NCBI RefSeq assembly: GCF_017313105.1
Contig: NZ_JAFLND010000003.1
Location: 372,001-436,000, forward strand
Source: [Muricauda] lutisoli (nom. illeg.)
GTDB lineage: Bacteria; Bacteroidota; Bacteroidia; Flavobacteriales; Flavobacteriaceae
Direction: 5' to 3'
Length of the DNA: 64,000 nt
Below are positions 1 through 64,000 of the stretch, in pieces (position 1 is the stretch's first letter; every line of letters begins with the position of its first letter). The notes under the pieces were generated by a model, which saw only the letters and a program-made list of their open reading frames with translations, searched no databases and was not told the origin of the DNA. The position numbers were made by a program, and so were the translations under genes.

Positions 1-400
1 AAAAGCTAACGTTCGAAATCCATTCGGCCAATCCGCCATCCGCTATCGTAATCAATTGTGTTTGTAGGCTGGAGGTGCTGCCTATGTAAAAATTATCAGT
101 GCTTCCAGAGCCATCCCCAACGGTAAGCGAATTTACTGCATTTGGGATATTGGAAGAAATGGTAACGCTGTACCCTCCTTGAATGTAAACATCGTTGGTC
201 CCAACCAATTGCCCGGGATAACTCGTAGCTGCTGTCCAACTTGTCCCATTGTAGACCTGCCAAATTGATACATTGGTCCAATTGGCCGAGGAAACAGAAC
301 GGTAATCGCCTAAAGATTGGGCGCTAACCCTTGCTGAGGCGATTACAGCCACTCCTAAAACAAAAAGTATTTTAAATGTACTTCCCAAAGAAAATTTCAT
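1..400 (-). CDS. Secreted surface protein, N-terminal part (runs off window)
   Basis: The reverse strand opens an unbroken frame from the ATG at 400 to the window edge (133 codons, no stop). It starts with a clear signal peptide (MKFSLGSTF, a hydrophobic core, then a likely cut after VSAQ). The mature start DYRSVSSANWTNVSIWQ, followed by an NDVYIQGGYSVTISSN stretch, resembles the N-terminus of many large Bacteroidota extracellular proteins with beta-helix or adhesin modules and a C-terminal type IX sorting domain. The C-terminus is outside the window, so a sorting domain cannot be confirmed. The function is unknown; export to the envelope or surface is inferred from the signal peptide. Confidence 0.75.
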   Translation of the reverse strand, partial: MKFSLGSTFKILFVLGVAVIASARVSAQSLGDYRSVSSANWTNVSIWQVYNGTSWTAATSYPGQLVGTNDVYIQGGYSVTISSNIPNAVNSLTVGDGSGSTDNFYIGSTSSLQTQLITIADGGLAEWISNVSF

Positions 401-628
401 AAGCAATTGATTCGATTTGACTTATCCTGACAGGATCGTCAAATTTTAAAACATCGTGGAAAAATAGGATAAACACAGAGCGTTGCGAAAAGATTGTTGT
501 GTAATTGATGATTTTGTTTGTCAAATCCGTTGGGCATGAATCAATTCAAAAATTGAACCATGTAAATCCCTAATTCCGTGTAATTCATTGAAAAATAGTT
601 TTTAACATGTTTTTTGTGTTCGGTTGGG

Positions 629-660
629 TTGCAAAAACACTATTAATTATCGTATATTTG
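629..660 (+). promoter_or_regulatory. Promoter of rimP-nusA-infB
   Basis: TTG at 629-631, a 21-base spacer and TATATTTG at 653-660 match the Bacteroidota primary-sigma consensus TTG-N17-23-TAnnTTTG. Transcription would begin around 665-668, giving a leader of about 60 bases that contains the hairpin at 690-714. Confidence 0.7.
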
Positions 661-689
661 CAAAACTGAACGGATATAAAAGTATTCAT

Positions 690-714
690 GAGGGGACTTT
701 GAGTCCCCTCTTTT
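690..714 (+). terminator. Terminator-like leader hairpin before rimP
   Basis: A perfect 9-base-pair stem (GAGGGGACT, loop TTG, AGTCCCCTC) at 690-710 is followed directly by a U tract. It lies downstream of the promoter and 14 bases before the rimP ATG at 729, so it is in the operon leader and not behind another gene. It has the form of an intrinsic terminator or attenuator; it may regulate read-through or cover the start site. The regulatory role is inferred. Confidence 0.6.
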
Positions 715-728
715 ATTACTGGTTTCTT

Positions 729-1190
729 ATGTTGAAGGATAAAGTGGAATCATTGTTGAACAAGGCACTGGAGGAATACACTTCCTTGTTTCTGGTTGAT
801 TTTACCGTTGGTGGAGACAACAGTATTAAAGTAGTGTTGGATGGCGACCAAGGAGTAAGCTTGCAGGACTGTATGAATGTAAGTAGGGCCATAGAACACA
901 ATTTGGATCGTGAAGAGGAGGATTTTTCCTTGGAAGTGACATCCGCGGGTGCCACTTCGCCATTACGGTTACCGCGTCAGTACAATAAAAATATCGGAAG
1001 AAAATTACAGGTGAAGACCAGTTCGGAACAATTTGAAGGAACACTGGTGGAAACCTCGACAAATAGCATTACCTTGGAGTGGAAGGCACGAGAGCCCAAA
1101 CCAGTGGGTAAAGGAAAAGTTACAGTGCAGAAAAAGCAGGAAATCGCCTTTTCTGATATTCAAGAGGCAAAAGTTAAATTAAAATTTTAA
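729..1190 (+). CDS. rimP: Ribosome maturation factor RimP
   Basis: RimP is needed for 30S subunit maturation. The ATG at 729 gives 153 residues, the usual family length. The open frame extends upstream to a TTG at 624, but that start would precede the promoter and put the leader hairpin inside the gene, so 729 is preferred. The N-terminal domain carries the typical FLVDFTVGGDNSIKVVLDG strand pattern and the SLEVTSAGATSPLR segment matches the conserved LEVSSPG-like motif. The C-terminal half (GRKLQVKT onward) is the Sm-like beta barrel. It begins the conserved rimP-nusA-infB operon, 12 bases before nusA. Confidence 0.93.
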   Translation: MLKDKVESLLNKALEEYTSLFLVDFTVGGDNSIKVVLDGDQGVSLQDCMNVSRAIEHNLDREEEDFSLEVTSAGATSPLRLPRQYNKNIGRKLQVKTSSEQFEGTLVETSTNSITLEWKAREPKPVGKGKVTVQKKQEIAFSDIQEAKVKLKF

Positions 1191-1202
1191 TTGTAGTAGA
1201 AA

Positions 1203-2435
1203 ATGGAAAACCTAGCGCTCATCGAATCCTTTTCGGAGTTTAAGGACGATAAGTTTATTGACAGGGTGACCCTTATGGCGATTTTGGAAGAAGTATTCCG
1301 AAGTGCGCTCAAGAAAAAATTTGGTTCTGACGACAATTTTGATATTATTATCAACCCGGACAAAGGGGATTTGGAGATTTGGAGAAACCGTGTCGTTGTT
1401 GAAGATGGTGAAGTAGAAGAACCTAATGAAGAGATATCCTTGTCCGAGGCTAGAAAAATCGAGCCCGATTTTGAAGTTGGGGAAGATGTTTCGGAAGAGG
1501 TGAAATTGATCGATCTTGGTAGGAGGGCGATTTTGGCTTTGCGCCAGAATTTGATTTCCAAGATCCATGAGCATGACAATACTACCATCTACAAGCAATT
1601 CAAAGACTTGGAAGGTGAAATTTATACCGCTGAGGTGCATCACATCAGACATCGTGCGGTTATTTTGTTGGATGATGAAGGCAATGAAATCATTCTTCCA
1701 AAAGAAAAGCAAATACCTTCCGACTTTTTCCGTAAAGGAGACAATGTTCGTGGAATTATTGAAAGCGTAGAGCTTAAAGGTAACAAGCCTGCTATTATTA
1801 TGTCCAGGACCTCCCCCAAATTCTTGGAGCAATTGTTCTTCCAGGAAATTCCAGAAGTGTTCGATGGTCTGATCACCATAAAAAAGGCAGTGCGCATTCC
1901 TGGAGAAAAAGCGAAGGTTGCCGTGGATTCCTATGATGATAGAATTGATCCAGTTGGTGCCTGTGTGGGTATGAAAGGATCTCGTATCCATGGAATCGTA
2001 CGTGAATTGGGCAACGAAAACATCGATGTGATCAACTGGACGAACAATCCACAATTGATGGTGACCCGTGCATTGAGTCCTGCAAGAGTGTCGTCGGTTA
2101 AATTGAACGATGAGAAAAAAACAGCTCAAGTATACCTAAAGCCAGAGGAAGTTTCCAAGGCAATCGGTAGAGGTGGGCACAACATTCGTTTGGCTGGGCA
2201 ATTGACTGGTTACGAAATAGATGTGTTCCGTGAAGGCGTCGAAGAAGACGTGGAGTTGACCGAGTTTTCCGATGAAATCGAAAGCTGGGTTATTGAAGAA
2301 TTCAAGAAGATTGGATTGGATACCGCACGTAGCGTTTTGGAACAAGATGTAAAAGATTTGGTAAAACGAACCGATCTAGAAGAAGAAACAATCCAAGAGG
2401 TCGTTCGCATCCTCAAGGAAGAATTTGAAGATTAG
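1203..2435 (+). CDS. nusA: Transcription termination/antitermination protein NusA
   Basis: NusA binds RNA polymerase and nascent RNA, controlling pausing, termination and antitermination. The 410 residues show the N-terminal polymerase-binding domain (about 1-130), an S1 domain (about 135-200), and two KH domains with VGMKGSRI (GXXG-like) and AIGRGGHNIRLA. The C-terminus is acidic and ends soon after the KH2 region, without the two acidic repeats of the E. coli protein, which is usual for Bacteroidota. It sits between rimP and infB, 42 bases before infB. Confidence 0.97.
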   Translation: MENLALIESFSEFKDDKFIDRVTLMAILEEVFRSALKKKFGSDDNFDIIINPDKGDLEIWRNRVVVEDGEVEEPNEEISLSEARKIEPDFEVGEDVSEEVKLIDLGRRAILALRQNLISKIHEHDNTTIYKQFKDLEGEIYTAEVHHIRHRAVILLDDEGNEIILPKEKQIPSDFFRKGDNVRGIIESVELKGNKPAIIMSRTSPKFLEQLFFQEIPEVFDGLITIKKAVRIPGEKAKVAVDSYDDRIDPVGACVGMKGSRIHGIVRELGNENIDVINWTNNPQLMVTRALSPARVSSVKLNDEKKTAQVYLKPEEVSKAIGRGGHNIRLAGQLTGYEIDVFREGVEEDVELTEFSDEIESWVIEEFKKIGLDTARSVLEQDVKDLVKRTDLEEETIQEVVRILKEEFED

Positions 2436-2477
2436 GCTTATATTAGCAGCGAAAATTTAGGGCAAGTAAAATTATTT

Positions 2478-5186
2478 ATGGCAGAAAATCCAACAATACG
2501 ACTTAACAAAGTTCTCAGAGAATTGAACATTTCACTGGATAGGGCAGTCGATTACCTGGCCTCGGAGGGGCATGAGGTAGAGGCACGTCCTACTACCAAA
2601 ATATCGAATGAGGTGTATCAAGTTCTGTTGGATGAGTTCCAAACGGATAAGAGTAAAAAGGTCGCTTCCAAGGAAGTTGGTGAGGAAAAGCGCAAGGAGA
2701 AGGAAGCTATCCGAATCCGAATGGAAAAAGAACAGGAAGAGCGCAGGTTGGCCAAGGAGAAGAAGGAAGCAGAGCAGCAAGTGGTAAAAGCCAAAGCCGA
2801 GCTTTCCGGACCCAAAACCGTGGGCAAGATAGATTTGGATAAAAAACCCGAACAGCCCAAAGAGGAAGAGCCAAAGAAAGAAGAAGCTCCAAAAGCCGAG
2901 CCGGCAAAAGCCAAGGAAGAAAAGCCCAAAGCTCCCGAAAAGGAAAAGGCCGAAAAGGAAGAGGTGGCAGAGTCCAAAGAGGAGACTGCTGAAAGCAAAG
3001 AAGGCTCCGAGGATACTGAGACTGGTACCATAAAGACGAAGTACCAAAAACTTTCAGGTCCTAAAATTACAGGAGATAAAATCGATCTTTCGCAGTTCAA
3101 AAAACCTGCCAAGAAGAAAAAAGAGGATAGTCAAAAATCCAAAGGCGGTTCATCTGATGGAGGGGAACGTAAAAAACGTAGAAGAAGAATAGTAAAGAAC
3201 GGTCCTCAATCAGGAGGTGGCCGTAACAATAGAGGAGGTTCTGGCAGAAAGGGACAGCGTTCATCCGCGCCTAAAGTGGAGCCTACCGAAGAAGAAGTAC
3301 AAAAGCAGGTAAGGGAGACCCTTGAAAAACTTCAAGGTAAATCCAGTAAAGGTAGAGGAGCCAAATATCGCAGGGAGAAGAGAGATCAGCACCGTCAGCA
3401 AACGGAGAAAGATCTTGAACAACAGGAGTTGGAAAGCAAAATCCTTAAGGTCACCGAGTTTGTTACCGTAAACGAACTGGCAACCATGATGAATGTTTCC
3501 ACGACACAGATTATTTCTGCATGTATGTCCCTAGGTATCATGGTGACAATGAACCAACGTCTGGATGCTGAAACGCTTTCCATTGTTGCCGATGAATTTG
3601 GTTACGAAGTTGAATTCGTTACCGCTGAAATCGAGGAGACCATAGAGGAGGTCGAGGACGCCCCAGAAGATCTGAAGCCTCGTGCACCCATTGTAACTGT
3701 TATGGGTCACGTTGACCACGGTAAAACGTCCTTGCTGGATTACGTTCGTCAAGAGAATGTGATCGCAGGCGAGAGTGGTGGAATCACCCAGCACATTGGA
3801 GCTTATGGTGTTTCCCTAGAAGATGGACAAAAAATCACATTCTTGGATACACCGGGTCACGAAGCGTTTACCGCAATGAGAGCCCGTGGTGCCCAAGTAA
3901 CGGATATTGCTATCATCGTAATTGCCGCGGATGATGACATCATGCCTCAAACAAAAGAAGCCATTAGTCATGCGCAAGCAGCAGGAGTTCCCATTGTATT
4001 CGCTATCAACAAAGTTGATAAGCCAACGGCAAACCCTGATAAGATCAAAGAAGGCTTGGCCAGTATGAATTTGTTGGTGGAAGATTGGGGAGGAAAAGTT
4101 CAATCCCAAGATATTTCTGCAAAAACAGGTCAAGGAGTTCATGAACTCCTTGAAAAAGTGTTGCTGGAAGCAGAATTGTTAGAGCTTAAGGCAAATCCCA
4201 ATAGACTGGCTTCAGGAACGGTTGTAGAGGCATTTTTGGATAAAGGTAGAGGATATGTTGCTACAATTTTGGTCCAAGCTGGTACTTTGAAAATCGGAGA
4301 TTATGTATTGGCCGGAACTTGCAGTGGTAAGGTCAAGGCGATGCAAGATGAAAGAGGGAACAATATAGAAAGTGCCGGGCCGTCGACACCAATCTCTATT
4401 TTGGGATTGGACGGAGCACCACAAGCTGGTGATAGGTTCAATGTATTGGAAGATGAACGAGAAGCAAAACAGATTGCCGCCAAGCGTTCACAATTGCAAC
4501 GTGAGCAATCCGTTAGAACGCAACGTCATATTACACTTGATGAAATTGGACGAAGAATCGCATTGGGAGACTTCCAGGAGCTTAACATCATACTTAAAGG
4601 TGATGTGGATGGTTCTGTGGAGGCACTGACTGATTCGTTCCAGAAACTTTCTACTGATGAGATTCAGGTAAATATCATCCATAAAGGTGTTGGCGCCATC
4701 ACAGAATCCGATGTATTGTTGGCAAGTGCCTCCGATGCGATTATTATAGGGTTTAACGTAAGGCCAATGGGCAACGCTAGGTCGATTGCGGATAAAGAAG
4801 AAATCGATATCAGAACCTACTCCATTATATATGACGCCATCAACGACCTGAAAGATGCAATGGAAGGAATGTTGTCTCCGGAGATGAAAGAAGAAGTTAC
4901 TGGTAATGCGGAAATCAGGGAGACCTTTAAGATTTCCAAAATTGGAACCATTGCAGGTTGTATGGTGACCAGTGGAAAAATCTTTAGAAACTCACGCATC
5001 AGATTGATTAGGGATGGTGTAGTGATCTATACCGGGGAGTTAGCTTCCTTGAAACGTTTCAAAGATGATGTTAAGGAAGTTTCCAAAGGATACGACTGTG
5101 GTCTTCAAATTAAAAATTACAACGATATTAAAGAGGGCGATATAGTTGAAGCCTTCCAAGAAGTTGCGGTTAAGAAAAAGCTGTAA
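2478..5186 (+). CDS. infB: Translation initiation factor IF-2
   Basis: IF-2 is the GTPase that delivers initiator tRNA to the ribosome. The protein has 902 residues. The IF2_N winged helix at the start ([21 protein letters not shown]) is followed by a long, charged, Lys/Glu/Pro-rich linker (about 65-310) and a second IF2_N-type segment ([17 protein letters not shown]). The G domain has GHVDHGKT (residues 410-417), GGITQHIG (switch I), DTPGH and NKVDK. The beta-barrel and IF-2 C-terminal domains complete it. It is the last gene of the rimP operon; the hairpin at 5212-5241 follows. Confidence 0.98.
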
Positions 5187-5211
5187 CAGGAAATAAAAGT
5201 TGATCAAAAAC

Positions 5212-5241
5212 AAAAAATCCCGCTAGCTAGCGGGATTTTTT
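5212..5241. terminator. Bidirectional terminator between infB and SPOR gene
   Basis: The centre is a perfect palindrome (AATCCCGCTAG/CTAGCGGGATT) flanked by A6 on the left and T7 on the right, giving a stable stem with a U tract in either direction. It serves the convergent infB (plus) and SPOR-domain gene (minus); the right T tract overlaps the stop codon of the latter. Confidence 0.9.
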
Positions 5242-5618
5242 TATGACTTTGATTTTTTCTCTTCTGGTTTCAACAACATGGCGTCCGGATATTTTTTGCG
5301 AACCTCCAAATATTTTCTTTCAGCTTCCAATTTAGTTCTGAACCTACCGAGCCTAACTCGGTAAGTAGGGGATTCAAACTCTATTTTGGAGTACCAGTTC
5401 GGAAAATCGATTTCAACCTGGTCCAAAAGCTCTTGGGCCCTATTGTAGTTGCCAAAACCAACCTGAATTTGATAATATCCCGTATTTTCATGAACCTTGG
5501 TGTAAAGTTTCACCAACTCCTTGATTTTTGGGTCTTGTTGAATCGTGACCTGTCCTTCCTGGGCCAAAACTTGAGTTGTTAAACCGAGTAAAATTATGCT
5601 AAATACAGCCGTTTTCAT
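5241..5618 (-). CDS. Exported SPOR-domain protein
   Basis: This 125-residue protein has an N-terminal signal peptide (MKTAVFSIILLGLTTQVLAQ) and a C-terminal SPOR-like fold (GYYQIQVGFGNYNRAQELLDQV, then YRVRLGRFRTKLEAERKYLEVRKKYPDAMLL). SPOR domains bind septal peptidoglycan lacking stem peptides, so a periplasmic, division-associated role is likely. It is a stand-alone SPOR protein with no transmembrane anchor beyond the signal peptide and ends in a basic tail. It is convergent with infB and has its own promoter upstream at 5652-5679. Confidence 0.85.
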   Translation of the reverse strand: MKTAVFSIILLGLTTQVLAQEGQVTIQQDPKIKELVKLYTKVHENTGYYQIQVGFGNYNRAQELLDQVEIDFPNWYSKIEFESPTYRVRLGRFRTKLEAERKYLEVRKKYPDAMLLKPEEKKSKS

Positions 5619-5651
5619 GATATTTACGTGTTGTATGATTTATGCTTACTG

Positions 5652-5679
5652 CAAATGTAGATTATTAAAGATTAACCAA
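5652..5679 (-). promoter_or_regulatory. Promoter of the SPOR-domain gene
   Basis: On the minus strand, TTG (5677-5679), a 17-base spacer and TACATTTG (5652-5659) match the Bacteroidota promoter consensus, 34 bases ahead of the start codon. Confidence 0.6.
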
Positions 5680-5758
5680 GTCGAGCATAAGTTATTTAGA
5701 ATCTTTATAAATTATGTGTTATGAATACCTTAAGATTTTAAAAAATGACTGTATGTCT

Positions 5759-5766
5759 TACTTTTG
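5759..5766 (+). promoter_or_regulatory. Possible -7 element of the act-cox operon
   Basis: TACTTTTG matches TAnnTTTG and lies 87 bases before the actA start. No good TTG partner lies at the expected distance upstream, so this is only a candidate; a regulator-dependent promoter would be consistent with the missing -33 element. Confidence 0.4.
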
Positions 5767-5853
5767 TTGCCATTCTTGGTAGGGTGAAAGGCTATTGCTC
5801 TCATACTCAATAGAAAGAACCATGCCAAAGATTTCGATAGAAATTTCACGAAT

Positions 5854-7218
5854 ATGAAAAAGGTTTTATACCGCCATCTATTTTCTAAAGTTTTAGGTTT
5901 AACTCTCCTATTATTCTCCACATCTTTTTATGCGCAGGAAGAAGCCGCGGCTACAACCGACGCTGCTACTGAGCAAACAGCAGAGGCTGTTGGGGGAGAT
6001 CCGGTAAAAGGAAAACAACTGTTTAATCAGAACTGTGCCGCATGTCATGCCTTGGATAGGAAAATGACGGGGCCTGCATTGGCTAATGTGGAAACTAGAT
6101 TGGCCGAGGATGAAGGGTTGGATAAAGAATGGATTTACGCATGGGTGAAAAACAGTCCTGGTGTAATTTCTTCCGGGGATGCTTATGCAAACAAAATTTA
6201 CGATGAGTACAATCAGGCGGCGATGACGCCTTTTCCGACATTGTCCAACGAGGATATAGATGATATTTTGGCCTACACGGCTGCTCCGCCTCCGGCTCCG
6301 GCTGCCACAACAGCTACTGCCCCTGCTGGTGAATCTGCAGGTCCAAGCTCTGGGATTTCCAATGATATGATTCTTGGGGCACTGGCTTTGGTGTTTGGGC
6401 TTTTGGTCATCATGTTGATCTTGGTGAACAAGACTTTGCGCAGAATTGCCGAGGCAAACGGGGTAGTATTGGAAAAAGAAAAAGAAAAGCGTTTACCCAT
6501 TTGGAAGGCTTTTGTTCAAAATCAGTTCTTGGTTTTGGTGAGCGTTGTTTTCTTGTTGCTGGCCAGTGCATATTTTGCTTATGGATATTTAATGCAGGTT
6601 GGTGTTGATCAAGGTTATGCACCTGTTCAGCCGATTCACTACTCGCACAAAATTCACGCAGGGGACAATGGTATTGAGTGTAAGTACTGTCACTCTTCTG
6701 CAAGAGTGTCCAAGCATTCCGGGATACCGTCGTTAAATGTTTGTATGAACTGTCATAAGTCCATTTATGAATATACCGGTAATCCAGAAGGACCATCTGC
6801 CGAAGACTTGGCCAACGGATACACCAATGAATTCTACACAGGAGAAATAAAGAAATTGTACAAGGCCGTTGGATGGGACGAGGAAAATCAAAGCTATACT
6901 GGTGAGACACAACCGGTAGAGTGGGTTAGGATCCATAATCTCCCTGATTTTGCGTATTTCAACCACTCACAGCACGTATCTGTTGCTGGTGTTGAGTGTC
7001 AAACATGTCACGGTCCGGTTGAAGAAATGGAAATCATGTATCAGCATGCTCCTTTGACCATGGGATGGTGTATCAATTGCCACCGTGAAACCAATGTTAA
7101 GGTTCAGGGCAATGAATACTATGAGGCAATTCACGAGGAGTTGTCCAAAAAGTATGGTGTTGAGGAATTGACTGCTGCAATGATGGGTGGTCTAGAGTGT
7201 GGAAAGTGTCACTATTAA
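5854..7218 (+). CDS. actA: Alternative complex III subunit A, hexahaem cytochrome c
   Basis: ActA is the multihaem c-type cytochrome of alternative complex III, the quinol:electron-acceptor oxidoreductase that replaces bc1. The 454 residues contain a signal peptide, a class-I-like monohaem domain (CAACH at 61-65), an Ala/Pro/Thr-rich linker, membrane helices at about 172-192 and 224-246, then five haem motifs: CKYCH 276, CMNCH 297, CQTCH 382, CINCH 406, CGKCH 449. The C-terminal part is the classic pentahaem ActA; the N-terminal haem domain makes six. It opens a tight operon whose order actABCDEF-coxBA places it directly with its electron-accepting oxidase. Confidence 0.93.
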   Translation: MKKVLYRHLFSKVLGLTLLLFSTSFYAQEEAAATTDAATEQTAEAVGGDPVKGKQLFNQNCAACHALDRKMTGPALANVETRLAEDEGLDKEWIYAWVKNSPGVISSGDAYANKIYDEYNQAAMTPFPTLSNEDIDDILAYTAAPPPAPAATTATAPAGESAGPSSGISNDMILGALALVFGLLVIMLILVNKTLRRIAEANGVVLEKEKEKRLPIWKAFVQNQFLVLVSVVFLLLASAYFAYGYLMQVGVDQGYAPVQPIHYSHKIHAGDNGIECKYCHSSARVSKHSGIPSLNVCMNCHKSIYEYTGNPEGPSAEDLANGYTNEFYTGEIKKLYKAVGWDEENQSYTGETQPVEWVRIHNLPDFAYFNHSQHVSVAGVECQTCHGPVEEMEIMYQHAPLTMGWCINCHRETNVKVQGNEYYEAIHEELSKKYGVEELTAAMMGGLECGKCHY

Positions 7219-7250
7219 GAATTAAAAGAAGATAATCTCAGATATATCGT

Positions 7251-10200
7251 ATGGCATCAAACAAAAAATATTGGAAAAGTGAAGCGGAGTTGAATCCGAA
7301 CGATTCCATTGTTGAGGCGCTAAGAAACAACGAGTTTACCGAAGAGATTCCCGTTGATGAATTTTTGGGCGACAAGGAAAACCTGTCATCCTCGAACACA
7401 TCCCGTCGGGATTTCTTGAAATATGTAGGTTTCAGTACTGCGGCAGCTACGGTTGCGGCGTGCGAAGGCCCGGTTCACAAATCTATTCCATATGTAGTTC
7501 AGCCGGACAACATTGTTCCCGGTGTTGCCAACTACTACGCAACTACCATTGCCGATGGTTTTGATTTTGCCAGTATCTTGGTGAAGACCAGGGAAGGAAG
7601 GCCTATCAAAATTGAAAACAATACCGATGCAAAAGTAAATGGCGGAGCCAATGCGAGAGTGCAGGCGTCCGTACTGACTTTGTACGATAGTAAAAGGGTT
7701 CAAGGTCCAATGGCCAACGGGGAACCTGTGGAGTGGAAGGTGTTGGATGCTACCGTAAAGGCGAAATTGAATGCTTTGAAAGGTTCCAACAAACAAGTGG
7801 TGTTGTTGACCCAGACTTATGCTAGTCCATCAACCACGAAATTAATATCTGAGTTTAAGGCGGCTTATGGAGACAATGTGAACCATGTGGTTTATGATGC
7901 CATTTCCGAGGATGCCGCAATAAATGCATACAACAAGGCTTACGGTGAACGTGCCTTGGCCGATTACGATTTTGAGAAAGCAGAGCTTATCGTTTCTTTC
8001 GGTGCCGATTTTCTTGGTGACTGGCAAGGTGGTGGATATGATTCCGGTTATGCCAGGGGTCGTGTTCCCAAGAATGGAAAAATGTCCAGACACGTACAGT
8101 TGGAGTCCAATATGTCCTTGACCGGTGCCAATGCCGATAAGAGATACCCGATGACCCCTACCCAACAAAAGATCGCCCTTGCCAAATTGTACGGCAAATT
8201 GAACGGCAGTAGTGTTGGTGGAGGTACGTCCGATGTGGATGAAGCTGTTGACAGGGTAGCTGCTGAAATCAAAAAGGCCGGTAGCAAAGCAGTTGTTGTT
8301 AGTGGTCTTAACGATGAAAATGCACAAACAGTGGTTTTGGCCATCAACAAATTGTTGGCCAGTGAGGCGTTTGATCCAGAAAAGCCAAAATATGTGCGCC
8401 AAGGAGATGCTGCAAAAGTAAGTAAGTTGATCGCTGATATGAATGCAGGTCGAGTTGGAGCATTGATCATGGATGGTGTTAACCCAGCTTATACATTACC
8501 AAATGCCGAAGAATTCCTTTCTGGACTCGAGCAGGTAGATGTGTCGGTAGACTTTGCTTATACCAATGATGAAACTGCGCAAGCCTCTAATTATGTGGCG
8601 GCCGCTTCACATTATTTGGAGTCTTGGGGTGATGCCCAATTTAAAAAAGGACAATACAGCTTGATGCAACCCGCTATTCGAGAGTTGTTTGATACAAAGC
8701 AGTTTCAAACAGCGCTTTTAACGTGGATGGGCGTCGAGAAAACATATTACGAATACATCAAAGAAACTTGGAGTGTGGATATACTTCAAGGTGGCTCTTG
8801 GAACAAAGCATTGCAAGATGGTGTTTATGTAGCACCTGCAATGATGGTTGATGATGCCGAGGCAACTACCGCTCAGGAAGATTCGCAAGAAGAGCAGCCA
8901 GAAATTGTTCCGATCGCGTCTGCAGTACGTTCTTTGGTGAATGCAACTAGCTCGGGCACCGAATTGGTGTTGTACTCTAAAGTGGGTATGGGAGATGGTC
9001 GTCAGGCCAACAACCCATGGTTGCAAGAGTTCCCAGACCCAATTTCCAGAGTATCTTGGGATAACTACGTAACTGTATCCAAAGCGGATGCAGAGTCCTG
9101 GGGACTTGAAAATACAATCGAAGCCGATGGTGGAGTTAATGGTAGCTACGTAAAATTGACCGTTGATGGCAAGGTGTTGGAAAATGTGCCGGTCATCATT
9201 CAACCAGGTCAGGCAGTAGGTACTGTAGGTCTGTCTTTCGGTTATGGAAAGAAAGCTGGAATGCAGGAGGAGATGGCAACTGGTGTCAATGCCTATACTT
9301 TGTATAGCAACTTCTCCGATGTGCAATCCGTAACCGTTGAAAAATCGGGCGGAGAACACGAGTTTGCTTGTATCCAGTCACATAAAACATTAATGGGTAG
9401 GGGGGATATCATCAAGGAAACTACCTTGGAAATCTTCAATACCAAAGACCATGAAGAGTGGAATCCAATGCCTCATGTGTCTTTGAATCACAACGAAATA
9501 CCAGTGACTTCACCAGATGCCGACCTTTGGGAGGAATTTGACAGAAGCATTGGACATCATTTTAACCTATCCATCGATTTGAATGCTTGTACCGGTTGCG
9601 GTGCTTGTGTTATCGCATGTCATGCAGAGAACAACGTTCCTGTTGTAGGAAAACGTGAAATGCGTCGTTCAAGGGATATGCACTGGTTGCGTATCGATAG
9701 GTATTATTCTTCCGAGGAGACCTTTGAAGAGGATAACGAGAAGAAAGAAGAAATGGAAGGTCTTTGGGGAGATAAAGGTTCCCTTGGAGGTTTCAGGGAG
9801 ATGGAAGACCCATCTGCGAACCCGCAAGTAGCCTTTCAGCCTGTAATGTGTCAACACTGTAACCATGCGCCTTGTGAGACTGTTTGTCCTGTAGCTGCTA
9901 CATCTCACAGTAGACAGGGCCAAAATCACATGGCTTACAACAGATGTGTGGGTACTAGATATTGTGCCAATAACTGTCCATATAAAGTTCGTAGGTTCAA
10001 CTGGTTCTTGTACAGTAACAATGACGAGTTTGACTTTAATATGAACAACGATTTGGGTAAAATGGTGATTAACCCAGATGTTAATGTGCGTTCAAGAGGT
10101 GTTATGGAGAAATGCTCTATGTGTATCCAAATGACTCAGAAAACCATTTTGGATGCCAAGAGAGATGGAAGGGTTATCAAGGATGGTGAGTTCCAGACCG

Positions 10201-10373
10201 CTTGTTCTGCAGCTTGTAGCAGTGGGGCTATGGTGTTTGGTGACATCAATGATCATGACAGTAAAGTAGCGGAGTTGAAAGAGGATGATAGAATGTACCA
10301 TTTGTTGGAGCATGTAGGCACTAAACCAAACGTGTTCTATCATGTTAAAGTTAGAAACACCAACGAGGCTTAA
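7251..10373 (+). CDS. actB: Alternative complex III subunit B, molybdopterin-oxidoreductase-like iron-sulfur protein
   Basis: This 1040-residue fusion holds a molybdopterin-oxidoreductase-like N-terminal part (which in ActB proteins carries no molybdenum cofactor) and a four-cluster ferredoxin C-terminal part. The internal twin-arginine-type signal SRRDFLKYVGF, about 50 residues from the N-terminus and followed by TVAAC, fits the Tat-variant lipoprotein signal of ActB. Ferredoxin motifs start at C780 (CTGCGAC...C) and near residue 867 (CQHCNHAPC), followed by CVGTRYCANNCP and CSMC...CSAAC. One motif is atypical (C-VGTRY-C), as expected for the 3Fe-4S site. It acts at the periplasmic face, between ActA and the NrfD-like subunits. 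Confidence 0.95.
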   Translation: MASNKKYWKSEAELNPNDSIVEALRNNEFTEEIPVDEFLGDKENLSSSNTSRRDFLKYVGFSTAAATVAACEGPVHKSIPYVVQPDNIVPGVANYYATTIADGFDFASILVKTREGRPIKIENNTDAKVNGGANARVQASVLTLYDSKRVQGPMANGEPVEWKVLDATVKAKLNALKGSNKQVVLLTQTYASPSTTKLISEFKAAYGDNVNHVVYDAISEDAAINAYNKAYGERALADYDFEKAELIVSFGADFLGDWQGGGYDSGYARGRVPKNGKMSRHVQLESNMSLTGANADKRYPMTPTQQKIALAKLYGKLNGSSVGGGTSDVDEAVDRVAAEIKKAGSKAVVVSGLNDENAQTVVLAINKLLASEAFDPEKPKYVRQGDAAKVSKLIADMNAGRVGALIMDGVNPAYTLPNAEEFLSGLEQVDVSVDFAYTNDETAQASNYVAAASHYLESWGDAQFKKGQYSLMQPAIRELFDTKQFQTALLTWMGVEKTYYEYIKETWSVDILQGGSWNKALQDGVYVAPAMMVDDAEATTAQEDSQEEQPEIVPIASAVRSLVNATSSGTELVLYSKVGMGDGRQANNPWLQEFPDPISRVSWDNYVTVSKADAESWGLENTIEADGGVNGSYVKLTVDGKVLENVPVIIQPGQAVGTVGLSFGYGKKAGMQEEMATGVNAYTLYSNFSDVQSVTVEKSGGEHEFACIQSHKTLMGRGDIIKETTLEIFNTKDHEEWNPMPHVSLNHNEIPVTSPDADLWEEFDRSIGHHFNLSIDLNACTGCGACVIACHAENNVPVVGKREMRRSRDMHWLRIDRYYSSEETFEEDNEKKEEMEGLWGDKGSLGGFREMEDPSANPQVAFQPVMCQHCNHAPCETVCPVAATSHSRQGQNHMAYNRCVGTRYCANNCPYKVRRFNWFLYSNNDEFDFNMNNDLGKMVINPDVNVRSRGVMEKCSMCIQMTQKTILDAKRDGRVIKDGEFQTACSAACSSGAMVFGDINDHDSKVAELKEDDRMYHLLEHVGTKPNVFYHVKVRNTNEA

Positions 10374-10406
10374 TCAATAAAAAAAGAAGTAACTAGAAGA
10401 TAAATT

Positions 10407-12125
10407 ATGGCGTCGCATTACGAAGCACCTATTCGAAAGCCCTTAGTGGTCGGAGACAAAGGATACCACGATGTAACAGTGGACATTGCCCGTCCGGTTG
10501 AGGGAAAGGCCAATAAACAATGGTGGATTGTATTTTCCATTGCATTAGTGGCATTCCTCTGGGGTCTAGGATGTATCATTTATACCGTTTCCACAGGTAT
10601 TGGGGTTTGGGGTCTTAACCGAACCGTTAACTGGGCCTGGGATATCACCAACTTTGTATGGTGGGTAGGTATTGGTCACGCAGGTACACTGATTTCAGCT
10701 GTACTCTTGCTTTTCCGTCAAAAATGGAGAATGGCGATCAACCGTTCTGCTGAGGCGATGACCATTTTCTCGGTAGTACAGGCAGGTTTGTTCCCTATTA
10801 TTCACATGGGTCGTCCATGGTTGGGTTACTGGGTACTTCCAATCCCTAACCAATTTGGTTCTCTTTGGGTGAACTTCAACTCACCTTTGCTTTGGGACGT
10901 TTTTGCGATTTCAACCTATCTTTCCGTGTCATTGGTTTTCTGGTGGACAGGTCTTTTGCCTGACTTTGCCATGATTCGTGATAGGGCCGTAAAACCTTTC
11001 CAAAAGAAAATATACAGCATTCTAAGTTTTGGATGGACAGGAAGGGCAAAGGATTGGCAACGATTTGAGGAAGTTTCTTTGGTACTGGCCGGTTTGGCTA
11101 CACCTTTGGTGCTTTCTGTACACACCATCGTATCTTTTGACTTTGCTACCTCGGTAATTCCTGGATGGCACACCACCATTTTCCCACCATACTTTGTTGC
11201 TGGTGCGATTTTCTCTGGATTTGCCATGGTGAACACACTTTTGATCATTATGCGTAAGGTGTGTAGCTTGGAAGCTTATATTACCGTACAGCATATCGAA
11301 TTGATGAACATTGTAATCATGATTACCGGTTCTATCGTTGGATGTGCCTATATCACCGAGTTGTTTATTGCGTGGTACTCTGGAGTTGAGTATGAACAAT
11401 ATGCTTTCTTGAACAGGGCTACTGGTCCTTACTGGTGGGCATACTGGTCCATGATGACCTGTAACGTGTTCTCACCACAATTTATGTGGTTCAAGAAACT
11501 GCGAACCAGTATCATGTTCTCCTTCTTTATCTCTATCGTGGTAAACATAGGAATGTGGTTCGAGCGTTTCGTTATTATCGTTACCTCATTGCATAGGGAT
11601 TACTTGCCATCTTCTTGGACAATGTTCTCCCCAACTTTTGTTGATATCGGAATATTTGTGGGAACCATAGGATTCTTCTTCGTATTGTTCCTGTTGTATT
11701 CCAGAACATTCCCGGTAATTGCACAGGCAGAAGTGAAATCCATTTTGAAAGCTTCTGGTGAGAAATACAAAAAATTGAGGGAAGCTGGTAAACCATTGTA
11801 CGAAATGCCTGAGGCAAAAGGTGAAACCAAGGTGGAAGAGGCTCCAAAAGTTGATACAAGTCATGAGCATGTGTCCACACTGCTGGAGGCAATTGGAACT
11901 TTTGATGCTGAAACGGAAACTGCTGACGATTTGAAAAAAGTCAAGGGTATTGGTCCTCAAATGGAACAGGCCCTGAACCAGATAGGTATTTATACGTTCG
12001 CTCAGGTGAGCAGAATGACCGAAAAAGAATATAACTTGTTGGATTCTATCACAGGTTCTTTCCCAGGAAGGGCACAACGTGATGATTGGGCAGGTCAGGC
12101 TAAAAAATTAAACGAAGAAAAATAA
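10407..12125 (+). CDS. actC: Alternative complex III subunit C, NrfD-like, with C-terminal helix-hairpin-helix tail
   Basis: ActC is an NrfD/PsrC-type integral membrane quinol-binding subunit. Hydrophobic helices fill residues about 35-435, with the usual Trp/His-rich loops (VGIGHAGTLISA, RQKWRMAINRSAEAMTIF). After the last helix comes a charged linker and then a domain at about 507-565 (DDLKKVKGIGPQMEQALNQIGI, then TFAQVSRMTEKEYNLL). This is a helix-hairpin-helix-like module of the sort seen on some ribosomal L21 and DNA-binding proteins. At 572 residues the protein is about 100 longer than a plain ActC because of this tail. The gene ends 2 bases before actD. Confidence 0.92.
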   Translation: MASHYEAPIRKPLVVGDKGYHDVTVDIARPVEGKANKQWWIVFSIALVAFLWGLGCIIYTVSTGIGVWGLNRTVNWAWDITNFVWWVGIGHAGTLISAVLLLFRQKWRMAINRSAEAMTIFSVVQAGLFPIIHMGRPWLGYWVLPIPNQFGSLWVNFNSPLLWDVFAISTYLSVSLVFWWTGLLPDFAMIRDRAVKPFQKKIYSILSFGWTGRAKDWQRFEEVSLVLAGLATPLVLSVHTIVSFDFATSVIPGWHTTIFPPYFVAGAIFSGFAMVNTLLIIMRKVCSLEAYITVQHIELMNIVIMITGSIVGCAYITELFIAWYSGVEYEQYAFLNRATGPYWWAYWSMMTCNVFSPQFMWFKKLRTSIMFSFFISIVVNIGMWFERFVIIVTSLHRDYLPSSWTMFSPTFVDIGIFVGTIGFFFVLFLLYSRTFPVIAQAEVKSILKASGEKYKKLREAGKPLYEMPEAKGETKVEEAPKVDTSHEHVSTLLEAIGTFDAETETADDLKKVKGIGPQMEQALNQIGIYTFAQVSRMTEKEYNLLDSITGSFPGRAQRDDWAGQAKKLNEEK

Positions 12126-12127
12126 TT

Positions 12128-12655
12128 ATGGCATCAAAAGTTATACAAGCACTTTACAACGATGACGATGTGTTGATGCATGCTGTAAAAAAGGTTAGGG
12201 CAGAGCACCACCATATTGAAGAGGTGTACACTCCGTTTCCCGTTCACGGTCTGGATAAGGCAATGGGCTTAGCGGATACCCGAATAGCTATCACCTCTTT
12301 CCTTTATGGATGTTTGGGGTTAACGGTTGCCATAGTTATGATGAATTATATCATGATTGAGGATTGGCCACAGGATATTGGTGGTAAGCCAAGTTTTAGT
12401 TATTTGGAAAACATGCCGGCCTTTGTTCCTATCATGTTCGAGCTTACGGTTTTCTTTGCAGCTCACTTGATGGTTATTACCTTTTACTTAAGAAGTAGAA
12501 TGTGGCCTTTCAAGAAAGCCGAAAACCCGGATAAACGTACTACCGACGACCATTTTTTGATGGAGTTAGGTGTGCATGATAACGAAAATGAACTTGCCGA
12601 TTTGTTGTGGGAAACAGGTGCGGTAGAAGTAAAAGTTACAGAAAAGGAGTCTTAA
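12128..12655 (+). CDS. actD: Alternative complex III subunit D (DUF3341)
   Basis: This 175-residue protein of the DUF3341 family has a soluble N-terminal part with the family hallmark YTPFPVHGLDKAMGL, two transmembrane helices (about 55-78 and 98-122), and a charged C-terminus. ActD is a small membrane subunit of alternative complex III without cofactors. It lies 2 bases after actC and 4 bases before actE, so it is translationally coupled. Confidence 0.92.
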   Translation: MASKVIQALYNDDDVLMHAVKKVRAEHHHIEEVYTPFPVHGLDKAMGLADTRIAITSFLYGCLGLTVAIVMMNYIMIEDWPQDIGGKPSFSYLENMPAFVPIMFELTVFFAAHLMVITFYLRSRMWPFKKAENPDKRTTDDHFLMELGVHDNENELADLLWETGAVEVKVTEKES

Positions 12656-12659
12656 TAAT

Positions 12660-13229
12660 ATGAAACAATTAGGTAAAATAAGTGTTGTTTTGGTCTTAAT
12701 GATATTCGCTGCCTCTTGCGCGGATAAGAACAGTCCAAACTACCAATTCATGCCAAACATGTACGAACCTGTAGGATATGAGGCCTATCAAGGTGTGGAC
12801 AATGGGTTGTTCCCAGATGGAACGGAAGCCTTGTTGCCCCCGGAAGGGACCATAAACAGAGGATACATGCCCTATGAGTTCGAAAACACTCCGGAAGGTA
12901 AAGAATTAGCAAGAATGAACACCAGCCCTTTGGATTCGTTGAACCAAGAGGAAAACCTGGCAAAAGGAGCCGAACTTTACGGAGTTTACTGTGCCATATG
13001 CCATGGTTCTAAAGGAGATGGTCAAGGAAATCTTGTGAAAAGAGAAAAAATATTGGGTGTTCCCAGCTACGACGATGCAGCTAGAAACATTACTGTTGGA
13101 ACTACATACCACACTATTTATTATGGTTTGAACTCTATGGGGTCTTATGCCTCTCAGTTTGCCAATGAAAAAGAAATGTGGCAAGTATCCGAATATGTGA
13201 TGAAATTAAAGGAAGACCTAACAAAATAA
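12660..13229 (+). CDS. actE: Alternative complex III subunit E, monohaem cytochrome c lipoprotein
   Basis: ActE is the monohaem cytochrome c subunit that hands electrons on from ActA. The 189 residues start with a lipoprotein signal (lipobox AASC, Cys20). A single haem motif CAICH sits at 111-115 and a C-terminal GTTYHTIYYGLNSMGSYAS segment contains the probable Met ligand. The lipid anchor would hold it on the periplasmic face of the complex. It sits between actD and actF. Confidence 0.93.
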   Translation: MKQLGKISVVLVLMIFAASCADKNSPNYQFMPNMYEPVGYEAYQGVDNGLFPDGTEALLPPEGTINRGYMPYEFENTPEGKELARMNTSPLDSLNQEENLAKGAELYGVYCAICHGSKGDGQGNLVKREKILGVPSYDDAARNITVGTTYHTIYYGLNSMGSYASQFANEKEMWQVSEYVMKLKEDLTK

Positions 13230-13246
13230 TAGGATAAGAATAAACT

Positions 13247-14581
13247 ATGTATACCTTTTCAAACAAACTTAGAATAGGATCTTTCATAGCCATGGGGCTT
13301 GGAGTTATTTTCTTGGCAATTGGATTTTTGTCAGCTCCTTCGACAGTGGAAGAAGCCAAGGCCATGGTGGCAGCACATGATGATGGTCATGGTGGAGGGC
13401 ATGCAGAAGCGGCCGAAACTCATGGCGAAGAACAAGGTCACGGTGCAGAAGCCGCACATGGTGAAGAGCACGATGCTTCCCATGACACACATTTGTTGCA
13501 CCAATTACAGAACAGACCTTGGTCTGCTCTTTACGTAGCCGCATTCTTTTTCTTTATGATCGCTTTGGGCGTGTTGGCATTTTATGCCGTACAACGTGCT
13601 GCCCAAGCCGGTTGGTCCCCCTTATTGTTTAGGGTAATGGAAGGGATCACCGCTTACCTGGTCCCAGGAGGGATTATTGTATTCGTGATTTTATTGCTGT
13701 CCACATTGCACATGAACCATATGTTTGTTTGGATGGATGCCGAAACCGTAGCACATGACGAATTATTGCAAGGAAAAGCGGGTTATTTAAATCCAACTTT
13801 CTTTTTGATCAGGGCTGCCATATTCTTGGGCGGATGGATTTTCTATCGTCAATACTCTAGAAAATTGTCCCTGGCACAAGACGAGTCCGACGACAACAGT
13901 AATTTTGTCAAAAACTTTAGATGGTCAGCGGCCTTCTTGGTGTTTTACTTAATTTCTGAATCCATGATGTCGTGGGATTGGATAATGAGCTTGGACCCAC
14001 ACTGGTTCAGTACACTATTTGGATGGTATGTGTTCGCGAGTATGTTTGTTTCTGGTATTACCGTTATTGCCATGGTTACCGTATACCTGAAATCAAAAGG
14101 ATATTTGGAGCAAGTCAATGACAGCCATGTTCACGATTTGGCCAAGTTCATGTTCGGTATTAGTATATTCTGGACATACCTGTGGTTCTCACAGTTTATG
14201 TTGATATGGTACGCTGATATTCCGGAAGAAGTAACGTATTATATAGCGCGTTTTCAAGATTATAAATTACCGTTCTTTGGGATGTTGGTCATGAACTTTG
14301 TTTTCCCATTGTTGGTACTTATGAACAGTGATTACAAAAGGGTGAACTGGTTTGTTATCATGACCGGTATTGTGGTTCTTTTAGGCCACTATTTGGATAT
14401 ATTTAATATGGTGATGCCTGCAACGGTTGGTGATCAATGGTACATTGGCTTACCAGAGATTGGTGGTATTTTATTCTTTGGAGGTTTATTTGTGTTCTGG
14501 GTGTTTACTGCTTTGACAAAAGCCCCATTACAACCCAAAAGAAACCCATTTATTGAGGAAAGTAGACATTTTCATTATTAA
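13247..14581 (+). CDS. actF: Alternative complex III subunit F, NrfD-like
   Basis: This 444-residue polytopic membrane protein is the second NrfD-like subunit of alternative complex III, lacking the quinol site of ActC in characterised complexes. A first helix (about 10-30) is followed by a loop at about 42-88 that is very rich in His, Glu, Ala and Gly (ten histidines), then roughly nine further helices including LVPGGIIVFVILLLSTLHMNHMFVW. It is the last act gene, 28 bases before coxB. The His-rich loop may bind metal or buffer protons; this is speculation. Confidence 0.92.
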   Translation: MYTFSNKLRIGSFIAMGLGVIFLAIGFLSAPSTVEEAKAMVAAHDDGHGGGHAEAAETHGEEQGHGAEAAHGEEHDASHDTHLLHQLQNRPWSALYVAAFFFFMIALGVLAFYAVQRAAQAGWSPLLFRVMEGITAYLVPGGIIVFVILLLSTLHMNHMFVWMDAETVAHDELLQGKAGYLNPTFFLIRAAIFLGGWIFYRQYSRKLSLAQDESDDNSNFVKNFRWSAAFLVFYLISESMMSWDWIMSLDPHWFSTLFGWYVFASMFVSGITVIAMVTVYLKSKGYLEQVNDSHVHDLAKFMFGISIFWTYLWFSQFMLIWYADIPEEVTYYIARFQDYKLPFFGMLVMNFVFPLLVLMNSDYKRVNWFVIMTGIVVLLGHYLDIFNMVMPATVGDQWYIGLPEIGGILFFGGLFVFWVFTALTKAPLQPKRNPFIEESRHFHY

Positions 14582-14609
14582 TACGATTTAAGTCTTAGAT
14601 AGATAAACG

Positions 14610-15740
14610 ATGACTGCATTTTTAACATTAGCTGTTTTAGTATTAGTTGCGATTGCTATTTGGCAGATGACCAAGATTTTTGAATTATCGCAAACTAAAA
14701 CAGAAAAGGCTGAGATAGCGAACGATTCCGACAACAAGAACAATGGTTACCTATTATTTATGTTCTTGATCTTCATTTATGGAATCACGATTTTCAGTTT
14801 TGTGAAATATGGCAAAGCCTTGTTGCCGGAAGCTGCTTCCGAACATGGTGGTGAATACGACCAGTTGATGTTGGTTTCCATGGGAATTATATTCTTTGTG
14901 CAAACTGTGACCCAGGCACTCTTACATTACTTCGGTTATAAGTACAGAGGCCAAAAAGGAAGAAAAGCATTGTTTTTTGCAGATAATGACAGGTTGGAAT
15001 TTATCTGGACGATTATCCCGGTAATTGTATTGGCAGGTTTGATCCTTTGGGGATTGTATACTTGGACCAATATCATGGATGTCAACGAAGACGATGATCC
15101 ATTGGTTGTTGAACTTTACGCACAACAATTTAACTGGACGGCAAGATATGGTGGGGAAGATAACGTATTAGGGGATGCCAACGTTAGGTTAATCGATATC
15201 GGGAGCGCCAATGTACTTGGTTTGGATGAGTCCGATCCCAATTCTGAAGATGATATCATTGTTAAGGAATTGCATTTGCCTGTAGGTAGAAAAATAAACT
15301 TTAAAATGAGGTCCCAAGATGTTTTGCACTCCGCATACATGCCCCACTTTAGAGCCCAGATGAACTGTGTTCCAGGAATGATTACCCAGTTTTCTTTTAC
15401 TCCGACAGTTACAACAGAGGAAATGCGCCTGAATCCGGATGTTGTTGACAAAGTAAAGCGGACCAATGCCCTTAGGGCCGAGTGGGCAGCAGAAGGAAGA
15501 CCTAATTCTGAACCATGGGAGTTTGATTACGTTTTGTTGTGTAATAAAATATGCGGAAAATCACACTATAATATGCAGATGAAGATTATAGTGGAAACCG
15601 AAGAAGAGTTCAATAAATGGCTTGCAGAACAAAAGTCGTTTAAAGAAACCGTGATGGTCGATGAAACGGTAGAAGAGGAGCAAGCATTCAACACGGAAGA
15701 TGGTGTTGATATTGAAGAAGAAGTAGCTTCGGAAGAATAA
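14610..15740 (+). CDS. coxB: Cytochrome c oxidase subunit II
   Basis: Subunit II accepts electrons at its CuA centre and passes them to subunit I. The CuA motif CNKICGKSHYNM is complete (C311, C315, H319, M322), with the upstream His in LHSAYMPHFRAQM. The 376 residues contain four N-terminal hydrophobic segments (about 1-20, 47-68, 88-112, 128-150) instead of the usual two; the first pair is an extension. No haem c motif is present, so this is not a caa3-type fusion. The last 35 residues are strongly acidic. It lies between actF and coxA, suggesting a complex III-oxidase supercomplex. Confidence 0.95.
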   Translation: MTAFLTLAVLVLVAIAIWQMTKIFELSQTKTEKAEIANDSDNKNNGYLLFMFLIFIYGITIFSFVKYGKALLPEAASEHGGEYDQLMLVSMGIIFFVQTVTQALLHYFGYKYRGQKGRKALFFADNDRLEFIWTIIPVIVLAGLILWGLYTWTNIMDVNEDDDPLVVELYAQQFNWTARYGGEDNVLGDANVRLIDIGSANVLGLDESDPNSEDDIIVKELHLPVGRKINFKMRSQDVLHSAYMPHFRAQMNCVPGMITQFSFTPTVTTEEMRLNPDVVDKVKRTNALRAEWAAEGRPNSEPWEFDYVLLCNKICGKSHYNMQMKIIVETEEEFNKWLAEQKSFKETVMVDETVEEEQAFNTEDGVDIEEEVASEE

Positions 15741-15777
15741 CAAATAAAAAAGATTAACGAAAAAAACTAATTGGAAT

Positions 15778-17601
15778 ATGTCTGAAGTAGCCCATGTAAG
15801 TCACGATGATCACCACGATGATCACGGACATCACCATAAGGAAACTTTCATAACAAAATATATTTTCAGTCAGGACCATAAGATGATAGCCAAGCAATAT
15901 CTCATCACTGGTCTGATTATGGGATTCATAGGTATAGCCATGTCACTGCTATTTAGAATGCAATTGGCTTGGCCGGGCGAATCCTTTGCAATTTTTGAAA
16001 CCGTTTTGGGCAAGTGGGCACCGGATGGTGTAATGGATGCCGACATCTATCTGGCTTTGGTTACCATTCATGGTACACTAATGGTTTTCTTCGTTTTAAC
16101 TGCAGGACTGAGTGGTACTTTTAGTAACCTATTGATTCCATTGCAAATTGGGGCCAGGGATATGGCCTCTGGATTTTTGAACATGGTTTCTTATTGGTTG
16201 TTTTTCATTTCATCGGCCATAATGGTGAGCAGTTTGTTTGTTGAAGCAGGACCAGCTGCCGCAGGATGGACCATTTACCCGCCATTGAGTGCATTGCCGA
16301 TGGCGCAGCCAGGTTCTGGTTTGGGTATGACACTTTGGTTGGTATCCATGGCCATATTTATCGCTTCCTCTTTGTTGGGGTCTTTGAACTACATTGTTAC
16401 GGTAATCAACCTTAGAACAAAAGGAATGTCCATGACACGTTTGCCATTGACCATCTGGGCGTTTTTTGTGACAGCAATTATTGGGGTGATTTCTTTCCCC
16501 GTATTGCTTTCAGCAGCTTTGTTATTGATCATGGATAGAAGTTTTGGAACATCATTCTTCTTATCGGATATCTTTATCCAAGGTGAAGTGCTACATTATC
16601 AAGGAGGTTCACCGGTTTTGTATGAGCACTTATTCTGGTTCTTGGGCCACCCAGAGGTATATATCGTATTGTTGCCGGCTTTGGGTATTACATCCGAAGT
16701 AATGTCAACAAATGCAAGAAAACCGATTTTTGGATATAGGGCGATGGTAGCATCTATTTTGGCCATTGCGTTTCTATCTACAATTGTATGGGGTCACCAC
16801 ATGTTCGTATCAGGTATGAACCCGTTCTTGGGATCTGTATTTACCTTTACAACACTATTGATAGCCATCCCGTCAGCGGTAAAGGCATTTAACTATATCA
16901 CTACACTCTGGAAAGGTAACCTGCAGCTGAACCCTGCTATGTTGTTCTCCATTGGTTTGGTATCAACATTTATTACTGGAGGTCTTACAGGAATCATTTT
17001 GGGTGATAGTACTTTGGATATCAATGTTCACGATACATACTTCGTTGTTGCCCACTTCCACTTGGTAATGGGAATATCGGCACTTTACGGACTTTTTGCC
17101 GGGGTTTATCACTGGTTCCCAAAAATGTTCCAAGGACGCATGATGAACAAGAACTTGGGTTATGTACACTTCTGGATAACCGCAGTCTGTGCTTATGGGG
17201 TATTCTTCCCAATGCACTTTGTGGGAATGGCAGGGGTGCCACGTCGTTACTATGAGAACACCGCGTTCCCAATGTTCGATGAGTTGACGAACGTTCAGGT
17301 ATTGATGACCGTATTTGCAATTATTGCAGGTTTGGCACAGCTGATATTCGTTTACAACTTCATTTCAAGTATCTTCTACGGTAAAAGAGGACCTGTAAAC
17401 CCATGGGGTTCCAATACATTGGAATGGACAACTCCACAAAAGCATATACACGGAAACTGGCCTGGAGCAATTCCACATGTTTACCGTTGGGCCTACGATT
17501 ACAGTAAAACTTACGAGAATGGTGAGTACATTATTGCAGGACAGGATTTTGTTCCGCAAAACGTTCCGCTTCAGGAGAACGAAGAAGAACTCAACCATTA
17601 G
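15778..17601 (+). CDS. coxA: Cytochrome c oxidase subunit I
   Basis: The catalytic subunit reduces oxygen at the haem a3-CuB centre and pumps protons. Its 607 residues include the helix II haem ligand (ATIHGTLMVFF-like VTIHGTLMVFF), the CuB histidine and cross-linked tyrosine motif HPEVY, the HH pair in WGHHMFVSG, and the haem a3/a His pair in VVAHFHLVMG. The first 21 residues hold eight histidines mixed with aspartates, a cytosolic extension before the first helix. It is the last gene of the act-cox operon; a hairpin terminator follows. Subunits III and IV are encoded 20 kb downstream. Confidence 0.97.
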   Translation: MSEVAHVSHDDHHDDHGHHHKETFITKYIFSQDHKMIAKQYLITGLIMGFIGIAMSLLFRMQLAWPGESFAIFETVLGKWAPDGVMDADIYLALVTIHGTLMVFFVLTAGLSGTFSNLLIPLQIGARDMASGFLNMVSYWLFFISSAIMVSSLFVEAGPAAAGWTIYPPLSALPMAQPGSGLGMTLWLVSMAIFIASSLLGSLNYIVTVINLRTKGMSMTRLPLTIWAFFVTAIIGVISFPVLLSAALLLIMDRSFGTSFFLSDIFIQGEVLHYQGGSPVLYEHLFWFLGHPEVYIVLLPALGITSEVMSTNARKPIFGYRAMVASILAIAFLSTIVWGHHMFVSGMNPFLGSVFTFTTLLIAIPSAVKAFNYITTLWKGNLQLNPAMLFSIGLVSTFITGGLTGIILGDSTLDINVHDTYFVVAHFHLVMGISALYGLFAGVYHWFPKMFQGRMMNKNLGYVHFWITAVCAYGVFFPMHFVGMAGVPRRYYENTAFPMFDELTNVQVLMTVFAIIAGLAQLIFVYNFISSIFYGKRGPVNPWGSNTLEWTTPQKHIHGNWPGAIPHVYRWAYDYSKTYENGEYIIAGQDFVPQNVPLQENEEELNH

Positions 17602-17624
17602 AACGATTTTTATATTAGTGAAAG

Positions 17625-17650
17625 AGCCCGTCCAATTGGATGGGCTTTTT
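17625..17650 (+). terminator. Terminator of the act-cox operon
   Basis: AGCCCGTCC, loop AATT, GGATGGGCT (one G-U pair) followed by TTTTT, 24 bases after the coxA stop codon. Confidence 0.88.
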
Positions 17651-17716
17651 GTTGGAATAGATTTTGAGGTGAATTGTATATCTTTAAAAAGCATTTCCCC
17701 ATCAAAAGAGAACATC

Positions 17717-18538
17717 ATGAAAAAGTTGCTTATCCTATTACTTATACTATCCCCGATAATGTCCAATGCCCAACGTAAGCCAAAAATCAAGGGAAGCCGT
17801 ATAGTAACACAGGTGAGCGAAGAGCTTCCGCCTTTCAATGCAATTGTACTCAACGATGATCTTGAAATTAACCTTGAAAGGTCCTTTGGCCCCGGGTATC
17901 GCATTACTGCTGATGATAATTTGATAGATATCTTAAAATTTGAGGTCGAAGACGGTACTTTGGTCATTAGTTCCTACTATAATATTACCGCCAAAAAGGA
18001 ATTGGACATAACCGTGAATTATACGGAACTTAAAGCCGTCACCTTAAAAAACGGAAGCATTATATCCAAAGATGTTATTGAATCCGATGAGTTGTTCGTG
18101 GATGGATTTAACAATACCCGGATGGATTTAAAGGCAAATGTTACGGTTATGGATATCAATTTGGAAGATACCAGCAGTGGTGATTTTAATGTGGAAGTTG
18201 ATTCTTTGAACATTAACCTGAACAACAGAACCCAGGCCTATGTATATGCCCAAATAAATACGGGTTTGTTGGGTTTGGATGGAAACTCCTCATTGACCAT
18301 GGAAGGGACATCGGAGAGACTACAAGTCAATATGCTGGATTATGCCAAATATAAAGGTGAAGCTATGCAGGTGAGTTCGTGCCAACTTAATGTTACTGGA
18401 AATACCAGTGCAAGAGTATATACATTCAGCGATATCGAAATTGCTGCAACTGCAGACTCACGTATTTATTTGTATGGCACACCCCATATAACCATCAAGG
18501 AATTTCTGGATACTGCACAGATTATTAAAAAGGAGTAA
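17717..18538 (+). CDS. Exported DUF2807 (head GIN domain) protein
   Basis: The ATG at 17717 starts a signal peptide (MKKLLILLLILSPIMSNAQ), giving 273 residues. The longer in-frame opening from 17477 overlaps coxA and the terminator and is rejected. The mature part is a repeating beta-strand protein (FNAIVLNDDLEINLER, then ITVNYTELKAVTLKNGSI) typical of DUF2807, which folds as a right-handed beta-helix. Such proteins are widespread in Bacteroidota and are called putative auto-transporter adhesin head domains, but no function is established. It stands alone between the coxA terminator and ruvB. Confidence 0.82.
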   Translation: MKKLLILLLILSPIMSNAQRKPKIKGSRIVTQVSEELPPFNAIVLNDDLEINLERSFGPGYRITADDNLIDILKFEVEDGTLVISSYYNITAKKELDITVNYTELKAVTLKNGSIISKDVIESDELFVDGFNNTRMDLKANVTVMDINLEDTSSGDFNVEVDSLNINLNNRTQAYVYAQINTGLLGLDGNSSLTMEGTSERLQVNMLDYAKYKGEAMQVSSCQLNVTGNTSARVYTFSDIEIAATADSRIYLYGTPHITIKEFLDTAQIIKKE

Positions 18539-18586
18539 TATTTGTCTTGCACCAATACTTGGTTTCCAGTAGCGGGGCTTTTCAAT

Positions 18587-18594
18587 TATATTTG
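18587..18594 (+). promoter_or_regulatory. Probable ruvB -7 element
   Basis: TATATTTG matches TAnnTTTG and ends 7 bases before the ruvB ATG, implying a very short or absent 5' leader. The upstream TTG at 18559-18561 is 25 bases away, slightly too far for a consensus -33 element. Confidence 0.5.
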
Positions 18595-18601
18595 TTGAAC
18601 C

Positions 18602-19624
18602 ATGAACGAAAACTTAGATCCATCAGCCGAGAATTTCTCTCCTGAAGAGCTCGATATAGAAAGAGCTTTACGTCCCATCAGTTTCGATGACTTTACTGGG
18701 CAGGAACAAGTATTGGAAAACCTGAAGGTCTTTGTGCAGGCAGCTAACTTAAGGGGGGAGGCCTTAGATCACACCCTTTTTCACGGACCTCCAGGTTTGG
18801 GTAAAACTACCTTGGCCCATATTTTGGCCAACGAACTTGGAGTAAATATAAAAGTTACATCCGGCCCTGTACTGGATAAACCAGGGGATCTAGCTGGATT
18901 GTTGACCAATCTGGAAGAGCGTGATGTACTTTTTATAGATGAGATACATAGGTTGAGTCCCATTGTTGAGGAGTATCTGTACTCCGCTATGGAGGACTAT
19001 AAAATTGATATTATGATTGAGACGGGCCCCAATGCCCGCTCCGTACAAATAAATTTAAGTCCGTTTACACTGGTAGGGGCAACCACTAGGTCCGGTCTGC
19101 TCACGGCACCCATGCGTGCCAGATTTGGTATTCAAAGTCGATTGGAATATTACCATACCGAACTATTGTCTACAATAGTGGAGCGCAGTGCAGATATTCT
19201 TCAAGTACCCATCACCAACGATGCAGCTATAGAAATTGCCGGACGTAGCAGGGGTACGCCTAGGATATGCAATGCCCTTTTGCGCAGAGTACGGGATTTT
19301 GCACAGATAAAGGGCACTGGAAATATTGACCTTGAAATTTCTCAATTTGGACTTAAAGCCTTGAATGTGGATGCCCATGGACTGGACGAAATGGATAACA
19401 AAATCTTAAGTACCATTATAGATAAATTCAAAGGAGGTCCTGTGGGTATAACCACCTTGGCGACCGCCGTATCCGAAAGTGCCGAAACCATTGAAGAGGT
19501 TTATGAACCATTCTTGATTCAGCAAGGTTTTATAATGCGTACCCCAAGGGGAAGGGAAGTGACCGAACTTGCTTACAAACATTTGGGCAGGGTAAAAGGA
19601 GGAACACAAGGAGGACTTTTCTAA
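18602..19624 (+). CDS. ruvB: Holliday junction branch migration ATPase RuvB
   Basis: RuvB is the AAA+ motor that drives Holliday junction migration with RuvA. The 340 residues show Walker A GPPGLGKT (62-69), Walker B LFIDEIH (DEIH at 113-116), sensor 1 GATTRSG, the arginine-finger region APMRARFG, and the C-terminal winged helix ([17 protein letters not shown]). Length is normal. Its partner ruvA lies 7 kb downstream next to sprA and not beside it, as is common outside Proteobacteria. Confidence 0.98.
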
Positions 19625-19856
19625 TTCTTCCAGTTCAATTTTTCTCCCTTCACCACCAAACATATTTACCAATAATTAAATACTTTTTTGTATATTGATA
19701 TATTATTTTGGTTTACAGAGGGTTGTAAGTTTACGATTTTTGTGGGAAACTCATCCGCAATCATAGACTCCATAAATTCAAGATTTTACTCCCAAATTTT
19801 ACCCAAAAGGAATTTATTTCCTTTCGGAAACTTTTCTATTAATACTTATTGAAATC

Positions 19857-20939
19857 ATGGGGGATAACCTTAAAAACTCAGGAACATCCGAAATGGATGA
19901 TGTTCAGCTTGTCACTGGTCAAATACGTAAATTGGTTATGTATATCGGAATTTTTTCAGCATTGATGATCGTAATTGCCTTTGGTATTATGATGTCTCGC
20001 TTCGGATTTAATTTTGGCAATGTCGACAAAGGGTTTGCCTCAATTCCGGACGGAGTGTACTACATGGATTACAATGTGGGCAACTTACCTTTGACCGAAA
20101 AAAACATACTTGTAAAAAAGGGATTTGACATTTTCAGAAATACACCATTGCACATTGGTCCTAAACAAAAGGATTCATCACAGATATATGCGGGCAACAA
20201 CCTTGCCTGTGCAAGTTGCCATTTAGATGGAGGTACCAAGCCCTATGCGGCACCGTTGATTGGAGTGGTCAAAAGATTTCCGCAGTTTAGAGGACGCGAG
20301 AATAAAATCGGAACTATTCAGGAAAGAATCAATGGATGTATGGAGCGCAGTATGAACGGAAGAAAATTGCCGGAAAACAGTGATGCAATGGAAGCAATGG
20401 TTGCTTATATGGATTGGTTGGGCCGTGCCGCGCCATCAAACGGAAAAATAGAAGGACAAGGATTTTTAAAAGTAGATCTCCCGGAAAGAGCGGTTGATTT
20501 GGCCCATGGGGAAAGTGTATATGAAAAACATTGCGTAATCTGTCATGGCTCCGATGGGCAAGGCCAGCGTTTACCACAGAACGACTTATATCTTTACCCA
20601 CCACTCTGGGGAAACGATTCTTATAACAACGGAGCTGGTATGACACGTGTGATTACCGCCGCCCAATTCATCAAAGGAAACATGCCTTTTGGTATCACCT
20701 TTGATAACCCTACACTTACCGATGAAGAGGCTTACGACGTAGCAGGCTACATCAACCAAAAATTAAGGCCAACAAAGTCTAACAGAGAAAAAGACTTCCC
20801 CGACCTGGTTAAAAAACCAGTTTCTACCCCCTACGGTCCATATGTGGACCCATTCTCTCCCGAACAGCACCAATTAGGTCCGTTCCAACCTATTATGGAT
20901 TACTACCAAAAGGAACATCAACTGCGTAAAACCAAATAA
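19857..20939 (+). CDS. TsdA-like dihaem cytochrome c
   Basis: This 360-residue protein has one N-terminal membrane helix (about 28-46) and two class-I cytochrome c domains with haem motifs CASCH (118-122) and CVICH (226-230). Between them, GTIQERINGCMERSMNGR carries Cys161 in the position where thiosulfate dehydrogenase TsdA uses a cysteine as axial ligand of its active-site haem; Met276 (FIKGNMPFG) fits as ligand of the second haem. The closest characterised function is thiosulfate oxidation to tetrathionate, or the reverse; the substrate here is inferred. The two following DsrE-like genes strengthen a sulfur role. No thiosulfate-specific regulator is adjacent. Confidence 0.75.
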   Translation: MGDNLKNSGTSEMDDVQLVTGQIRKLVMYIGIFSALMIVIAFGIMMSRFGFNFGNVDKGFASIPDGVYYMDYNVGNLPLTEKNILVKKGFDIFRNTPLHIGPKQKDSSQIYAGNNLACASCHLDGGTKPYAAPLIGVVKRFPQFRGRENKIGTIQERINGCMERSMNGRKLPENSDAMEAMVAYMDWLGRAAPSNGKIEGQGFLKVDLPERAVDLAHGESVYEKHCVICHGSDGQGQRLPQNDLYLYPPLWGNDSYNNGAGMTRVITAAQFIKGNMPFGITFDNPTLTDEEAYDVAGYINQKLRPTKSNREKDFPDLVKKPVSTPYGPYVDPFSPEQHQLGPFQPIMDYYQKEHQLRKTK

Positions 20940-20951
20940 ACAAACGTGACA

Positions 20952-21635
20952 ATGAAAACAACAGAGACAACATCAAGACGAAATTTTATGGGAGCTGTGA
21001 TGCTGGGTGCCACTGCATCCACATTATCGGCTTTTACAAATCCCGTATTCGCGGGAATGACGGATTTTACCGATTCAGAAATGAACGATGCTGAATCTTG
21101 GATGAAAACAATCAAGGGAAAACATAGGGTGGTATACGATGGATCTTACCCACATCATGGGTTCCCAATAATTTGGAACTGGGCCTATTATTTGTCCAAC
21201 AACGAGATGGGATCACCAGATGATGAAGTTACGGCAATGACCGTTTTAAGGCACGATGCCATACCATTTGCACTTCATTCCGACCTTTGGAAAAAATATC
21301 CCTTAGGCGAAATGTTCCATGTAAAAACAGCCGATGGCGCTATATATGACAGAAACCCATATTACGAACCACAAGAAGGAGATTTTCCTATGCCGGTAAT
21401 CCAAGGTATTAAAGACATGATGGGACGTGGAGCCATGTTCTGTGTCTGTAACCTTGCTCTGCAAGTGTATAGCGGTGCGGCCGCTCAACAAATGGGAAAA
21501 GATGCAGGTGAAGTGTATGAAGAATGGAAAGAAGCCGTATTGCCCGGAATTCAAATAGTACCTTCTGGAGTCTGGGCATTGGGAAGAGCCCAAGAAGAAG
21601 GCTGTGGATACATTTTCGCGGGAAACACCATTTGA
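20952..21635 (+). CDS. Exported DsrE-like protein with Tat-type signal
   Basis: The ATG at 20952 gives 227 residues (a GTG two codons earlier is also open). The N-terminus has a twin-arginine signal (TSRRNFMGAVMLGATAS) and cleavage near VFAGM, implying folded export to the periplasm. The mature part ends with the DsrE-family pattern: FCVCNLAL with two cysteines (about 164 and 166), LPGIQIVPSGVWALGRAQEEGCGYIF with a third. DsrE/Tus proteins carry sulfane sulfur as a cysteine persulfide. Characterised DsrE proteins are cytoplasmic, so a Tat-exported form is unusual. It lies 12 bases after the TsdA-like gene and 2 bases before the next DsrE gene. Confidence 0.72.
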   Translation: MKTTETTSRRNFMGAVMLGATASTLSAFTNPVFAGMTDFTDSEMNDAESWMKTIKGKHRVVYDGSYPHHGFPIIWNWAYYLSNNEMGSPDDEVTAMTVLRHDAIPFALHSDLWKKYPLGEMFHVKTADGAIYDRNPYYEPQEGDFPMPVIQGIKDMMGRGAMFCVCNLALQVYSGAAAQQMGKDAGEVYEEWKEAVLPGIQIVPSGVWALGRAQEEGCGYIFAGNTI

Positions 21636-21637
21636 AC

Positions 21638-22048
21638 ATGAAAAACCTCATCTTAAGTTTACTGTTATTGGTGTCAGGATTAACATTGGCACAGAGCGAA
21701 CCCATCAAAGTAGTGTTTGATGTAACCAGCAGTAATCCCGATGTGCACAGGACCGCTGCCAAACATTTAAGATTAATGGCGGAGGCATATCCAGATTCTG
21801 AGTTTGAACTGGTGGTCTACAGCGGAGCAATAAAAATGGTGGACAGAAAATCATCCGCTGCCGGGGAAACTTTGGAAGAAGTGGTCAAAAGGGATAATGT
21901 TTCCGTAGTAGTTTGTGCACAGACCATGAAAAGGCACGAAATGGAAATGGATGACCTTATTCCTGGTATAAGATCTGTCCCAGACGGTATTTTTGAAATT
22001 GTGATGCTCCAAAAAAAAGGATGGGGCTATATCAAGGAAGTGAATTGA
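21638..22048 (+). CDS. Exported DsrE-family protein
   Basis: The ATG at 21638 follows the previous stop by 2 bases and starts a signal peptide (MKNLILSLLLLVSGLTLAQ), giving 136 residues; an earlier in-frame ATG at 21524 would overlap the upstream gene by over 100 bases and lose the signal. The mature domain is a compact DsrE fold: IKVVFDVTSSNPDVHR, FELVVYSGAIKMV, VSVVVCAQTMKRHEM with Cys93 at the persulfide position, then DLIPGIRSVPDGIFEIVMLQKKGWGYI. A periplasmic sulfane-sulfur carrier is the simplest reading. It completes the three-gene cassette with the dihaem cytochrome. Confidence 0.8.
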   Translation: MKNLILSLLLLVSGLTLAQSEPIKVVFDVTSSNPDVHRTAAKHLRLMAEAYPDSEFELVVYSGAIKMVDRKSSAAGETLEEVVKRDNVSVVVCAQTMKRHEMEMDDLIPGIRSVPDGIFEIVMLQKKGWGYIKEVN

Positions 22049-22092
22049 GAAGCATTTTTCAAATACTGATTTATATAGATTAACTTTAAGGC

Positions 22093-23013
22093 GTGAATGC
22101 CGAAGATCATACACAGTTGATAAAAACCGAGGCCAAGCGTCTCGGTTTTTTGTCGTGTGGTATCTCCAAAGCCGAATTTTTGGAAGAGGAAGCTCCACGT
22201 TTGGAAAAGTGGCTTAACCAAAAAATGCATGGGGAAATGCAGTACATGGAAAACCATTTTGATAAGCGGCTGGACCCCACAAAATTGGTGGAAGGCTCAA
22301 AGTCGGTAATATCACTCTTGTTGAATTACTTCCCCTCTGAAGAACAAAACCAAGATTCCTATAAGATTTCCAAATATGCCTACGGAATGGATTATCACTT
22401 TGTGATAAAGGACAAGCTCAAAGATTTACTTCATTTTATCCAAGAGGAAATCGGTGAGGTTCACGGAAGGGCTTTTGTGGATTCCGCTCCTGTGTTGGAT
22501 AAGGCCTGGGCTGCGAAAAGTGGTCTGGGATGGATTGGGAAGAACAGTAATTTGCTTACCCAACAAGTGGGGTCCTATTACTTTATTGCGGAGTTGATCG
22601 TAGATCTGGAGCTAAAATATGATACACCTGTTACAGATCATTGCGGTACATGTACTGCTTGTATCGATGCCTGTCCCACAGATGCCATTGTGCAACCTTA
22701 TGTGGTAGACGGCAGTAAATGTATTTCTTACCTTACCATAGAATTAAAGAATGAGATTCCATCCGAATTTGAAGGAAAATTGGATGATTGGATGTTTGGC
22801 TGTGATGTTTGTCAGGATGTTTGTCCTTGGAATCGATTTTCAAAATCTCACAATGAGCCCTTGTTCAATCCAAATCCGGAACTGTTATCATTTAGTAAAA
22901 AAGATTGGGAGGAAATCACGGAAGATGTCTTTAAGAAAGTTTTCAAAAAGTCAGCGGTAAAACGAACAAAACTATCCGGTCTAAAACGAAATATTGATTT
23001 TTTGAAAAAATAG
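22093..23013 (+). CDS. queG: Epoxyqueuosine reductase QueG
   Basis: QueG catalyses the last step of queuosine tRNA modification using cobalamin and two 4Fe-4S clusters. Starting at a GTG (22093), the 306 residues contain the DUF1730 N-terminal domain, the catalytic Asp130 in [14 protein letters not shown], the [11 protein letters not shown] motif, and cysteine sets C184/C187/C190/C194 ([12 protein letters not shown]) and C210/C237/C240/C244 ([10 protein letters not shown]). The C-terminal HEAT-like extension of some homologues is absent, giving the shorter form. It stands alone between the sulfur cassette and the transporter gene. Confidence 0.95.
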
Positions 23014-23143
23014 ACCGTGTCTTGTTTGCTCAAAACTGGTTTTATGGGTTTAGCTCAAAAAGAAAAAACACTATATTGAGCAATATTCTTGAGATATTCC
23101 TATTTTTCCAAGGATTATATTGATGACTAGCTAAACAGATAAG

Positions 23144-24469
23144 ATGATTAAAATCAAAAAACCCAAATTAAGCTTTTGGCAAATTTTTAATATGAATGTT
23201 GGATTCCTTGGGATTCAATATAGTTTTGGCCTTCAACAAAGTGCCATAAATCCAATTTTTCTTTTTTTGGGTGCTAAGGAGGAGATATTACCAATCTTAA
23301 ATATAGCCGGGCCCATAACCGGGTTGATAGTGCAGCCCATAATCGGTGCGATATCAGATAAAACTTGGTCTCCTCGTTGGGGAAGGCGAAAACCCTTCTT
23401 TTTGATCGGGGCGCTAATGGGAAGTTTATGTTTGTTTGCATTTCCCTTAAGTCCTGCTTTATGGTTTGCTGTTGGTTTGCTATGGATCTTGGATGTTGGG
23501 AACAACATGGCCATGGAACCCTACAGGGCATTTGTGGGCGATAAATTACCCGAGTCACAGTTCAGTATAGGTTATCAGATGCAGAGTCTTTTTGTAGGCG
23601 CAGGTATCCTGTTGGCCAATGCCTCCATATTTTTATTTCAGGACTGGTTCGGAGGCGGAAAGGAAATTGAAGGTACAGTTCCCAAATGGTTGTACTATTC
23701 CTTTTTTATAGGGTCTTTTCTTTCCATAGCCACCATTTTATGGTCAGTTTTCAAAACCCCAGAAATCCCACCAACAGATGAAGAGTTGGCCGACATCAAC
23801 AAGCACAAAGCATTGCCTTTTATGGAACGGTTTAAGGTACCTTTTGTGGAAATCATCCATGCAGTAAAGGAAATGCCAAAGTTCATGTGGAAGTTATCAG
23901 GAGTTTACCTGTTTCAGTGGTACGCCCTTTTTGTATACTGGCAATACATAACCCCTTTGTTCAGGGTGTCTTTGGGTTATGATACTTCCGAGGCAGCTGC
24001 CCAAGCTGCAAAAATGAGCACGACCTATAATATTGTCACTGCAGTAGTGGCATTGGTATTGGTTCCATTGACCATGCGATTTGGAGGAAAAAAGATATAT
24101 GCGCTAAGTCTTTTCGGTACTGCAATCGCGCTATTTTCAATCCCATATATTCAAGATCCTGTTTATGTGTTGTTCCCCATGGTGCTTTTCGGAATCGGAT
24201 GGGCAGCCATGATGGGAATACCGTACAGCATGGTTTCAAAAATCGTACCTCAAGAGAGAAGAGGCGTGTATATGGGAATATTGAATATGATGATAGTAAT
24301 CCCAATGGGAATCGAAACATTGACTTTTGGTCCCATCTTTAAAAACCTTCTTGGTGCCAACTCAGTGAATGCCATGTTGTTTGCTGCCGTATTTTTCCTT
24401 ATCGCTGCTGTTTTGGCCATGCGTCTCAATGTATCAAAAGCGAAGGAAGAATATCCATTGGACGCTTGA
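23144..24469 (+). CDS. MFS sugar transporter, SLC45/sucrose-transporter-like
   Basis: This 441-residue integral membrane protein has about 12 helices. The loop after helix 2 reads SDKTWSPRWGRRKPF (RWGRRKP, 78-84), the RxGRRRP signature of plant sucrose transporters and animal SLC45 proteins, within the glycoside-pentoside-hexuronide-related branch of the major facilitator superfamily. DVGNNMAMEPYRAFVGDKLP in helix 4 and the following loop is also typical. Import of a disaccharide or oligosaccharide with protons is likely. No glycoside hydrolase or regulator lies nearby, so the substrate cannot be inferred from context. Confidence 0.82.
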   Translation: MIKIKKPKLSFWQIFNMNVGFLGIQYSFGLQQSAINPIFLFLGAKEEILPILNIAGPITGLIVQPIIGAISDKTWSPRWGRRKPFFLIGALMGSLCLFAFPLSPALWFAVGLLWILDVGNNMAMEPYRAFVGDKLPESQFSIGYQMQSLFVGAGILLANASIFLFQDWFGGGKEIEGTVPKWLYYSFFIGSFLSIATILWSVFKTPEIPPTDEELADINKHKALPFMERFKVPFVEIIHAVKEMPKFMWKLSGVYLFQWYALFVYWQYITPLFRVSLGYDTSEAAAQAAKMSTTYNIVTAVVALVLVPLTMRFGGKKIYALSLFGTAIALFSIPYIQDPVYVLFPMVLFGIGWAAMMGIPYSMVSKIVPQERRGVYMGILNMMIVIPMGIETLTFGPIFKNLLGANSVNAMLFAAVFFLIAAVLAMRLNVSKAKEEYPLDA

Positions 24470-24497
24470 TCAGTTTGACTGAGGTTACATTGGGTGC

Positions 24498-24516
24498 AAA
24501 CCTTTTTGGTTTTTAT
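24498..24516 (+). terminator. Weak terminator after the MFS gene
   Basis: A 5-base-pair stem (AAACC, TTTTT loop, GGTTT) followed by TTATTTT, 29 bases after the MFS stop codon. The stem is short, so efficiency is doubtful. Confidence 0.35.
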
Positions 24517-24593
24517 TTTAGTAGAAATTGATTCTTCGGATTTTCCAATAAAAGCTTGGAATACCCTAACTTTACCAATTCATTTTCGACGAT

Positions 24594-26891
24594 ATGAGCA
24601 AGGAAAAGCAGAGACGCGAAGCGTTACTATACCACGCAAAGCCACAACCAGGAAAAATAAAGATTGTACCAACAAAACCCTATTCTACCCAAAGGGATTT
24701 GGCATTGGCGTATTCTCCAGGGGTAGCGGAACCCTGTCTGGAAATCGAAAAGAACAAAGACGATGTGTATAAATACACCGCAAAAGGGAATATTGTCGCG
24801 GTAATTTCCAATGGAACAGCGGTTTTGGGTCTAGGTAACATTGGTCCGGAAGCTTCAAAGCCTGTAATGGAAGGAAAGAGCCTTTTGTTTAAGATTTTTG
24901 CTGATATCGATGGAATAGATGTGGAACTGGATACCACGGATGTTGATCGTTTTATCGAGACCGTTAAGACAATCGCTCCGACCTTTGGAGGCATCAATTT
25001 AGAGGATATTAAGGCTCCTGAAGCCTTTGAGATCGAACGTAGGTTGAAAGAGGAACTCGATATTCCCGTAATGCACGATGATCAGCACGGGACCGCAATC
25101 ATTTCCGCTGCTGCTTTGTTGAATGCACTGGAAATTGCAGATAAAAAAATCGAGGAGGTCAAAATCGTTGTGAGTGGCGCAGGGGCCGCTGCGGTTTCAT
25201 GTACACGTCTCTATAAATCTTTTGGGGCCAAGGCCGAAAATATCGTAATGTTGGATAGCAAAGGTGTTATCCGTAGCGACCGGGACAACCTTACTTCACA
25301 AAAGGAAGAATTCGCGACCGACAGAAAAATAGATACCCTGGAGGAAGCCATGAAAGATGCGGACGTGTTTATTGGGCTTTCCATTGCCAATATCGTATCT
25401 CCTGAAATGCTCAACTCCATGGCAGCGAATCCCATTGTGTTCGCCATGGCCAACCCTGACCCCGAGATTGAATATGATTTGGCCTGTAAAACAAGGAAAG
25501 ACATTATTATGGCCACAGGTCGTTCCGATCACCCGAATCAGGTAAACAATGTATTGGGCTTTCCATTTATTTTTAGGGGGGCATTGGATGTAAGGGCAAC
25601 AAAAATCAACGAGGAGATGAAAAAAGCTGCTGTAAGAGCTTTGGCCGATTTAACCCGTGAGCCCGTACCCGAACAAGTGAATATTGCTTATGATGCCACA
25701 AGGCTAACATTTGGCAGAAATTATATCATCCCAAAACCATTTGATCCACGCTTGATCACCAAGATACCTCCAGCTGTCGCTAAAGCGGCCATGGAAAGCG
25801 GAGTGGCTCGTTTGCCAATTCAAGACTGGGAGAAATATGAAGAAGAGCTTTACCAAAGGTCTGGAAACGACAACAAGGTTGTTAGATTACTGCACAATAG
25901 AGCAAAGGTTAACCCAAAGCGTATTGTTTTTGCCGAAGCCGAGTTGCTGGACGTGATGAAAGCAGCACAAATCGTACACGACGAAGGTATTGCCATACCT
26001 ATATTGTTAGGGAACAAAGCAATTATTGAGAGTTTAAAAAAGGAACTCGAATTTGATGCCGAAGTCCCCATCATTGACCCCCGTTCCGACGAATTTAAGG
26101 AGATGAGGACAGCCTATGCTTTAAAGTTATGGGAGCTCAGAAAAAGAAAAGGGGAAACAAAATATAGTGCAAGGGTGAACATGGGCAAGCGTAACTATTT
26201 TGGTGCAATGATGCTCAAAGAAGGGGATGCCGATGGAATGATATCGGGTTATTCCAGAGCTTACCCAAAAGTGCTCAGACCTGTATTTGAAGTGTTGGGA
26301 AGGGCCAAAAATGTTCAGAATGCCAGCACGGTAAATATTATGATCACTGATAGGGGGCCATTGTTTTTGGCGGATACTTCCATTAACATCGATCCCGATG
26401 CGGAGGAGCTTGCCGAGATTGCCCAAATGACGGCCAACGTGGCCAAAACCTTTGGTTTTAATCCGGTAATGGCCCTATTGTCCTATGCGAACTTTGGGTC
26501 GTCGGGCCATCCGCATGCTAAAAAAGTACGGGAAGCGGTGAAGATTTTGCATGAAAGAAACCCTGATTTGGTCGTTGATGGAGAAATTCAGACAGATTTC
26601 GCTCTTGATCCAGAGATGAGCAATAAAAACTTCCCTTTTTCCAAAATTTCCGGTAAAAAGGTCAATACCTTGGTTTTTCCCAATCTGGAATCCGCCAATA
26701 TCACTTATAAATTGCTGAAAGGCCTGAACAATGCCGATTCCATAGGTCCTATAATGGTCGGTCTTACCCGTGCAGCCCATATTCTGCAGTTGGGAGCCAG
26801 TGTGGACGAAATGGTGAATATGGCCGCTGTAGCCGTGATTGATGCCCAAGAACGAGAGAAACGAAGAAAAGCAAAAATACAAGGGGAATAA
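24594..26891 (+). CDS. maeB: NADP-dependent malic enzyme with phosphotransacetylase-like domain
   Basis: The 765 residues combine a malic enzyme (about 1-430) with a C-terminal phosphate acetyltransferase-like domain (about 435-765), the MaeB architecture. Malic enzyme motifs include YSPGVAEPCLEI, GNIGPEASKPVMEGK, MHDDQHGTAIISAAALLNAL and VVSGAGAAAVSC (nucleotide binding). It makes pyruvate, CO2 and NADPH from malate in the cytoplasm; the C-terminal domain in studied MaeB proteins is regulatory, responding to acetyl-CoA. It is 21 bases ahead of ruvA and probably shares a transcript with it. Confidence 0.96.
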   Translation: MSKEKQRREALLYHAKPQPGKIKIVPTKPYSTQRDLALAYSPGVAEPCLEIEKNKDDVYKYTAKGNIVAVISNGTAVLGLGNIGPEASKPVMEGKSLLFKIFADIDGIDVELDTTDVDRFIETVKTIAPTFGGINLEDIKAPEAFEIERRLKEELDIPVMHDDQHGTAIISAAALLNALEIADKKIEEVKIVVSGAGAAAVSCTRLYKSFGAKAENIVMLDSKGVIRSDRDNLTSQKEEFATDRKIDTLEEAMKDADVFIGLSIANIVSPEMLNSMAANPIVFAMANPDPEIEYDLACKTRKDIIMATGRSDHPNQVNNVLGFPFIFRGALDVRATKINEEMKKAAVRALADLTREPVPEQVNIAYDATRLTFGRNYIIPKPFDPRLITKIPPAVAKAAMESGVARLPIQDWEKYEEELYQRSGNDNKVVRLLHNRAKVNPKRIVFAEAELLDVMKAAQIVHDEGIAIPILLGNKAIIESLKKELEFDAEVPIIDPRSDEFKEMRTAYALKLWELRKRKGETKYSARVNMGKRNYFGAMMLKEGDADGMISGYSRAYPKVLRPVFEVLGRAKNVQNASTVNIMITDRGPLFLADTSINIDPDAEELAEIAQMTANVAKTFGFNPVMALLSYANFGSSGHPHAKKVREAVKILHERNPDLVVDGEIQTDFALDPEMSNKNFPFSKISGKKVNTLVFPNLESANITYKLLKGLNNADSIGPIMVGLTRAAHILQLGASVDEMVNMAAVAVIDAQEREKRRKAKIQGE

Positions 26892-26912
26892 TCCCGACCA
26901 AACCAACTACAT

Positions 26913-27494
26913 ATGATTACCCATTTAAGAGGAAAATTGGTAGAAAAGAATCCAACTTATGCCATTGTGGAATGTAATGGGGTGGGTTATTTTCTAAATA
27001 TATCACTGCACACCTTTTCCTTGCTTCCAGATGAGGAAAGTATATTTATTTATACCGATTTACTGGTCAAAGAAGACTCCCACACCCTGTTCGGATTTGC
27101 CGATCGGGCTGAGCGCGAAGTGTTCCGTTTATTGATATCGGTTTCGGGGGTAGGAGCGAGCACTGCCCGTACCATGTTGTCTTCTTTGTCTCCAACCGAT
27201 GTTAGGGATGCCATAGCCAATGGCGATGTGCCCACAATCCAGTCTGTAAAAGGGATTGGCGCCAAAACTGCCCAGCGTGTAATCTTGGACCTTAAGGACA
27301 AGATTTTAAAAGTCTACGACATGGGCGAAGTTTCACAACAATCAAACAATACAAATAAAGAAGAAGCGTTATCTGCATTAGAGGTTCTTGGTTTTACCAG
27401 AAAGCAATCCGAAAAGGTGGTGGACAAGGTACTTTCCCAAGACACTTCGTTAAGCGTAGAGAACATTATTAAACAGGCGCTGAAAAATTTGTAA
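26913..27494 (+). CDS. ruvA: Holliday junction DNA-binding protein RuvA
   Basis: RuvA binds Holliday junctions as a tetramer and loads RuvB. The 193 residues have the OB-fold N-terminal domain (MITHLRGKLVEKNPTYAIVECNGVGY), two helix-hairpin-helix motifs (LLISVSGVGASTARTMLS and IQSVKGIGAKTAQRVILDLKDK), and the short C-terminal RuvB-contact domain (EEALSALEVLGFTRKQSEKVVDKVL). It is sandwiched between maeB and sprA, 5 bases before the latter, an order seen in many flavobacteria. Confidence 0.97.
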   Translation: MITHLRGKLVEKNPTYAIVECNGVGYFLNISLHTFSLLPDEESIFIYTDLLVKEDSHTLFGFADRAEREVFRLLISVSGVGASTARTMLSSLSPTDVRDAIANGDVPTIQSVKGIGAKTAQRVILDLKDKILKVYDMGEVSQQSNNTNKEEALSALEVLGFTRKQSEKVVDKVLSQDTSLSVENIIKQALKNL

Positions 27495-27499
27495 TAAGT

Positions 27500-30400
27500 T
27501 TGAAAAGAGGGGCAAAACCAATACTTAAACGAGCTCGTTTTAAGTACATTTTCTTTGTTGTTTGTTTGCTGTCCATATCCAACCTAATGGCTCAGGAAAC
27601 TAACGAACAGGCTCAAGATTCCGTAAAAACAGGAGTTGAGCTGGGTCGCCTCATCATGGAAAACCCGGATAGTATTGTTGCAAAATATACCTACGACCCC
27701 AAGACCAATACATACGTTTATACAGAAAGCATAGGAGACTTCAATGTAAACTATCCTGTAATCCTGACTCCCGAACAGTATTATGATCTGGTGGAAAAGG
27801 AGCAGATGAAATCCTACTTTAAGCAAAAGGCAGATGCCTATGCAGGAAAGAAAGAGGGAAGTGAGGAAGCACGACGAAATCTTTTGCCCAATTTTTATGT
27901 GAACAGTAACTTTTTTGAGACCATTTTTGGCGGAAATACCATTGAGGTAATCCCGCAAGGGTCCGTGGCCATGGATTTGGGTGTGCTGTGGCAAAAAAAT
28001 GACAACCCTGCGTTATCGCCGAGGAACAGAACCAATCTTTCTTTTGATTTTGACCAGCGAATCAGTTTGAGTTTGCTAGGGAAAGTTGGCGAGCGTCTTC
28101 AGGTTACCGCAAATTATGATACCGAAGCTACTTTCGATTTCCAGAACTTGGTGAAGTTGGATTATACACCGACAGAGGACGACATCCTTCAAAAAATAGA
28201 AGTGGGTAATGTGAGCATGCCACTCAATAGCTCCTTGATTACGGGTGCCCAGAGTTTATTCGGTGTCAAAACACAACTTCAGTTTGGGAAAACCACGGTG
28301 ACTGCGGTCTTTTCGGAGCAACGTTCACAAAACAATACCGTGGTGGCCCAAGGGGGTGGCACCGTAAACGAGTTTTCCCTTACGGCTTTGGATTACGATG
28401 AGGACAGGCACTTTTTCTTGGCACATTATTTCCGAGATAATTATGACCGTGCCCTGGAGTTCTATCCATTCATACAGACCAAGGTGCAGATTACCCGTTT
28501 GGAGGTTTGGGTAACCAACCGAAACCAACAAACACAAAACGTTAGGAACGTTGTGGCTATCCAGGATTTGGGCGAAGGCATTTCGGATAATACCCGTATT
28601 GGTGTCAATAATGGTGACCCAGCAGGTTTTTTTAATGCCCAAGCTACTGCAACCGGACTGCCTCAGAACGGTGCCAATGCCTACGACCCCAATCAAATTG
28701 GAAGCGGGGCGCTAACACAATCCATTCGAGACATTGCAACGGTGGAAGCTGGGTTCAATATTCCAGGATATAACGTAAATCAAGGTTTTGATTATGCTAT
28801 TTTGGAGAACGCAAGAAAATTGGAGCCTGGGCGTGATTATGAGTTTGATTCCCAATTGGGATACATTTCTTTGAGCCAAAGTCTGAGCAACGATGAGGTG
28901 TTGGGTGTTGCTTTTCAATATACGTATGACGGACAGGTTTTCCAGGTGGGAGAGTTTGCCAATGGAGGGGTAGATGCCACCACGATTCCGCCAAACTCCA
29001 ATTTGATAGAAAACAATGCATTGGTTTTAAAGTTGCTAAAGAGTAACATTACCAATGTCCAAGATCCTATTTGGGATTTGATGATGAAAAATATCTATTC
29101 CACGGGAGCTTATCAACTGAATCAAGAAGACTTTAAATTAAACATTTTATATTCCGATCCTACCCCAAGAAACTACATCACACCAGTGGATCCCAATGCA
29201 GGTTGGCCTACGGGATTACAAGATCAGATTTTATTGAGCGTATTTAATCTGGACAGGCTTAACACTTACAACGATGTGCAGCCAGGTGGGGATGGATTTT
29301 TTGATTATGTAGAAGGGATTACCGTAGATTCCCAATCAGGGCGTATTATTTTCACCAAGGTGGAACCATTTGGGGAATATCTTTTCGAACGATTGGGTGG
29401 TGGCGTTTATGATGTGGACAACGACCAAGGATACAATCCAAACCAGAGGAAGTATGTATTCCGAAACATGTACGCCAAAACTAAAGCCGCTTCGTTACAG
29501 GACGCCGAAAAAAACAGATTCCAGATAAAAGGACAGTATACCTCACAATCCAATAACGGTATTCCAATCGGTGCCTTTAATGTGCCGCAAGGTTCGGTGA
29601 CCGTGACCGCTGGTGGGAGACAGTTGCAAGAAGGTATTGACTATACGGTGAACTATCAGGCAGGTACGGTTCAGCTTCTCGACCCAAGTTTGGAAGCATC
29701 CAATACACCCATCAATATTTCTGTGGAGAACAATGCGGTCTTTGGCCAACAGACAAGACGCTTTGCAGGGGTGAACGTAGAGCACAAATTCAACGATAAG
29801 TTTGTTCTGGGGGGAACCTTGCTCAATTTGAACGAGCGACCACTGACACAAAAATCAAATTACGGGATTGAGCCCGTCAACAATACCATTTTTGGACTGA
29901 ACGGAAATTTCAGTACCGAAATACCCTTTTTGACAAGATTGGCCAATAAGTTGCCTAATATTGACACGGACGTACCTTCCAACCTGTCCTTGCGCGGTGA
30001 GGTGGCCTTTTTGAGACCTAATTCGCCCAAAAATGCAGACTTTAGGGGAGAAACCACCACCTATCTGGATGATTTTGAAGGCGCACAGGCATTGATTGAT
30101 ATCCGATCATCATTGGGATGGACTTTGGCGAGTCCCCCAGTTGAATTTTTGAACGATAGAACTGGAATCGATGTCGGTTACGAACGTGCAAAAATGGCGT
30201 GGTACACCATCGATCCCATTTTTTACACCAATCAAAGACCTTCCGGAATGTCGGACAACGATATTTCTTTGAACTCCACCCGTAGGGTTTTTATTGATGA
30301 GGTATTTACCGAAACCGATATCGCCCAAGGACAAACGCAGGTGCAAAGTACCTTGGATATTGTTTATTATCCGAATGAGAAAGGACCGTACAATGCCAAC

Positions 30401-33400
30401 CCAAGTTTTGAATCGGAAACGCCAGATACTAAGTGGGGCGGAATTATGAGGCCTTTGAGCAGTACCAACTTTGAGCAGTCCAACGTGGAATTTGTCCAAT
30501 TTTGGGTCTTGGACCCCTACATTGATGGCGAAACAACGGACGCCAACGCTGGGGAGCTAGTGCTGAATTTGGGAAATATTTCCGAGGATATCCTGAAGGA
30601 TGGTCGTAAGCAATACGAAAATGGATTACCGGCTAGCACCAACAACGAAGTGCCTAGGGAAACTATTTGGGGGCAAGTGCCTTCGACCCAGTCTTTAGTA
30701 TATGCTTTTGATGCGGATGAGACCAATCGATCGGCCCAGGATGTTGGATTGGACGGCTACGGTGATGCCGAGGAAGCTACAATTTACAATGGTCCTGCAG
30801 AAGACCCTGCTTTGGACAATTATCAATATTACCTGAACCGAGAAGGTGGGATCTTGGAGCGTTATTTTGATTTCAACAACACGCAGGGAAACTCCCCGGT
30901 AGAAGTGACCAATACCAATAGAGGTTCCACTACTTTACCGGATGTTGAGGATATTGACAGGGATTTGACCATGAATACGGTGAACAGTTATTACGAATAC
31001 CGCATCCAGATAAAGCCAAACACTACTATTGATGATCAATATGTCACCGATATCCGCGAAGGGCAAACACCAACATTGCCCAATGGTACACAATTGAACC
31101 GCAGATGGATTCAGTACAAAATTCCATTGAGTGATTTTACCGATGCCGTAGGTGGAATCTCGGATTTTAGGTCGATTAGTTTTATGCGGATGTACCTTAC
31201 CGGGTTTTCGGACGATGTTGTACTTCGATTCGCAACCTTGGATTTGGTGCGTGGAGATTGGAGAACTTATACCAAATCTTTGCAGCCCAATGTGGACAAC
31301 GACCCTTCGGACGATGCAACCGTGACCGATGTGAATACAGTGAACATCGAAGAGAATTACGGAAGACAACCCATACCTTATGTATTGCCCCCTGGAGTAG
31401 TACGTGAGCAGCTGAACAACAACAATACGATTATCCGTCAAAATGAGCAATCCCTGTCTTTTGTGGTAGAGAATTTGGAGTCTCAGGATGCTCGAGGGGT
31501 CTTCAAAAATGTAAATATCGATGTGCGTCAGTACAAGCGTTTGAAAATGTTCATGCACGCCGAAAAAATATTCAATACCGATTACTCTGATAGCGATACG
31601 CCATTGGTAGGGTTCCTAAGAATCGGTACCGATTTCTCCGAAAATTTCTATCAGATTGAGCTGCCACTTCAATTTACTTCGTTCGGAGCCTCATCTGCAG
31701 AAGAGATTTGGCCCGATGTCAACGAAATAGATGTGGCGTTGAACGATTTGAACAAGGTAAAATCCCAAGGGATATCCAATCAGACTTTGGATGAAATCAA
31801 TTACTATGAAATTGTGGATGGCGAGGCCGTGCTTGTTGATGAATTTGCTCCTCGAACCGTGGGAAGGGTTCGAATAGGAATAAGAGGTAATCCATCTTTG
31901 GGAAGTATTCGAGGTATGATGGTGGGTATCAAAAACATTGATGATATTCCAGCTCGGGGTGAAGTTTGGTTCAATGAGCTCCGCTTGGCAGGTCTGGAAA
32001 ACAATGGTGGTTGGGCCGCAACCGCTGCCTTGGATGCAAACATGGCCGATTTTGCAAATGTGACCGCTACCGGAAGCAGAAGTACATCGGGCTTTGGCAG
32101 TATTGATCAAACACCGACAGAGCGAGCCTTGGAAGACGCCATCTCCTATGATGTGGTCACGAATGTGAACGTGGGACAATTGTTCCCGAAAAAGTGGAAT
32201 CTGCAGCTACCGTTCAATTACGGAATTTCCGAAACGTTGATTACACCCGAGTTCGATCCTGTTTATGATGACCTAAGGTTGGATGACAGGATTGCCGCGG
32301 CAGCAACGCAAGAAGAGGCAGAAGCTATTAAAGAACAGGCAGAGGATTACACAAAACGTACCAGCATTAACTTGATTGGGGTTAGAAAAAACAGGGGAGA
32401 GGAAGCCGAAGAGAATTTCTTTGATGTGGAAAACTTTACCTTTAATTATTCCTATAACGAAACCGACCACCGGGACTTCGAGGTTGCAGAGCTTCGTGAC
32501 CAAAACGTGTCCACAGGATTCGTATACAATCACAACTTTAGGCCCGCTCCCGTGGCGCCATTTGCTAAAAAGGACTCCATGCTTACGGGAAAATATTGGC
32601 AATGGCTGAAGGATTTGAACTTTAACGCACTACCCACAAGTTTGTCCGTAAACGCGAATTATAACCGTTCCTTTAACCAACAAAGATATCGAGATGTACT
32701 GGAGCCAGGTGTGGATGCTTTGGAATTACCTTTGTTGCAACAGCGAAACTATCTTTTTAACTGGCAATATGCCCTCAATTATAGTTTGACAAAATCCCTA
32801 AGGTTGAATCTGACCGCCTCCAACAATAATATTGTCCGTAATTATTTCAATGTGGACGATGATCGCGATTCCGGAATCAACCAGGCATTGGATTTGTGGG
32901 ATGGCTTTTTTGACATTGGTGAACCGAACAGGCATTCACAGCAAATGCAGTTGAACTACGAATTACCGTTCAGCAAGATTCCATTCCTCAGTTTTATCAA
33001 TGCCCAATATACCTACACCAGTAATTTTGATTGGCAACGTGGGGGCGATGCGCTTCTTGAAGTAGCGGGGGAAAATATCAACACGGTACAGAACGCCAGT
33101 ACCCACAACTTGACCGCTAATATGAGCATGCAGCGTTTTTATGACTTTTTGGGTCTAAAAAAGCGTGATGGAAAAGTAACCGCAAACCAAGCTGGAGTTA
33201 GAAGAGATAAGGCAGGCAACCCTGCCAATGGTGAAGAAACCAATAGTCCGCGAAAAACAAGCAAAGGGTTCAATACTTTGGTGGATATCCTGACCATGGT
33301 AAAAAGGGTGAACGTAAATTATAGCGAAAACCGAGGAACGGTATTGCCGGGATATACACAATCTATCGGATTCATCGGTACTACTCGCCCTACTTTGGGC

Positions 33401-34603
33401 TTTGTTTTCGGTAGCCAGGCAGATGTAAGGTTCGAGGCCGCACGTAGAGGATGGCTTACCGATTACCCAGAGTACAGCAATCAGTTTATGCAGAACACCA
33501 ACAAACAACTCAACATTACGGCTACGGCACAGCCGACCCAAGACTTGACCATAGACTTGAACGCCGATAGAAATTATATGAGTTCGCTGCAAGAAAGCTA
33601 TAGTCCGGAAGAATGGATGAACGGCCAAGATGGACTGATCAACGAGATGGGGAACTTTAGTATCTCCACTATGATGATAGGAACTGTATTTAACAAAAGT
33701 GACGAGTTTGATTCCGAAACCTTTGAGCAATTCAAACAAAACAGGATTACTATTGCCAACAGACTGGTATCCGATAGGGGAGAAAGTCCAGGTACCTTGG
33801 ATGAGGACGGTTTTCCGGAACGCTATGGTAAAACCCAGCAAGAGGTATTGCTTCCGGCATTCTTTGCAGCATATACAGGACAGGATGTGGATAGGGTGAA
33901 TATGGATGCTTTCCGTGAAATCCCAATTCCTAACTGGAACATAAAATACACAGGTTTGATGAAGAACAGATGGTTCAAAAAGAAATTCAAGCGTTTTTCG
34001 TTGAGCCATGGTTATCGTGCTGCCTACAGTGTAAATTCGTTCCAGACCAATTTGGAGCGACAGAACACCACATTTGACCAGGAAAACGGGGATCTATTGC
34101 CCAAAACATTGATCAATAATGTGGTTTTGACAGATGAGTTCAGCCCCTTGATGCGTGTGGATTTTGAAATGCAGAATTCCTTCAGCTTTTTGGCCGAGGT
34201 GCGGACCAGTAGAACCTTGTCCTTGAGTTTTGACAATAATTTATTGACGGAGATCAATGGTAACGAATATACCGTGGGGTTGGGATACCGCTTTAAAGAT
34301 GTGAAATTCGTAACGAATATCGGGGGCGAGAAAACTCGTTTAAAGGGAGACTTGAACCTGAAGGCGGACCTGTCACTTCGAGATAACATAACCATAATCA
34401 GAAACTTGGATATCGATAACAATCAAATCACTTCTGGCCAGAGATTGATGTCCATAAAGTTCACCGCCGACTATGCGTTGAGCAAAAGTTTGAACGCCCT
34501 GTTCTTCTACGATCATTCCTTCTCGGAATTTGCGGTTTCCACGGCATTTCCGCAGACCACTATCAATACGGGCTTTACGTTACGATACAACTTTGGAAAC
34601 TAA
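27500..34603 (+). CDS. sprA: Type IX secretion outer-membrane translocon SprA
   Basis: SprA (Sov in Porphyromonas) is the giant beta-barrel through which type IX cargo crosses the outer membrane, also required for gliding. The 2367 residues match the usual 2300-2500. The start is a TTG at 27500; it is the only start that keeps the signal peptide (RARFKYIFFVVCLLSISNLMAQ), and no ATG lies upstream in frame after the ruvA stop. Recognisable parts are the N-terminal YYDLVEKEQMKSYF and NVSMPLNSSLITGAQSLFGVKTQLQFGKT segments, GRDYEFDSQLGYISL, and the long series of outer-membrane strands ending NTGFTLRYNFGN. It directly follows ruvA. Other T9SS core genes are elsewhere. Confidence 0.96.
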   Translation: MKRGAKPILKRARFKYIFFVVCLLSISNLMAQETNEQAQDSVKTGVELGRLIMENPDSIVAKYTYDPKTNTYVYTESIGDFNVNYPVILTPEQYYDLVEKEQMKSYFKQKADAYAGKKEGSEEARRNLLPNFYVNSNFFETIFGGNTIEVIPQGSVAMDLGVLWQKNDNPALSPRNRTNLSFDFDQRISLSLLGKVGERLQVTANYDTEATFDFQNLVKLDYTPTEDDILQKIEVGNVSMPLNSSLITGAQSLFGVKTQLQFGKTTVTAVFSEQRSQNNTVVAQGGGTVNEFSLTALDYDEDRHFFLAHYFRDNYDRALEFYPFIQTKVQITRLEVWVTNRNQQTQNVRNVVAIQDLGEGISDNTRIGVNNGDPAGFFNAQATATGLPQNGANAYDPNQIGSGALTQSIRDIATVEAGFNIPGYNVNQGFDYAILENARKLEPGRDYEFDSQLGYISLSQSLSNDEVLGVAFQYTYDGQVFQVGEFANGGVDATTIPPNSNLIENNALVLKLLKSNITNVQDPIWDLMMKNIYSTGAYQLNQEDFKLNILYSDPTPRNYITPVDPNAGWPTGLQDQILLSVFNLDRLNTYNDVQPGGDGFFDYVEGITVDSQSGRIIFTKVEPFGEYLFERLGGGVYDVDNDQGYNPNQRKYVFRNMYAKTKAASLQDAEKNRFQIKGQYTSQSNNGIPIGAFNVPQGSVTVTAGGRQLQEGIDYTVNYQAGTVQLLDPSLEASNTPINISVENNAVFGQQTRRFAGVNVEHKFNDKFVLGGTLLNLNERPLTQKSNYGIEPVNNTIFGLNGNFSTEIPFLTRLANKLPNIDTDVPSNLSLRGEVAFLRPNSPKNADFRGETTTYLDDFEGAQALIDIRSSLGWTLASPPVEFLNDRTGIDVGYERAKMAWYTIDPIFYTNQRPSGMSDNDISLNSTRRVFIDEVFTETDIAQGQTQVQSTLDIVYYPNEKGPYNANPSFESETPDTKWGGIMRPLSSTNFEQSNVEFVQFWVLDPYIDGETTDANAGELVLNLGNISEDILKDGRKQYENGLPASTNNEVPRETIWGQVPSTQSLVYAFDADETNRSAQDVGLDGYGDAEEATIYNGPAEDPALDNYQYYLNREGGILERYFDFNNTQGNSPVEVTNTNRGSTTLPDVEDIDRDLTMNTVNSYYEYRIQIKPNTTIDDQYVTDIREGQTPTLPNGTQLNRRWIQYKIPLSDFTDAVGGISDFRSISFMRMYLTGFSDDVVLRFATLDLVRGDWRTYTKSLQPNVDNDPSDDATVTDVNTVNIEENYGRQPIPYVLPPGVVREQLNNNNTIIRQNEQSLSFVVENLESQDARGVFKNVNIDVRQYKRLKMFMHAEKIFNTDYSDSDTPLVGFLRIGTDFSENFYQIELPLQFTSFGASSAEEIWPDVNEIDVALNDLNKVKSQGISNQTLDEINYYEIVDGEAVLVDEFAPRTVGRVRIGIRGNPSLGSIRGMMVGIKNIDDIPARGEVWFNELRLAGLENNGGWAATAALDANMADFANVTATGSRSTSGFGSIDQTPTERALEDAISYDVVTNVNVGQLFPKKWNLQLPFNYGISETLITPEFDPVYDDLRLDDRIAAAATQEEAEAIKEQAEDYTKRTSINLIGVRKNRGEEAEENFFDVENFTFNYSYNETDHRDFEVAELRDQNVSTGFVYNHNFRPAPVAPFAKKDSMLTGKYWQWLKDLNFNALPTSLSVNANYNRSFNQQRYRDVLEPGVDALELPLLQQRNYLFNWQYALNYSLTKSLRLNLTASNNNIVRNYFNVDDDRDSGINQALDLWDGFFDIGEPNRHSQQMQLNYELPFSKIPFLSFINAQYTYTSNFDWQRGGDALLEVAGENINTVQNASTHNLTANMSMQRFYDFLGLKKRDGKVTANQAGVRRDKAGNPANGEETNSPRKTSKGFNTLVDILTMVKRVNVNYSENRGTVLPGYTQSIGFIGTTRPTLGFVFGSQADVRFEAARRGWLTDYPEYSNQFMQNTNKQLNITATAQPTQDLTIDLNADRNYMSSLQESYSPEEWMNGQDGLINEMGNFSISTMMIGTVFNKSDEFDSETFEQFKQNRITIANRLVSDRGESPGTLDEDGFPERYGKTQQEVLLPAFFAAYTGQDVDRVNMDAFREIPIPNWNIKYTGLMKNRWFKKKFKRFSLSHGYRAAYSVNSFQTNLERQNTTFDQENGDLLPKTLINNVVLTDEFSPLMRVDFEMQNSFSFLAEVRTSRTLSLSFDNNLLTEINGNEYTVGLGYRFKDVKFVTNIGGEKTRLKGDLNLKADLSLRDNITIIRNLDIDNNQITSGQRLMSIKFTADYALSKSLNALFFYDHSFSEFAVSTAFPQTTINTGFTLRYNFGN

Positions 34604-34636
34604 GATTGGCATTTTTTATGCTTACCTTTATTTTGT

Positions 34637-34663
34637 CGGAAAGTTTCTTTGAAAAACTTTCCG
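34637..34663. repeat. Perfect 10-base inverted repeat around the gcvH -33 element
   Basis: CGGAAAGTTT (34637-34646) and AAACTTTCCG (34654-34663) are exact inverted copies with a 7-base centre. The TTTG -33 element of the gcvH promoter (34648-34651) falls inside that centre. There is no T tract after it, so it is a poor intrinsic terminator for sprA; an operator for a dimeric regulator is the better guess. Confidence 0.6.
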
Positions 34664-34679
34664 CAATCCGTTACATTTG
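34648..34679 (+). promoter_or_regulatory. Promoter of gcvH
   Basis: TTTG (34648-34651), a 20-base spacer and TACATTTG (34672-34679) form one of the best consensus matches in the window, 27 bases before the gcvH start. Confidence 0.75.
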
Positions 34680-34706
34680 TCCATCGACTAATTCAAACAA
34701 AAAGTA

Positions 34707-35087
34707 ATGAATATACCATCAGAATTAAAGTACACAAAAGACCATGAGTGGGTCAAGATAGATGGAGACACCGCTACTGTGGGTATTACGGATTTCGCCC
34801 AAAGCGAACTAGGGGATATCGTTTACGTTGAAGTGGAAACCTTGGACGAAACATTGGACAAAGAAGAGGTTTTTGGAACCGTTGAGGCCGTAAAAACCGT
34901 TTCCGATCTGTTCCTGCCGTTGAGCGGAGAGATCGTTGAGTTTAATGAAGCACTGGAGGACGAGCCAGAAAAAGTAAATTCCGACCCTTATGGCGATGGA
35001 TGGATGGTGAAAATAAAATTGAGTGAACCTTCCGAGGTGGAGGATTTAATGAGTGCCGACGATTACAAGGCATTGATAGGTGCTTAA
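34707..35087 (+). CDS. gcvH: Glycine cleavage system H protein
   Basis: GcvH carries the lipoyl arm that shuttles aminomethyl groups between the P, T and L proteins. The 126 residues have the full fold: [34 protein letters not shown], then the lipoyl-lysine motif [21 protein letters not shown] (lysine in AVKTV), and [14 protein letters not shown]. None of the other glycine cleavage genes is nearby. It has its own promoter and an inverted repeat upstream, and its end overlaps the VanZ-like gene by 8 bases. Confidence 0.97.
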
Positions 35088-35487
35088 GAATTATATATAT
35101 ACCTTATTGTTTGTAAGCTGGGTAGTTGTCATCACAATGCTCAGCTTATTTTCTTTCTCGAGCATGGATTTGGATACGGGGAGCCTGAATATCCCATATG
35201 CCGATAAAATCACCCATTTTATATTTTATCTCACATTCGCTTTTGTGGGATGTCTAAGTTTGAGGGAAAGAACGACGGGAAACCTTGGTTTGCGCAAAAC
35301 CTTGATTATTGTTTTGTTTTTCGCTATATTATATGGTATACTTATTGAGGTATTACAATACACGATCACAACCGATAGAATGGCCGAATGGGGCGATGTT
35401 CTGGCAAATACGTTAGGGGCATTTGCAGGAATAGGACTGATTCGGTGGGTTTTTTCTAAGAAAAACCCGTTAAAATGGAAATTTTAA
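35080..35487 (+). CDS. VanZ-like membrane protein
   Basis: This 135-residue protein starts at a GTG inside the end of gcvH. It has four transmembrane segments (about 5-25, 44-60, 70-92, 105-123) and the VanZ-family residues: [47 protein letters not shown]. VanZ itself gives low-level teicoplanin resistance, but stand-alone homologues are common in Bacteroidota and their function is not known. The 8-base overlap indicates translational coupling to gcvH. Confidence 0.8.
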
Positions 35488-35549
35488 TTGTTTATTTAAC
35501 CAATTAATAATTAAATTAGCAAACACTAAATTTAGAAAAGGAGAAAAGG

Positions 35550-36254
35550 ATGGAACCAAAAAAGAACCCGAAAGCAGATGTAGGAAGAAACAGCGCACTA
35601 TATTTCGTTATAGGATTGGCTGCTGTTTTGGCATTGGTCTACGGAGCCATGGAGTGGAAAAAATATGACAAGGTAAATGATTACGACATTTCTATGAATG
35701 TTGAGGATCAGTTGGACGAAGAAGTACCAATGACGGAGCAAATTAAGACTCCACCGCCACCACCGCCACCTGCTGCCCCCGAAGTAATCGAGGTTGTAGA
35801 AGATGAGGAAGAAGTGGAAGAGACCGTAATCGAGTCTACTGAAACTAGCCAAGAGGAAGAGGTAATCGAAATCGAAGAAGTTGAAGTGGAAGAGGTAGAA
35901 GAGGACATTAGTGTGCCTTTTGCTGTTATCGAGGACGTGCCGGTATTCCCAGGTTGTGAAGGAGCGAGTGATAAAAAAGCTTGTTTCCAGGAAATGATGC
36001 AGAAACACATCCGTAAAAACTTCCGTTATCCAGAAATTGCCCAAGAAATGGGAGTTCAAGGTAGGGTAAGTGTAATTTTTGTTATCCAAAAAGATGGAAG
36101 CATCGGAAACATTAGAATGCGTGGACCAGATAAGAACTTGGAAGCTGAGGCAATGAGAATTATCCAAAAATTGCCTAAAATGACTCCTGGAAAGCAAAGA
36201 GGTAGACCAGTGAAGGTTCCTTTCAGTATTCCTATTACATTTAAGCTTCAGTAA
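35550..36254 (+). CDS. TonB-family energy transducer
   Basis: The 234 residues have the TonB layout: a short cytoplasmic start, one membrane helix (about 16-33), a Pro-rich and then Glu/Val-rich periplasmic linker (TPPPPPPPAAPEV, about 68-125) and a TonB C-terminal domain (RYPEIAQEMGVQGRVSVIFVIQKDGSIGNIRMRG, then PKMTPGKQRGRPVKVPFSIPITFKL). It would couple the proton motive force to outer-membrane receptors. No ExbB/ExbD lies nearby. The start is preceded by AAGGAGAAAAGG, an unusually good Shine-Dalgarno-like sequence for this phylum. A terminator follows at 36291. Confidence 0.93.
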   Translation: MEPKKNPKADVGRNSALYFVIGLAAVLALVYGAMEWKKYDKVNDYDISMNVEDQLDEEVPMTEQIKTPPPPPPPAAPEVIEVVEDEEEVEETVIESTETSQEEEVIEIEEVEVEEVEEDISVPFAVIEDVPVFPGCEGASDKKACFQEMMQKHIRKNFRYPEIAQEMGVQGRVSVIFVIQKDGSIGNIRMRGPDKNLEAEAMRIIQKLPKMTPGKQRGRPVKVPFSIPITFKLQ

Positions 36255-36267
36255 GAAGATATATATG

Positions 36268-36322
36268 ATTCCTGTCGAGGCAGGAATGAGAAAAGCCCTG
36301 ATGGAAACGTCAGGGCTTTTTT
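36268..36322. terminator. Bidirectional terminator between tonB and MBL gene
   Basis: Two hairpins lie in series: ATTCCTG-TCGAGG-CAGGAAT (36268-36287) and AAAAGCCCTGA-TGGAAACG-TCAGGGCTTTT followed by further T (36291-36322). The second has A and T tracts on both sides, so it can end tonB rightward and the metallo-beta-lactamase gene leftward. Confidence 0.88.
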
Positions 36323-37246
36323 TTACTCTTCAATGGAAGAGGTAAGGCTGAGGTATATAGTTTCCCGTATCCTTTCAGGATTAATGTACCCAGTTCCATA
36401 TTGGGCGTCATATTGGGAAGTTAGCTCGTTGTTGCCCTTTACTTCTTCCAAGGATTTTCCTGCGGTTATTTCCTTTTGGATGGTTTGCTTTACGTCTTCC
36501 AAGACCGTAATATAGTTTTCCAATTCCGACTTGTTCGACGGTTCGCCATGTCCAGGGATGATTTTAGTGTCCGAATCGATTACCATTAAGGCTTTTTTGT
36601 GGGCCTCGATATATCCATTGATACTTCCTCCGCTGTTCAAATCGATATAGGGATATCGGCCCGAGAAATAAGTGTCTCCCATGTGCAATACATTTTCATT
36701 GACAAAATAGATCATGGTGTCTCCATCGGTATGTGCATTGTGTACATGAAAAAGCATAACCGTTTCCTTACCATCATGAAAAGTCAGGTCTTCAGAAAAA
36801 GTGATTTCTGGCAATGATTTTTCAAAATCTTTTTGATTCAGCTCGTTGGCCGACATCTTCTCCTGTCCATTTACCTTTAGGCGTTTTCTAACATTATCCT
36901 GAGCCACTAAAATGGTGTTATCAGTGTTGAAGTTGACATTTCCACCCGTATGGTCACCATGCATATGGGTGTTCACAAGGTAGGTGATGGGCTTATCGGT
37001 AAGAGTTTCGATAGTTTCTTTAATTTTTTTGCTCAGCGGAGCAAATTGGTCATCTATCATAAAAACTTTATCCTGCCCCACGTAAATACCTATATTGCCG
37101 CCTCTTCCCGTGAGCATAAATGTATTTTGGGTCAAGGTGTCAATAGTGATATTTACTTCATCATCTTGGGCATGTGTTGCCCATATGGATGTTAGGAGTA
37201 TCAAACTTAAGATGTTGCGCATAATGTTCTGTTTTGGATTTTTCAT
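36323..37246 (-). CDS. Exported metallo-beta-lactamase-fold hydrolase
   Basis: The protein has 307 residues from the ATG at 37246; a second ATG at 37222 starts the signal peptide core directly (MRNILSLILLTSIWATHAQ) and may be the true start. The fold shows the zinc motif HMHGDH, a third ligand in HNAHTDGDT, HMGDTYFSGRYPYID and IIPGHGEPS. It resembles periplasmic class B enzymes and quinoprotein-relay-like MBL proteins of Bacteroidota. True beta-lactamase activity is uncertain: the usual B1 cysteine is not seen (HMGDT in place of HGGCL). It is divergent from ctaB and shares its 88-base promoter region. Confidence 0.85.
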   Translation of the reverse strand: MKNPKQNIMRNILSLILLTSIWATHAQDDEVNITIDTLTQNTFMLTGRGGNIGIYVGQDKVFMIDDQFAPLSKKIKETIETLTDKPITYLVNTHMHGDHTGGNVNFNTDNTILVAQDNVRKRLKVNGQEKMSANELNQKDFEKSLPEITFSEDLTFHDGKETVMLFHVHNAHTDGDTMIYFVNENVLHMGDTYFSGRYPYIDLNSGGSINGYIEAHKKALMVIDSDTKIIPGHGEPSNKSELENYITVLEDVKQTIQKEITAGKSLEEVKGNNELTSQYDAQYGTGYINPERIRETIYLSLTSSIEE

Positions 37247-37262
37247 TAAAGTAGTTCATTGT

Positions 37263-37270
37263 CAAAAATA
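37263..37270 (-). promoter_or_regulatory. -7 element of the MBL gene
   Basis: On the minus strand TATTTTTG matches TAnnTTTG, 16 bases before the ATG at 37246. No clear TTG at the right distance; the -33 element is weak. Confidence 0.45.
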
Positions 37271-37290
37271 ATACAAAGACCGTCAATAGG

Positions 37291-37321
37291 TTGGAAATGA
37301 GAATCGGTGGCGTTATCTTTG
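37291..37321 (+). promoter_or_regulatory. Promoter of ctaB-cox assembly cluster
   Basis: TTG (37291-37293), a 20-base spacer and TATCTTTG (37314-37321), ending 13 bases before the ctaB ATG, so the transcript leader is only a few bases. Confidence 0.72.
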
Positions 37322-37334
37322 CCAGCCAATAAAG

Positions 37335-38243
37335 ATGTGGATGAAATCTGCCGTAGGTTCCGTAAAAAATAATACCCTTTCCTTACTACTTACTGATTTT
37401 AAGGAGATAACCAAGGCCAAGTTGGCCATTAGCGTGGTGTTCTCTTCCATTGCCGGGTATTTTCTTGGGGCCTATCAAGTTAACGTGGTATCCTTGCTAC
37501 TATTAATGTTTGGAGGTTATTGCATGGTGGGAGCGTCAAATGCATACAATCAAATTATAGAAAAGGACTTGGACGCTTTAATGAAGCGCACCCGGAACAG
37601 GCCGATTCCCTCGGGAAGGATGTCGGTGAAAACCGCATTGATCATTGCAGTAACACTAACGGTACTAGGGGTGTTGTCCCTCCTGGCACTTAGTCCCAAG
37701 ACTGCCATGTTCGGGGCAATCTCAATATTTTTGTACACCAGTGTTTACACGCCACTAAAAACAAAGTCCCCTTTATCGGTTTTTGTTGGGGCTTTTCCAG
37801 GGGCCATACCTTTTATGTTAGGTTGGGTGGCCGCAACCGATGATTTTGGAATAGAACCCGGAACTTTATTTATGATTCAATTTTTTTGGCAGTTTCCCCA
37901 TTTTTGGGCTCTGGGTTGGATGTTGGATGAAGATTACAAGCAAGCGGGCTTTAAAATGTTGCCTACAGGAAAAAAAGATAAAGGGACCTCAATTCAGATT
38001 ATCCTGTATACCATTTGGATGATTGTAATATCCATTATACCCGTGTTCGGATTTACTGGGCGTTTGCATTTGTCCGTTCCTGCAGCGGTAATTGTATTGC
38101 TATCCGGTTTGGTAATGCTATTTTTTGCCGTCAAATTATATGAAAACAGAGACAATCCATCAGCGCGAAAGTTGATGTTGGCCAGTGTTACCTATATATC
38201 ATTGATTCAAATAGTATACGTAATAGATAAGTTTATAAGCTAA
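37335..38243 (+). CDS. ctaB: Protohaem IX farnesyltransferase (haem O synthase)
   Basis: CtaB adds the farnesyl tail to haem b, making haem O, the precursor of haem A for the oxidase. The 302 residues contain about nine helices with the UbiA-family motifs NAYNQIIEKDLDALMKRTRNRPIPSGR and YTSVYTPLKTKSP. It starts a run of oxidase genes and is 2 bases upstream of a subunit III gene. The haem A synthase ctaA is not in the window. Confidence 0.96.
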   Translation: MWMKSAVGSVKNNTLSLLLTDFKEITKAKLAISVVFSSIAGYFLGAYQVNVVSLLLLMFGGYCMVGASNAYNQIIEKDLDALMKRTRNRPIPSGRMSVKTALIIAVTLTVLGVLSLLALSPKTAMFGAISIFLYTSVYTPLKTKSPLSVFVGAFPGAIPFMLGWVAATDDFGIEPGTLFMIQFFWQFPHFWALGWMLDEDYKQAGFKMLPTGKKDKGTSIQIILYTIWMIVISIIPVFGFTGRLHLSVPAAVIVLLSGLVMLFFAVKLYENRDNPSARKLMLASVTYISLIQIVYVIDKFIS

Positions 38244-38245
38244 AA

Positions 38246-38827
38246 ATGGATTTAACCCAAGGAACAGTAGAAGAAAAGAACAAAAGGGCAAAAAAAATGA
38301 TGCTCTGGTTTGGCATTGTGAGTTTGATCATGGGCTTTGCCGGTTGGACCAGTGCCTATATTGTTAGTAGCAAACGAGAAGATTGGGTAAGCGATTTGGA
38401 ATTGCCAAGTGCATTCTTTATCAGTACTGCCATGATTATTTTGAGCAGTGTCACGTATTTGATCGCAAAACGATCAGTTGCCAAGAACAATCAAAAAATG
38501 GGCACTATATTTTTATTTGTCACCTTGGCGCTCGGCATCACCTTTATATCACTGCAATTCGTCGGATTCTCCCAAATGTTGGAGAATGGGTATTATTTTA
38601 CCGGCCCCACTAGTAATATAAAAATGTCCTACGTATTTTTGATTGCGGCTGTACATATAGCACACGTAGTAGCAGGTTTGATATCCCTTTTGGTGGTGCT
38701 GGTAAGACAGTTGGGAAATAAATATACACCGGAGAACATGTTGGGCATGGAACTGGGAGCTACTTTTTGGCATTTCCTGGATTTTCTTTGGGTATATCTA
38801 ATTCTATTTATGTATTTCGTGAAATAA
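38246..38827 (+). CDS. Cytochrome c oxidase subunit III-like, short form
   Basis: The 193 residues form five helices with subunit III features: MLWFGIVSLIMGFAGWTSAYI, FISLQFVGFSQMLENGYYFTGP, and the C-terminal LEHFLDFLWVYLIL-type motif (ATFWHFLDFLWVYLILFMYF). This is the short five-helix type. It is 2 bases after ctaB and is followed by a second, longer subunit III gene; the two are paralogues and may form one oxidase together or serve separate ones. Confidence 0.88.
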   Translation: MDLTQGTVEEKNKRAKKMMLWFGIVSLIMGFAGWTSAYIVSSKREDWVSDLELPSAFFISTAMIILSSVTYLIAKRSVAKNNQKMGTIFLFVTLALGITFISLQFVGFSQMLENGYYFTGPTSNIKMSYVFLIAAVHIAHVVAGLISLLVVLVRQLGNKYTPENMLGMELGATFWHFLDFLWVYLILFMYFVK

Positions 38828-38855
38828 AATTTGATTGAAGCAGTTTTCATTCAAC

Positions 38856-38891
38856 TTTGTCTTTTACAATACATCAAAAAATGTAAATTTG
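38856..38891 (+). promoter_or_regulatory. Probable promoter of the second subunit III gene
   Basis: TAAATTTG (38884-38891) matches TAnnTTTG, 28 bases before the start; the TTTG at 38856-38859 is 24 bases upstream, one base longer than the preferred spacing. Confidence 0.5.
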
Positions 38892-38919
38892 TGAAAGTTT
38901 TAATAAAACGACCTTTTTT

Positions 38920-39897
38920 ATGGATGCAACGGTAAGTACCGGTACAGAAGACAGCGTTTGGGGTGGTGGAAATAGACCTCTGGGCGCTAGCTATGGAAAA
39001 ATGATGATGTGGTTTTTTATCATGTCGGATGCCTTGACCTTTTCCGGGTTTTTGGTAGCCTATGGTTTCTCAAGATTTAAGTTCATAGAACTTTGGCCTA
39101 TTGCCGATGAAGTGTTTACCCACTTTCCGTTCTTGCACGGTGTTGAAGCACCCATGTATTATGTGGCATTTATGACCTTTATTTTGATCATGTCCTCTGT
39201 AACCATGGTGTTGGCAGTGGATGCAGGTCATAAAATGAAGCAGAAAAGTGTTATCCTTTATATGTTCCTTACCGTTATCGGTGGTGCCATCTTCGTTGGC
39301 TCACAGGCTTGGGAATGGGCAACTTTTATAAAAGGTGATTACGGAGCGGTTGAGACAAACTCAGGTAGAATCCTTCAGTTTGTAAATGCCGAAACAGGTA
39401 AAAGGGCCGCTTTGGCCGACTTTGCCGAAACCTTGCCGGAAGAAAGGGTGAAACACCAAGCTAGTGAAGGTATTTGGTTCGAATCGGAAGGATACAAAAC
39501 ATCTTATTCGTTGAACGAGGTTGTTGAAGGTTTTAAGGCAACACCGAATATTCTTATCCGTACAGAACAATTGAACGAAGAAGGTGAAAAGACCCTTTTG
39601 GACAGAAAACAGTCCTTGGCGAAAATTTTGGAAGCCAATCAAGTGGTTGAGGGAGCAAACCTGGTACACAACGAATACGGACATCGATTGTTCGCCGATT
39701 TCTTTTTCTTTATCACAGGATTCCACGGATTCCACGTATTCTCCGGGGTAGTGATTAACATCATTATATTCTTTAATGTGATTTTGGGTACTTACGAACG
39801 CAGAGGTCACTATGAAATGGTAGAAAAAGTTGGACTGTACTGGCACTTTGTGGATTTGGTATGGGTATTCGTATTTACATTCTTTTATTTGGTATAA
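38920..39897 (+). CDS. Cytochrome c oxidase subunit III
   Basis: This 325-residue subunit III has the normal helices (KMMMWFFIMSDALTFSGFLVAYGF, HGVEAPMYYVAFMTFILIMSSVTMVLA, and the end GLYWHFVDLVWVFVFTFFYLV) but a hydrophilic insert of about 110 residues (about 142-252) between helices, before FADFFFFITGFHGFHVFSG. The insert is rich in Glu and Lys and has no recognisable motif. The protein stabilises subunit I and guides proton uptake. It precedes the subunit IV gene by 15 bases. Confidence 0.92.
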   Translation: MDATVSTGTEDSVWGGGNRPLGASYGKMMMWFFIMSDALTFSGFLVAYGFSRFKFIELWPIADEVFTHFPFLHGVEAPMYYVAFMTFILIMSSVTMVLAVDAGHKMKQKSVILYMFLTVIGGAIFVGSQAWEWATFIKGDYGAVETNSGRILQFVNAETGKRAALADFAETLPEERVKHQASEGIWFESEGYKTSYSLNEVVEGFKATPNILIRTEQLNEEGEKTLLDRKQSLAKILEANQVVEGANLVHNEYGHRLFADFFFFITGFHGFHVFSGVVINIIIFFNVILGTYERRGHYEMVEKVGLYWHFVDLVWVFVFTFFYLV

Positions 39898-39912
39898 AAA
39901 CATTGATTATAG

Positions 39913-40296
39913 ATGGCACACGAACATAAACTAGAGATTTTTAGAGGACTTTTAAAATTCAAGTCGAATACCCAGAAAATTTGGGGGGTACTTATATTCC
40001 TTTCTATAGTAACCACCGTAGAAGTTGCTTTGGGTATTGTTAAGCCAAGAGCTTTAACCCACAGCTATCTTTTGGGGATGAAATTGCTTAACTGGATTTT
40101 CATCATCTTAACCTTGGTGAAGGCCTATTATATTGCGTGGGACTTTATGCACTTAAGGGATGAAAAGACTTCGTTGAGAAGAGTGATCGTATGGACACCT
40201 GTATTTCTTATTTGTTACTTGATATTCATCTTGCTTTTTGAAGCAGATTATATTCATAATGTATATAGGGATGGGTTCATAACATGGAACTTCTAA
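39913..40296 (+). CDS. Cytochrome c oxidase subunit IV family protein
   Basis: The 127 residues contain three membrane helices and the prokaryotic subunit IV pattern KIWGVLIFLSIVTTVEVALGI, LNWIFIILTLVKAYYIAWDFMHLRDEK. The conserved W-D-F-M-H-L motif is typical. It is a small structural subunit, last in the oxidase run, and is followed by a terminator. Confidence 0.9.
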   Translation: MAHEHKLEIFRGLLKFKSNTQKIWGVLIFLSIVTTVEVALGIVKPRALTHSYLLGMKLLNWIFIILTLVKAYYIAWDFMHLRDEKTSLRRVIVWTPVFLICYLIFILLFEADYIHNVYRDGFITWNF

Positions 40297-40320
40297 CAAT
40301 AAAGCATTTAACAAATTTAA

Positions 40321-40347
40321 AAGACGGTTTTCCAACCGTCTTTTTTT
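40321..40347 (+). terminator. Terminator after oxidase subunit IV gene
   Basis: AAGACGGTT, loop TTCC, AACCGTCTT followed by TTTTT, 25 bases after the stop codon. The T tract runs straight into the next promoter element. Confidence 0.9.
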
Positions 40348-40354
40348 ATTTTTG
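40347..40354 (+). promoter_or_regulatory. -7 element overlapping the terminator tract
   Basis: TATTTTTG matches TAnnTTTG and starts in the T tract of the preceding terminator, 15 bases before the ATG at 40370. The expected -33 position falls inside the terminator stem and reads TTTT in place of TTG. Confidence 0.45.
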
Positions 40355-40369
40355 TAGGGTTAAAAAACT

Positions 40370-41005
40370 ATGAAAAAGAAAATCGTATTAGGAGTCCTTT
40401 TTATCCTCCCGGTGGTGGTGTATCTATTTTTTGCATCGGGGGTGAATAATTTTGGAAGGTTGCCCACACTTACCGAAAATGTATCGGATGTTTCCAGTAT
40501 AGATTCCAATCTGCAACTCAAAGATAAGATCACCATTTTGGGATTTTTGGGAAATAATGTGGAAGGGATGCAAGGGAATGCCTTCAACCTTAACCAAAAA
40601 ATCTATAAAAGGTTTGGGGAATTCAACGATTTTCAAATGATTATGGTCGTTCGGGAAGGTAATGAAAAGCAAGTGGATGAATTAAAAGGTGAATTGGGTA
40701 AACTATCCAACATAGACAAATGGAAATTTGCGTTTGGTACCACTGATCAAATTAAAGTGTTGTTCAAATCATTGCAAACCAATCTTACATTGGATGAGGA
40801 ACTTTCCACTCCAAATGTATTCATAGTTGATAAAGACCTGAGCCTACGAGGGCGTACCGATGACGAGGATGAAGGGGTCAAATATGGTTATGATACCTCT
40901 TCCGTAGCAGAACTGAACAATAAAATGGTGGACGATGTCAAAATTATCTTGGCGGAGTATCGTCTGGCACTAAAAAAGAACAATGCCAACAGGAGCGAAA
41001 AATAA
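40370..41005 (+). CDS. Membrane-anchored thioredoxin-like protein without cysteines
   Basis: This 211-residue protein has one N-terminal helix (MKKKIVLGVLFILPVVVYLFF) and a periplasmic part that follows the thioredoxin/Sco strand order: DKITILGFLG, DFQMIMVVREG, WKFAFGTTDQI, STPNVFIVDKDLSLRGR. Not one cysteine is present, so it cannot do dithiol chemistry or bind copper the way Sco does. Its end overlaps the Sco gene by 23 bases, which implies coupled expression. A non-catalytic Sco-like partner in oxidase assembly is the inference; I do not recognise a named family. Confidence 0.7.
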   Translation: MKKKIVLGVLFILPVVVYLFFASGVNNFGRLPTLTENVSDVSSIDSNLQLKDKITILGFLGNNVEGMQGNAFNLNQKIYKRFGEFNDFQMIMVVREGNEKQVDELKGELGKLSNIDKWKFAFGTTDQIKVLFKSLQTNLTLDEELSTPNVFIVDKDLSLRGRTDDEDEGVKYGYDTSSVAELNNKMVDDVKIILAEYRLALKKNNANRSEK

Positions 41006-41726
41006 GAAAAAGTATACCTACATCTGGGTGTCCGCAATTATTTTGATTTTTGGAATCTTTGCGGTTTACGAAATTACAAAGCGTGTAAAAGGTGGCACCA
41101 TTGTGGAAAACGACCGAATGAGCGTTAGTTCTAAAAACACCAAAGTGGGTTTTGTGGTCAATCAAGGAGAAAAGCGTAAAGTGCCCGACTTTTCATTCTA
41201 TGATCAAGACAGTGTTTTGGTCACCAATAAGGATTACTTGGGTAAAGTTTACGTGGTCGATTTTTTCTTCACTACGTGCCCCACCATATGTCCCATAATG
41301 ACCAAAAATCTGGTAGAACTACAAGATACTTTTGAAGATGATCCTGATTTTGGCGTGGCATCTTTCACCATCAACCCACGATATGATACTCCATCCGTAT
41401 TAACGGAATATGCGGAGAAATATGGGATTATGGACGAAGATTGGCATTTGATGACAGGCGACCATGAGAAAATATATGAATTGGCACAGCAGGGCTTTTA
41501 CATCTTTGCCAGTGAAGATCAGGATGCCCCTGGGGGATTTGAACATTCAGGTATGTTCGCGCTGGTTGACAAAAATGGGTATATTCGCTCGCGTGAAGAT
41601 GAATTTGGTAATCCGTTGATTTACTATCGTGGAACAATAACCGAGGCGCAAGGGGTGAATTCTGATGGAGAGACACAGCAGATCACCATTTTAAAGGAGG
41701 ATATTAAAAAATTATTGGCAGAATGA
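40983..41726 (+). CDS. Sco1/SenC-type copper chaperone for oxidase assembly
   Basis: Sco proteins deliver copper to, or reduce, the CuA site of oxidase subunit II. The 247 residues have a membrane anchor (about 11-28) and the thioredoxin-like domain with the copper motif TTCPTICP (C99, C103) and His188 in GFEHSGMFALVDKNGYIRS. All three ligands are present. It starts inside the previous gene and ends overlapping the DUF420 start by 4 bases (ATGA), so the assembly genes form a coupled unit. Confidence 0.95.
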   Translation: MPTGAKNKKKYTYIWVSAIILIFGIFAVYEITKRVKGGTIVENDRMSVSSKNTKVGFVVNQGEKRKVPDFSFYDQDSVLVTNKDYLGKVYVVDFFFTTCPTICPIMTKNLVELQDTFEDDPDFGVASFTINPRYDTPSVLTEYAEKYGIMDEDWHLMTGDHEKIYELAQQGFYIFASEDQDAPGGFEHSGMFALVDKNGYIRSREDEFGNPLIYYRGTITEAQGVNSDGETQQITILKEDIKKLLAE

Positions 41727-42259
41727 CCGAGGAAGTTACATTAAAAGAAAAACGGTTCAATAGGTTGATAACCGTAATTTCCATTGCAATACCTTTAGTG
41801 GTTGCCCTATTGTTTGGTTATAAGATTCCAAACGCCGAACCCCTATCTTTTTTACCGCCCATTTATGCGGGAATCAATGGTTTGACTGCAGTTTTATTGA
41901 TTGCTGCCTTTATCGCCATTAAAAATGGTAAAGAACGTATCCACCAAAGGTTAATGACAACCAACATTATACTTTCAGCATTATTTTTAGTAATGTACGT
42001 TGCCTATCACATGACATCCGAAACCACTGTTTTTGGAGGAGAGGGCCCCATCAAGTTTGTTTATTACTTTATTTTGATGACGCATATTGTGTTGTCCATT
42101 TCGGTGATTCCTTTGGTATTGATCACGTATTCAAAAGTTTATTTGGACGATTTTGAAAGTCACAGACAATGGGCCAAGTATACCTTTCCCATTTGGTTGT
42201 ACGTTGCCATAACAGGTGTTTTGGTCTACATTATGATTTCACCATATTATCAATATTGA
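41723..42259 (+). CDS. DUF420 membrane protein, oxidase assembly-associated
   Basis: The 178 residues contain five membrane helices and the DUF420 hallmark histidines: RIHQRLM, VAYHMTSE, MTHIVLS and ESHRQWAKYTFPIWLYV. In Gram-positive bacteria DUF420 proteins (CtaM) are needed for haem-copper oxidase maturation, so a haem a-related assembly role fits. It overlaps the Sco gene by 4 bases and precedes the 70-residue gene by 6. Confidence 0.9.
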   Translation: MTEEVTLKEKRFNRLITVISIAIPLVVALLFGYKIPNAEPLSFLPPIYAGINGLTAVLLIAAFIAIKNGKERIHQRLMTTNIILSALFLVMYVAYHMTSETTVFGGEGPIKFVYYFILMTHIVLSISVIPLVLITYSKVYLDDFESHRQWAKYTFPIWLYVAITGVLVYIMISPYYQY

Positions 42260-42265
42260 TTTTCC

Positions 42266-42478
42266 ATGAAAACAAGATTTCTGATCATACTTATTGTTTT
42301 GTTGGTAATTCCAACGGTGTCAGAGGCCCAATGTGCCATGTGCCGCGCAGTGGTCGAAAGCGAGTCTGGTGGAAAAACTGCCGAAGCCATTAATAATGGA
42401 ATTGTTTATCTAATGGCTGTGCCATATGTTCTTGTGGCGGGGCTGTTTTACTTCATTTATAGAAAAATGAGAGGCTAA
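42266..42478 (+). CDS. Small CxxC membrane protein (70 residues)
   Basis: The protein has a signal peptide (MKTRFLIILIVLLVIPTVSEA), a mature start with QCAMCRA (one CxxC), a short Glu/Ser/Gly segment and one C-terminal helix (GIVYLMAVPYVLVAGLFYFIY) ending in basic residues. It is translated 6 bases after DUF420 and closes the oxidase assembly cluster. The CxxC just outside the membrane could hold copper or a disulfide; I do not know a characterised homologue. Short length, signal and coupling support a real gene. Confidence 0.78.
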   Translation: MKTRFLIILIVLLVIPTVSEAQCAMCRAVVESESGGKTAEAINNGIVYLMAVPYVLVAGLFYFIYRKMRG

Positions 42479-42501
42479 ATCTGCCTTTTTTTACTTCAAA
42501 C

Positions 42502-42530
42502 TGTAACATTTAGCGGATTTTATTGTCTTA
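42502..42530 (+). promoter_or_regulatory. ECF-sigma-like promoter, first exporter block
   Basis: TGTAACATTT (from 42502) and TTGTCTTA (42523-42530) have 17 bases between GTAAC and GTC. It does not fit TAnnTTTG but resembles ECF promoters (AAC at -35, GTC at -10). A near-identical element with the same spacing stands before the second block at 46262. Confidence 0.6.
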
Positions 42531-42574
42531 TTAGTGAACGCTTGCGTCACTCATCAATCAAAAATCGCTAACCC

Positions 42575-43819
42575 ATGTTCGACCTGGAACGGTGGCAAGA
42601 AATATTTGACACCATAAGAAAGAACAAACTCCGCACCTTTTTAACCGGGCTTTCCGTTGCCTCGGGTATTTTTATTTTGGTAATTCTTTTGGGTTTTGGT
42701 CAAGGCATGCGCAATGGTATTGAGCATGAGTTCGAGCAAGATGCCTCTACCAGTGTTTGGGTTTGGCCTGGCGTAACTTCCAAAGAATACAAAGGACTAA
42801 ACCCTGGGCGACGTATTCAACTTGTAAACGAAAACTATAATAAAGCCAGCGCCATGTTCAATGACGATATTGAGTATGGTTCGGCAAGGATATTTGTACG
42901 TGGTGTTAGTGTAAATTATGGAAAAGAGGCTCTCATCTACGGAGTTCAGGGTGTGGCTTCTGATTTTCAGTTTATAGAAAACGCCAAAATGATTGAGGGA
43001 AGATTTATCAATTACCAAGATGAAGCTTCCAATGGCAAGGTGGCTATTATCGGCAACAAAATAAAAAAAGATGTTTTTGGGGATGTCGATACCCCTATAG
43101 GTGAGTTTATAGATATCTCGGGAATCCCATTTAAGGTAATCGGTGTTTACAAAGAAATGGAAGATCGTGAAGAAGAGCGAATTTATATTCCTATTACAAC
43201 TGCCCAAAGGACTTTTAATGGTGGCAATAGGGTGAATAATTTGTCCTTTACATTACCTCCAGTTGAAAATTTTGATAAGGCCGTTGCCCAAGCGGTAGAT
43301 TTTAAAAACGGACTTCGAGAATATTTACAGCAAACCCATACCATTGCTCCCGACGATACTGGAGCTATAGAGGTTTGGAGTGCGATGGAAGAGGCTAAGC
43401 GCTACTATGGACTCACCAATAACATTAAACTGTTTTTCTGGTTTGTAGGGGTATGTACCATTATTGCCGGTGTGGTAGGGGTAAGCAATATTATGATGAT
43501 CGTGGTCAAGGAGCGCACCCGCGAAATAGGAATTAGAAAAGCCTTGGGCGCGAAACCATGGTCCATTATCGCCATGATACTTCACGAGGCCATTTTTGTT
43601 ACCGCAATTTCTGGTTTTGGAGGATTGATATTCAGTATGGCCCTGTTGGAACTGGTCGGCCCCAATATAGAAGTGGATTACATTATGAATCCCTCCGTAA
43701 ACTTCAACGTGGCCTTTTCCACTGTAATTGTTTTGATAGTCGCAGGAACCCTGGCTGGTTTTGTGCCAGCTTACCGAGCGGCAAAAGTTAAAGTAATCGA
43801 ATCCCTGAGGGACGAATAA
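42575..43819 (+). CDS. MacB-type ABC permease A1
   Basis: This 414-residue permease has one N-terminal helix (about 20-42), a large periplasmic MacB-core domain, and three C-terminal helices (about 285-310, 335-360, 378-400). The FtsX-type motif MMIVVKERTREIGIRKALGAKP lies in the cytoplasmic loop, ending ESLRDE. There is no ATPase domain in it, unlike E. coli MacB. It begins WQEIFDTIRKNKLRTFLTGLSV, closely matching permease A2 at 47024. MacB-type pumps drive lipoproteins, antibiotics or other molecules from the periplasm outward by mechanotransmission; the substrate here is unknown. Confidence 0.92.
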   Translation: MFDLERWQEIFDTIRKNKLRTFLTGLSVASGIFILVILLGFGQGMRNGIEHEFEQDASTSVWVWPGVTSKEYKGLNPGRRIQLVNENYNKASAMFNDDIEYGSARIFVRGVSVNYGKEALIYGVQGVASDFQFIENAKMIEGRFINYQDEASNGKVAIIGNKIKKDVFGDVDTPIGEFIDISGIPFKVIGVYKEMEDREEERIYIPITTAQRTFNGGNRVNNLSFTLPPVENFDKAVAQAVDFKNGLREYLQQTHTIAPDDTGAIEVWSAMEEAKRYYGLTNNIKLFFWFVGVCTIIAGVVGVSNIMMIVVKERTREIGIRKALGAKPWSIIAMILHEAIFVTAISGFGGLIFSMALLELVGPNIEVDYIMNPSVNFNVAFSTVIVLIVAGTLAGFVPAYRAAKVKVIESLRDE

Positions 43820-43830
43820 GCAAAGCTGAT

Positions 43831-45087
43831 ATGTTCAATAAAGATAGATGGCGGGAAATTATAGAGGTGCTCACAACCAATGTGTGGCGAACCATCTTTA
43901 CGGCTTTTGGGGTTTGCTGGGGCATCTTTATCCTGATTGTACTGTTGGCCGCAGGAAAGGGATTGGAGAATGGCATTAAACAGGATTTTGGGAATATTGC
44001 CACCAATACCATGTTTATGTGGACCAGGGCCACCACCAAAGGTTATGAAGGATTGCCCAAAGGGCGACGTTTTGAGTTTAAAATAGACGATGTAGACGCA
44101 TTGCGGGATAATGTGCCTAATCTTCGATTTATTTCCCCACGTAACCAACTGGGTGGATTTGGCGGCAACAACAATGTGGTTCGGGGCATCCGAACCGGAG
44201 CTTACAATGTATATGGGGATTATCCCGAAATCATTAACCAAGACCCTATGGCGGTGACCTCCGGACGCTTTTTGAACTACAACGATATTAAGGAAAAAAG
44301 AAAAGTGGCCATTATCGGTCAAGGGGTGAAAAATGATCTTTATGATAAAGATGAAGATGCGCTTGGAACCTATATCAAAATACAAGGAGTCAACTTCATG
44401 GTCATAGGAACCTACAAAAAGAATAGCAGCGGAGGGGGAGAAGAAGGCCAAAAGGAAATTTTTGTTCCTTTCACCTCATTTTCCCAAGCCTTTAATAGGG
44501 GAGAGGATGTAGGGTGGATGGCTATTACAGCAAACGATGGCAGTTCCATTTCCCAGCTCAAGGACAAAATTGTGGATGTGATGAAGCAACGCCATAAAGT
44601 ACATCCCGAAGATACCCGCGCAGTAGGCTATTTTGATCTCTATGAGCAATACAACCGTGTCGAAAGTCTTTTTGGAGCATTAAAAGCAGTTGCTTATATC
44701 GTGGGTATTATGGTTTTGCTATCCGGAATTATAGGGGTGAGCAACATTATGCTCATCGTGGTGAAGGAACGTACCAAGGAAATAGGTATACGAAGGGCGT
44801 TGGGAGAACAACCTTGGTCCATAAAAAAACAAATTTTGATGGAATCCATTTTCCTGACCTTGATCTCGGGAATGGTCGGTATCATATTCGGGTCCCTGGT
44901 CATTTTTGGGATCAATTCCCTGTTGGATAGTGTAGGACCTGTGGATATGTTCATGAGTCCAAGTGTAAGCGTTGGTGTGGTGACCGGGGCCTTGACTATT
45001 TTAATGGTTTCGGGGCTACTGGCTGGGTTTATACCTGCACAGAGTGCCATACGTGTTAGGCCCATTGAAGCATTGCGAACAGAATAA
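43831..45087 (+). CDS. MacB-type ABC permease B1
   Basis: This 418-residue MacB/FtsX permease has the same four-helix layout and the motif IVVKERTKEIGIRRALGEQP. It is the B-type partner: its periplasmic region (FEFKIDDVDALRDNVPNLRFISPRNQLGG, YNVYGDYPEI) matches permease B2 at 48256 better than its neighbour. It lies 11 bases after A1, so A1 and B1 probably form a heterodimer. It ends with IEALRTE. Confidence 0.92.
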   Translation: MFNKDRWREIIEVLTTNVWRTIFTAFGVCWGIFILIVLLAAGKGLENGIKQDFGNIATNTMFMWTRATTKGYEGLPKGRRFEFKIDDVDALRDNVPNLRFISPRNQLGGFGGNNNVVRGIRTGAYNVYGDYPEIINQDPMAVTSGRFLNYNDIKEKRKVAIIGQGVKNDLYDKDEDALGTYIKIQGVNFMVIGTYKKNSSGGGEEGQKEIFVPFTSFSQAFNRGEDVGWMAITANDGSSISQLKDKIVDVMKQRHKVHPEDTRAVGYFDLYEQYNRVESLFGALKAVAYIVGIMVLLSGIIGVSNIMLIVVKERTKEIGIRRALGEQPWSIKKQILMESIFLTLISGMVGIIFGSLVIFGINSLLDSVGPVDMFMSPSVSVGVVTGALTILMVSGLLAGFIPAQSAIRVRPIEALRTE

Positions 45088-45120
45088 TAGGTAAGAATCA
45101 ATCAATTAACAGAAATTATA

Positions 45121-46221
45121 ATGAAAAAATCGGTAACCATAGTCATCTTGTTGCTCATCGTAATAGTGTTCGGTGGCTCCATGTACTACTTGTATCAGAA
45201 AAATGCTGAGGACCCAGTGGTATATCAAACAGAAACGCCTTCCAAACAGACCATTGTAAAAAAGGCAGTGGCCACGGGGAGTATTCTTCCTTTGGAAGAA
45301 GTGTTGATCAAACCCAATATTTCGGGTGTGATCGAGGAGATTTATGTAGAAGGGGGAGATTATGTGAAGTCAGGAGACCTTTTGGCAAAAATAAAAGTAG
45401 TGCCTAACCTATCGGCCCTAAATGATGCCAGAAATGCCATTGATGAAGCTAAAATAAATCTGGACGATCAAAAACGTAATTATGAACGCCAATCCACACT
45501 TTTTGGAAAAGGGGTCATCCCTAAAACTGATTTGGAACGTGCACAGGTGTCCTACGATCAAGCAAAACAGGCCTATGCGGCAGCCAATAAAAGATATGAT
45601 ATTGTAAAAACGGGAACCACGAGCGGCTTGAGCAGTTCGGCCAATACCATGATCAAGGCCACAGTGAGCGGAATGGTTCTGGAAGTGCCCGTTGAGGTCG
45701 GTAATCAGGTGATCGAGAGCAACACCTTTAACGAGGGTACCACGATTGCTGCCATTGCCGATGTGGACAAAATGATATTTGAAGGGAAAGTGGATGAATC
45801 CGAAGTGGGTAAAATAAAAGAAGACCTTCCATTGGAGATAACCGTGGGAGCCATCGAAAATCGTGTTTTTGATGCTGTTCTGGATTATATCGCGCCCAAG
45901 GGAAAAGAGGAGAATGGCGCCATTCAATTTGAAATAAAGGGAACACTTAAAAAGAACGATACCGTATTTATAAGAGCAGGTCTTAGTGCCAACGCATCCA
46001 TTATTTTAGCCCGTGCCGATAGTGTTTTGGCAGTAAAAGAAGCTTTGGTACAGTTTGATGATGATACCAAAACGCCCTTTGTTGAAGTAGAAACCGCCGA
46101 TCAGCACTTTGAGCGAAAAGAGGTGGAATTGGGTGTGAGTGATGGTATTTTTGTGGAGGTGAAGTCAGGCATAGCGGTCACTGACAAAGTTAAAGTATGG
46201 AACGCATTGGCCGAGGAATAG
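45121..46221 (+). CDS. Periplasmic adaptor (HlyD/MacA-like) 1
   Basis: This 366-residue membrane-fusion protein has an N-terminal helix (about 5-24), lipoyl-like half motifs (SILPLEEVLIKPNISGVIEEIYVEGGDYVKSGDLLAKI and ATVSGMVLEVPVEVGNQVI), a coiled hairpin between them (about 100-155), and a C-terminal beta barrel and membrane-proximal domain (VELGVSDGIFVEVKSGI). It links the inner-membrane permeases to a TolC channel. No TolC gene follows directly; the only one is at 50713. Closest in the window is adaptor 2 at 49552. Confidence 0.93.
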   Translation: MKKSVTIVILLLIVIVFGGSMYYLYQKNAEDPVVYQTETPSKQTIVKKAVATGSILPLEEVLIKPNISGVIEEIYVEGGDYVKSGDLLAKIKVVPNLSALNDARNAIDEAKINLDDQKRNYERQSTLFGKGVIPKTDLERAQVSYDQAKQAYAAANKRYDIVKTGTTSGLSSSANTMIKATVSGMVLEVPVEVGNQVIESNTFNEGTTIAAIADVDKMIFEGKVDESEVGKIKEDLPLEITVGAIENRVFDAVLDYIAPKGKEENGAIQFEIKGTLKKNDTVFIRAGLSANASIILARADSVLAVKEALVQFDDDTKTPFVEVETADQHFERKEVELGVSDGIFVEVKSGIAVTDKVKVWNALAEE

Positions 46222-46261
46222 CCGATAACCAACCACCTTCGGAAAAAAAAGTAATATTTAT

Positions 46262-46290
46262 TGTAACATTTTAACAACTTATATGTCTTA
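46262..46290 (+). promoter_or_regulatory. ECF-sigma-like promoter, second exporter block
   Basis: TGTAACATT (46262-46270) and ATGTCTTA (ending 46290), with 17 bases between GTAAC and GTC, the same as at 42502. The ten bases TGTAACATTT and the bases GTCTTA-(T/C)-TAG are shared by both elements, while the spacers differ, so this looks like selected promoter sequence and not just a recent copy. Confidence 0.62.
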
Positions 46291-46329
46291 CTAGCAGAAG
46301 TAAAAGTAAGATAGCTAACATCATCAATC

Positions 46330-47031
46330 ATGATAGAAATCAAAGATCTTCATAAATCCTATAAAATGGGGAGTAACGTCCTTCATGTTTTAAAAGGGAT
46401 AAATTTTAAAGTAGAAGAAGGCGAGCTGGTGGCCATTATGGGTTCTTCAGGGTCTGGAAAATCTACTTTGTTGAATATTTTGGGAATGTTGGATGGCGCG
46501 GATTCCGGTGAGTATACTTTAGATGGTGTACCTATCAAAAATTTGAGCGAAACCAAAGCTGCCCAATATAGAAACAAATTTTTGGGATTCATCTTTCAGT
46601 CTTTTAACCTGATCAATTATAAAAGTGCTTTGGAGAATGTTGCCCTTCCACTTTATTATCAGAAAGTACCTAGAAAAGAGCGCCAAGAAAAGGCCATGAA
46701 GTATTTGGAAAGAGTTGGCCTAAAACCATGGGCAGATCATTTACCAAGTGAGTTGTCCGGTGGTCAAAAGCAAAGGGTGGCAATTGCAAGGGCCATGGCT
46801 GCAGAGCCAAAAGTGCTGCTGGCAGATGAGCCGACCGGTGCATTGGACAGTACAACTTCCTATGAGGTAATGGACCTTATCCAAAAAATCAATGATGATG
46901 GCAATACCATTTTGGTGGTGACCCACGAAGAGGACATTGCCCACATGTGCAAACGAATAGTACACCTAAAGGATGGTGTTATCGTGGAGGATAAAAAAAT
47001 CGAACAAGTAAGAGCGGAACAGTATGTTTGA
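46330..47031 (+). CDS. ABC transporter ATPase, MacB/LolD type
   Basis: The 233 residues carry Walker A GSSGSGKST (38-46), Q-loop Gln90 (FIFQSFNLI), signature LSGGQ (142-146, KQRVAIARAM), Walker B VLLADEPTGALD (162-173) and the H-loop VVTHEEDIAH. It is the LolD/MacB/FtsE-like type that pairs with separate FtsX-fold permeases. It is the only ATPase in the 9.5-kb exporter region and begins the second block; its end overlaps permease A2 by 8 bases. Confidence 0.97.
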   Translation: MIEIKDLHKSYKMGSNVLHVLKGINFKVEEGELVAIMGSSGSGKSTLLNILGMLDGADSGEYTLDGVPIKNLSETKAAQYRNKFLGFIFQSFNLINYKSALENVALPLYYQKVPRKERQEKAMKYLERVGLKPWADHLPSELSGGQKQRVAIARAMAAEPKVLLADEPTGALDSTTSYEVMDLIQKINDDGNTILVVTHEEDIAHMCKRIVHLKDGVIVEDKKIEQVRAEQYV

Positions 47032-48253
47032 TCGTGACGTTTGGCAGGAAATATTCAATACGCTGAAGACCAATAAGCTCAGAACTTTTTTAACGGGTTT
47101 CTCAGTGGGGTGGGCCATTTTTATATTGGTAATGCTCCTTGCCTCTGTGAACGGCATGGAAAATGGTTTTTACAACCAGTTCAACGATGACGCTACCAAC
47201 TCCATCTTTGTGCGCCCGGGAACTACATCCAAAGCCTATGGTGGTTTTGAAGAAGGTAGAAGAATCCAATTGGAAAACGATGATGTGGAATATATCAAGC
47301 AAAGCTTTCCTGAGGATGTCGAGTATATAAGCGCAAGGTATTATGCCAACGCAACGGCAAGGTACAAAGATGAGACCGGTTCTTATTCTGTGCAAGCTGT
47401 ACACCCCGATCATCAGGCCATAGAAAAAACATTGGTGGTTTCCGGTAGATACATCAATGAGGCCGATATCGTTAACAAGGCCAAAGTTGCAGTTATCGGA
47501 AGAAAAGTGGCGGAGGATCTTTTTAAAGATGAAGACCCCTTGGGCAAATTTGTGGAATTCAATGGATTGCCCTTTAGGGTCATCGGAGTCTTTACGGATG
47601 ATGGCGATGACAATGCCGAAAGAAGGATATATGCTCCCATAAGCACCTATCAACGGATTTATAAGAACACCAATGATATAAACATGATCGCTCTGACCTA
47701 CAATCCAACCTATGACATTTCTACCTCATTGGAGTTTTCGAGTAGATTGGAGGACATAATGAAGCGTCGCCATAAAATTGACCCAGAAGATCAATCGGGC
47801 CTCTACATATTCAATTACGCAGAGGCTTATGACAACATAAGTAGTTTTACGGCTGTTTTGAAGGGGATTGGTATCGGTGTCGGGTTTTTAATACTGGTTG
47901 CGGGTATTGTGGGTATAGGCAATATCATGGTATTTACCATTAAGGAGAGAACCAAAGAAATTGGAATACGAAAAGCTCTTGGAGCAAGGCCCAGCCAAAT
48001 TGTGAACTTGGTACTGTTGGAGTCGGTTTTTATTACGGCAATTTCAGGTTTTGTGGGATTGTTGTTTGCTTGGATGATATTGGCCGCCATAGGCCCTACG
48101 ATTCAGACACCGGCTTTTAGCAATCCATCCGTAAGCCTTTCAGTCGTGGTCACGGCCACTATTGTATTGGTAATTGCAGGAGTATTGGCAGGCTTGCTGC
48201 CCGCCATGAAAGCTGCAAATGTTAAACCCATTGTTGCACTAAGTGATAAATAG
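47024..48253 (+). CDS. MacB-type ABC permease A2
   Basis: The 409 residues follow the MacB layout (helix about 20-42, periplasmic core, three C-terminal helices) with the motif FTIKERTKEIGIRKALGARP. The start overlaps the ATPase gene by 8 bases. Its first 80 residues (WQEIFNTLKTNKLRTFLTGFSV; then PGTTSKAYGGFEEGRRIQLEND) match permease A1 closely, so the A types are duplicates. It would couple directly with the ATPase at 46330. Confidence 0.93.
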   Translation: MFDRDVWQEIFNTLKTNKLRTFLTGFSVGWAIFILVMLLASVNGMENGFYNQFNDDATNSIFVRPGTTSKAYGGFEEGRRIQLENDDVEYIKQSFPEDVEYISARYYANATARYKDETGSYSVQAVHPDHQAIEKTLVVSGRYINEADIVNKAKVAVIGRKVAEDLFKDEDPLGKFVEFNGLPFRVIGVFTDDGDDNAERRIYAPISTYQRIYKNTNDINMIALTYNPTYDISTSLEFSSRLEDIMKRRHKIDPEDQSGLYIFNYAEAYDNISSFTAVLKGIGIGVGFLILVAGIVGIGNIMVFTIKERTKEIGIRKALGARPSQIVNLVLLESVFITAISGFVGLLFAWMILAAIGPTIQTPAFSNPSVSLSVVVTATIVLVIAGVLAGLLPAMKAANVKPIVALSDK

Positions 48254-48255
48254 TT

Positions 48256-49512
48256 ATGTGGTTATTTGATAAAGACTTGTGGATAGAAATTTTTCATACC
48301 CTGGGCAAGAATATGCTAAGGACCTTCTTGACCATGCTTGGAGTTATCTTCGCTATGATCATCTTGGTTCTGTTATTGGGCTCTGCCAATGGTATGAGCA
48401 ATGGGTTCAATAAGCTTTTCGCCGGAACGGCTTCGAACAGCTTGTTTGTTTGGGGACAATCAACCTCCGAGCCTTACAAAGGTTTTGAGCGGGGAAGAAG
48501 AATCCGATACAAACTTGAAGATGCAAGCATTCTGAAAACACAGATTCCTGAAATTGAAGTATTGGCCCCTCGAATTGAATTGGGGAACCATAGGGGAATC
48601 GTAACCGTTTACAGAAACGGACAAACAAGTGGTTCCGCTGTGTATGGTGATTTTCCGGAAATAGACAATATCACCAAAAAGAAGTTGGTGGAAGGTAGAT
48701 TTTTGAACCAAACCGATATTGAAGGTTCAAAAAAAGTATGTGTGATCGGGGAGGAAACCTATAAACTCTTATTCGATAAAGGAGAAAAAGCCATAGGCGA
48801 GGACATTCGTATCAATGGTATTTATTTCTCGGTCGTAGGGATTTATAAACCGAACAACAACATCAATATTGATGGAGAAAATGCGGTTTTTATACCCTTT
48901 ACCACGTTCCAAAAAGCATTTAATTCTGGAGATAGAATGGGCTGGATGGCCATAGCCGTGGAAGAAAGCACTCCGGTACCGGTCGTTGAAAAACAAATAA
49001 AGGACATTTTAAAGGCCAAATACGATATACATCCAGATGATGAACGTGCCATTGGTAGCTTCGATTTGTCCGAAATATTCAACAATATCACTGCGTTTAC
49101 CACGGTTCTAAAAGGATTTTCATTTTTCGTTGGAATCTTTACCCTTTTGGCAGGTGTAATCGCGATCAGTAATATCCTTTTGATTACTGTAAAAGAGCGT
49201 ACACAGGAAATCGGGGTAAGAAGGGCCCTGGGGGCAACACCCAAGATAGTGAAACGTCAGATTGTTGTAGAGGCCATTGTGTTAACGGCATTTGCCGGCT
49301 TGGTAGGTTTTGCCATTGCAGTTGGGATATTGTCCATTTTAAATGCCATGTGGGGCAGTGGGGATGATTTTCCATTTGTAAAACCAATGATCAGTGTGCC
49401 GCAGTTTATCATATCATTCATTTTAATGGTAGGACTGAGCGTGCTCATCGGATTGTTGCCGGCCAACCGAGCTGTAAGAATAAAACCCATAGATGCATTA
49501 AGAGAAGAATAA
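48256..49512 (+). CDS. MacB-type ABC permease B2
   Basis: The 418 residues have the same fold, with LITVKERTQEIGVRRALGATP and the ending IDALREE. It lies 2 bases after A2 and is the duplicate of B1 (shared YKGFERGRRIRYKLED-type and VYGDFPEI segments). A2-B2 with the ATPase would make a full heterodimeric MacB-like transporter. Confidence 0.93.
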   Translation: MWLFDKDLWIEIFHTLGKNMLRTFLTMLGVIFAMIILVLLLGSANGMSNGFNKLFAGTASNSLFVWGQSTSEPYKGFERGRRIRYKLEDASILKTQIPEIEVLAPRIELGNHRGIVTVYRNGQTSGSAVYGDFPEIDNITKKKLVEGRFLNQTDIEGSKKVCVIGEETYKLLFDKGEKAIGEDIRINGIYFSVVGIYKPNNNINIDGENAVFIPFTTFQKAFNSGDRMGWMAIAVEESTPVPVVEKQIKDILKAKYDIHPDDERAIGSFDLSEIFNNITAFTTVLKGFSFFVGIFTLLAGVIAISNILLITVKERTQEIGVRRALGATPKIVKRQIVVEAIVLTAFAGLVGFAIAVGILSILNAMWGSGDDFPFVKPMISVPQFIISFILMVGLSVLIGLLPANRAVRIKPIDALREE

Positions 49513-49551
49513 TCATCAATACAATTAAATAACGAAATCAAATAAACAAGA

Positions 49552-50670
49552 ATGAACAAGTATGTAAAATACGGATTGATAGGGGTAGTGGTCATTGGTA
49601 TTTTGGCCGCTTTAGTCTACTTTTTAAAGCAGAACAGTACTCCTGTAGAGCTGTATAAAACCGAAACAGCAGAACGAAAGGACATCGTAAATAAGGTAAT
49701 CGTTACCGGAAAGGTTATTCCTGAGGATGAGATCAATATCAAACCTCAAATTTCCGGTATCATCGATAAGATCCTTTTGGAAGAGGGTGTTAGAGTACAA
49801 TCTGGAGACCTTATTGCCGTAATCAAGGTAGTTCCCAATGAGCAATCTTTGAACCAAGCGGCAGGTAGGGTCCGAAATGCCGAATTGGCACTGTCCAATG
49901 CTAAATTGGAGTACGATAGAAATAAAACCTTATTTGACAAAGGGGTGATTTCGAACCAGGACTTCAACAATTTGAAGCTGACCTATGAGCAGGCCATGCA
50001 AGAATTGAAAAATGCACAGGCTGATTATCAGATTATTAGAAAAGGTTCTGCTGGAGGTTCGGCGAGTGCCAACACCAATATTAGGGCCACTGTTTCCGGG
50101 ACCATCCTAGAGATTCCCGTTAAAGAGGGAGATCAGGTCATTCAAAGTAACAACTTTAACGAAGGTACTACTATTGCAACCATCGCCGATATGAACAAGA
50201 TGATCTTTGAAGGAGAGGTGGATGAGGCTGAAGTTGGTAAACTGCATGTCGGTATGCCATTGGAAATCAGTCTTGGCGCGCTGGAAGAGCAAAAGTTCGA
50301 TGCAAAACTTAAGTTCATTGCACCTAAAGGTGTAGAAGAGGAAGGTGCGGTTCAATTTAAGATCGAGGGTGATCTGGATGTAAAAGATAGCGATAGTACT
50401 TCTTATGTAAGAGCAGGTTACAGTGCCAACGCATCCATTGTATTGGAAGAGAAAAAAGATGTGCTGTCCATTAAAGAAGCTTTGCTTCAGTTTGACAAGG
50501 AGACAGAAAAGCCATATGTGGAAGTGCAAACCGGCGAAAATGAATTTGAGCGCAGGGACCTTGAATTGGGTGTCAGTGATGGTATAGATGTAGAAATCGT
50601 TTCAGGCATTGGAGAAGATGATAAGATCAAAGTTTGGAACAAGCTTGAGAAGAAATCTGACGAAGGTTAA
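49552..50670 (+). CDS. Periplasmic adaptor (HlyD/MacA-like) 2
   Basis: The 372 residues show the same order as adaptor 1: N-terminal helix, VIPEDEINIKPQISGIIDKI and RVQSGDLIAVIKVVP, coiled hairpin (KTLFDKGVISNQDFNNLKLTYEQA), ATVSGTILEIPVKEGDQVI, and DLELGVSDGIDVEIVSGIGEDDKIKVWN. It is directly upstream of the TolC-like gene, so this is the likely canonical partner of that channel. Confidence 0.94.
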   Translation: MNKYVKYGLIGVVVIGILAALVYFLKQNSTPVELYKTETAERKDIVNKVIVTGKVIPEDEINIKPQISGIIDKILLEEGVRVQSGDLIAVIKVVPNEQSLNQAAGRVRNAELALSNAKLEYDRNKTLFDKGVISNQDFNNLKLTYEQAMQELKNAQADYQIIRKGSAGGSASANTNIRATVSGTILEIPVKEGDQVIQSNNFNEGTTIATIADMNKMIFEGEVDEAEVGKLHVGMPLEISLGALEEQKFDAKLKFIAPKGVEEEGAVQFKIEGDLDVKDSDSTSYVRAGYSANASIVLEEKKDVLSIKEALLQFDKETEKPYVEVQTGENEFERRDLELGVSDGIDVEIVSGIGEDDKIKVWNKLEKKSDEG

Positions 50671-50712
50671 TCGATGCTCACAATCATTTTTAAAACCAAA
50701 ATCAAAAAACGA

Positions 50713-52062
50713 ATGAAAAATAGCATAACGATAGTACTACTGTTGTTCGCCGTTACCTTTTCGAGTGCTCAAATACGCAAATGGACACTTGAGGAATGCG
50801 TGGCATATGCAGTGGAAAACAATTTGACCGTAGAACAATTTGAACTGGATTTGGAGAATGCCAAAATCGATAAATCAGATGCCCTGGGGAATCTTCTTCC
50901 CAGCTTGAACGGGTCCACGTCGGCCTCAAGTAATACGGGTTTCTCCATTAATCCAACGAACAACTTGCCCACCAATAGCACCGCTTTCAACGTGAATGCC
51001 GGGTTTAGTTCCAACGTAACCCTTTTTGACGGGTTAAGGAATATCAACCGCTTGAACAGGGCAAAAATGAGTGCAATAGCCAATCAATACCGTTTGGAAA
51101 ACCTAAAGGACGATATCCGGTTGAACGTCGCCAATGCCTATTTGCAAGTGGTTTCCAATAAAGAGCAGCTTAAAACCTTTAAGGCGCAATACGCAGTTAC
51201 GGAACAAGACCTTATCAGAACCAAGGAATTGGTGGAATCGGGAGTTGTTCCCAGAGGGGACCTTTTGGAAATTGAGGCTACAGCTGCCAATCAAGAACAG
51301 CAAATAATCAACGGCGAGAGCTTGGTTGTTATTTCCAGGGTGAATTTGGCACAATTACTTCAGATCACCGATTACGAGAACTTTGATATAGCGGAAGAAG
51401 AGTTCGATATTCCACCTTCCGATATTTTGGACAATTCTCCTAAGGTGATTTTTGATAAGGCATTGGGCTTTAGAAATGATATCAAGTTCTCTGAAACCAA
51501 TGTTGAAGTGGCCGAGCAAGATCTTAAGATTGCCAAAGGGGCTTACTTGCCAACTTTGTCCGGTTTCTTCCAGTACGGTACACGGTATTCTGATGTAACC
51601 CAGATACCTGATGGAAACGGTGTTCCTTATACTCCTAATTTTACCGATCAGCTTTGGATTTTTGATGGTATTAGTTACGGTGCACAATTAAGTGTTCCCA
51701 TTTTTAACGGATGGAGCACACGCAACAATGTAAAACGTTCAAAAATTAGCTTGGAGAAAGCAAGATTACAGTTGGAACAGGATAAGCTGGATTTGGAAAA
51801 CGCTATACAACAGGCTTATGTGGATGTGGGTACTTTCGAGAAAGCCTATGTTGCAGCCGAAAAAACTTTGGAGGCTAGGCGTTTGTCCTACGAATATGCC
51901 AAGGAGCGTTACGATGTTGGTTTAATGAACGCCTTTGATTTTAGTCAAGCACAGGCTAGACTGGAAAATGCCCAGGCAGATGTGATCAGGACCAAGTACA
52001 ACTACATTTTCCGATTGAAAATTTTGGAATTCTATTTTGGTATACCCATTGCATTAAACTAG
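50713..52062 (+). CDS. TolC-family outer-membrane channel
   Basis: The ATG at 50713 starts a signal peptide (MKNSITIVLLLFAVTFSSAQ), giving 449 residues; an earlier in-frame ATG at 50674 would add a poor 13-residue leader. Two OEP repeats are visible: WTLEECVAYAVENNLTVEQFELDLENAKIDKSDALGNLLPSLNGS and FRNDIKFSETNVEVAEQDLKIAKGAYLPTLSGF, each followed by long helices (LRLNVANAYLQVV; DLENAIQQAYVDVGTFEKAY). It forms the outer-membrane exit duct for the MacA/MacB-like pump. It ends the exporter locus. Confidence 0.95.
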   Translation: MKNSITIVLLLFAVTFSSAQIRKWTLEECVAYAVENNLTVEQFELDLENAKIDKSDALGNLLPSLNGSTSASSNTGFSINPTNNLPTNSTAFNVNAGFSSNVTLFDGLRNINRLNRAKMSAIANQYRLENLKDDIRLNVANAYLQVVSNKEQLKTFKAQYAVTEQDLIRTKELVESGVVPRGDLLEIEATAANQEQQIINGESLVVISRVNLAQLLQITDYENFDIAEEEFDIPPSDILDNSPKVIFDKALGFRNDIKFSETNVEVAEQDLKIAKGAYLPTLSGFFQYGTRYSDVTQIPDGNGVPYTPNFTDQLWIFDGISYGAQLSVPIFNGWSTRNNVKRSKISLEKARLQLEQDKLDLENAIQQAYVDVGTFEKAYVAAEKTLEARRLSYEYAKERYDVGLMNAFDFSQAQARLENAQADVIRTKYNYIFRLKILEFYFGIPIALN

Positions 52063-52070
52063 TATCTTTG
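52037..52070 (+). promoter_or_regulatory. Promoter of tsaB at the tolC stop
   Basis: TTG (52037-52039, inside the tolC-like coding sequence), a 23-base spacer and TATCTTTG (52063-52070) just after its stop codon. It ends 8 bases before the tsaB ATG, so the transcript would be nearly leaderless. This supports ATG 52079 over the GTG at 52070. Confidence 0.65.
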
Positions 52071-52078
52071 TGGCCGCT

Positions 52079-52759
52079 ATGGCCATAATATTAAATTTAG
52101 AAACTGCGACTACCAATTGCTCCGTGAGCATTTCAAAGGACGATAAAGTTGTTGTCCTAAAAGAGAACAATGCGGCGAATTATTCGCATTCCGAGCAATT
52201 GCACGTATTTATAAAAGAAGCCTTGGAAGAGGCTTCTTTGTTATTTTCGGACTTGGATGCCATTGCCATAAGTAAGGGGCCAGGTTCTTATACGGGACTC
52301 CGAATTGGGGTGTCTGCGGCAAAAGGATTGTGTTTTTCCCTGGATTTGCCCTTGATTTCCATTCCAACTTTGCAAAGCATGGCGCATCAAGTGCAATTAG
52401 AACCGGGGGAAATGGTAATTCCTGTTCTGGATGCCAGACGTATGGAAGTATACGCTTGCGTTTATAATAACGATTACCAAGAAATACGCGAAACCCGTGC
52501 AGAAGTTATCAATGAAGCATCTTTTGCCGATTATGTTTCTGGCCATAAAGTTTACGTTGCAGGGAGCGGTGCAGAAAAATGTAGGGGTGTCTTGCAACAC
52601 CCCAATTTTGTTTTTAACGATTCTGTTGTTCCCTCTGCAAAACAGATGGCTCCAATTGCTTTCCAGAAGTTCAAGTCCAATCAATTTGAGGATGTTGCCT
52701 ATTTTGAACCATACTACCTCAAGGACTTTGTACTTCAGCAAAAAAAGAAGAAAAATTAA
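52079..52759 (+). CDS. tsaB: tRNA threonylcarbamoyladenosine biosynthesis protein TsaB
   Basis: TsaB partners TsaD and TsaE in forming N6-threonylcarbamoyladenosine on ANN-decoding tRNAs. The 226 residues start MAIILNLETATTNCSVSI and show AISKGPGSYTGLRIGVSAAKGLCFSLDLPLI and VIPVLDARRMEVYACVYN, all typical of TsaB's ASKHA fold. The GTG at 52070 adds three residues but overlaps the promoter and is not preferred. It is convergent with mscS, with overlapping stop codons. Confidence 0.95.
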   Translation: MAIILNLETATTNCSVSISKDDKVVVLKENNAANYSHSEQLHVFIKEALEEASLLFSDLDAIAISKGPGSYTGLRIGVSAAKGLCFSLDLPLISIPTLQSMAHQVQLEPGEMVIPVLDARRMEVYACVYNNDYQEIRETRAEVINEASFADYVSGHKVYVAGSGAEKCRGVLQHPNFVFNDSVVPSAKQMAPIAFQKFKSNQFEDVAYFEPYYLKDFVLQQKKKKN

Positions 52760-53583
52760 TCTTCCATAGCTTTGTGCATAACCCGTTGTGGGAAAGGAAT
52801 CTCTATTCCAGCAGCATCAAAGCGTAATTTTGTTTGTTCGATCACATAAAAGTGTGCTGGCCAAAATACATCGTTATTGGCCCAAAAACGCAAGGTGAGG
52901 TTTACCGAACTGTCTGCCAAGGCACCTACATACACTTCGGGGGCAGGTTCTGTGTTAATATTAGGGTTTTCGGCACATATCTTTAAAAGAATTTCTTTGG
53001 CTTCCTTAATGTTGGAGCCATAGCCGATACCAACATCTATTTTGTCCCTACGGGTGTTTTCCATATTGTAGTTGATAATGTTTCCGTTGGACAGTTGTCC
53101 GTTAGGGATGATGGCAATTTGGTTACCGAACGTACTCAGTTTTGTGTTGAAAATAGAAATTTCCTTTACGGTTCCGTCCACGCCTTGGGCAGAAATAAAA
53201 TCACCTACTTTAAAAGGCTTGAAAATCAAAATAAGGACACCACCTGCAAAATTGGCCAGGGAGCCCTGTAGGGCCAAACCAATGGCAAGACCGGCAGCAC
53301 CCACTATGGCCACCAAAGATGAGGTCTTGACACCCAACTGCGTAATAACCAAAACAAACAACAAAGCTTTTAGGGTAATGCTGATAAAACTTTGGAGAAA
53401 GGATTCCAAGGTTTCGTCGTAGTCCTTTTTCTTGAAAAAGCGACGCACCATTTTATTGATGAATGTAATCACCCAAAGACCGACAAAAAATATGACAATG
53501 GCCGTAATAAGACTTGGTACTATGCCAATTGCCCATTCAACTGCTTGGTCTAGGTAATCTTGATAATTTTCTAGTTCTTCCAT
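52756..53583 (-). CDS. Small-conductance mechanosensitive channel (MscS family)
   Basis: The 275 residues contain three membrane helices (about 18-40, 60-85, 88-110), the pore helix with Gly/Ala pattern (VGAAGLAIGLALQGSLANFAGGVLILIFKPFKVGDFI), the beta domain (GTVKEISIFNTKLSTFGNQIAIIPNGQLSNGNIINY) and the C-terminal domain. This is the E. coli MscS-sized type. It opens under membrane tension to release solutes on osmotic down-shock. Its stop codon overlaps that of tsaB. Confidence 0.95.
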   Translation of the reverse strand: MEELENYQDYLDQAVEWAIGIVPSLITAIVIFFVGLWVITFINKMVRRFFKKKDYDETLESFLQSFISITLKALLFVLVITQLGVKTSSLVAIVGAAGLAIGLALQGSLANFAGGVLILIFKPFKVGDFISAQGVDGTVKEISIFNTKLSTFGNQIAIIPNGQLSNGNIINYNMENTRRDKIDVGIGYGSNIKEAKEILLKICAENPNINTEPAPEVYVGALADSSVNLTLRFWANNDVFWPAHFYVIEQTKLRFDAAGIEIPFPQRVMHKAMED

Positions 53584-53672
53584 AATGGTTTTTTAGTTTA
53601 AATAGCAACGTAGTTAATATTCAAATGAAATAAAAGAAAAGGTTTTTAAACAAATGTTAATGTTAAAGCCAT

Positions 53673-55772
53673 CTATAATTGTTCCAAAGCCCTTTCGGCA
53701 CTGGCCACAGGGAGTTTGCATGCTCCCTCGATACAGACATAAGTTAATGTTTTTCCAGGTACTGTCCTGTTTTTCAGCAGTTCCAGATGGCCATCTTTTG
53801 CTGATCCTACCAAAATGCTATTGGGAACATACGCCTTTGCCAGCTCTTGACCCATGGACTTGTAATTTTCGCCAAGCACTGCGATTTCATAAAAATTTTG
53901 GTTTTCGAACAGAACCAAATGCAGCCAGTTGGAAAACCCTTGCGCTCTCTTATCAAAATCCTTTTGAACGTTTTTCAACATTTGTTTGGATGCAGCTCCA
54001 TAGGTTTCTTCCGGATAAATCTTATGCATTTTGAACAAGTTAATGGCCATCATGGAATTCGAGGAAGAAATCACATTATCATCGATTTCAATGGTCCTTC
54101 GAATCAAGGAACGGTCTTTGTCCGAGGTGTAAAAGAACATACCCGATTCTTCATCCTGAAAATGTTTTATGGAATAGTCAAGTAGATTTTTGGACAAATC
54201 CAGCCATTTTTCATCAAAAGTTGCTTCGTACAAGGAGAGATACGCATCGATTACGGTGGCATAATCGTCCAAAAAGGCATTGATGGTACTCTTACCTTCC
54301 TTGTGATTTCTGTAAAGTGAATAATCTTCCCGGATCATTTCCCGTTGGATGAATGCTGCATTCTTCAATGCCAGGTCCAAGTACTCTTCTTCGCCCAAAT
54401 ATCGATAGGCATCCACAAGTCCTTTGAGCATCAATCCGTTCCAAGAAGTCAATATTTTATCATCCAGTCTTGGTCTTGGGCGTTTGTTTCTTTCCTTTTT
54501 GAGAAGCGTCAGGTCCGTGTTTATTTTGGCTTTCAACTCTGGAACGGGGATTTGAAATTTTTCAGCAATCTCTTTATCGGATTTGTCCCGTATGAGTACA
54601 TAATTCTCATCTTCCCAATGCCCATAGGAATTGATGTTGTAATATTCTTGGAACACTTCATAATCGTTGCCCAACAGTTGTGTAAGTTCCTCTTTCGTCC
54701 AAACATAGTAGGCACCCTCTTCCAATTTTCCATTTTCGTCCAAACTATCGGCATCCAAAGAGGAATAAAAACCACCGCTTTGGTCCAAAAGCTCTTCTTT
54801 TACAAAAGCCACGGTTTCATTAACAACATCCTTGTACAGGTCATTTTTTGTTACGGCATAGGCTTTCGCATACAAACTTGTCAGTTGACCGTTATCGTAC
54901 AGCATTTTTTCGAAGTGCGGTACATGCCATTTTACATCAACGGCATATCGGGAAAACCCTCCGCCAACATGGTCGTAAACGCCTCCGTAGGCAATACGTG
55001 TGAGCGTAGTGTCCACAAAATCCATAATATCGGGATTGTTGGTTGCGGTGGCATAATGCAATAAAAAATCCCAGTTATTGGGCATCATAAATTTTGGAGC
55101 ACGCTTATGTCCTCCCAAAAACGTATCAAAATATTGTGTCCAATTGTGTATGGAGGCGTCCAATTGTTCTAAAGAATAGAGTTCACTGTCCTTTTCGTTT
55201 TCCACGAGGTTGATGGCATGTAGCCCATTGGCCAAATCACTGGCGTATTGGGTAACCCGCGGTTTGTCCTTTTTGTAAAGCTCAGCGAGTTGTTCCAATG
55301 ATTTTATCCAATTGTCCTTGGGAACATAGGTAGCTCCCCAAAAAGGTCTCCCGTCGGGCAGGGCAACAATGTTAAGGGGCCACCCACCTTGTCCGGATAT
55401 CATTTGTATGGCGTCCATATAGATCTGGTCCACATCCGGCCGTTCCTCACGGTCAATTTTTATGTTGATGAAGTTATCGTTCATCACTTGGGCCACCTGC
55501 TCGTCCTCAAAACATTCCTTTTCCATAACATGGCACCAATGGCAAGCGGCATATCCAATACTGATGAGAAGAAGCTTATCTTCCTTTTGGGCCCTTTCCA
55601 GTACTTCGGGATGCCATGCTTCCCAATTCACGGGGTTATGGGCGTGTTGTAAAAGGTATGGGCTTGTCTCGTGGATTAGGTCATTGGTATGTTTATGGCT
55701 CACTTCGTCGGATTTTTTTTTGCAACTTAAGGCTGCTGTTAAAACTAGTATGAAGAAAAGTACTTTTTTCAT
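53673..55772 (-). CDS. DUF255 thioredoxin-domain lipoprotein (YyaL/SSP411-like)
   Basis: The ATG at 55772 starts a lipoprotein signal (MKKVLFFILVLTAALSC, lipobox LSC, Cys17), giving 699 residues. An open frame back to 55853 is rejected because it crosses the dodecin terminator. The N-terminal DUF255 thioredoxin domain has CHWC (77-80) in ISIGYAACHWCHVMEKECF, then DREERPDVDQIYMDAIQMISGQGGWPLNI. The rest is an alpha/alpha-toroid glycosidase-like domain (YGGVYDHVGGGFSRYAVD; KILTSWNGLMLKGLVDAYRYLG). Homologues (YyaL, spermatogenesis-associated protein 20) have no settled function. Membrane-anchored export is the notable feature, since many family members look cytoplasmic. Confidence 0.88.
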   Translation of the reverse strand: MKKVLFFILVLTAALSCKKKSDEVSHKHTNDLIHETSPYLLQHAHNPVNWEAWHPEVLERAQKEDKLLLISIGYAACHWCHVMEKECFEDEQVAQVMNDNFINIKIDREERPDVDQIYMDAIQMISGQGGWPLNIVALPDGRPFWGATYVPKDNWIKSLEQLAELYKKDKPRVTQYASDLANGLHAINLVENEKDSELYSLEQLDASIHNWTQYFDTFLGGHKRAPKFMMPNNWDFLLHYATATNNPDIMDFVDTTLTRIAYGGVYDHVGGGFSRYAVDVKWHVPHFEKMLYDNGQLTSLYAKAYAVTKNDLYKDVVNETVAFVKEELLDQSGGFYSSLDADSLDENGKLEEGAYYVWTKEELTQLLGNDYEVFQEYYNINSYGHWEDENYVLIRDKSDKEIAEKFQIPVPELKAKINTDLTLLKKERNKRPRPRLDDKILTSWNGLMLKGLVDAYRYLGEEEYLDLALKNAAFIQREMIREDYSLYRNHKEGKSTINAFLDDYATVIDAYLSLYEATFDEKWLDLSKNLLDYSIKHFQDEESGMFFYTSDKDRSLIRRTIEIDDNVISSSNSMMAINLFKMHKIYPEETYGAASKQMLKNVQKDFDKRAQGFSNWLHLVLFENQNFYEIAVLGENYKSMGQELAKAYVPNSILVGSAKDGHLELLKNRTVPGKTLTYVCIEGACKLPVASAERALEQL

Positions 55773-55793
55773 TACCTCATTATGTTTAAGCAT

Positions 55794-55821
55794 AAAAAAA
55801 TGCGTCCGTTCGGGACGCATT
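55794..55821 (-). terminator. Terminator of dodecin gene
   Basis: On the minus strand AATGCGTCC, a 5-base loop, GGACGCATT, followed by T7. It lies between dodecin and the lipoprotein gene, both leftward, so the latter needs read-through or its own promoter. Confidence 0.88.
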
Positions 55822-55839
55822 CTCTTTTCTTTCATTCTT

Positions 55840-56040
55840 TTACTGTACTTCAAAGGTGATTTTTACGTTTACCCTATAGTCATCAATTTTTCCATCTTTT
55901 ACAGTGGCACTTTGCTCATTGATGTAGATGGAACGAATGTTTTTAACTGATTTTGAAGCTTGTTCCAATGCTTTGTTGGTCGCGTCTTCCCAACTTTTGT
56001 TGGAATTCGCCAATACTTCGATAACTTTTAAAACTGCCAT
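55840..56040 (-). CDS. Dodecin-family flavin-binding protein
   Basis: The 66 residues match dodecin: VLKVIEVLANSNKSWEDATNKALEQASKSVKNIRSIYINEQSATVKDGKIDDYRVNVKITFEV. Dodecins assemble as hollow dodecamers that bind and sequester flavins. Length and the strand-helix-strand-strand order fit exactly. The Trp for flavin stacking may be SW20-type (NKSWEDA) and not the later position of the archaeal protein. It is a single gene followed by a strong terminator. Confidence 0.93.
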   Translation of the reverse strand: MAVLKVIEVLANSNKSWEDATNKALEQASKSVKNIRSIYINEQSATVKDGKIDDYRVNVKITFEVQ

Positions 56041-56112
56041 GGTTAATGTGTTTTTTTGATTCCCTAAAATTTAACAATTTTTGATGGGAAAATGGCAGTA
56101 AAATCAAGTTAA

Positions 56113-57009
56113 TTAACCGTTTAGGGCAACAACCTCTTTGATTTTTTCACCCATCATGTTCTTTAGCATGGTTTCGATTCCGTTTTTCAAAGTGAAAGTA
56201 GAGGATGGGCAACCGCTACAGGCACCTTGGAGGATTACGCTCACCGTTCCGCTTTCCTCTTCGTACGACTGGAAAAGAATGTTACCTCCATCACCTGCAA
56301 CCGCCGGTTTTACATATTCTTCCAAAATATCTATGATTTGGAGCGATGTATCATCGTAATCCGTGCCAGCCTTGTTTTGCTCTACGGTTTCCTTGCTTTT
56401 TTGAATGGCTTCCGCCGTCACAACATCTTTGCCATCGGCCAGATAGTCCCTAATAAATTCTCGGAGTTGCATATTGATTTCTTCCCAATCGGCTACTTCA
56501 TATTTAGTTACGGAAACATAGTTTTCGTCCATAAACACCTCCTTAACAAAAGGAAGGTGGAACAGTTCCATCGCTAAAGGCGATTCTTTTGCCTCATCGA
56601 TGTTCTTGAACTCGTAGGTGCTGGGTACGATTTTTTTGTTGGATACGAACTTCATTACCGCAGGGTTGGGCGTTACCTCGGCGTAAACTGTAATGGGTTG
56701 CTTCTTTTTCACATCCTCTTCGTTTACCACGGGTTCCCCTGCATTGAGGTACTCCACCAGTTGTTGGGCCACTTCGTCCTTTACATCCTCCCATTCTACA
56801 ATGTCGAACCTTTCCAAAGCCACAAAATTGCTTGCAATGTAAACGGTCTTTACAAACGGAAGGTAGAAAAGTTGTTGGGCCAGTGGCGAATTTTTGGCCT
56901 CGTCTATATTTTTATATTCGTAGTTGCCCTTTACCAAAAAATGGTTGGCTTCCAATTTAATGATTTTGGGGTTGTTGGTCGAAACTATCGTGATATTGTA
57001 CTCTTTCAT
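56113..57009 (-). CDS. Nfu-type iron-sulfur scaffold with duplicated N-terminal domain
   Basis: The 298 residues carry two copies of the Nfu N-terminal domain (about 5-85, with YKNIDEAKNSPLAQQLFYLPFVKTVYI; about 110-190, with FKNIDEAKESPLAMELFHLPFVKEVFM) and a C-terminal NifU domain with GACSGCPSST (C264, C267) followed by FTLKNGIETMLK. The C-terminal CxxC binds a 4Fe-4S cluster for transfer to apoproteins. The doubled N-terminal domain is the distinguishing feature. It has a strong promoter upstream and is divergent from the PorP/SprF-like gene. Confidence 0.93.
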   Translation of the reverse strand: MKEYNITIVSTNNPKIIKLEANHFLVKGNYEYKNIDEAKNSPLAQQLFYLPFVKTVYIASNFVALERFDIVEWEDVKDEVAQQLVEYLNAGEPVVNEEDVKKKQPITVYAEVTPNPAVMKFVSNKKIVPSTYEFKNIDEAKESPLAMELFHLPFVKEVFMDENYVSVTKYEVADWEEINMQLREFIRDYLADGKDVVTAEAIQKSKETVEQNKAGTDYDDTSLQIIDILEEYVKPAVAGDGGNILFQSYEEESGTVSVILQGACSGCPSSTFTLKNGIETMLKNMMGEKIKEVVALNG

Positions 57010-57024
57010 CTTGAATATTTAATG

Positions 57025-57057
57025 CAAAAATACCAATAGTTCAGATGCGTAGCAAAA
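57025..57057 (-). promoter_or_regulatory. Promoter of the nfu gene
   Basis: On the minus strand TTTTG (57053-57057), a 20-base spacer and TATTTTTG (57025-57032), 15 bases before the start codon. This is an excellent consensus match. Confidence 0.72.
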
Positions 57058-57133
57058 TATTATAATAATGTATGCGGCTTTCCGTTATCTTATTGTTTTA
57101 TTGTAGTGAACAACCATTAGCCCCATCCGTCAC

Positions 57134-58129
57134 ATGAGACGCATCTTAACCTCAATTATTATAACCCTGTTTTTTGGAAGTATGGCCAAGGCACAGGAGG
57201 GAATCCCAGTGTATTTTGACTACTTGGCGGACAATTATTATTTGGTCTATCCATCCATGGCAGGTATTGCAGAGGGCACCAAAATTCGTCTTACGGCCAG
57301 AAAACAATGGTTTAATGTGGACGAGGCACCTAGCCTGCAAACATTGAATATAAATTCCAGGGTAGGTGAGCGCAGTGGAATAGGGGGTATACTTTTTAAC
57401 GATTCCAATGGTTACCATTCGCAAACCGGCTTCAAAGCTACCTATGCGCACCATCTTCAATTAGGGGGCGATTTTAGGACGCTCAACCAGCTGTCTTTTG
57501 GTTTAAGTGCGGGCGTTATTTTGAGTAGTTTGGACGAAACAGAATTTAGATCTGTAATTCCAGACCCTGTGGTGACCGGGGTAAAAAACACTACCAGTTA
57601 TTTTAACATGGATCTTGGTGTTTCCTACAACTTGTTCGAATTCTATGCCCATGCTGCCGTTCTTAATATTTTGGGTACTGGACGAGACCTGTACACAGCT
57701 GCTGAGTTTGATAACTTAAGGAGGTACTTGTTCTCCGTGGGATATGTTTTTGGCAGGGAAACAAGAATAGAACCATCCATTTTGTTTCAGATGACGGACT
57801 TTACCAAAGAGAAGACCGTGGACCTGAACGCTAAGGTATACCGCGATGTAAGTTTTGGAACAGTATGGGCAGGATTGTCCTATCGTCGCAGTTTTGATGG
57901 GGCACAATTTCAATCCAATGGTCAATTTGGTGAGCAACGACTGCAATTATTCACACCGATTATTGGGGTGAATGTGAACAGGTTTATGTTCTCTTACAAT
58001 TACTCCTATCAATCGGGCGATATTCGTTTTGATAATGGTGGTTTTCATCAGATCACCTTGGGTTACGAATTTGGACAGAACGATCAAGGAAAACGATATG
58101 ATTGCTATTGTCCTGCTGCCAATAATTAA
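57134..58129 (+). CDS. PorP/SprF-family outer-membrane protein
   Basis: The 331 residues begin with a signal peptide (MRRILTSIIITLFFGSMAKA) and continue as a PorP/SprF-type barrel: YLVYPSMAGIAEGTKIRLTARKQWFNVDEAPSLQTLNINSR, the GIGGILFNDSNGYHSQTGF segment, and GFHQITLGYEFGQN. Such proteins work with type IX secretion, SprF for instance in export of the adhesin SprB. This copy has no large adhesin gene beside it, so its partner is unknown. It ends with a short Cys-containing tail (YDCYCPAANN). Confidence 0.88.
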   Translation: MRRILTSIIITLFFGSMAKAQEGIPVYFDYLADNYYLVYPSMAGIAEGTKIRLTARKQWFNVDEAPSLQTLNINSRVGERSGIGGILFNDSNGYHSQTGFKATYAHHLQLGGDFRTLNQLSFGLSAGVILSSLDETEFRSVIPDPVVTGVKNTTSYFNMDLGVSYNLFEFYAHAAVLNILGTGRDLYTAAEFDNLRRYLFSVGYVFGRETRIEPSILFQMTDFTKEKTVDLNAKVYRDVSFGTVWAGLSYRRSFDGAQFQSNGQFGEQRLQLFTPIIGVNVNRFMFSYNYSYQSGDIRFDNGGFHQITLGYEFGQNDQGKRYDCYCPAANN

Positions 58130-58161
58130 AATGGCCCACCGATATCGATGGACCATTTAGA
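58130..58161. terminator. Possible imperfect terminator between convergent genes
   Basis: AATGGCCCACCGAT pairs with ATCGATGGACCATT apart from two mismatches, between the porP-like gene and the leftward vWA gene. The loop must open from the stem's centre and the T tract is only three bases long, so it is weak. Confidence 0.35.
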
Positions 58162-58182
58162 ATCAGCTGTTCAACAATACCA

Positions 58183-59352
58183 CTAATCCCAGGTAAAATT
58201 TTTCCTGGAGGCCTGAGCCTTTATGGCCGATAGCATGGCATTTTCAAGCTCTCCCATTTCCTCTTTTTGATGCTCGGCAATATAAACTTCACGTTTGGCA
58301 TTGAGTTCCTGTATCTTTTGTTGGATTTCTTCCCGTTCCGTTTTCTTTTGTTTGATGTAGGTCATAATTTCAATTTCGGATTTTCCTTGGAGTTCTTTCG
58401 GCAGGTCTGCGTCCTTTAATTCTGAGATGACGACTTCGTCAGCCTCTGCCGCATCCACCAAGTCCCATTGTGAATTTTTGTACAACCTTGAACTTTTGCT
58501 CACAGCTCGTTTAACCGCAACGGCCTCTTCTAGATTTGCCGCATTGGCATCCTGGGCATATTGTAGTTCTTTCTTTCGCATGCCCATGGAACCATAGGAA
58601 ATGTAGGTGTTGTTCAATTTTGAATTCAGACGGATGATAATGTCATCATATGGAGTGTGTATATGTACAACGTGCCTATTATGGTCAATGGCCATGTACT
58701 CACCGCCAGTGAGCATGGCGCCTTTTTTCCACAAAGTGGAAATACCCTGCTCATAATTACCGCAAAAAATCGTGTTTACGATAATATCCTTTTCCTTGGC
58801 ATTGGTCGCTGCATCCCTAAAATCCAGTTTTCCTTGAGTAAATGGTTCATTCCCGGCAATGAAGATCATTTTAAGGTCATCCGCGTTTTTGCCCCAATCC
58901 AATTGCTTTAACGAAGTGTGGATTACTTGTCCACAATATTCCTCGCCTCCGTTGGTAGTAAGTGAAAAAAGCTTTTCCGATATCTCATCCAAGTCGTTAC
59001 TGAAACCCAAAACCTGCCTTATGTAACCTTCTTGGGACGAAAGATTGTCGTTTCCGTACTCGTAAAGGGCAATTTGAAGGGATGGTCGCGCATTGGTGCC
59101 GCATTTGGCATGGGTAAATTCGTTTACAATGTCCCATAATTGTGCCTTGGCCTGATTGATGAGTCCATCCATGCTGTTGCTGGTATCCAACAACAAGGCG
59201 ATCTTAACAAATTGTTCTTTGGTCTTTTTACTGGCATGTGGGGTGATCAATGTAGTTTTTTCTTTGGTGTGGGCCTTGAGGTTGCAGCCATAGGAAGTAC
59301 CGGTCATAAACAACAAAAGTGCTGAGCCCAGTATGTAATTGATATGTTTCAT
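58183..59352 (-). CDS. Exported von Willebrand A-domain protein
   Basis: The 389 residues start with a signal peptide that may be a lipoprotein type (LLFMTGTSYGC). The vWA domain holds the MIDAS motif DTSNSM in FVKIALLLDTSNSMDGLINQAK, a conserved Thr in SLTTNGGEEYCG and the D in LKMIFIAGNEPFT. A helical, charged C-terminal half (about 270-389, with long coiled-coil stretches KKTEREEIQQKIQELNAK) follows. It probably binds a protein partner with metal in the periplasm. It is not in an obvious operon with an AAA MoxR gene, which many vWA proteins accompany. Confidence 0.82.
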   Translation of the reverse strand: MKHINYILGSALLLFMTGTSYGCNLKAHTKEKTTLITPHASKKTKEQFVKIALLLDTSNSMDGLINQAKAQLWDIVNEFTHAKCGTNARPSLQIALYEYGNDNLSSQEGYIRQVLGFSNDLDEISEKLFSLTTNGGEEYCGQVIHTSLKQLDWGKNADDLKMIFIAGNEPFTQGKLDFRDAATNAKEKDIIVNTIFCGNYEQGISTLWKKGAMLTGGEYMAIDHNRHVVHIHTPYDDIIIRLNSKLNNTYISYGSMGMRKKELQYAQDANAANLEEAVAVKRAVSKSSRLYKNSQWDLVDAAEADEVVISELKDADLPKELQGKSEIEIMTYIKQKKTEREEIQQKIQELNAKREVYIAEHQKEEMGELENAMLSAIKAQASRKNFTWD

Positions 59353-59540
59353 GATGCAATAATTTTTAATGTTGAGGTAAATCTATCGGCAACTTTCGGC
59401 AAAAAAAATCCAGAATGAGTGAAAGGAGGGTTAAAATGAGCAACTGATACCTGCAACTTCGTAATCCGGGAAAATCAGCATGTTTTTTCGTGAAAATCAA
59501 TAACAGGTCATTTTTTAAAATAGTATGTTTACCTATAGTT

Positions 59541-61760
59541 ATGGTGAAAAAGGCTTACATAGTATTATTGTTGCTGTTAACGTCCTTGGGTACCTTGGCG
59601 CAAGTTGGAAATGCCAGGGCAGAAATGGAAATAAAGGGTTCCGTGAAGGGAATGGAGAGCCGTGCACCCATTTCCGGGGTACAAGTCACTACGGATAAGG
59701 GCGCGTACACTACAACCAATGCCTTAGGAGAATTTAAAATAAAGGCGGCAATAGGAGACCTGTTGATTTTTGAAGGCACCGAGTTGGAAACCGTGCGTTA
59801 TCGAATCAAATCAGATGAAGATGTGGATGTGCTCGTAAAGGGCTATGAAGCCACAGCTTCTTCCCGTAAGCAAAAGCGCGAAGCACCCCCATCCAGAAAT
59901 AGTTTGATGGACCATCAGCGCTTTTTGGATTCGGCCAATTTTTATAAAAAGACCGATTTTGAGAAAAGCATCGATTTTATTGCCCAATCCATGGAATCTC
60001 TGGGTAACTCTGGTAATAAAAGGGAGCTATCCTCTTCTTTAAGGGCACTTGGTGAAATTTATATGTTTCACAAGCAGTACGATTTGGCCATCACCAACCT
60101 TAAGGATGCCTTGGCTGCGCAAAAGTCCAACAAAACCGAGTTGTTGTTGGGTCAGGCGTATGTGTTGAATGACGATCATGAAAATGCAATAGCTGTTTTA
60201 GAACCTTTGGTGGCAGTTAAAAACATGGTTCCCTATCAGCGGATAGAACTTTATGAAGCTTTAGGTGACGCCAATAAAGGGCTCTCAAACCTAAAACGGG
60301 CCCAGGAATATTATCAAGAAGGACTTCTTATTGCTGAAAAAAATCAAATCCCTCCAAAGGAGATTGATCTGAGTTCGAAGATAGCAGATGTATTTGCCAG
60401 TGAGGACAGAGTGATCGAGGCCGAAGGTTTTTATCAAAACTCTTTGGACCTTTCCAAAAAAGTGGCGCCGGAAAGACTGATTCAGGAAAGTGAAAAAGTG
60501 GCTGATTTTTACAATCAAAAAAGTCGCTACAATGATGAGATCCAGCTCCGTAAAAAAAACTTGAATGAACTGAATTCGCTTGCCAGACCGGGAGTGGCTT
60601 CTGTGGACCAAGGAATTTCACTAACCAGGGATACCATTACCTCACAGCGCATCAACTATAAAATAGCCAATGCCTATATTGCCCAAGATAAGTTGGACGA
60701 GGCCATTCCTTACCTTGAAAAGAGTATTGTGGAAGCGGATAAGGACGATGATTTGGTGGTGCAAAAGGATGCGACACGAAAATTATCCGAAGTGTACAAG
60801 AATAAAGGAGATTATACCAAGGCTTTGGAGTCTTATCAGGATTATGTAGCTGTGGTAGATAGCCTGTACGTAAGAAAGGAGCAGGAAATATCGAGAGCAG
60901 CCCGCTTTAACCGAGAGATCGCAAATACACAGAACCGAATCTCGAGCTTGGAACAAGAAAGAGAACTCAGTCAAAGTAAATACAGCTTGGCGGTAACGGA
61001 ACAGCAGTTGTACGAGGAGACCAGCAAGCGCCAAAAGTGGATCATTTATTCGTTGATATTTGGAATTGCCTCACTGGCACTCACGGCATTTTTGTACTAC
61101 CGAAGCAACAAACAGCAAAAACTGGCGAACAACCTGTTGGCATTGAAATCGCTGCGTACACAGATGAACCCCCATTTTATTTTTAACGCGCTCAACTCTG
61201 TGAACAATTACATTGCCAAGAGCGATGAACGAAGTGCCAATCGTTTTTTAAGCGAGTTCTCGGTGCTTATGCGCAGTGTGTTGGAGAATTCCGAAGAGGA
61301 CTTTATCCCTTTGGCGAAAGAATTGGAGTTGCTGGAACTTTATGTGAAACTGGAACATTCCCGCTTCTCCGAAAAGTTTGATTATGAAATTGAGGTGGAT
61401 GAAAAAATCGATATTGATGCTTTCCATATTCCGCCCATGTTACTTCAGCCGTATATCGAAAACGCCATTTGGCATGGCTTGCGCTACAAGGATGAGAAAG
61501 GATTTTTAAAGATCAAAGTAAGGCAGCTAACCAAGGATATGCTCGAAATCTGTATTGAGGACAACGGTATTGGAAGAAAAAAATCGGCCGCGTTGAAGAC
61601 GGCCAATCAGAAAAAACAGAAGTCCAAAGGAATGGGTAACATTCAAAAACGAATCCGAATTTTGAACGACATGTACAAAAATAGGGTGGAGGTATCCATT
61701 TCCGATTTAAATAACGACCAAACGGGTACGCGGGTATCCCTAAGACTCAAAAAACAATAA
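59541..61760 (+). CDS. LytS-type sensor histidine kinase with CarboxypepD-reg-like domain and TPRs
   Basis: The ATG at 59541 starts a signal peptide (MVKKAYIVLLLLLTSLGTLAQ), giving 739 residues; a GTG at 59490 is open but dilutes it. A carboxypeptidase-regulatory-like domain (IKGSVKGMESRAPISGVQVTTDKGAYTTTNALGEFKIKA) is followed by TPR helices (about 110-440), a coiled coil (about 455-505), a membrane helix (WIIYSLIFGIASLALTAFLYY) and the His_kinase domain with H545 in MNPHFIFNALNSVNNYI. The HATPase shows LQPYIENAIWHGL, DNGIGRKKS and KGMGNIQKRI. It senses something in the periplasm and phosphorylates the regulator that overlaps it by one base. Confidence 0.93.
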   Translation: MVKKAYIVLLLLLTSLGTLAQVGNARAEMEIKGSVKGMESRAPISGVQVTTDKGAYTTTNALGEFKIKAAIGDLLIFEGTELETVRYRIKSDEDVDVLVKGYEATASSRKQKREAPPSRNSLMDHQRFLDSANFYKKTDFEKSIDFIAQSMESLGNSGNKRELSSSLRALGEIYMFHKQYDLAITNLKDALAAQKSNKTELLLGQAYVLNDDHENAIAVLEPLVAVKNMVPYQRIELYEALGDANKGLSNLKRAQEYYQEGLLIAEKNQIPPKEIDLSSKIADVFASEDRVIEAEGFYQNSLDLSKKVAPERLIQESEKVADFYNQKSRYNDEIQLRKKNLNELNSLARPGVASVDQGISLTRDTITSQRINYKIANAYIAQDKLDEAIPYLEKSIVEADKDDDLVVQKDATRKLSEVYKNKGDYTKALESYQDYVAVVDSLYVRKEQEISRAARFNREIANTQNRISSLEQERELSQSKYSLAVTEQQLYEETSKRQKWIIYSLIFGIASLALTAFLYYRSNKQQKLANNLLALKSLRTQMNPHFIFNALNSVNNYIAKSDERSANRFLSEFSVLMRSVLENSEEDFIPLAKELELLELYVKLEHSRFSEKFDYEIEVDEKIDIDAFHIPPMLLQPYIENAIWHGLRYKDEKGFLKIKVRQLTKDMLEICIEDNGIGRKKSAALKTANQKKQKSKGMGNIQKRIRILNDMYKNRVEVSISDLNNDQTGTRVSLRLKKQ

Positions 61761-62491
61761 TGGAACTCAAAGCGGTCATTGTGGAAGATGAAGCCAATAG
61801 CAGGGAAATCCTTCGGAACTACTTGGCGAAATACTGTGAAAATATCACCTTGCTTGGCGAGGGCGCCACTATTGAAGAAGGTTTGGTTCAAATCAAAAAA
61901 CAGCATCCGGACCTGGTGTTTTTGGATGTGGAGATGCCATTTGGCAATGCGTTTGACCTGTTGGACCAGATTCCAGATCGTACTTTTGAGACTATTTTCG
62001 TCACGGCTTATAATCAGTATGCCATGGATGCGCTAAACCATCATGCTGCTTATTATTTGATGAAGCCCATCAATATTGATGAATTGATCAAGGCAGTGGA
62101 TTATGTAAGGGCCATTAAGGAAAAGGAAAATGCCTTGGAAGGACAAGTACTACAGGCCCGACCTGCTCGGGCAGAAGGTAAAATAACATTGCCTCAGCAA
62201 GATGGTTTTCAAGTGCTGGATGTGTCCGATATCTATTTCTGCAAAGCAGATGACAACTATACCGAAATCTATCTCGAAAAGAAAAAAATCGTGGTGAGCA
62301 AAACACTAAAGTATTTTGAAGAGGCCTTACAGTCCTATTCTTTTGCTCGTATCCATAAATCGTATTTGGTAAACGTAACCGAAGTGGTGAAATATAAAAA
62401 AGGAAAAGGAGGCAGTGTGGTGCTGTCCAACGGCAAGGAACTTTCCGTGTCCGCATCCAAAAAAGCCGATCTATTGTCGTATTTTCAATAA
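61760..62491 (+). CDS. LytTR-family response regulator
   Basis: The 243 residues contain a receiver domain with phospho-acceptor Asp56 (DLVFLDVEMPFG), Lys in the KPI motif (YLMKPINIDELIKAV), and a C-terminal LytTR DNA-binding domain (about 140-240: VLDVSDIYFCKADDNYTEIYLEKKKIVVSKTLKYFEEAL, then FARIHKSYLVNVTEV). Its ATG shares an A with the kinase stop codon (TAATG), so the two are translated together. The regulated genes cannot be named. Confidence 0.96.
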   Translation: MELKAVIVEDEANSREILRNYLAKYCENITLLGEGATIEEGLVQIKKQHPDLVFLDVEMPFGNAFDLLDQIPDRTFETIFVTAYNQYAMDALNHHAAYYLMKPINIDELIKAVDYVRAIKEKENALEGQVLQARPARAEGKITLPQQDGFQVLDVSDIYFCKADDNYTEIYLEKKKIVVSKTLKYFEEALQSYSFARIHKSYLVNVTEVVKYKKGKGGSVVLSNGKELSVSASKKADLLSYFQ

Positions 62492-62547
62492 ATGGTCACA
62501 CCGACCATGGTCGAATATGCTTTAATAAAAATTTAAAATTCATTTCA

Positions 62548-63063
62548 ATGATCATTAAACCCGTAAGAGGTAAGTCCCCCGAAATTGGAAAAGATTGTTT
62601 TATTGCCGAGAATGCTGTTATTGTAGGTGAAGTTAGCATGGGAGATCAATGCAGTGTTTGGTTCAATGCAGTGATCAGGGGAGATGTCCATTTTATAAAA
62701 ATGGGCAATAAGGTAAATGTGCAAGATGGGGCCGTTATACATTGTACTTACCAAAAATCCTCGACCACAATAGGAAATAATGTGTCCATTGGCCACAATG
62801 CCATTGTACATGGATGCACTATTAAAGACAATGTTTTGGTAGGAATGGGAAGTATAATTATGGATGATTGCGTGGTGGAAAGCAATTCCATTATAGCTGC
62901 CGGAGCGGTAGTGACCACGGGAACAAAGGTTGAAGCAGGAAGTATTTATGCAGGAATGCCCGCAAAAAAAATAAAGGATATCAGCCCGGAGCTTTCCAAA
63001 GGCGAAATAGATAGGATTGCCAATAATTACGTAAAATATTCCAGCTGGTTTAAGGAAGATTAG
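62548..63063 (+). CDS. Gamma-carbonic-anhydrase-like hexapeptide protein
   Basis: The 171 residues form a left-handed beta-helix with hexapeptide repeats and the gamma-CA zinc histidines H65 (VIHCTYQK), H83 and H88 (IGHNAIVHGC). It is of the YrdA/PaaY type: short, without the acidic loop that carries the proton-shuttle Glu in the methanogen enzyme. Carbonic anhydrase activity is possible but not proven for this subgroup. It follows the two-component pair by 56 bases and precedes fabD. Confidence 0.92.
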   Translation: MIIKPVRGKSPEIGKDCFIAENAVIVGEVSMGDQCSVWFNAVIRGDVHFIKMGNKVNVQDGAVIHCTYQKSSTTIGNNVSIGHNAIVHGCTIKDNVLVGMGSIIMDDCVVESNSIIAAGAVVTTGTKVEAGSIYAGMPAKKIKDISPELSKGEIDRIANNYVKYSSWFKED

Positions 63064-63164
63064 GTAACCAATAGGTTCAGGTACCATAGGCCACCAATCC
63101 TAAAGTCTATTTATCCGAAAATCCAACAATCCAACTATACCAAAAGCTATCGAAGAATATTCCC

Positions 63165-63172
63165 TATTTTTG
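63165..63172 (+). promoter_or_regulatory. Possible -7 element of fabD
   Basis: TATTTTTG matches TAnnTTTG, 25 bases before the fabD start; no clear TTG at the right distance upstream. Confidence 0.45.
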
Positions 63173-63197
63173 TCCCACTCAAAAAAACTCGACAACT

Positions 63198-64000
63198 ATG
63201 AACGCATATATTTTTCCAGGACAAGGAGCGCAATTTGTAGGTATGGGCTTGGACCTGTACGAAAACCACTCCGAAGCACAAGAACTCTTTGAAAAGGCCA
63301 ATGAGATATTGGGTTTTTCCATTACGGATATTATGTTCGAAGGAACAGCTGATGATCTTAAACAGACCAAGGTGACCCAACCGGCCATTTTTTTGCATTC
63401 CGTGATTTTGAGCAAGGTGTTAGGCGATATTTTTAAACCGGATATGGTGGCAGGTCATTCCTTAGGTGAATTTTCCGCTTTGGTCGCCAACGGCACCTTG
63501 AATTTTGAAGATGGTTTAAAACTGGTTTCGCAACGTGCTTTGGCCATGCAAAAAGCATGTGAGATTCAACCTAGTACCATGGCTGCAGTTTTAGGTTTGG
63601 AAGATGAGGTGGTAGAAAGGATTTGTAATGAAGTTGAAGGTATTGTAGTACCCGCTAACTATAACTGTCCCGGGCAGTTGGTGATCTCCGGAGAGGTGGA
63701 TGCTGTAAACGTTGCCTGTGAAAAGATGAAAGAAGCCGGAGCTCGAAGAGCACTTTTATTGCCTGTTGGAGGGGCTTTCCATTCACCATTGATGGAGCCG
63801 GCAAGGGAAGAATTGGCAGCAGCCATTGAATCTACGGAATTTAAGACGCCAAGCTGTCCTATTTATCAAAATGTGACCACTACGGCCGTAGCCGATGCCG
63901 AGGAAATCAAAAAGAATCTGATACTGCAATTGACCGCCCCGGTAAAGTGGACGCAAAGCGTACAGCAAATGGTGAAAGATGGTGCCACATCCTTTGTGGA
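63198..64000 (+). CDS. fabD: Malonyl-CoA:ACP transacylase (cut by window end)
   Basis: FabD loads malonate onto acyl carrier protein for fatty acid synthesis. The frame starts at the ATG 63198 (MNAYIFPGQGAQFVGMG) and is open to the window edge, giving 267 residues; the last 20-40 are outside. The active-site Ser88 is in GHSLGEFSALVANG, the catalytic His in GGAFHSPLM, and the Arg/Gln sites SQRALAMQ and YNCPGQLVISG are present. It stands alone in this window. Confidence 0.95.
   Translation, partial: MNAYIFPGQGAQFVGMGLDLYENHSEAQELFEKANEILGFSITDIMFEGTADDLKQTKVTQPAIFLHSVILSKVLGDIFKPDMVAGHSLGEFSALVANGTLNFEDGLKLVSQRALAMQKACEIQPSTMAAVLGLEDEVVERICNEVEGIVVPANYNCPGQLVISGEVDAVNVACEKMKEAGARRALLLPVGGAFHSPLMEPAREELAAAIESTEFKTPSCPIYQNVTTTAVADAEEIKKNLILQLTAPVKWTQSVQQMVKDGATSFV

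Follow-up and report, generated by a model that had tools for sequence, protein, structure and literature searches.

A cassette of a TsdA-family cytochrome and two exported DsrE-fold proteins in [Muricauda] lutisoli: a candidate thiosulfate/tetrathionate redox module

What might a thiosulfate-type cytochrome do beside two exported DsrE-fold proteins? The question is raised by three abutting genes, all on the + strand, at positions 19857-22048 of the window, i.e., the whole 64,000-nt stretch of [Muricauda] lutisoli DNA that was analysed (GCF_017313105.1, NZ_JAFLND010000003.1, 372,001 to 436,000, forward strand). Their predicted products are a TsdA cytochrome with a membrane anchor, a DsrE-fold protein exported by the Tat route (hereafter the Tat protein) and a DsrE protein exported by the Sec route. 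The three open reading frames, their coordinates and the spacing of 2-12 bases given by the first-pass annotation were confirmed in the sequence: 12 bases lie between the TsdA stop and the start of the Tat gene, and 2 bases between the stop of the latter and the Sec DsrE gene. A scan for promoters and terminators gave no more than chance level. Our literature search found no system of this form (TsdA plus two exported DsrE-fold proteins), and none of the literature found linked the "transcriptional initiation protein Tat" with thiosulfate. The features are as follows:

19857..20939, +, TsdA-family dihaem cytochrome c with N-terminal membrane anchor, 360 aa (phmmer, PF21342, model)
19932..19988, +, predicted transmembrane anchor of the cytochrome, residues 26-44 (hydropathy, model helix)
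20337..20339, +, codon of Cys161, predicted haem 1 axial ligand and thiosulfonate-forming cysteine (alignment to the TsdA Cys)
20952..21635, +, Tat-exported DsrE-fold protein, 227 aa, remote homologue of NF052225 thiosulfate dehydrogenase (model)
20976..20981, +, twin arginines of the predicted Tat signal, motif SRRNF (RR in 79/82 rows)
21447..21449, +, codon of the Tat protein cysteine at the DsrE position (C166 from ATG 20952, C167 when numbered from 20949), its sole cysteine in common with NF052225 proteins
21603..21605, +, C-terminal GC cysteine of the Tat protein (C219 from 20949), in 81/82 rows, Bacteroidota rows only
21638..22048, +, Sec-exported DsrE protein, 136 aa (PF02635, 2PD2, hydrophobic N-terminus)
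21914..21916, +, Cys93 of the Sec-exported DsrE protein, its only conserved cysteine (60/60 rows)

Judged from sequence and model, gene 1 encodes a TsdA whose active site is intact, with predicted haem coordination. The cytochrome matched TsdA 4WQC by phmmer (E 1.5e-51) and PF21342 SoxA-TsdA (43.9 bits, cut-off 27), and its model, built without haem (pLDDT 86), has the TsdA fold (4V2K: Z 26.0, rmsd 2.1, 231 aligned). It carries two CxxCH motifs (C118/C121/H122 and C226/C229/H230) and a predicted anchor (best 19-residue Kyte-Doolittle window at 26-44, mean 2.56; model helix 12-49). C161 aligns gap-free with the cysteine ligand of A. vinosum TsdA and is kept in 62/62 rows, as is each of R147, R157, S165 and R264; judged by how they are placed with respect to the Cys and Met ligands, the five correspond to Cys123, Arg109, Arg119, Ser127 and Arg224 in PMC4423706. 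The membrane-anchored dihaem cytochrome with a predicted Cys ligand that had been proposed for this gene is supported: the cysteine is conserved and the model shows the TsdA fold. That source also describes the TsdA cysteine as a haem ligand that forms an S-thiosulfonate, which decays to Cys-S-sulfane (PMC4423706).

The surroundings of haem 2 (K273-x-N275-M276, 62/62 rows) match Lys252/Asn254/Met255 described in PMC5146829 for TsdA of Campylobacter, a tetrathionate reductase. This would suit a module running chiefly in the reverse direction, to reduce or scavenge tetrathionate. The N-M pair also occurs, by alignment, in the Marichromatium TsdBA chain (5LO9), so that the haem 2 residues are not shown to be diagnostic of tetrathionate reduction, and we set them aside as proof of that direction. 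As the TsdA genes of proteobacterial relatives lead into cbb3-type oxidase genes and the window genome has, by reading, an aerobic-looking ACIII/oxidase set, we regard the reverse direction as the main role as quite unlikely.

Gene 2, from sequence and model, encodes a Tat-signal protein of the DsrE fold that keeps one ancestral cysteine. Its start is placed at ATG 20952 (M in 80/82 rows), with an in-frame GTG at 20946 as the alternative, and the twin-arginine motif agrees with the export route that had been claimed for it. The Pfam scan gave a single weak TM_PetC match and nothing else, and no PF02635 match was found at E <= 1 for the window protein or for 7/7 rows of alignment A1; an ordinary Pfam DsrE protein was therefore rejected. 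The model (pLDDT 84) nevertheless resembles 2PD2 (Z 13.1, rmsd 1.7); since 107 of the 166 spanned residues are aligned, the Tat protein carries about 60 inserted residues relative to that structure. The ten top-Z rows (9.1-13.2) comprise DsrE/DsrF, DsrEFH, TusBCD and YchN chains, a designed cage and small proteins of "unknown function" or "hypothetical" title (2PD2, 1L1S and 2FB6), which we take to have the DsrE fold, and the next row drops to Z 5.1. Foldseek returned no match to this model at E <= 0.001 (best 1.4e-3). The earlier label "DsrE-like" is consequently retained for the fold but not for the family, the closest named family being NF052225. Likewise, the CVC and C-terminal GC cysteines that had been pointed out are present in 81/82 rows each, but across the wider family conservation extends to just the second Cys of CVC (15/15 rows of alignment A5); the first is missing in L008 and in the 5 proteobacterial rows, which also lack the GC Cys (5/5).

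Gene 3 encodes a DsrE protein whose N-terminus resembles a signal peptide and which has a single conserved cysteine, as previously annotated. It scored 34.2 bits against PF02635 (cut-off 22.7) and E 3.9e-11 against 2PD2, and its best hydrophobic window spans residues 5-23 (mean 1.55). The cysteine at the DsrE position is kept in the alignments of both exported proteins, and fold and cysteine position are common to them and the DsrE/DsrF family (PF02635; 2PD2, MTH1491, DsrEFH, DsrE3A), whereas the characterised members of that family are cytoplasmic and the cassette proteins are predicted to be exported. The Sec-exported protein is optional: 15/19 genomes without a local copy have none (E <= 1e-5, window protein as query).

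By profile comparison, the Tat protein is a remote homologue of NCBIfam NF052225, "thiosulfate dehydrogenase". The model matched the window protein at E 0.024 and 14.0 bits, far from its curated cut-off of 300, which indicates a homologue and not a member; six relatives matched at E 0.0052 to 5.2e-11 (best 42.4 bits), and all 7/7 rows of alignment A1, window protein included, were matched. Aligned with NF052225 members, the Tat family gave hhalign E 7.6e-10 (prob 96.5) with C167 on C202, and in alignment A5 the two groups share one invariant cysteine at 17-24% identity. They also have in common a Tat signal, a size of about 25 kDa, homology over 208 columns and co-encoding with TsdA or DoxD; the Tat protein differs in its extra C-terminal GC cysteine, its gene order, its Bacteroidota hosts and the low identity. 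NF052225 is apparently of the Acidithiobacillus TSD (AFE_0042) type, going by the NCBI model name and the tsd-sbp-doxD synteny. According to PMC6335251, neither horse cytochrome c nor ubiquinone could be used by purified Acidithiobacillus TSD, and in 2019 that source counted the structure and mechanism of this non-haem enzyme among the open questions; the relevant figure of a 2024 review draws its electron acceptor as "?" (PMC10859504). What appears to be new here is the homology of the Tat protein to NF052225 and the pairing of both with TsdA, the TsdA and DsrE families being already known.

These results bear on the chemistry that had been proposed, in which exported DsrE proteins carry sulfane sulfur that the cytochrome oxidises or repairs. 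Both proteins do have the DsrE fold with a cysteine at the DsrE position, and some loci (L061, L022, L023, L148 and L149) sit among SQR-like, rhodanese-like and persulfide-dioxygenase-like genes (labels by reading; such neighbours are annotated in Bosea and partly in Paraburkholderia). The catalytic residues for thiosulfate are intact in TsdA, however, and thiosulfate/tetrathionate and thiosulfonate chemistry is thereby better founded than sulfane-sulfur oxidation or repair; moreover, the Tat protein has a thiosulfate dehydrogenase as its closest named family. According to PMC4175335, Metallosphaera DsrE3A reacts with tetrathionate and not with sulfide, persulfide, polysulfide, thiosulfate or sulfite. 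It is thus a precedent for thiosulfonate chemistry on a DsrE protein, but offers no reaction with thiosulfate itself. The persulfide explanation is less favoured, and we consider it unlikely.

The cassette is not confined to this genome. Among 80 loci, the best 80 of 333 ranked by similarity to L005 and not a random sample, 50 have the order TsdA-Tat-DsrE, more than expected by chance, and the genes do co-occur elsewhere, a check that the first-pass annotation had suggested. TsdA lies within the locus in 61 of these 80; for the 19 Tat loci without a local TsdA, it was found elsewhere in the genome in 17/17 examined (L072 and L078 left out). In a set of 296 Bacteroidota genomes, which overlaps the 80 loci in apparently one genome (G150 and L011), the Tat protein occurs in 7 and TsdA in 34, and 7/7 genomes with the former are among the 34 (hypergeometric 1.5e-7, ignoring kinship). 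Every examined Bacteroidota genome with the Tat protein has TsdA, and gene order and sequence indicate that genes 1 and 2 belong together. Conversely, TsdA does not need the Tat protein, which is often absent where TsdA is present (27/34 genomes).

This asymmetry would also suit a maintenance role, in which the Tat and DsrE proteins clear the TsdA cysteine of persulfide or thiosulfonate formed off-pathway, such as the Cys-S-sulfane mentioned above. The NF052225 relatives, however, are named as enzymes and also stand beside annotated DoxD, to our knowledge not a TsdA homologue, and such a service function seems very unlikely to us. Within Proteobacteria, TsdA lies within the flank in 8/14 NF052225 loci and annotated DoxD in 2/14, and neither is nearby in 4/14; DoxD was assigned from annotation (L099, L101 and L105 carry none), and the Kozakia "DoxD" scores 64.7 bits, below its NCBIfam cut-off of 300. 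The Bosea NF052225 locus encodes TsdBA. On plasmids, TsdA was found on 15/24 NF052225 records versus 51/72,556 overall, a count that favours the kind of TsdA found at NF052225 loci because the query was taken from one, and that includes near-identical plasmids (6 Paraburkholderia). The window Tat protein itself had no match by plasmid tblastn; the closer L011 protein gave 13 records at E <= 1, of which one, L097, is an archaeal DsrE protein and does not enter the NF052225 counts. In a tree of TsdA from 63/100 locus sequences, the Tat/NF052225 pairing occurs on separate TsdA branches (the duplicates L122 and L134 were dropped, as were roughly two thirds of L024-L090; the label "adjacent" on L022 and L023 stands for a TsdA 2.4 and 0.6 kb off on the other strand).

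Two unconnected thiosulfate dehydrogenases might be neighbours only through their common substrate, as iso-functional genes are commonly co-located and NF052225 carries that enzyme's name. The lack of any examined Bacteroidota genome with the Tat protein and without TsdA speaks against this, as does the failure of purified Acidithiobacillus TSD with horse cytochrome c or ubiquinone (PMC6335251), and we hold it to be highly improbable.

The earlier suggestion that electrons pass to the adjoining ACIII/oxidase chain was not borne out as a general trait of the cassette. Among the 80 loci (best 80 of 333; flanks <=8 kb, some shorter), cox genes are near the cassette only in L087, L088 and L090; the adjacency is not general, the link is local to one clade, and we rejected the ACIII/oxidase neighbourhood as a part of the system. 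Of the earlier interpretation, the periplasmic sulfur redox role and the two exported DsrE-fold proteins are kept, and the sulfane-sulfur chemistry and the ACIII link are not.

Compared with TsdA/TsdBA of known structure or function (A. vinosum 4V2K/4WQ7, M. purpuratum 5LO9, C. jejuni), the cassette cytochrome has the same predicted fold, both haem sites, the Cys ligand and the Arg/Arg/Ser/Arg set, but bears an N-terminal membrane anchor; the cassette is without a TsdB gene and adds a Tat-exported DsrE-fold partner and usually also an exported DsrE protein. We lean, with modest conviction, towards a periplasmic thiosulfate/tetrathionate redox module in which, we infer, the DsrE-fold cysteines exchange thiosulfonate with TsdA. 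TsdA would bind thiosulfate oxidatively on Cys161 as an S-thiosulfonate, as published for the A. vinosum enzyme; the DsrE-position cysteine of the Tat protein would exchange the thiosulfonate group, whether by delivering thiosulfate or by removing the product, and could pass the group on to Cys93 of the Sec-exported protein. The two electrons taken by TsdA would go to c-type cytochromes and on to a terminal oxidase. The TSD family might then act as thiol partner to a distinct redox unit that forms tetrathionate (TsdA or DoxD, depending on the organism), which would explain why purified TSD reduced neither ubiquinone nor cytochrome c.

A more specific version is suggested by analogy with the Sox pathway. 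TsdA belongs to the SoxA family, and SoxAX attaches thiosulfate to a cysteine of the carrier SoxYZ (PMC4423706), a functional analogue of TsdA with a DsrE cysteine. The window genome has no SoxB above cut-off (best 240.8 bits, cut-off 550), the SoxY search gave no match there and was equally silent in control genomes, and the proposed carriers have the DsrE fold and are not SoxYZ. TsdA might couple thiosulfate to the Tat protein cysteine and not to a second thiosulfate, with the carrier thiosulfonate then passed to the Sec-exported protein. Taken further, this would make TSD of the Acidithiobacillus type a DsrE-fold thiosulfate carrier or thiol subunit, not a free-standing dehydrogenase, with TsdA(B) or DoxDA as its redox partner. 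We offer this Sox-like pathway without SoxYZ as a tentative, rather doubtful possibility.

If the link to NF052225 holds, the TSD family gains from the cassette a fold and a cysteine that may be catalytic, along with a genomic partner in two phyla; the cassette also supplies proteins from non-acidophiles for testing the TSD-TsdA pair. Flavobacteriaceae, Cyclobacteriaceae and Flammeovirgaceae are usually treated as plain heterotrophs; the cassette points to thiosulfate/tetrathionate metabolism in many of them.

The first-pass annotation had described the cassette as three abutting ORFs, and this arrangement was borne out, with 12 bases between genes 1 and 2 and 2 bases between genes 2 and 3. 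The ORFs and their surroundings in the window are as follows:

5854-17601, ACIII-like and oxidase genes (named by reading of the ORFs, not by a family scan)
18602-19624, ruvB, upstream of the cassette (named by reading)
19857-20939, + strand, gene 1, ORF of the TsdA cytochrome
20952-21635, + strand, gene 2, ORF of the Tat protein
21638-22048, + strand, gene 3, ORF of the exported DsrE protein
22093-23013, queG-like gene, downstream of the cassette (QueG Pfam match)

Within the flanks that were fetched, homologues of ruvB and queG border the cassette in few loci (e.g., L075, L080, L084, L087, L088, L090), which are Maribacter- or Muricauda-like where named; other loci have other contexts. The TsdA of L090 (Allomuricauda profundi) is 98% identical to that of the window and is among its nearest rows, which points to a relative of Allomuricauda as the source of the window.

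Gene 1 exceeded the Pfam cut-offs for PF21342 (SoxA-TsdA) as well as for two families of cytochrome c, and phmmer matched it to A. vinosum TsdA at 1.5e-51. Its AlphaFold2 model, built from 30 window and locus sequences (pLDDT 86), superimposed on TsdA 4V2K with Z 26.0 (rmsd 2.1, 231 residues aligned), followed by SoxAX chains at Z 7.5-11.6. The cytochrome is probably membrane-anchored, because its most hydrophobic stretch spans residues 26-44. In TsdA, Cys123 is described as both haem ligand and thiosulfonate site, with Arg109, Arg119, Ser127 and Arg224 as active-site residues (Grabarczyk et al., PMC4423706). The TsdA-type Cys ligand proposed from the sequence, C161, was kept in 62 of 62 aligned sequences, as was each of R147, R157, S165 and R264 (window residues were matched to published ones by their distance from the cysteine and methionine ligands in the alignment). 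Equally invariant (62/62) was the haem 2 motif K273-x-N275-M276, which resembles that described for C. jejuni TsdA (PMC5146829); these residues may bear on the direction of the reaction and are not decisive, since N-M also occurs in 5LO9 in the alignment.

Gene 2 gave a single weak transmembrane match in Pfam and nothing else. The folds closest to its model (45 sequences, pLDDT 84) are DsrE-type: no Foldseek match reached E 0.001, the best being 2PD2 (E 1.4e-3, probability 1.00; Z 13.1, rmsd 1.7, 107 residues), and MTH1491, YchN, a DsrEFH chain and others followed at Z 9.1-12.0 before a drop to 5.1. In NCBIfam, the window protein matched the thiosulfate dehydrogenase family NF052225 at E 0.024 and six relatives at E 0.0052 to 5.2e-11, all far under the cut-off of 300 bits. 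Plasmid relatives of the L011 protein, most of which bear the annotation "transcriptional initiation protein Tat", were scanned against the same family: of five proteobacterial proteins, four scored 373.7-420.6 bits and the short fifth 285. Identity of gene 2 to NF052225 proteins is 17-24%; profile-profile comparison of the 45 Bacteroidota-type with 12 proteobacterial NF052225-type sequences gave E 7.6e-10 (probability 96.5, 208 columns), and the sole cysteine invariant in both alignments is the one at the DsrE position (C167, counted from 20949). Against the exported-DsrE alignment, the Bacteroidota-type set gave E 1.3e-5 (probability 80.6, 57 columns) and the proteobacterial set E 4e-5 (probability 70, 60 columns), from which we infer that the NF052225 enzymes are likewise DsrE-fold proteins.

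NF052225 probably corresponds to the Acidithiobacillus thiosulfate dehydrogenase (TSD), the link being made through the NCBI name of the family and gene order. AFE_0042 is described as a thiosulfate dehydrogenase of ~25 kDa which reduces neither ubiquinone nor horse cytochrome c (PMC6335251); an earlier annotation made it a Tat-signal protein, with a solute-binding protein and doxDA coming next (PMC2754497). This order, as Tat protein, substrate-binding protein and annotated DoxD, is repeated at the NF052225-type genes of Kozakia and Acetobacter; the Kozakia DoxD scores 64.7 bits, below its cut-off. The TSD electron acceptor is marked "?" in a 2024 review (PMC10859504).

Gene 3 matched PF02635 (DsrE, 34.2 bits) and has a hydrophobic N-terminus, and its C93 is present in 60 of 60 sequences. 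The window genome encodes another, apparently exported PF02635 protein (L001:1495-2040, near 950037 of its contig C1) which, judged by eye, is similar to the subtype of DsrE that lies close to TsdA in Acetobacter and Paraburkholderia. Near 215432 of the same contig (L003), it also carries three proteins in a row: a flavoprotein whose match to the sulfide-dehydrogenase type is weak, a DsrC-like protein and a DsrE2-like protein.

Among 296 Bacteroidota genomes, the Tat protein was found in 7 (E <= 1e-3) and TsdA in 34 (E <= 1e-15); all seven Tat-protein genomes carry TsdA (hypergeometric 1.5e-7, kinship uncorrected), the two genes adjoining in five and lying on separate contigs in G099 and G150. 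In G099 the Tat gene (L009) adjoins a PQQ-type dehydrogenase-like ORF, labelled by reading, instead of TsdA. A scan of species genomes gave 333 relatives, the best 80 of which were fetched as loci. The three genes do co-occur elsewhere: TsdA-Tat-DsrE, in that order and strand, occurs in 50 of these 80 loci, TsdA-Tat without DsrE in 9, Tat-DsrE without TsdA in 5, a rearranged cassette in 2, and neither partner beside Tat in 14 (two with short upstream flanks). For the 19 of these loci without a nearby TsdA, TsdA was found elsewhere in 17 of 17 genomes examined; for the 23 without a nearby DsrE gene, a homologue was found elsewhere in 4 of 19 genomes searched (E <= 1e-5). Therefore TsdA and the Tat protein are the steady pair, with the exported DsrE protein as a frequent, optional companion. 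In those four genomes (L148-L151) the exported DsrE gene directly adjoins TsdA in a separate unit of two genes, with the Tat gene elsewhere. At L061 (labelled Chlorobiota) and L077, a tandem pair of exported DsrE genes comes after the Tat gene; L061 also has nearby genes that read as SQR-like, rhodanese-like and MBL/persulfide-dioxygenase-like.

The unrooted TsdA tree has 70 rows (the window, 63 of the 100 sequences found at the loci, and six proteobacterial). Tat-adjacent TsdAs fall on three branches within Bacteroidota: the main clade of the cassette (26 rows, beside which stands a single row whose genome lacks the Tat protein), L007/L008/L010, and L022/L023; proteobacterial TsdA is a fourth branch, set apart. 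The Bacteroidota "adjacent" label requires 3 changes, against a shuffled mean of 23.3. Repeated pairing and an old pairing with losses are each compatible with this tree.

The proteobacterial sample comprised 14 NF052225-type loci, fetched from among the 24 plasmids with such genes. TsdA lies within the flank of 8, seven detected by hmmsearch (182-216 bits) and the eighth, in Bosea, as a fusion of TsdBA type (5LO9 at 3.7e-127) that immediately precedes the Tat gene. Annotated DoxD occurs in 2 of the 14, and neither TsdA nor DoxD was found in the fetched flanks of four (L095, L100, L106 and the unannotated L105; L106 has a weak cytochrome match, 20 bits). L095, L105 and L106 (Novosphingobium, Rhizobium) belong to a more divergent NF052225-type group beside a serine hydrolase (in L105 by reading); this group, without a clear TsdA, possibly has another function. 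Across 72,556 plasmid records, TsdA occurs on 51 (E <= 1e-20), NF052225-type genes on 24 and both on 15, in 7 of 12 genera (hypergeometric 7e-43, a figure inflated by near-identical plasmids). On the Acetobacter ascendens plasmid, a DsrE protein whose N-terminus resembles a signal peptide is the first of a run of genes that continues with two substrate-binding proteins, a cytochrome c matched over two stretches, TsdA and subunits of a cbb3-type oxidase. This plasmid carries tsd-sbp-doxD at another site; thus a second phylum has all three partners, in a different order. A clear signal peptide was not seen in the Paraburkholderia and Caballeronia DsrE proteins.

Among the matches listed in the open full-text literature, we found neither the cassette, nor a DsrE fold for TSD, nor a TSD-TsdA pairing. 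TsdA is described as forming a Cys S-thiosulfonate, and a carrier cysteine as receiving thiosulfate from SoxAX (PMC4423706); DsrE3A reacts with tetrathionate and hands thiosulfate to TusA, but is reported to be inert towards thiosulfate and persulfides (PMC4175335). Beyond the parts, conservation and coupling of the cassette, which are observed, thiosulfonate would be exchanged between C161 of TsdA and the Tat-protein cysteine, and would next pass from the latter to C93 of the exported DsrE protein. Dependence runs in one direction: the Tat protein is accompanied by TsdA, and because 27 of the 34 TsdA genomes are without it, it would modify rather than enable TsdA.
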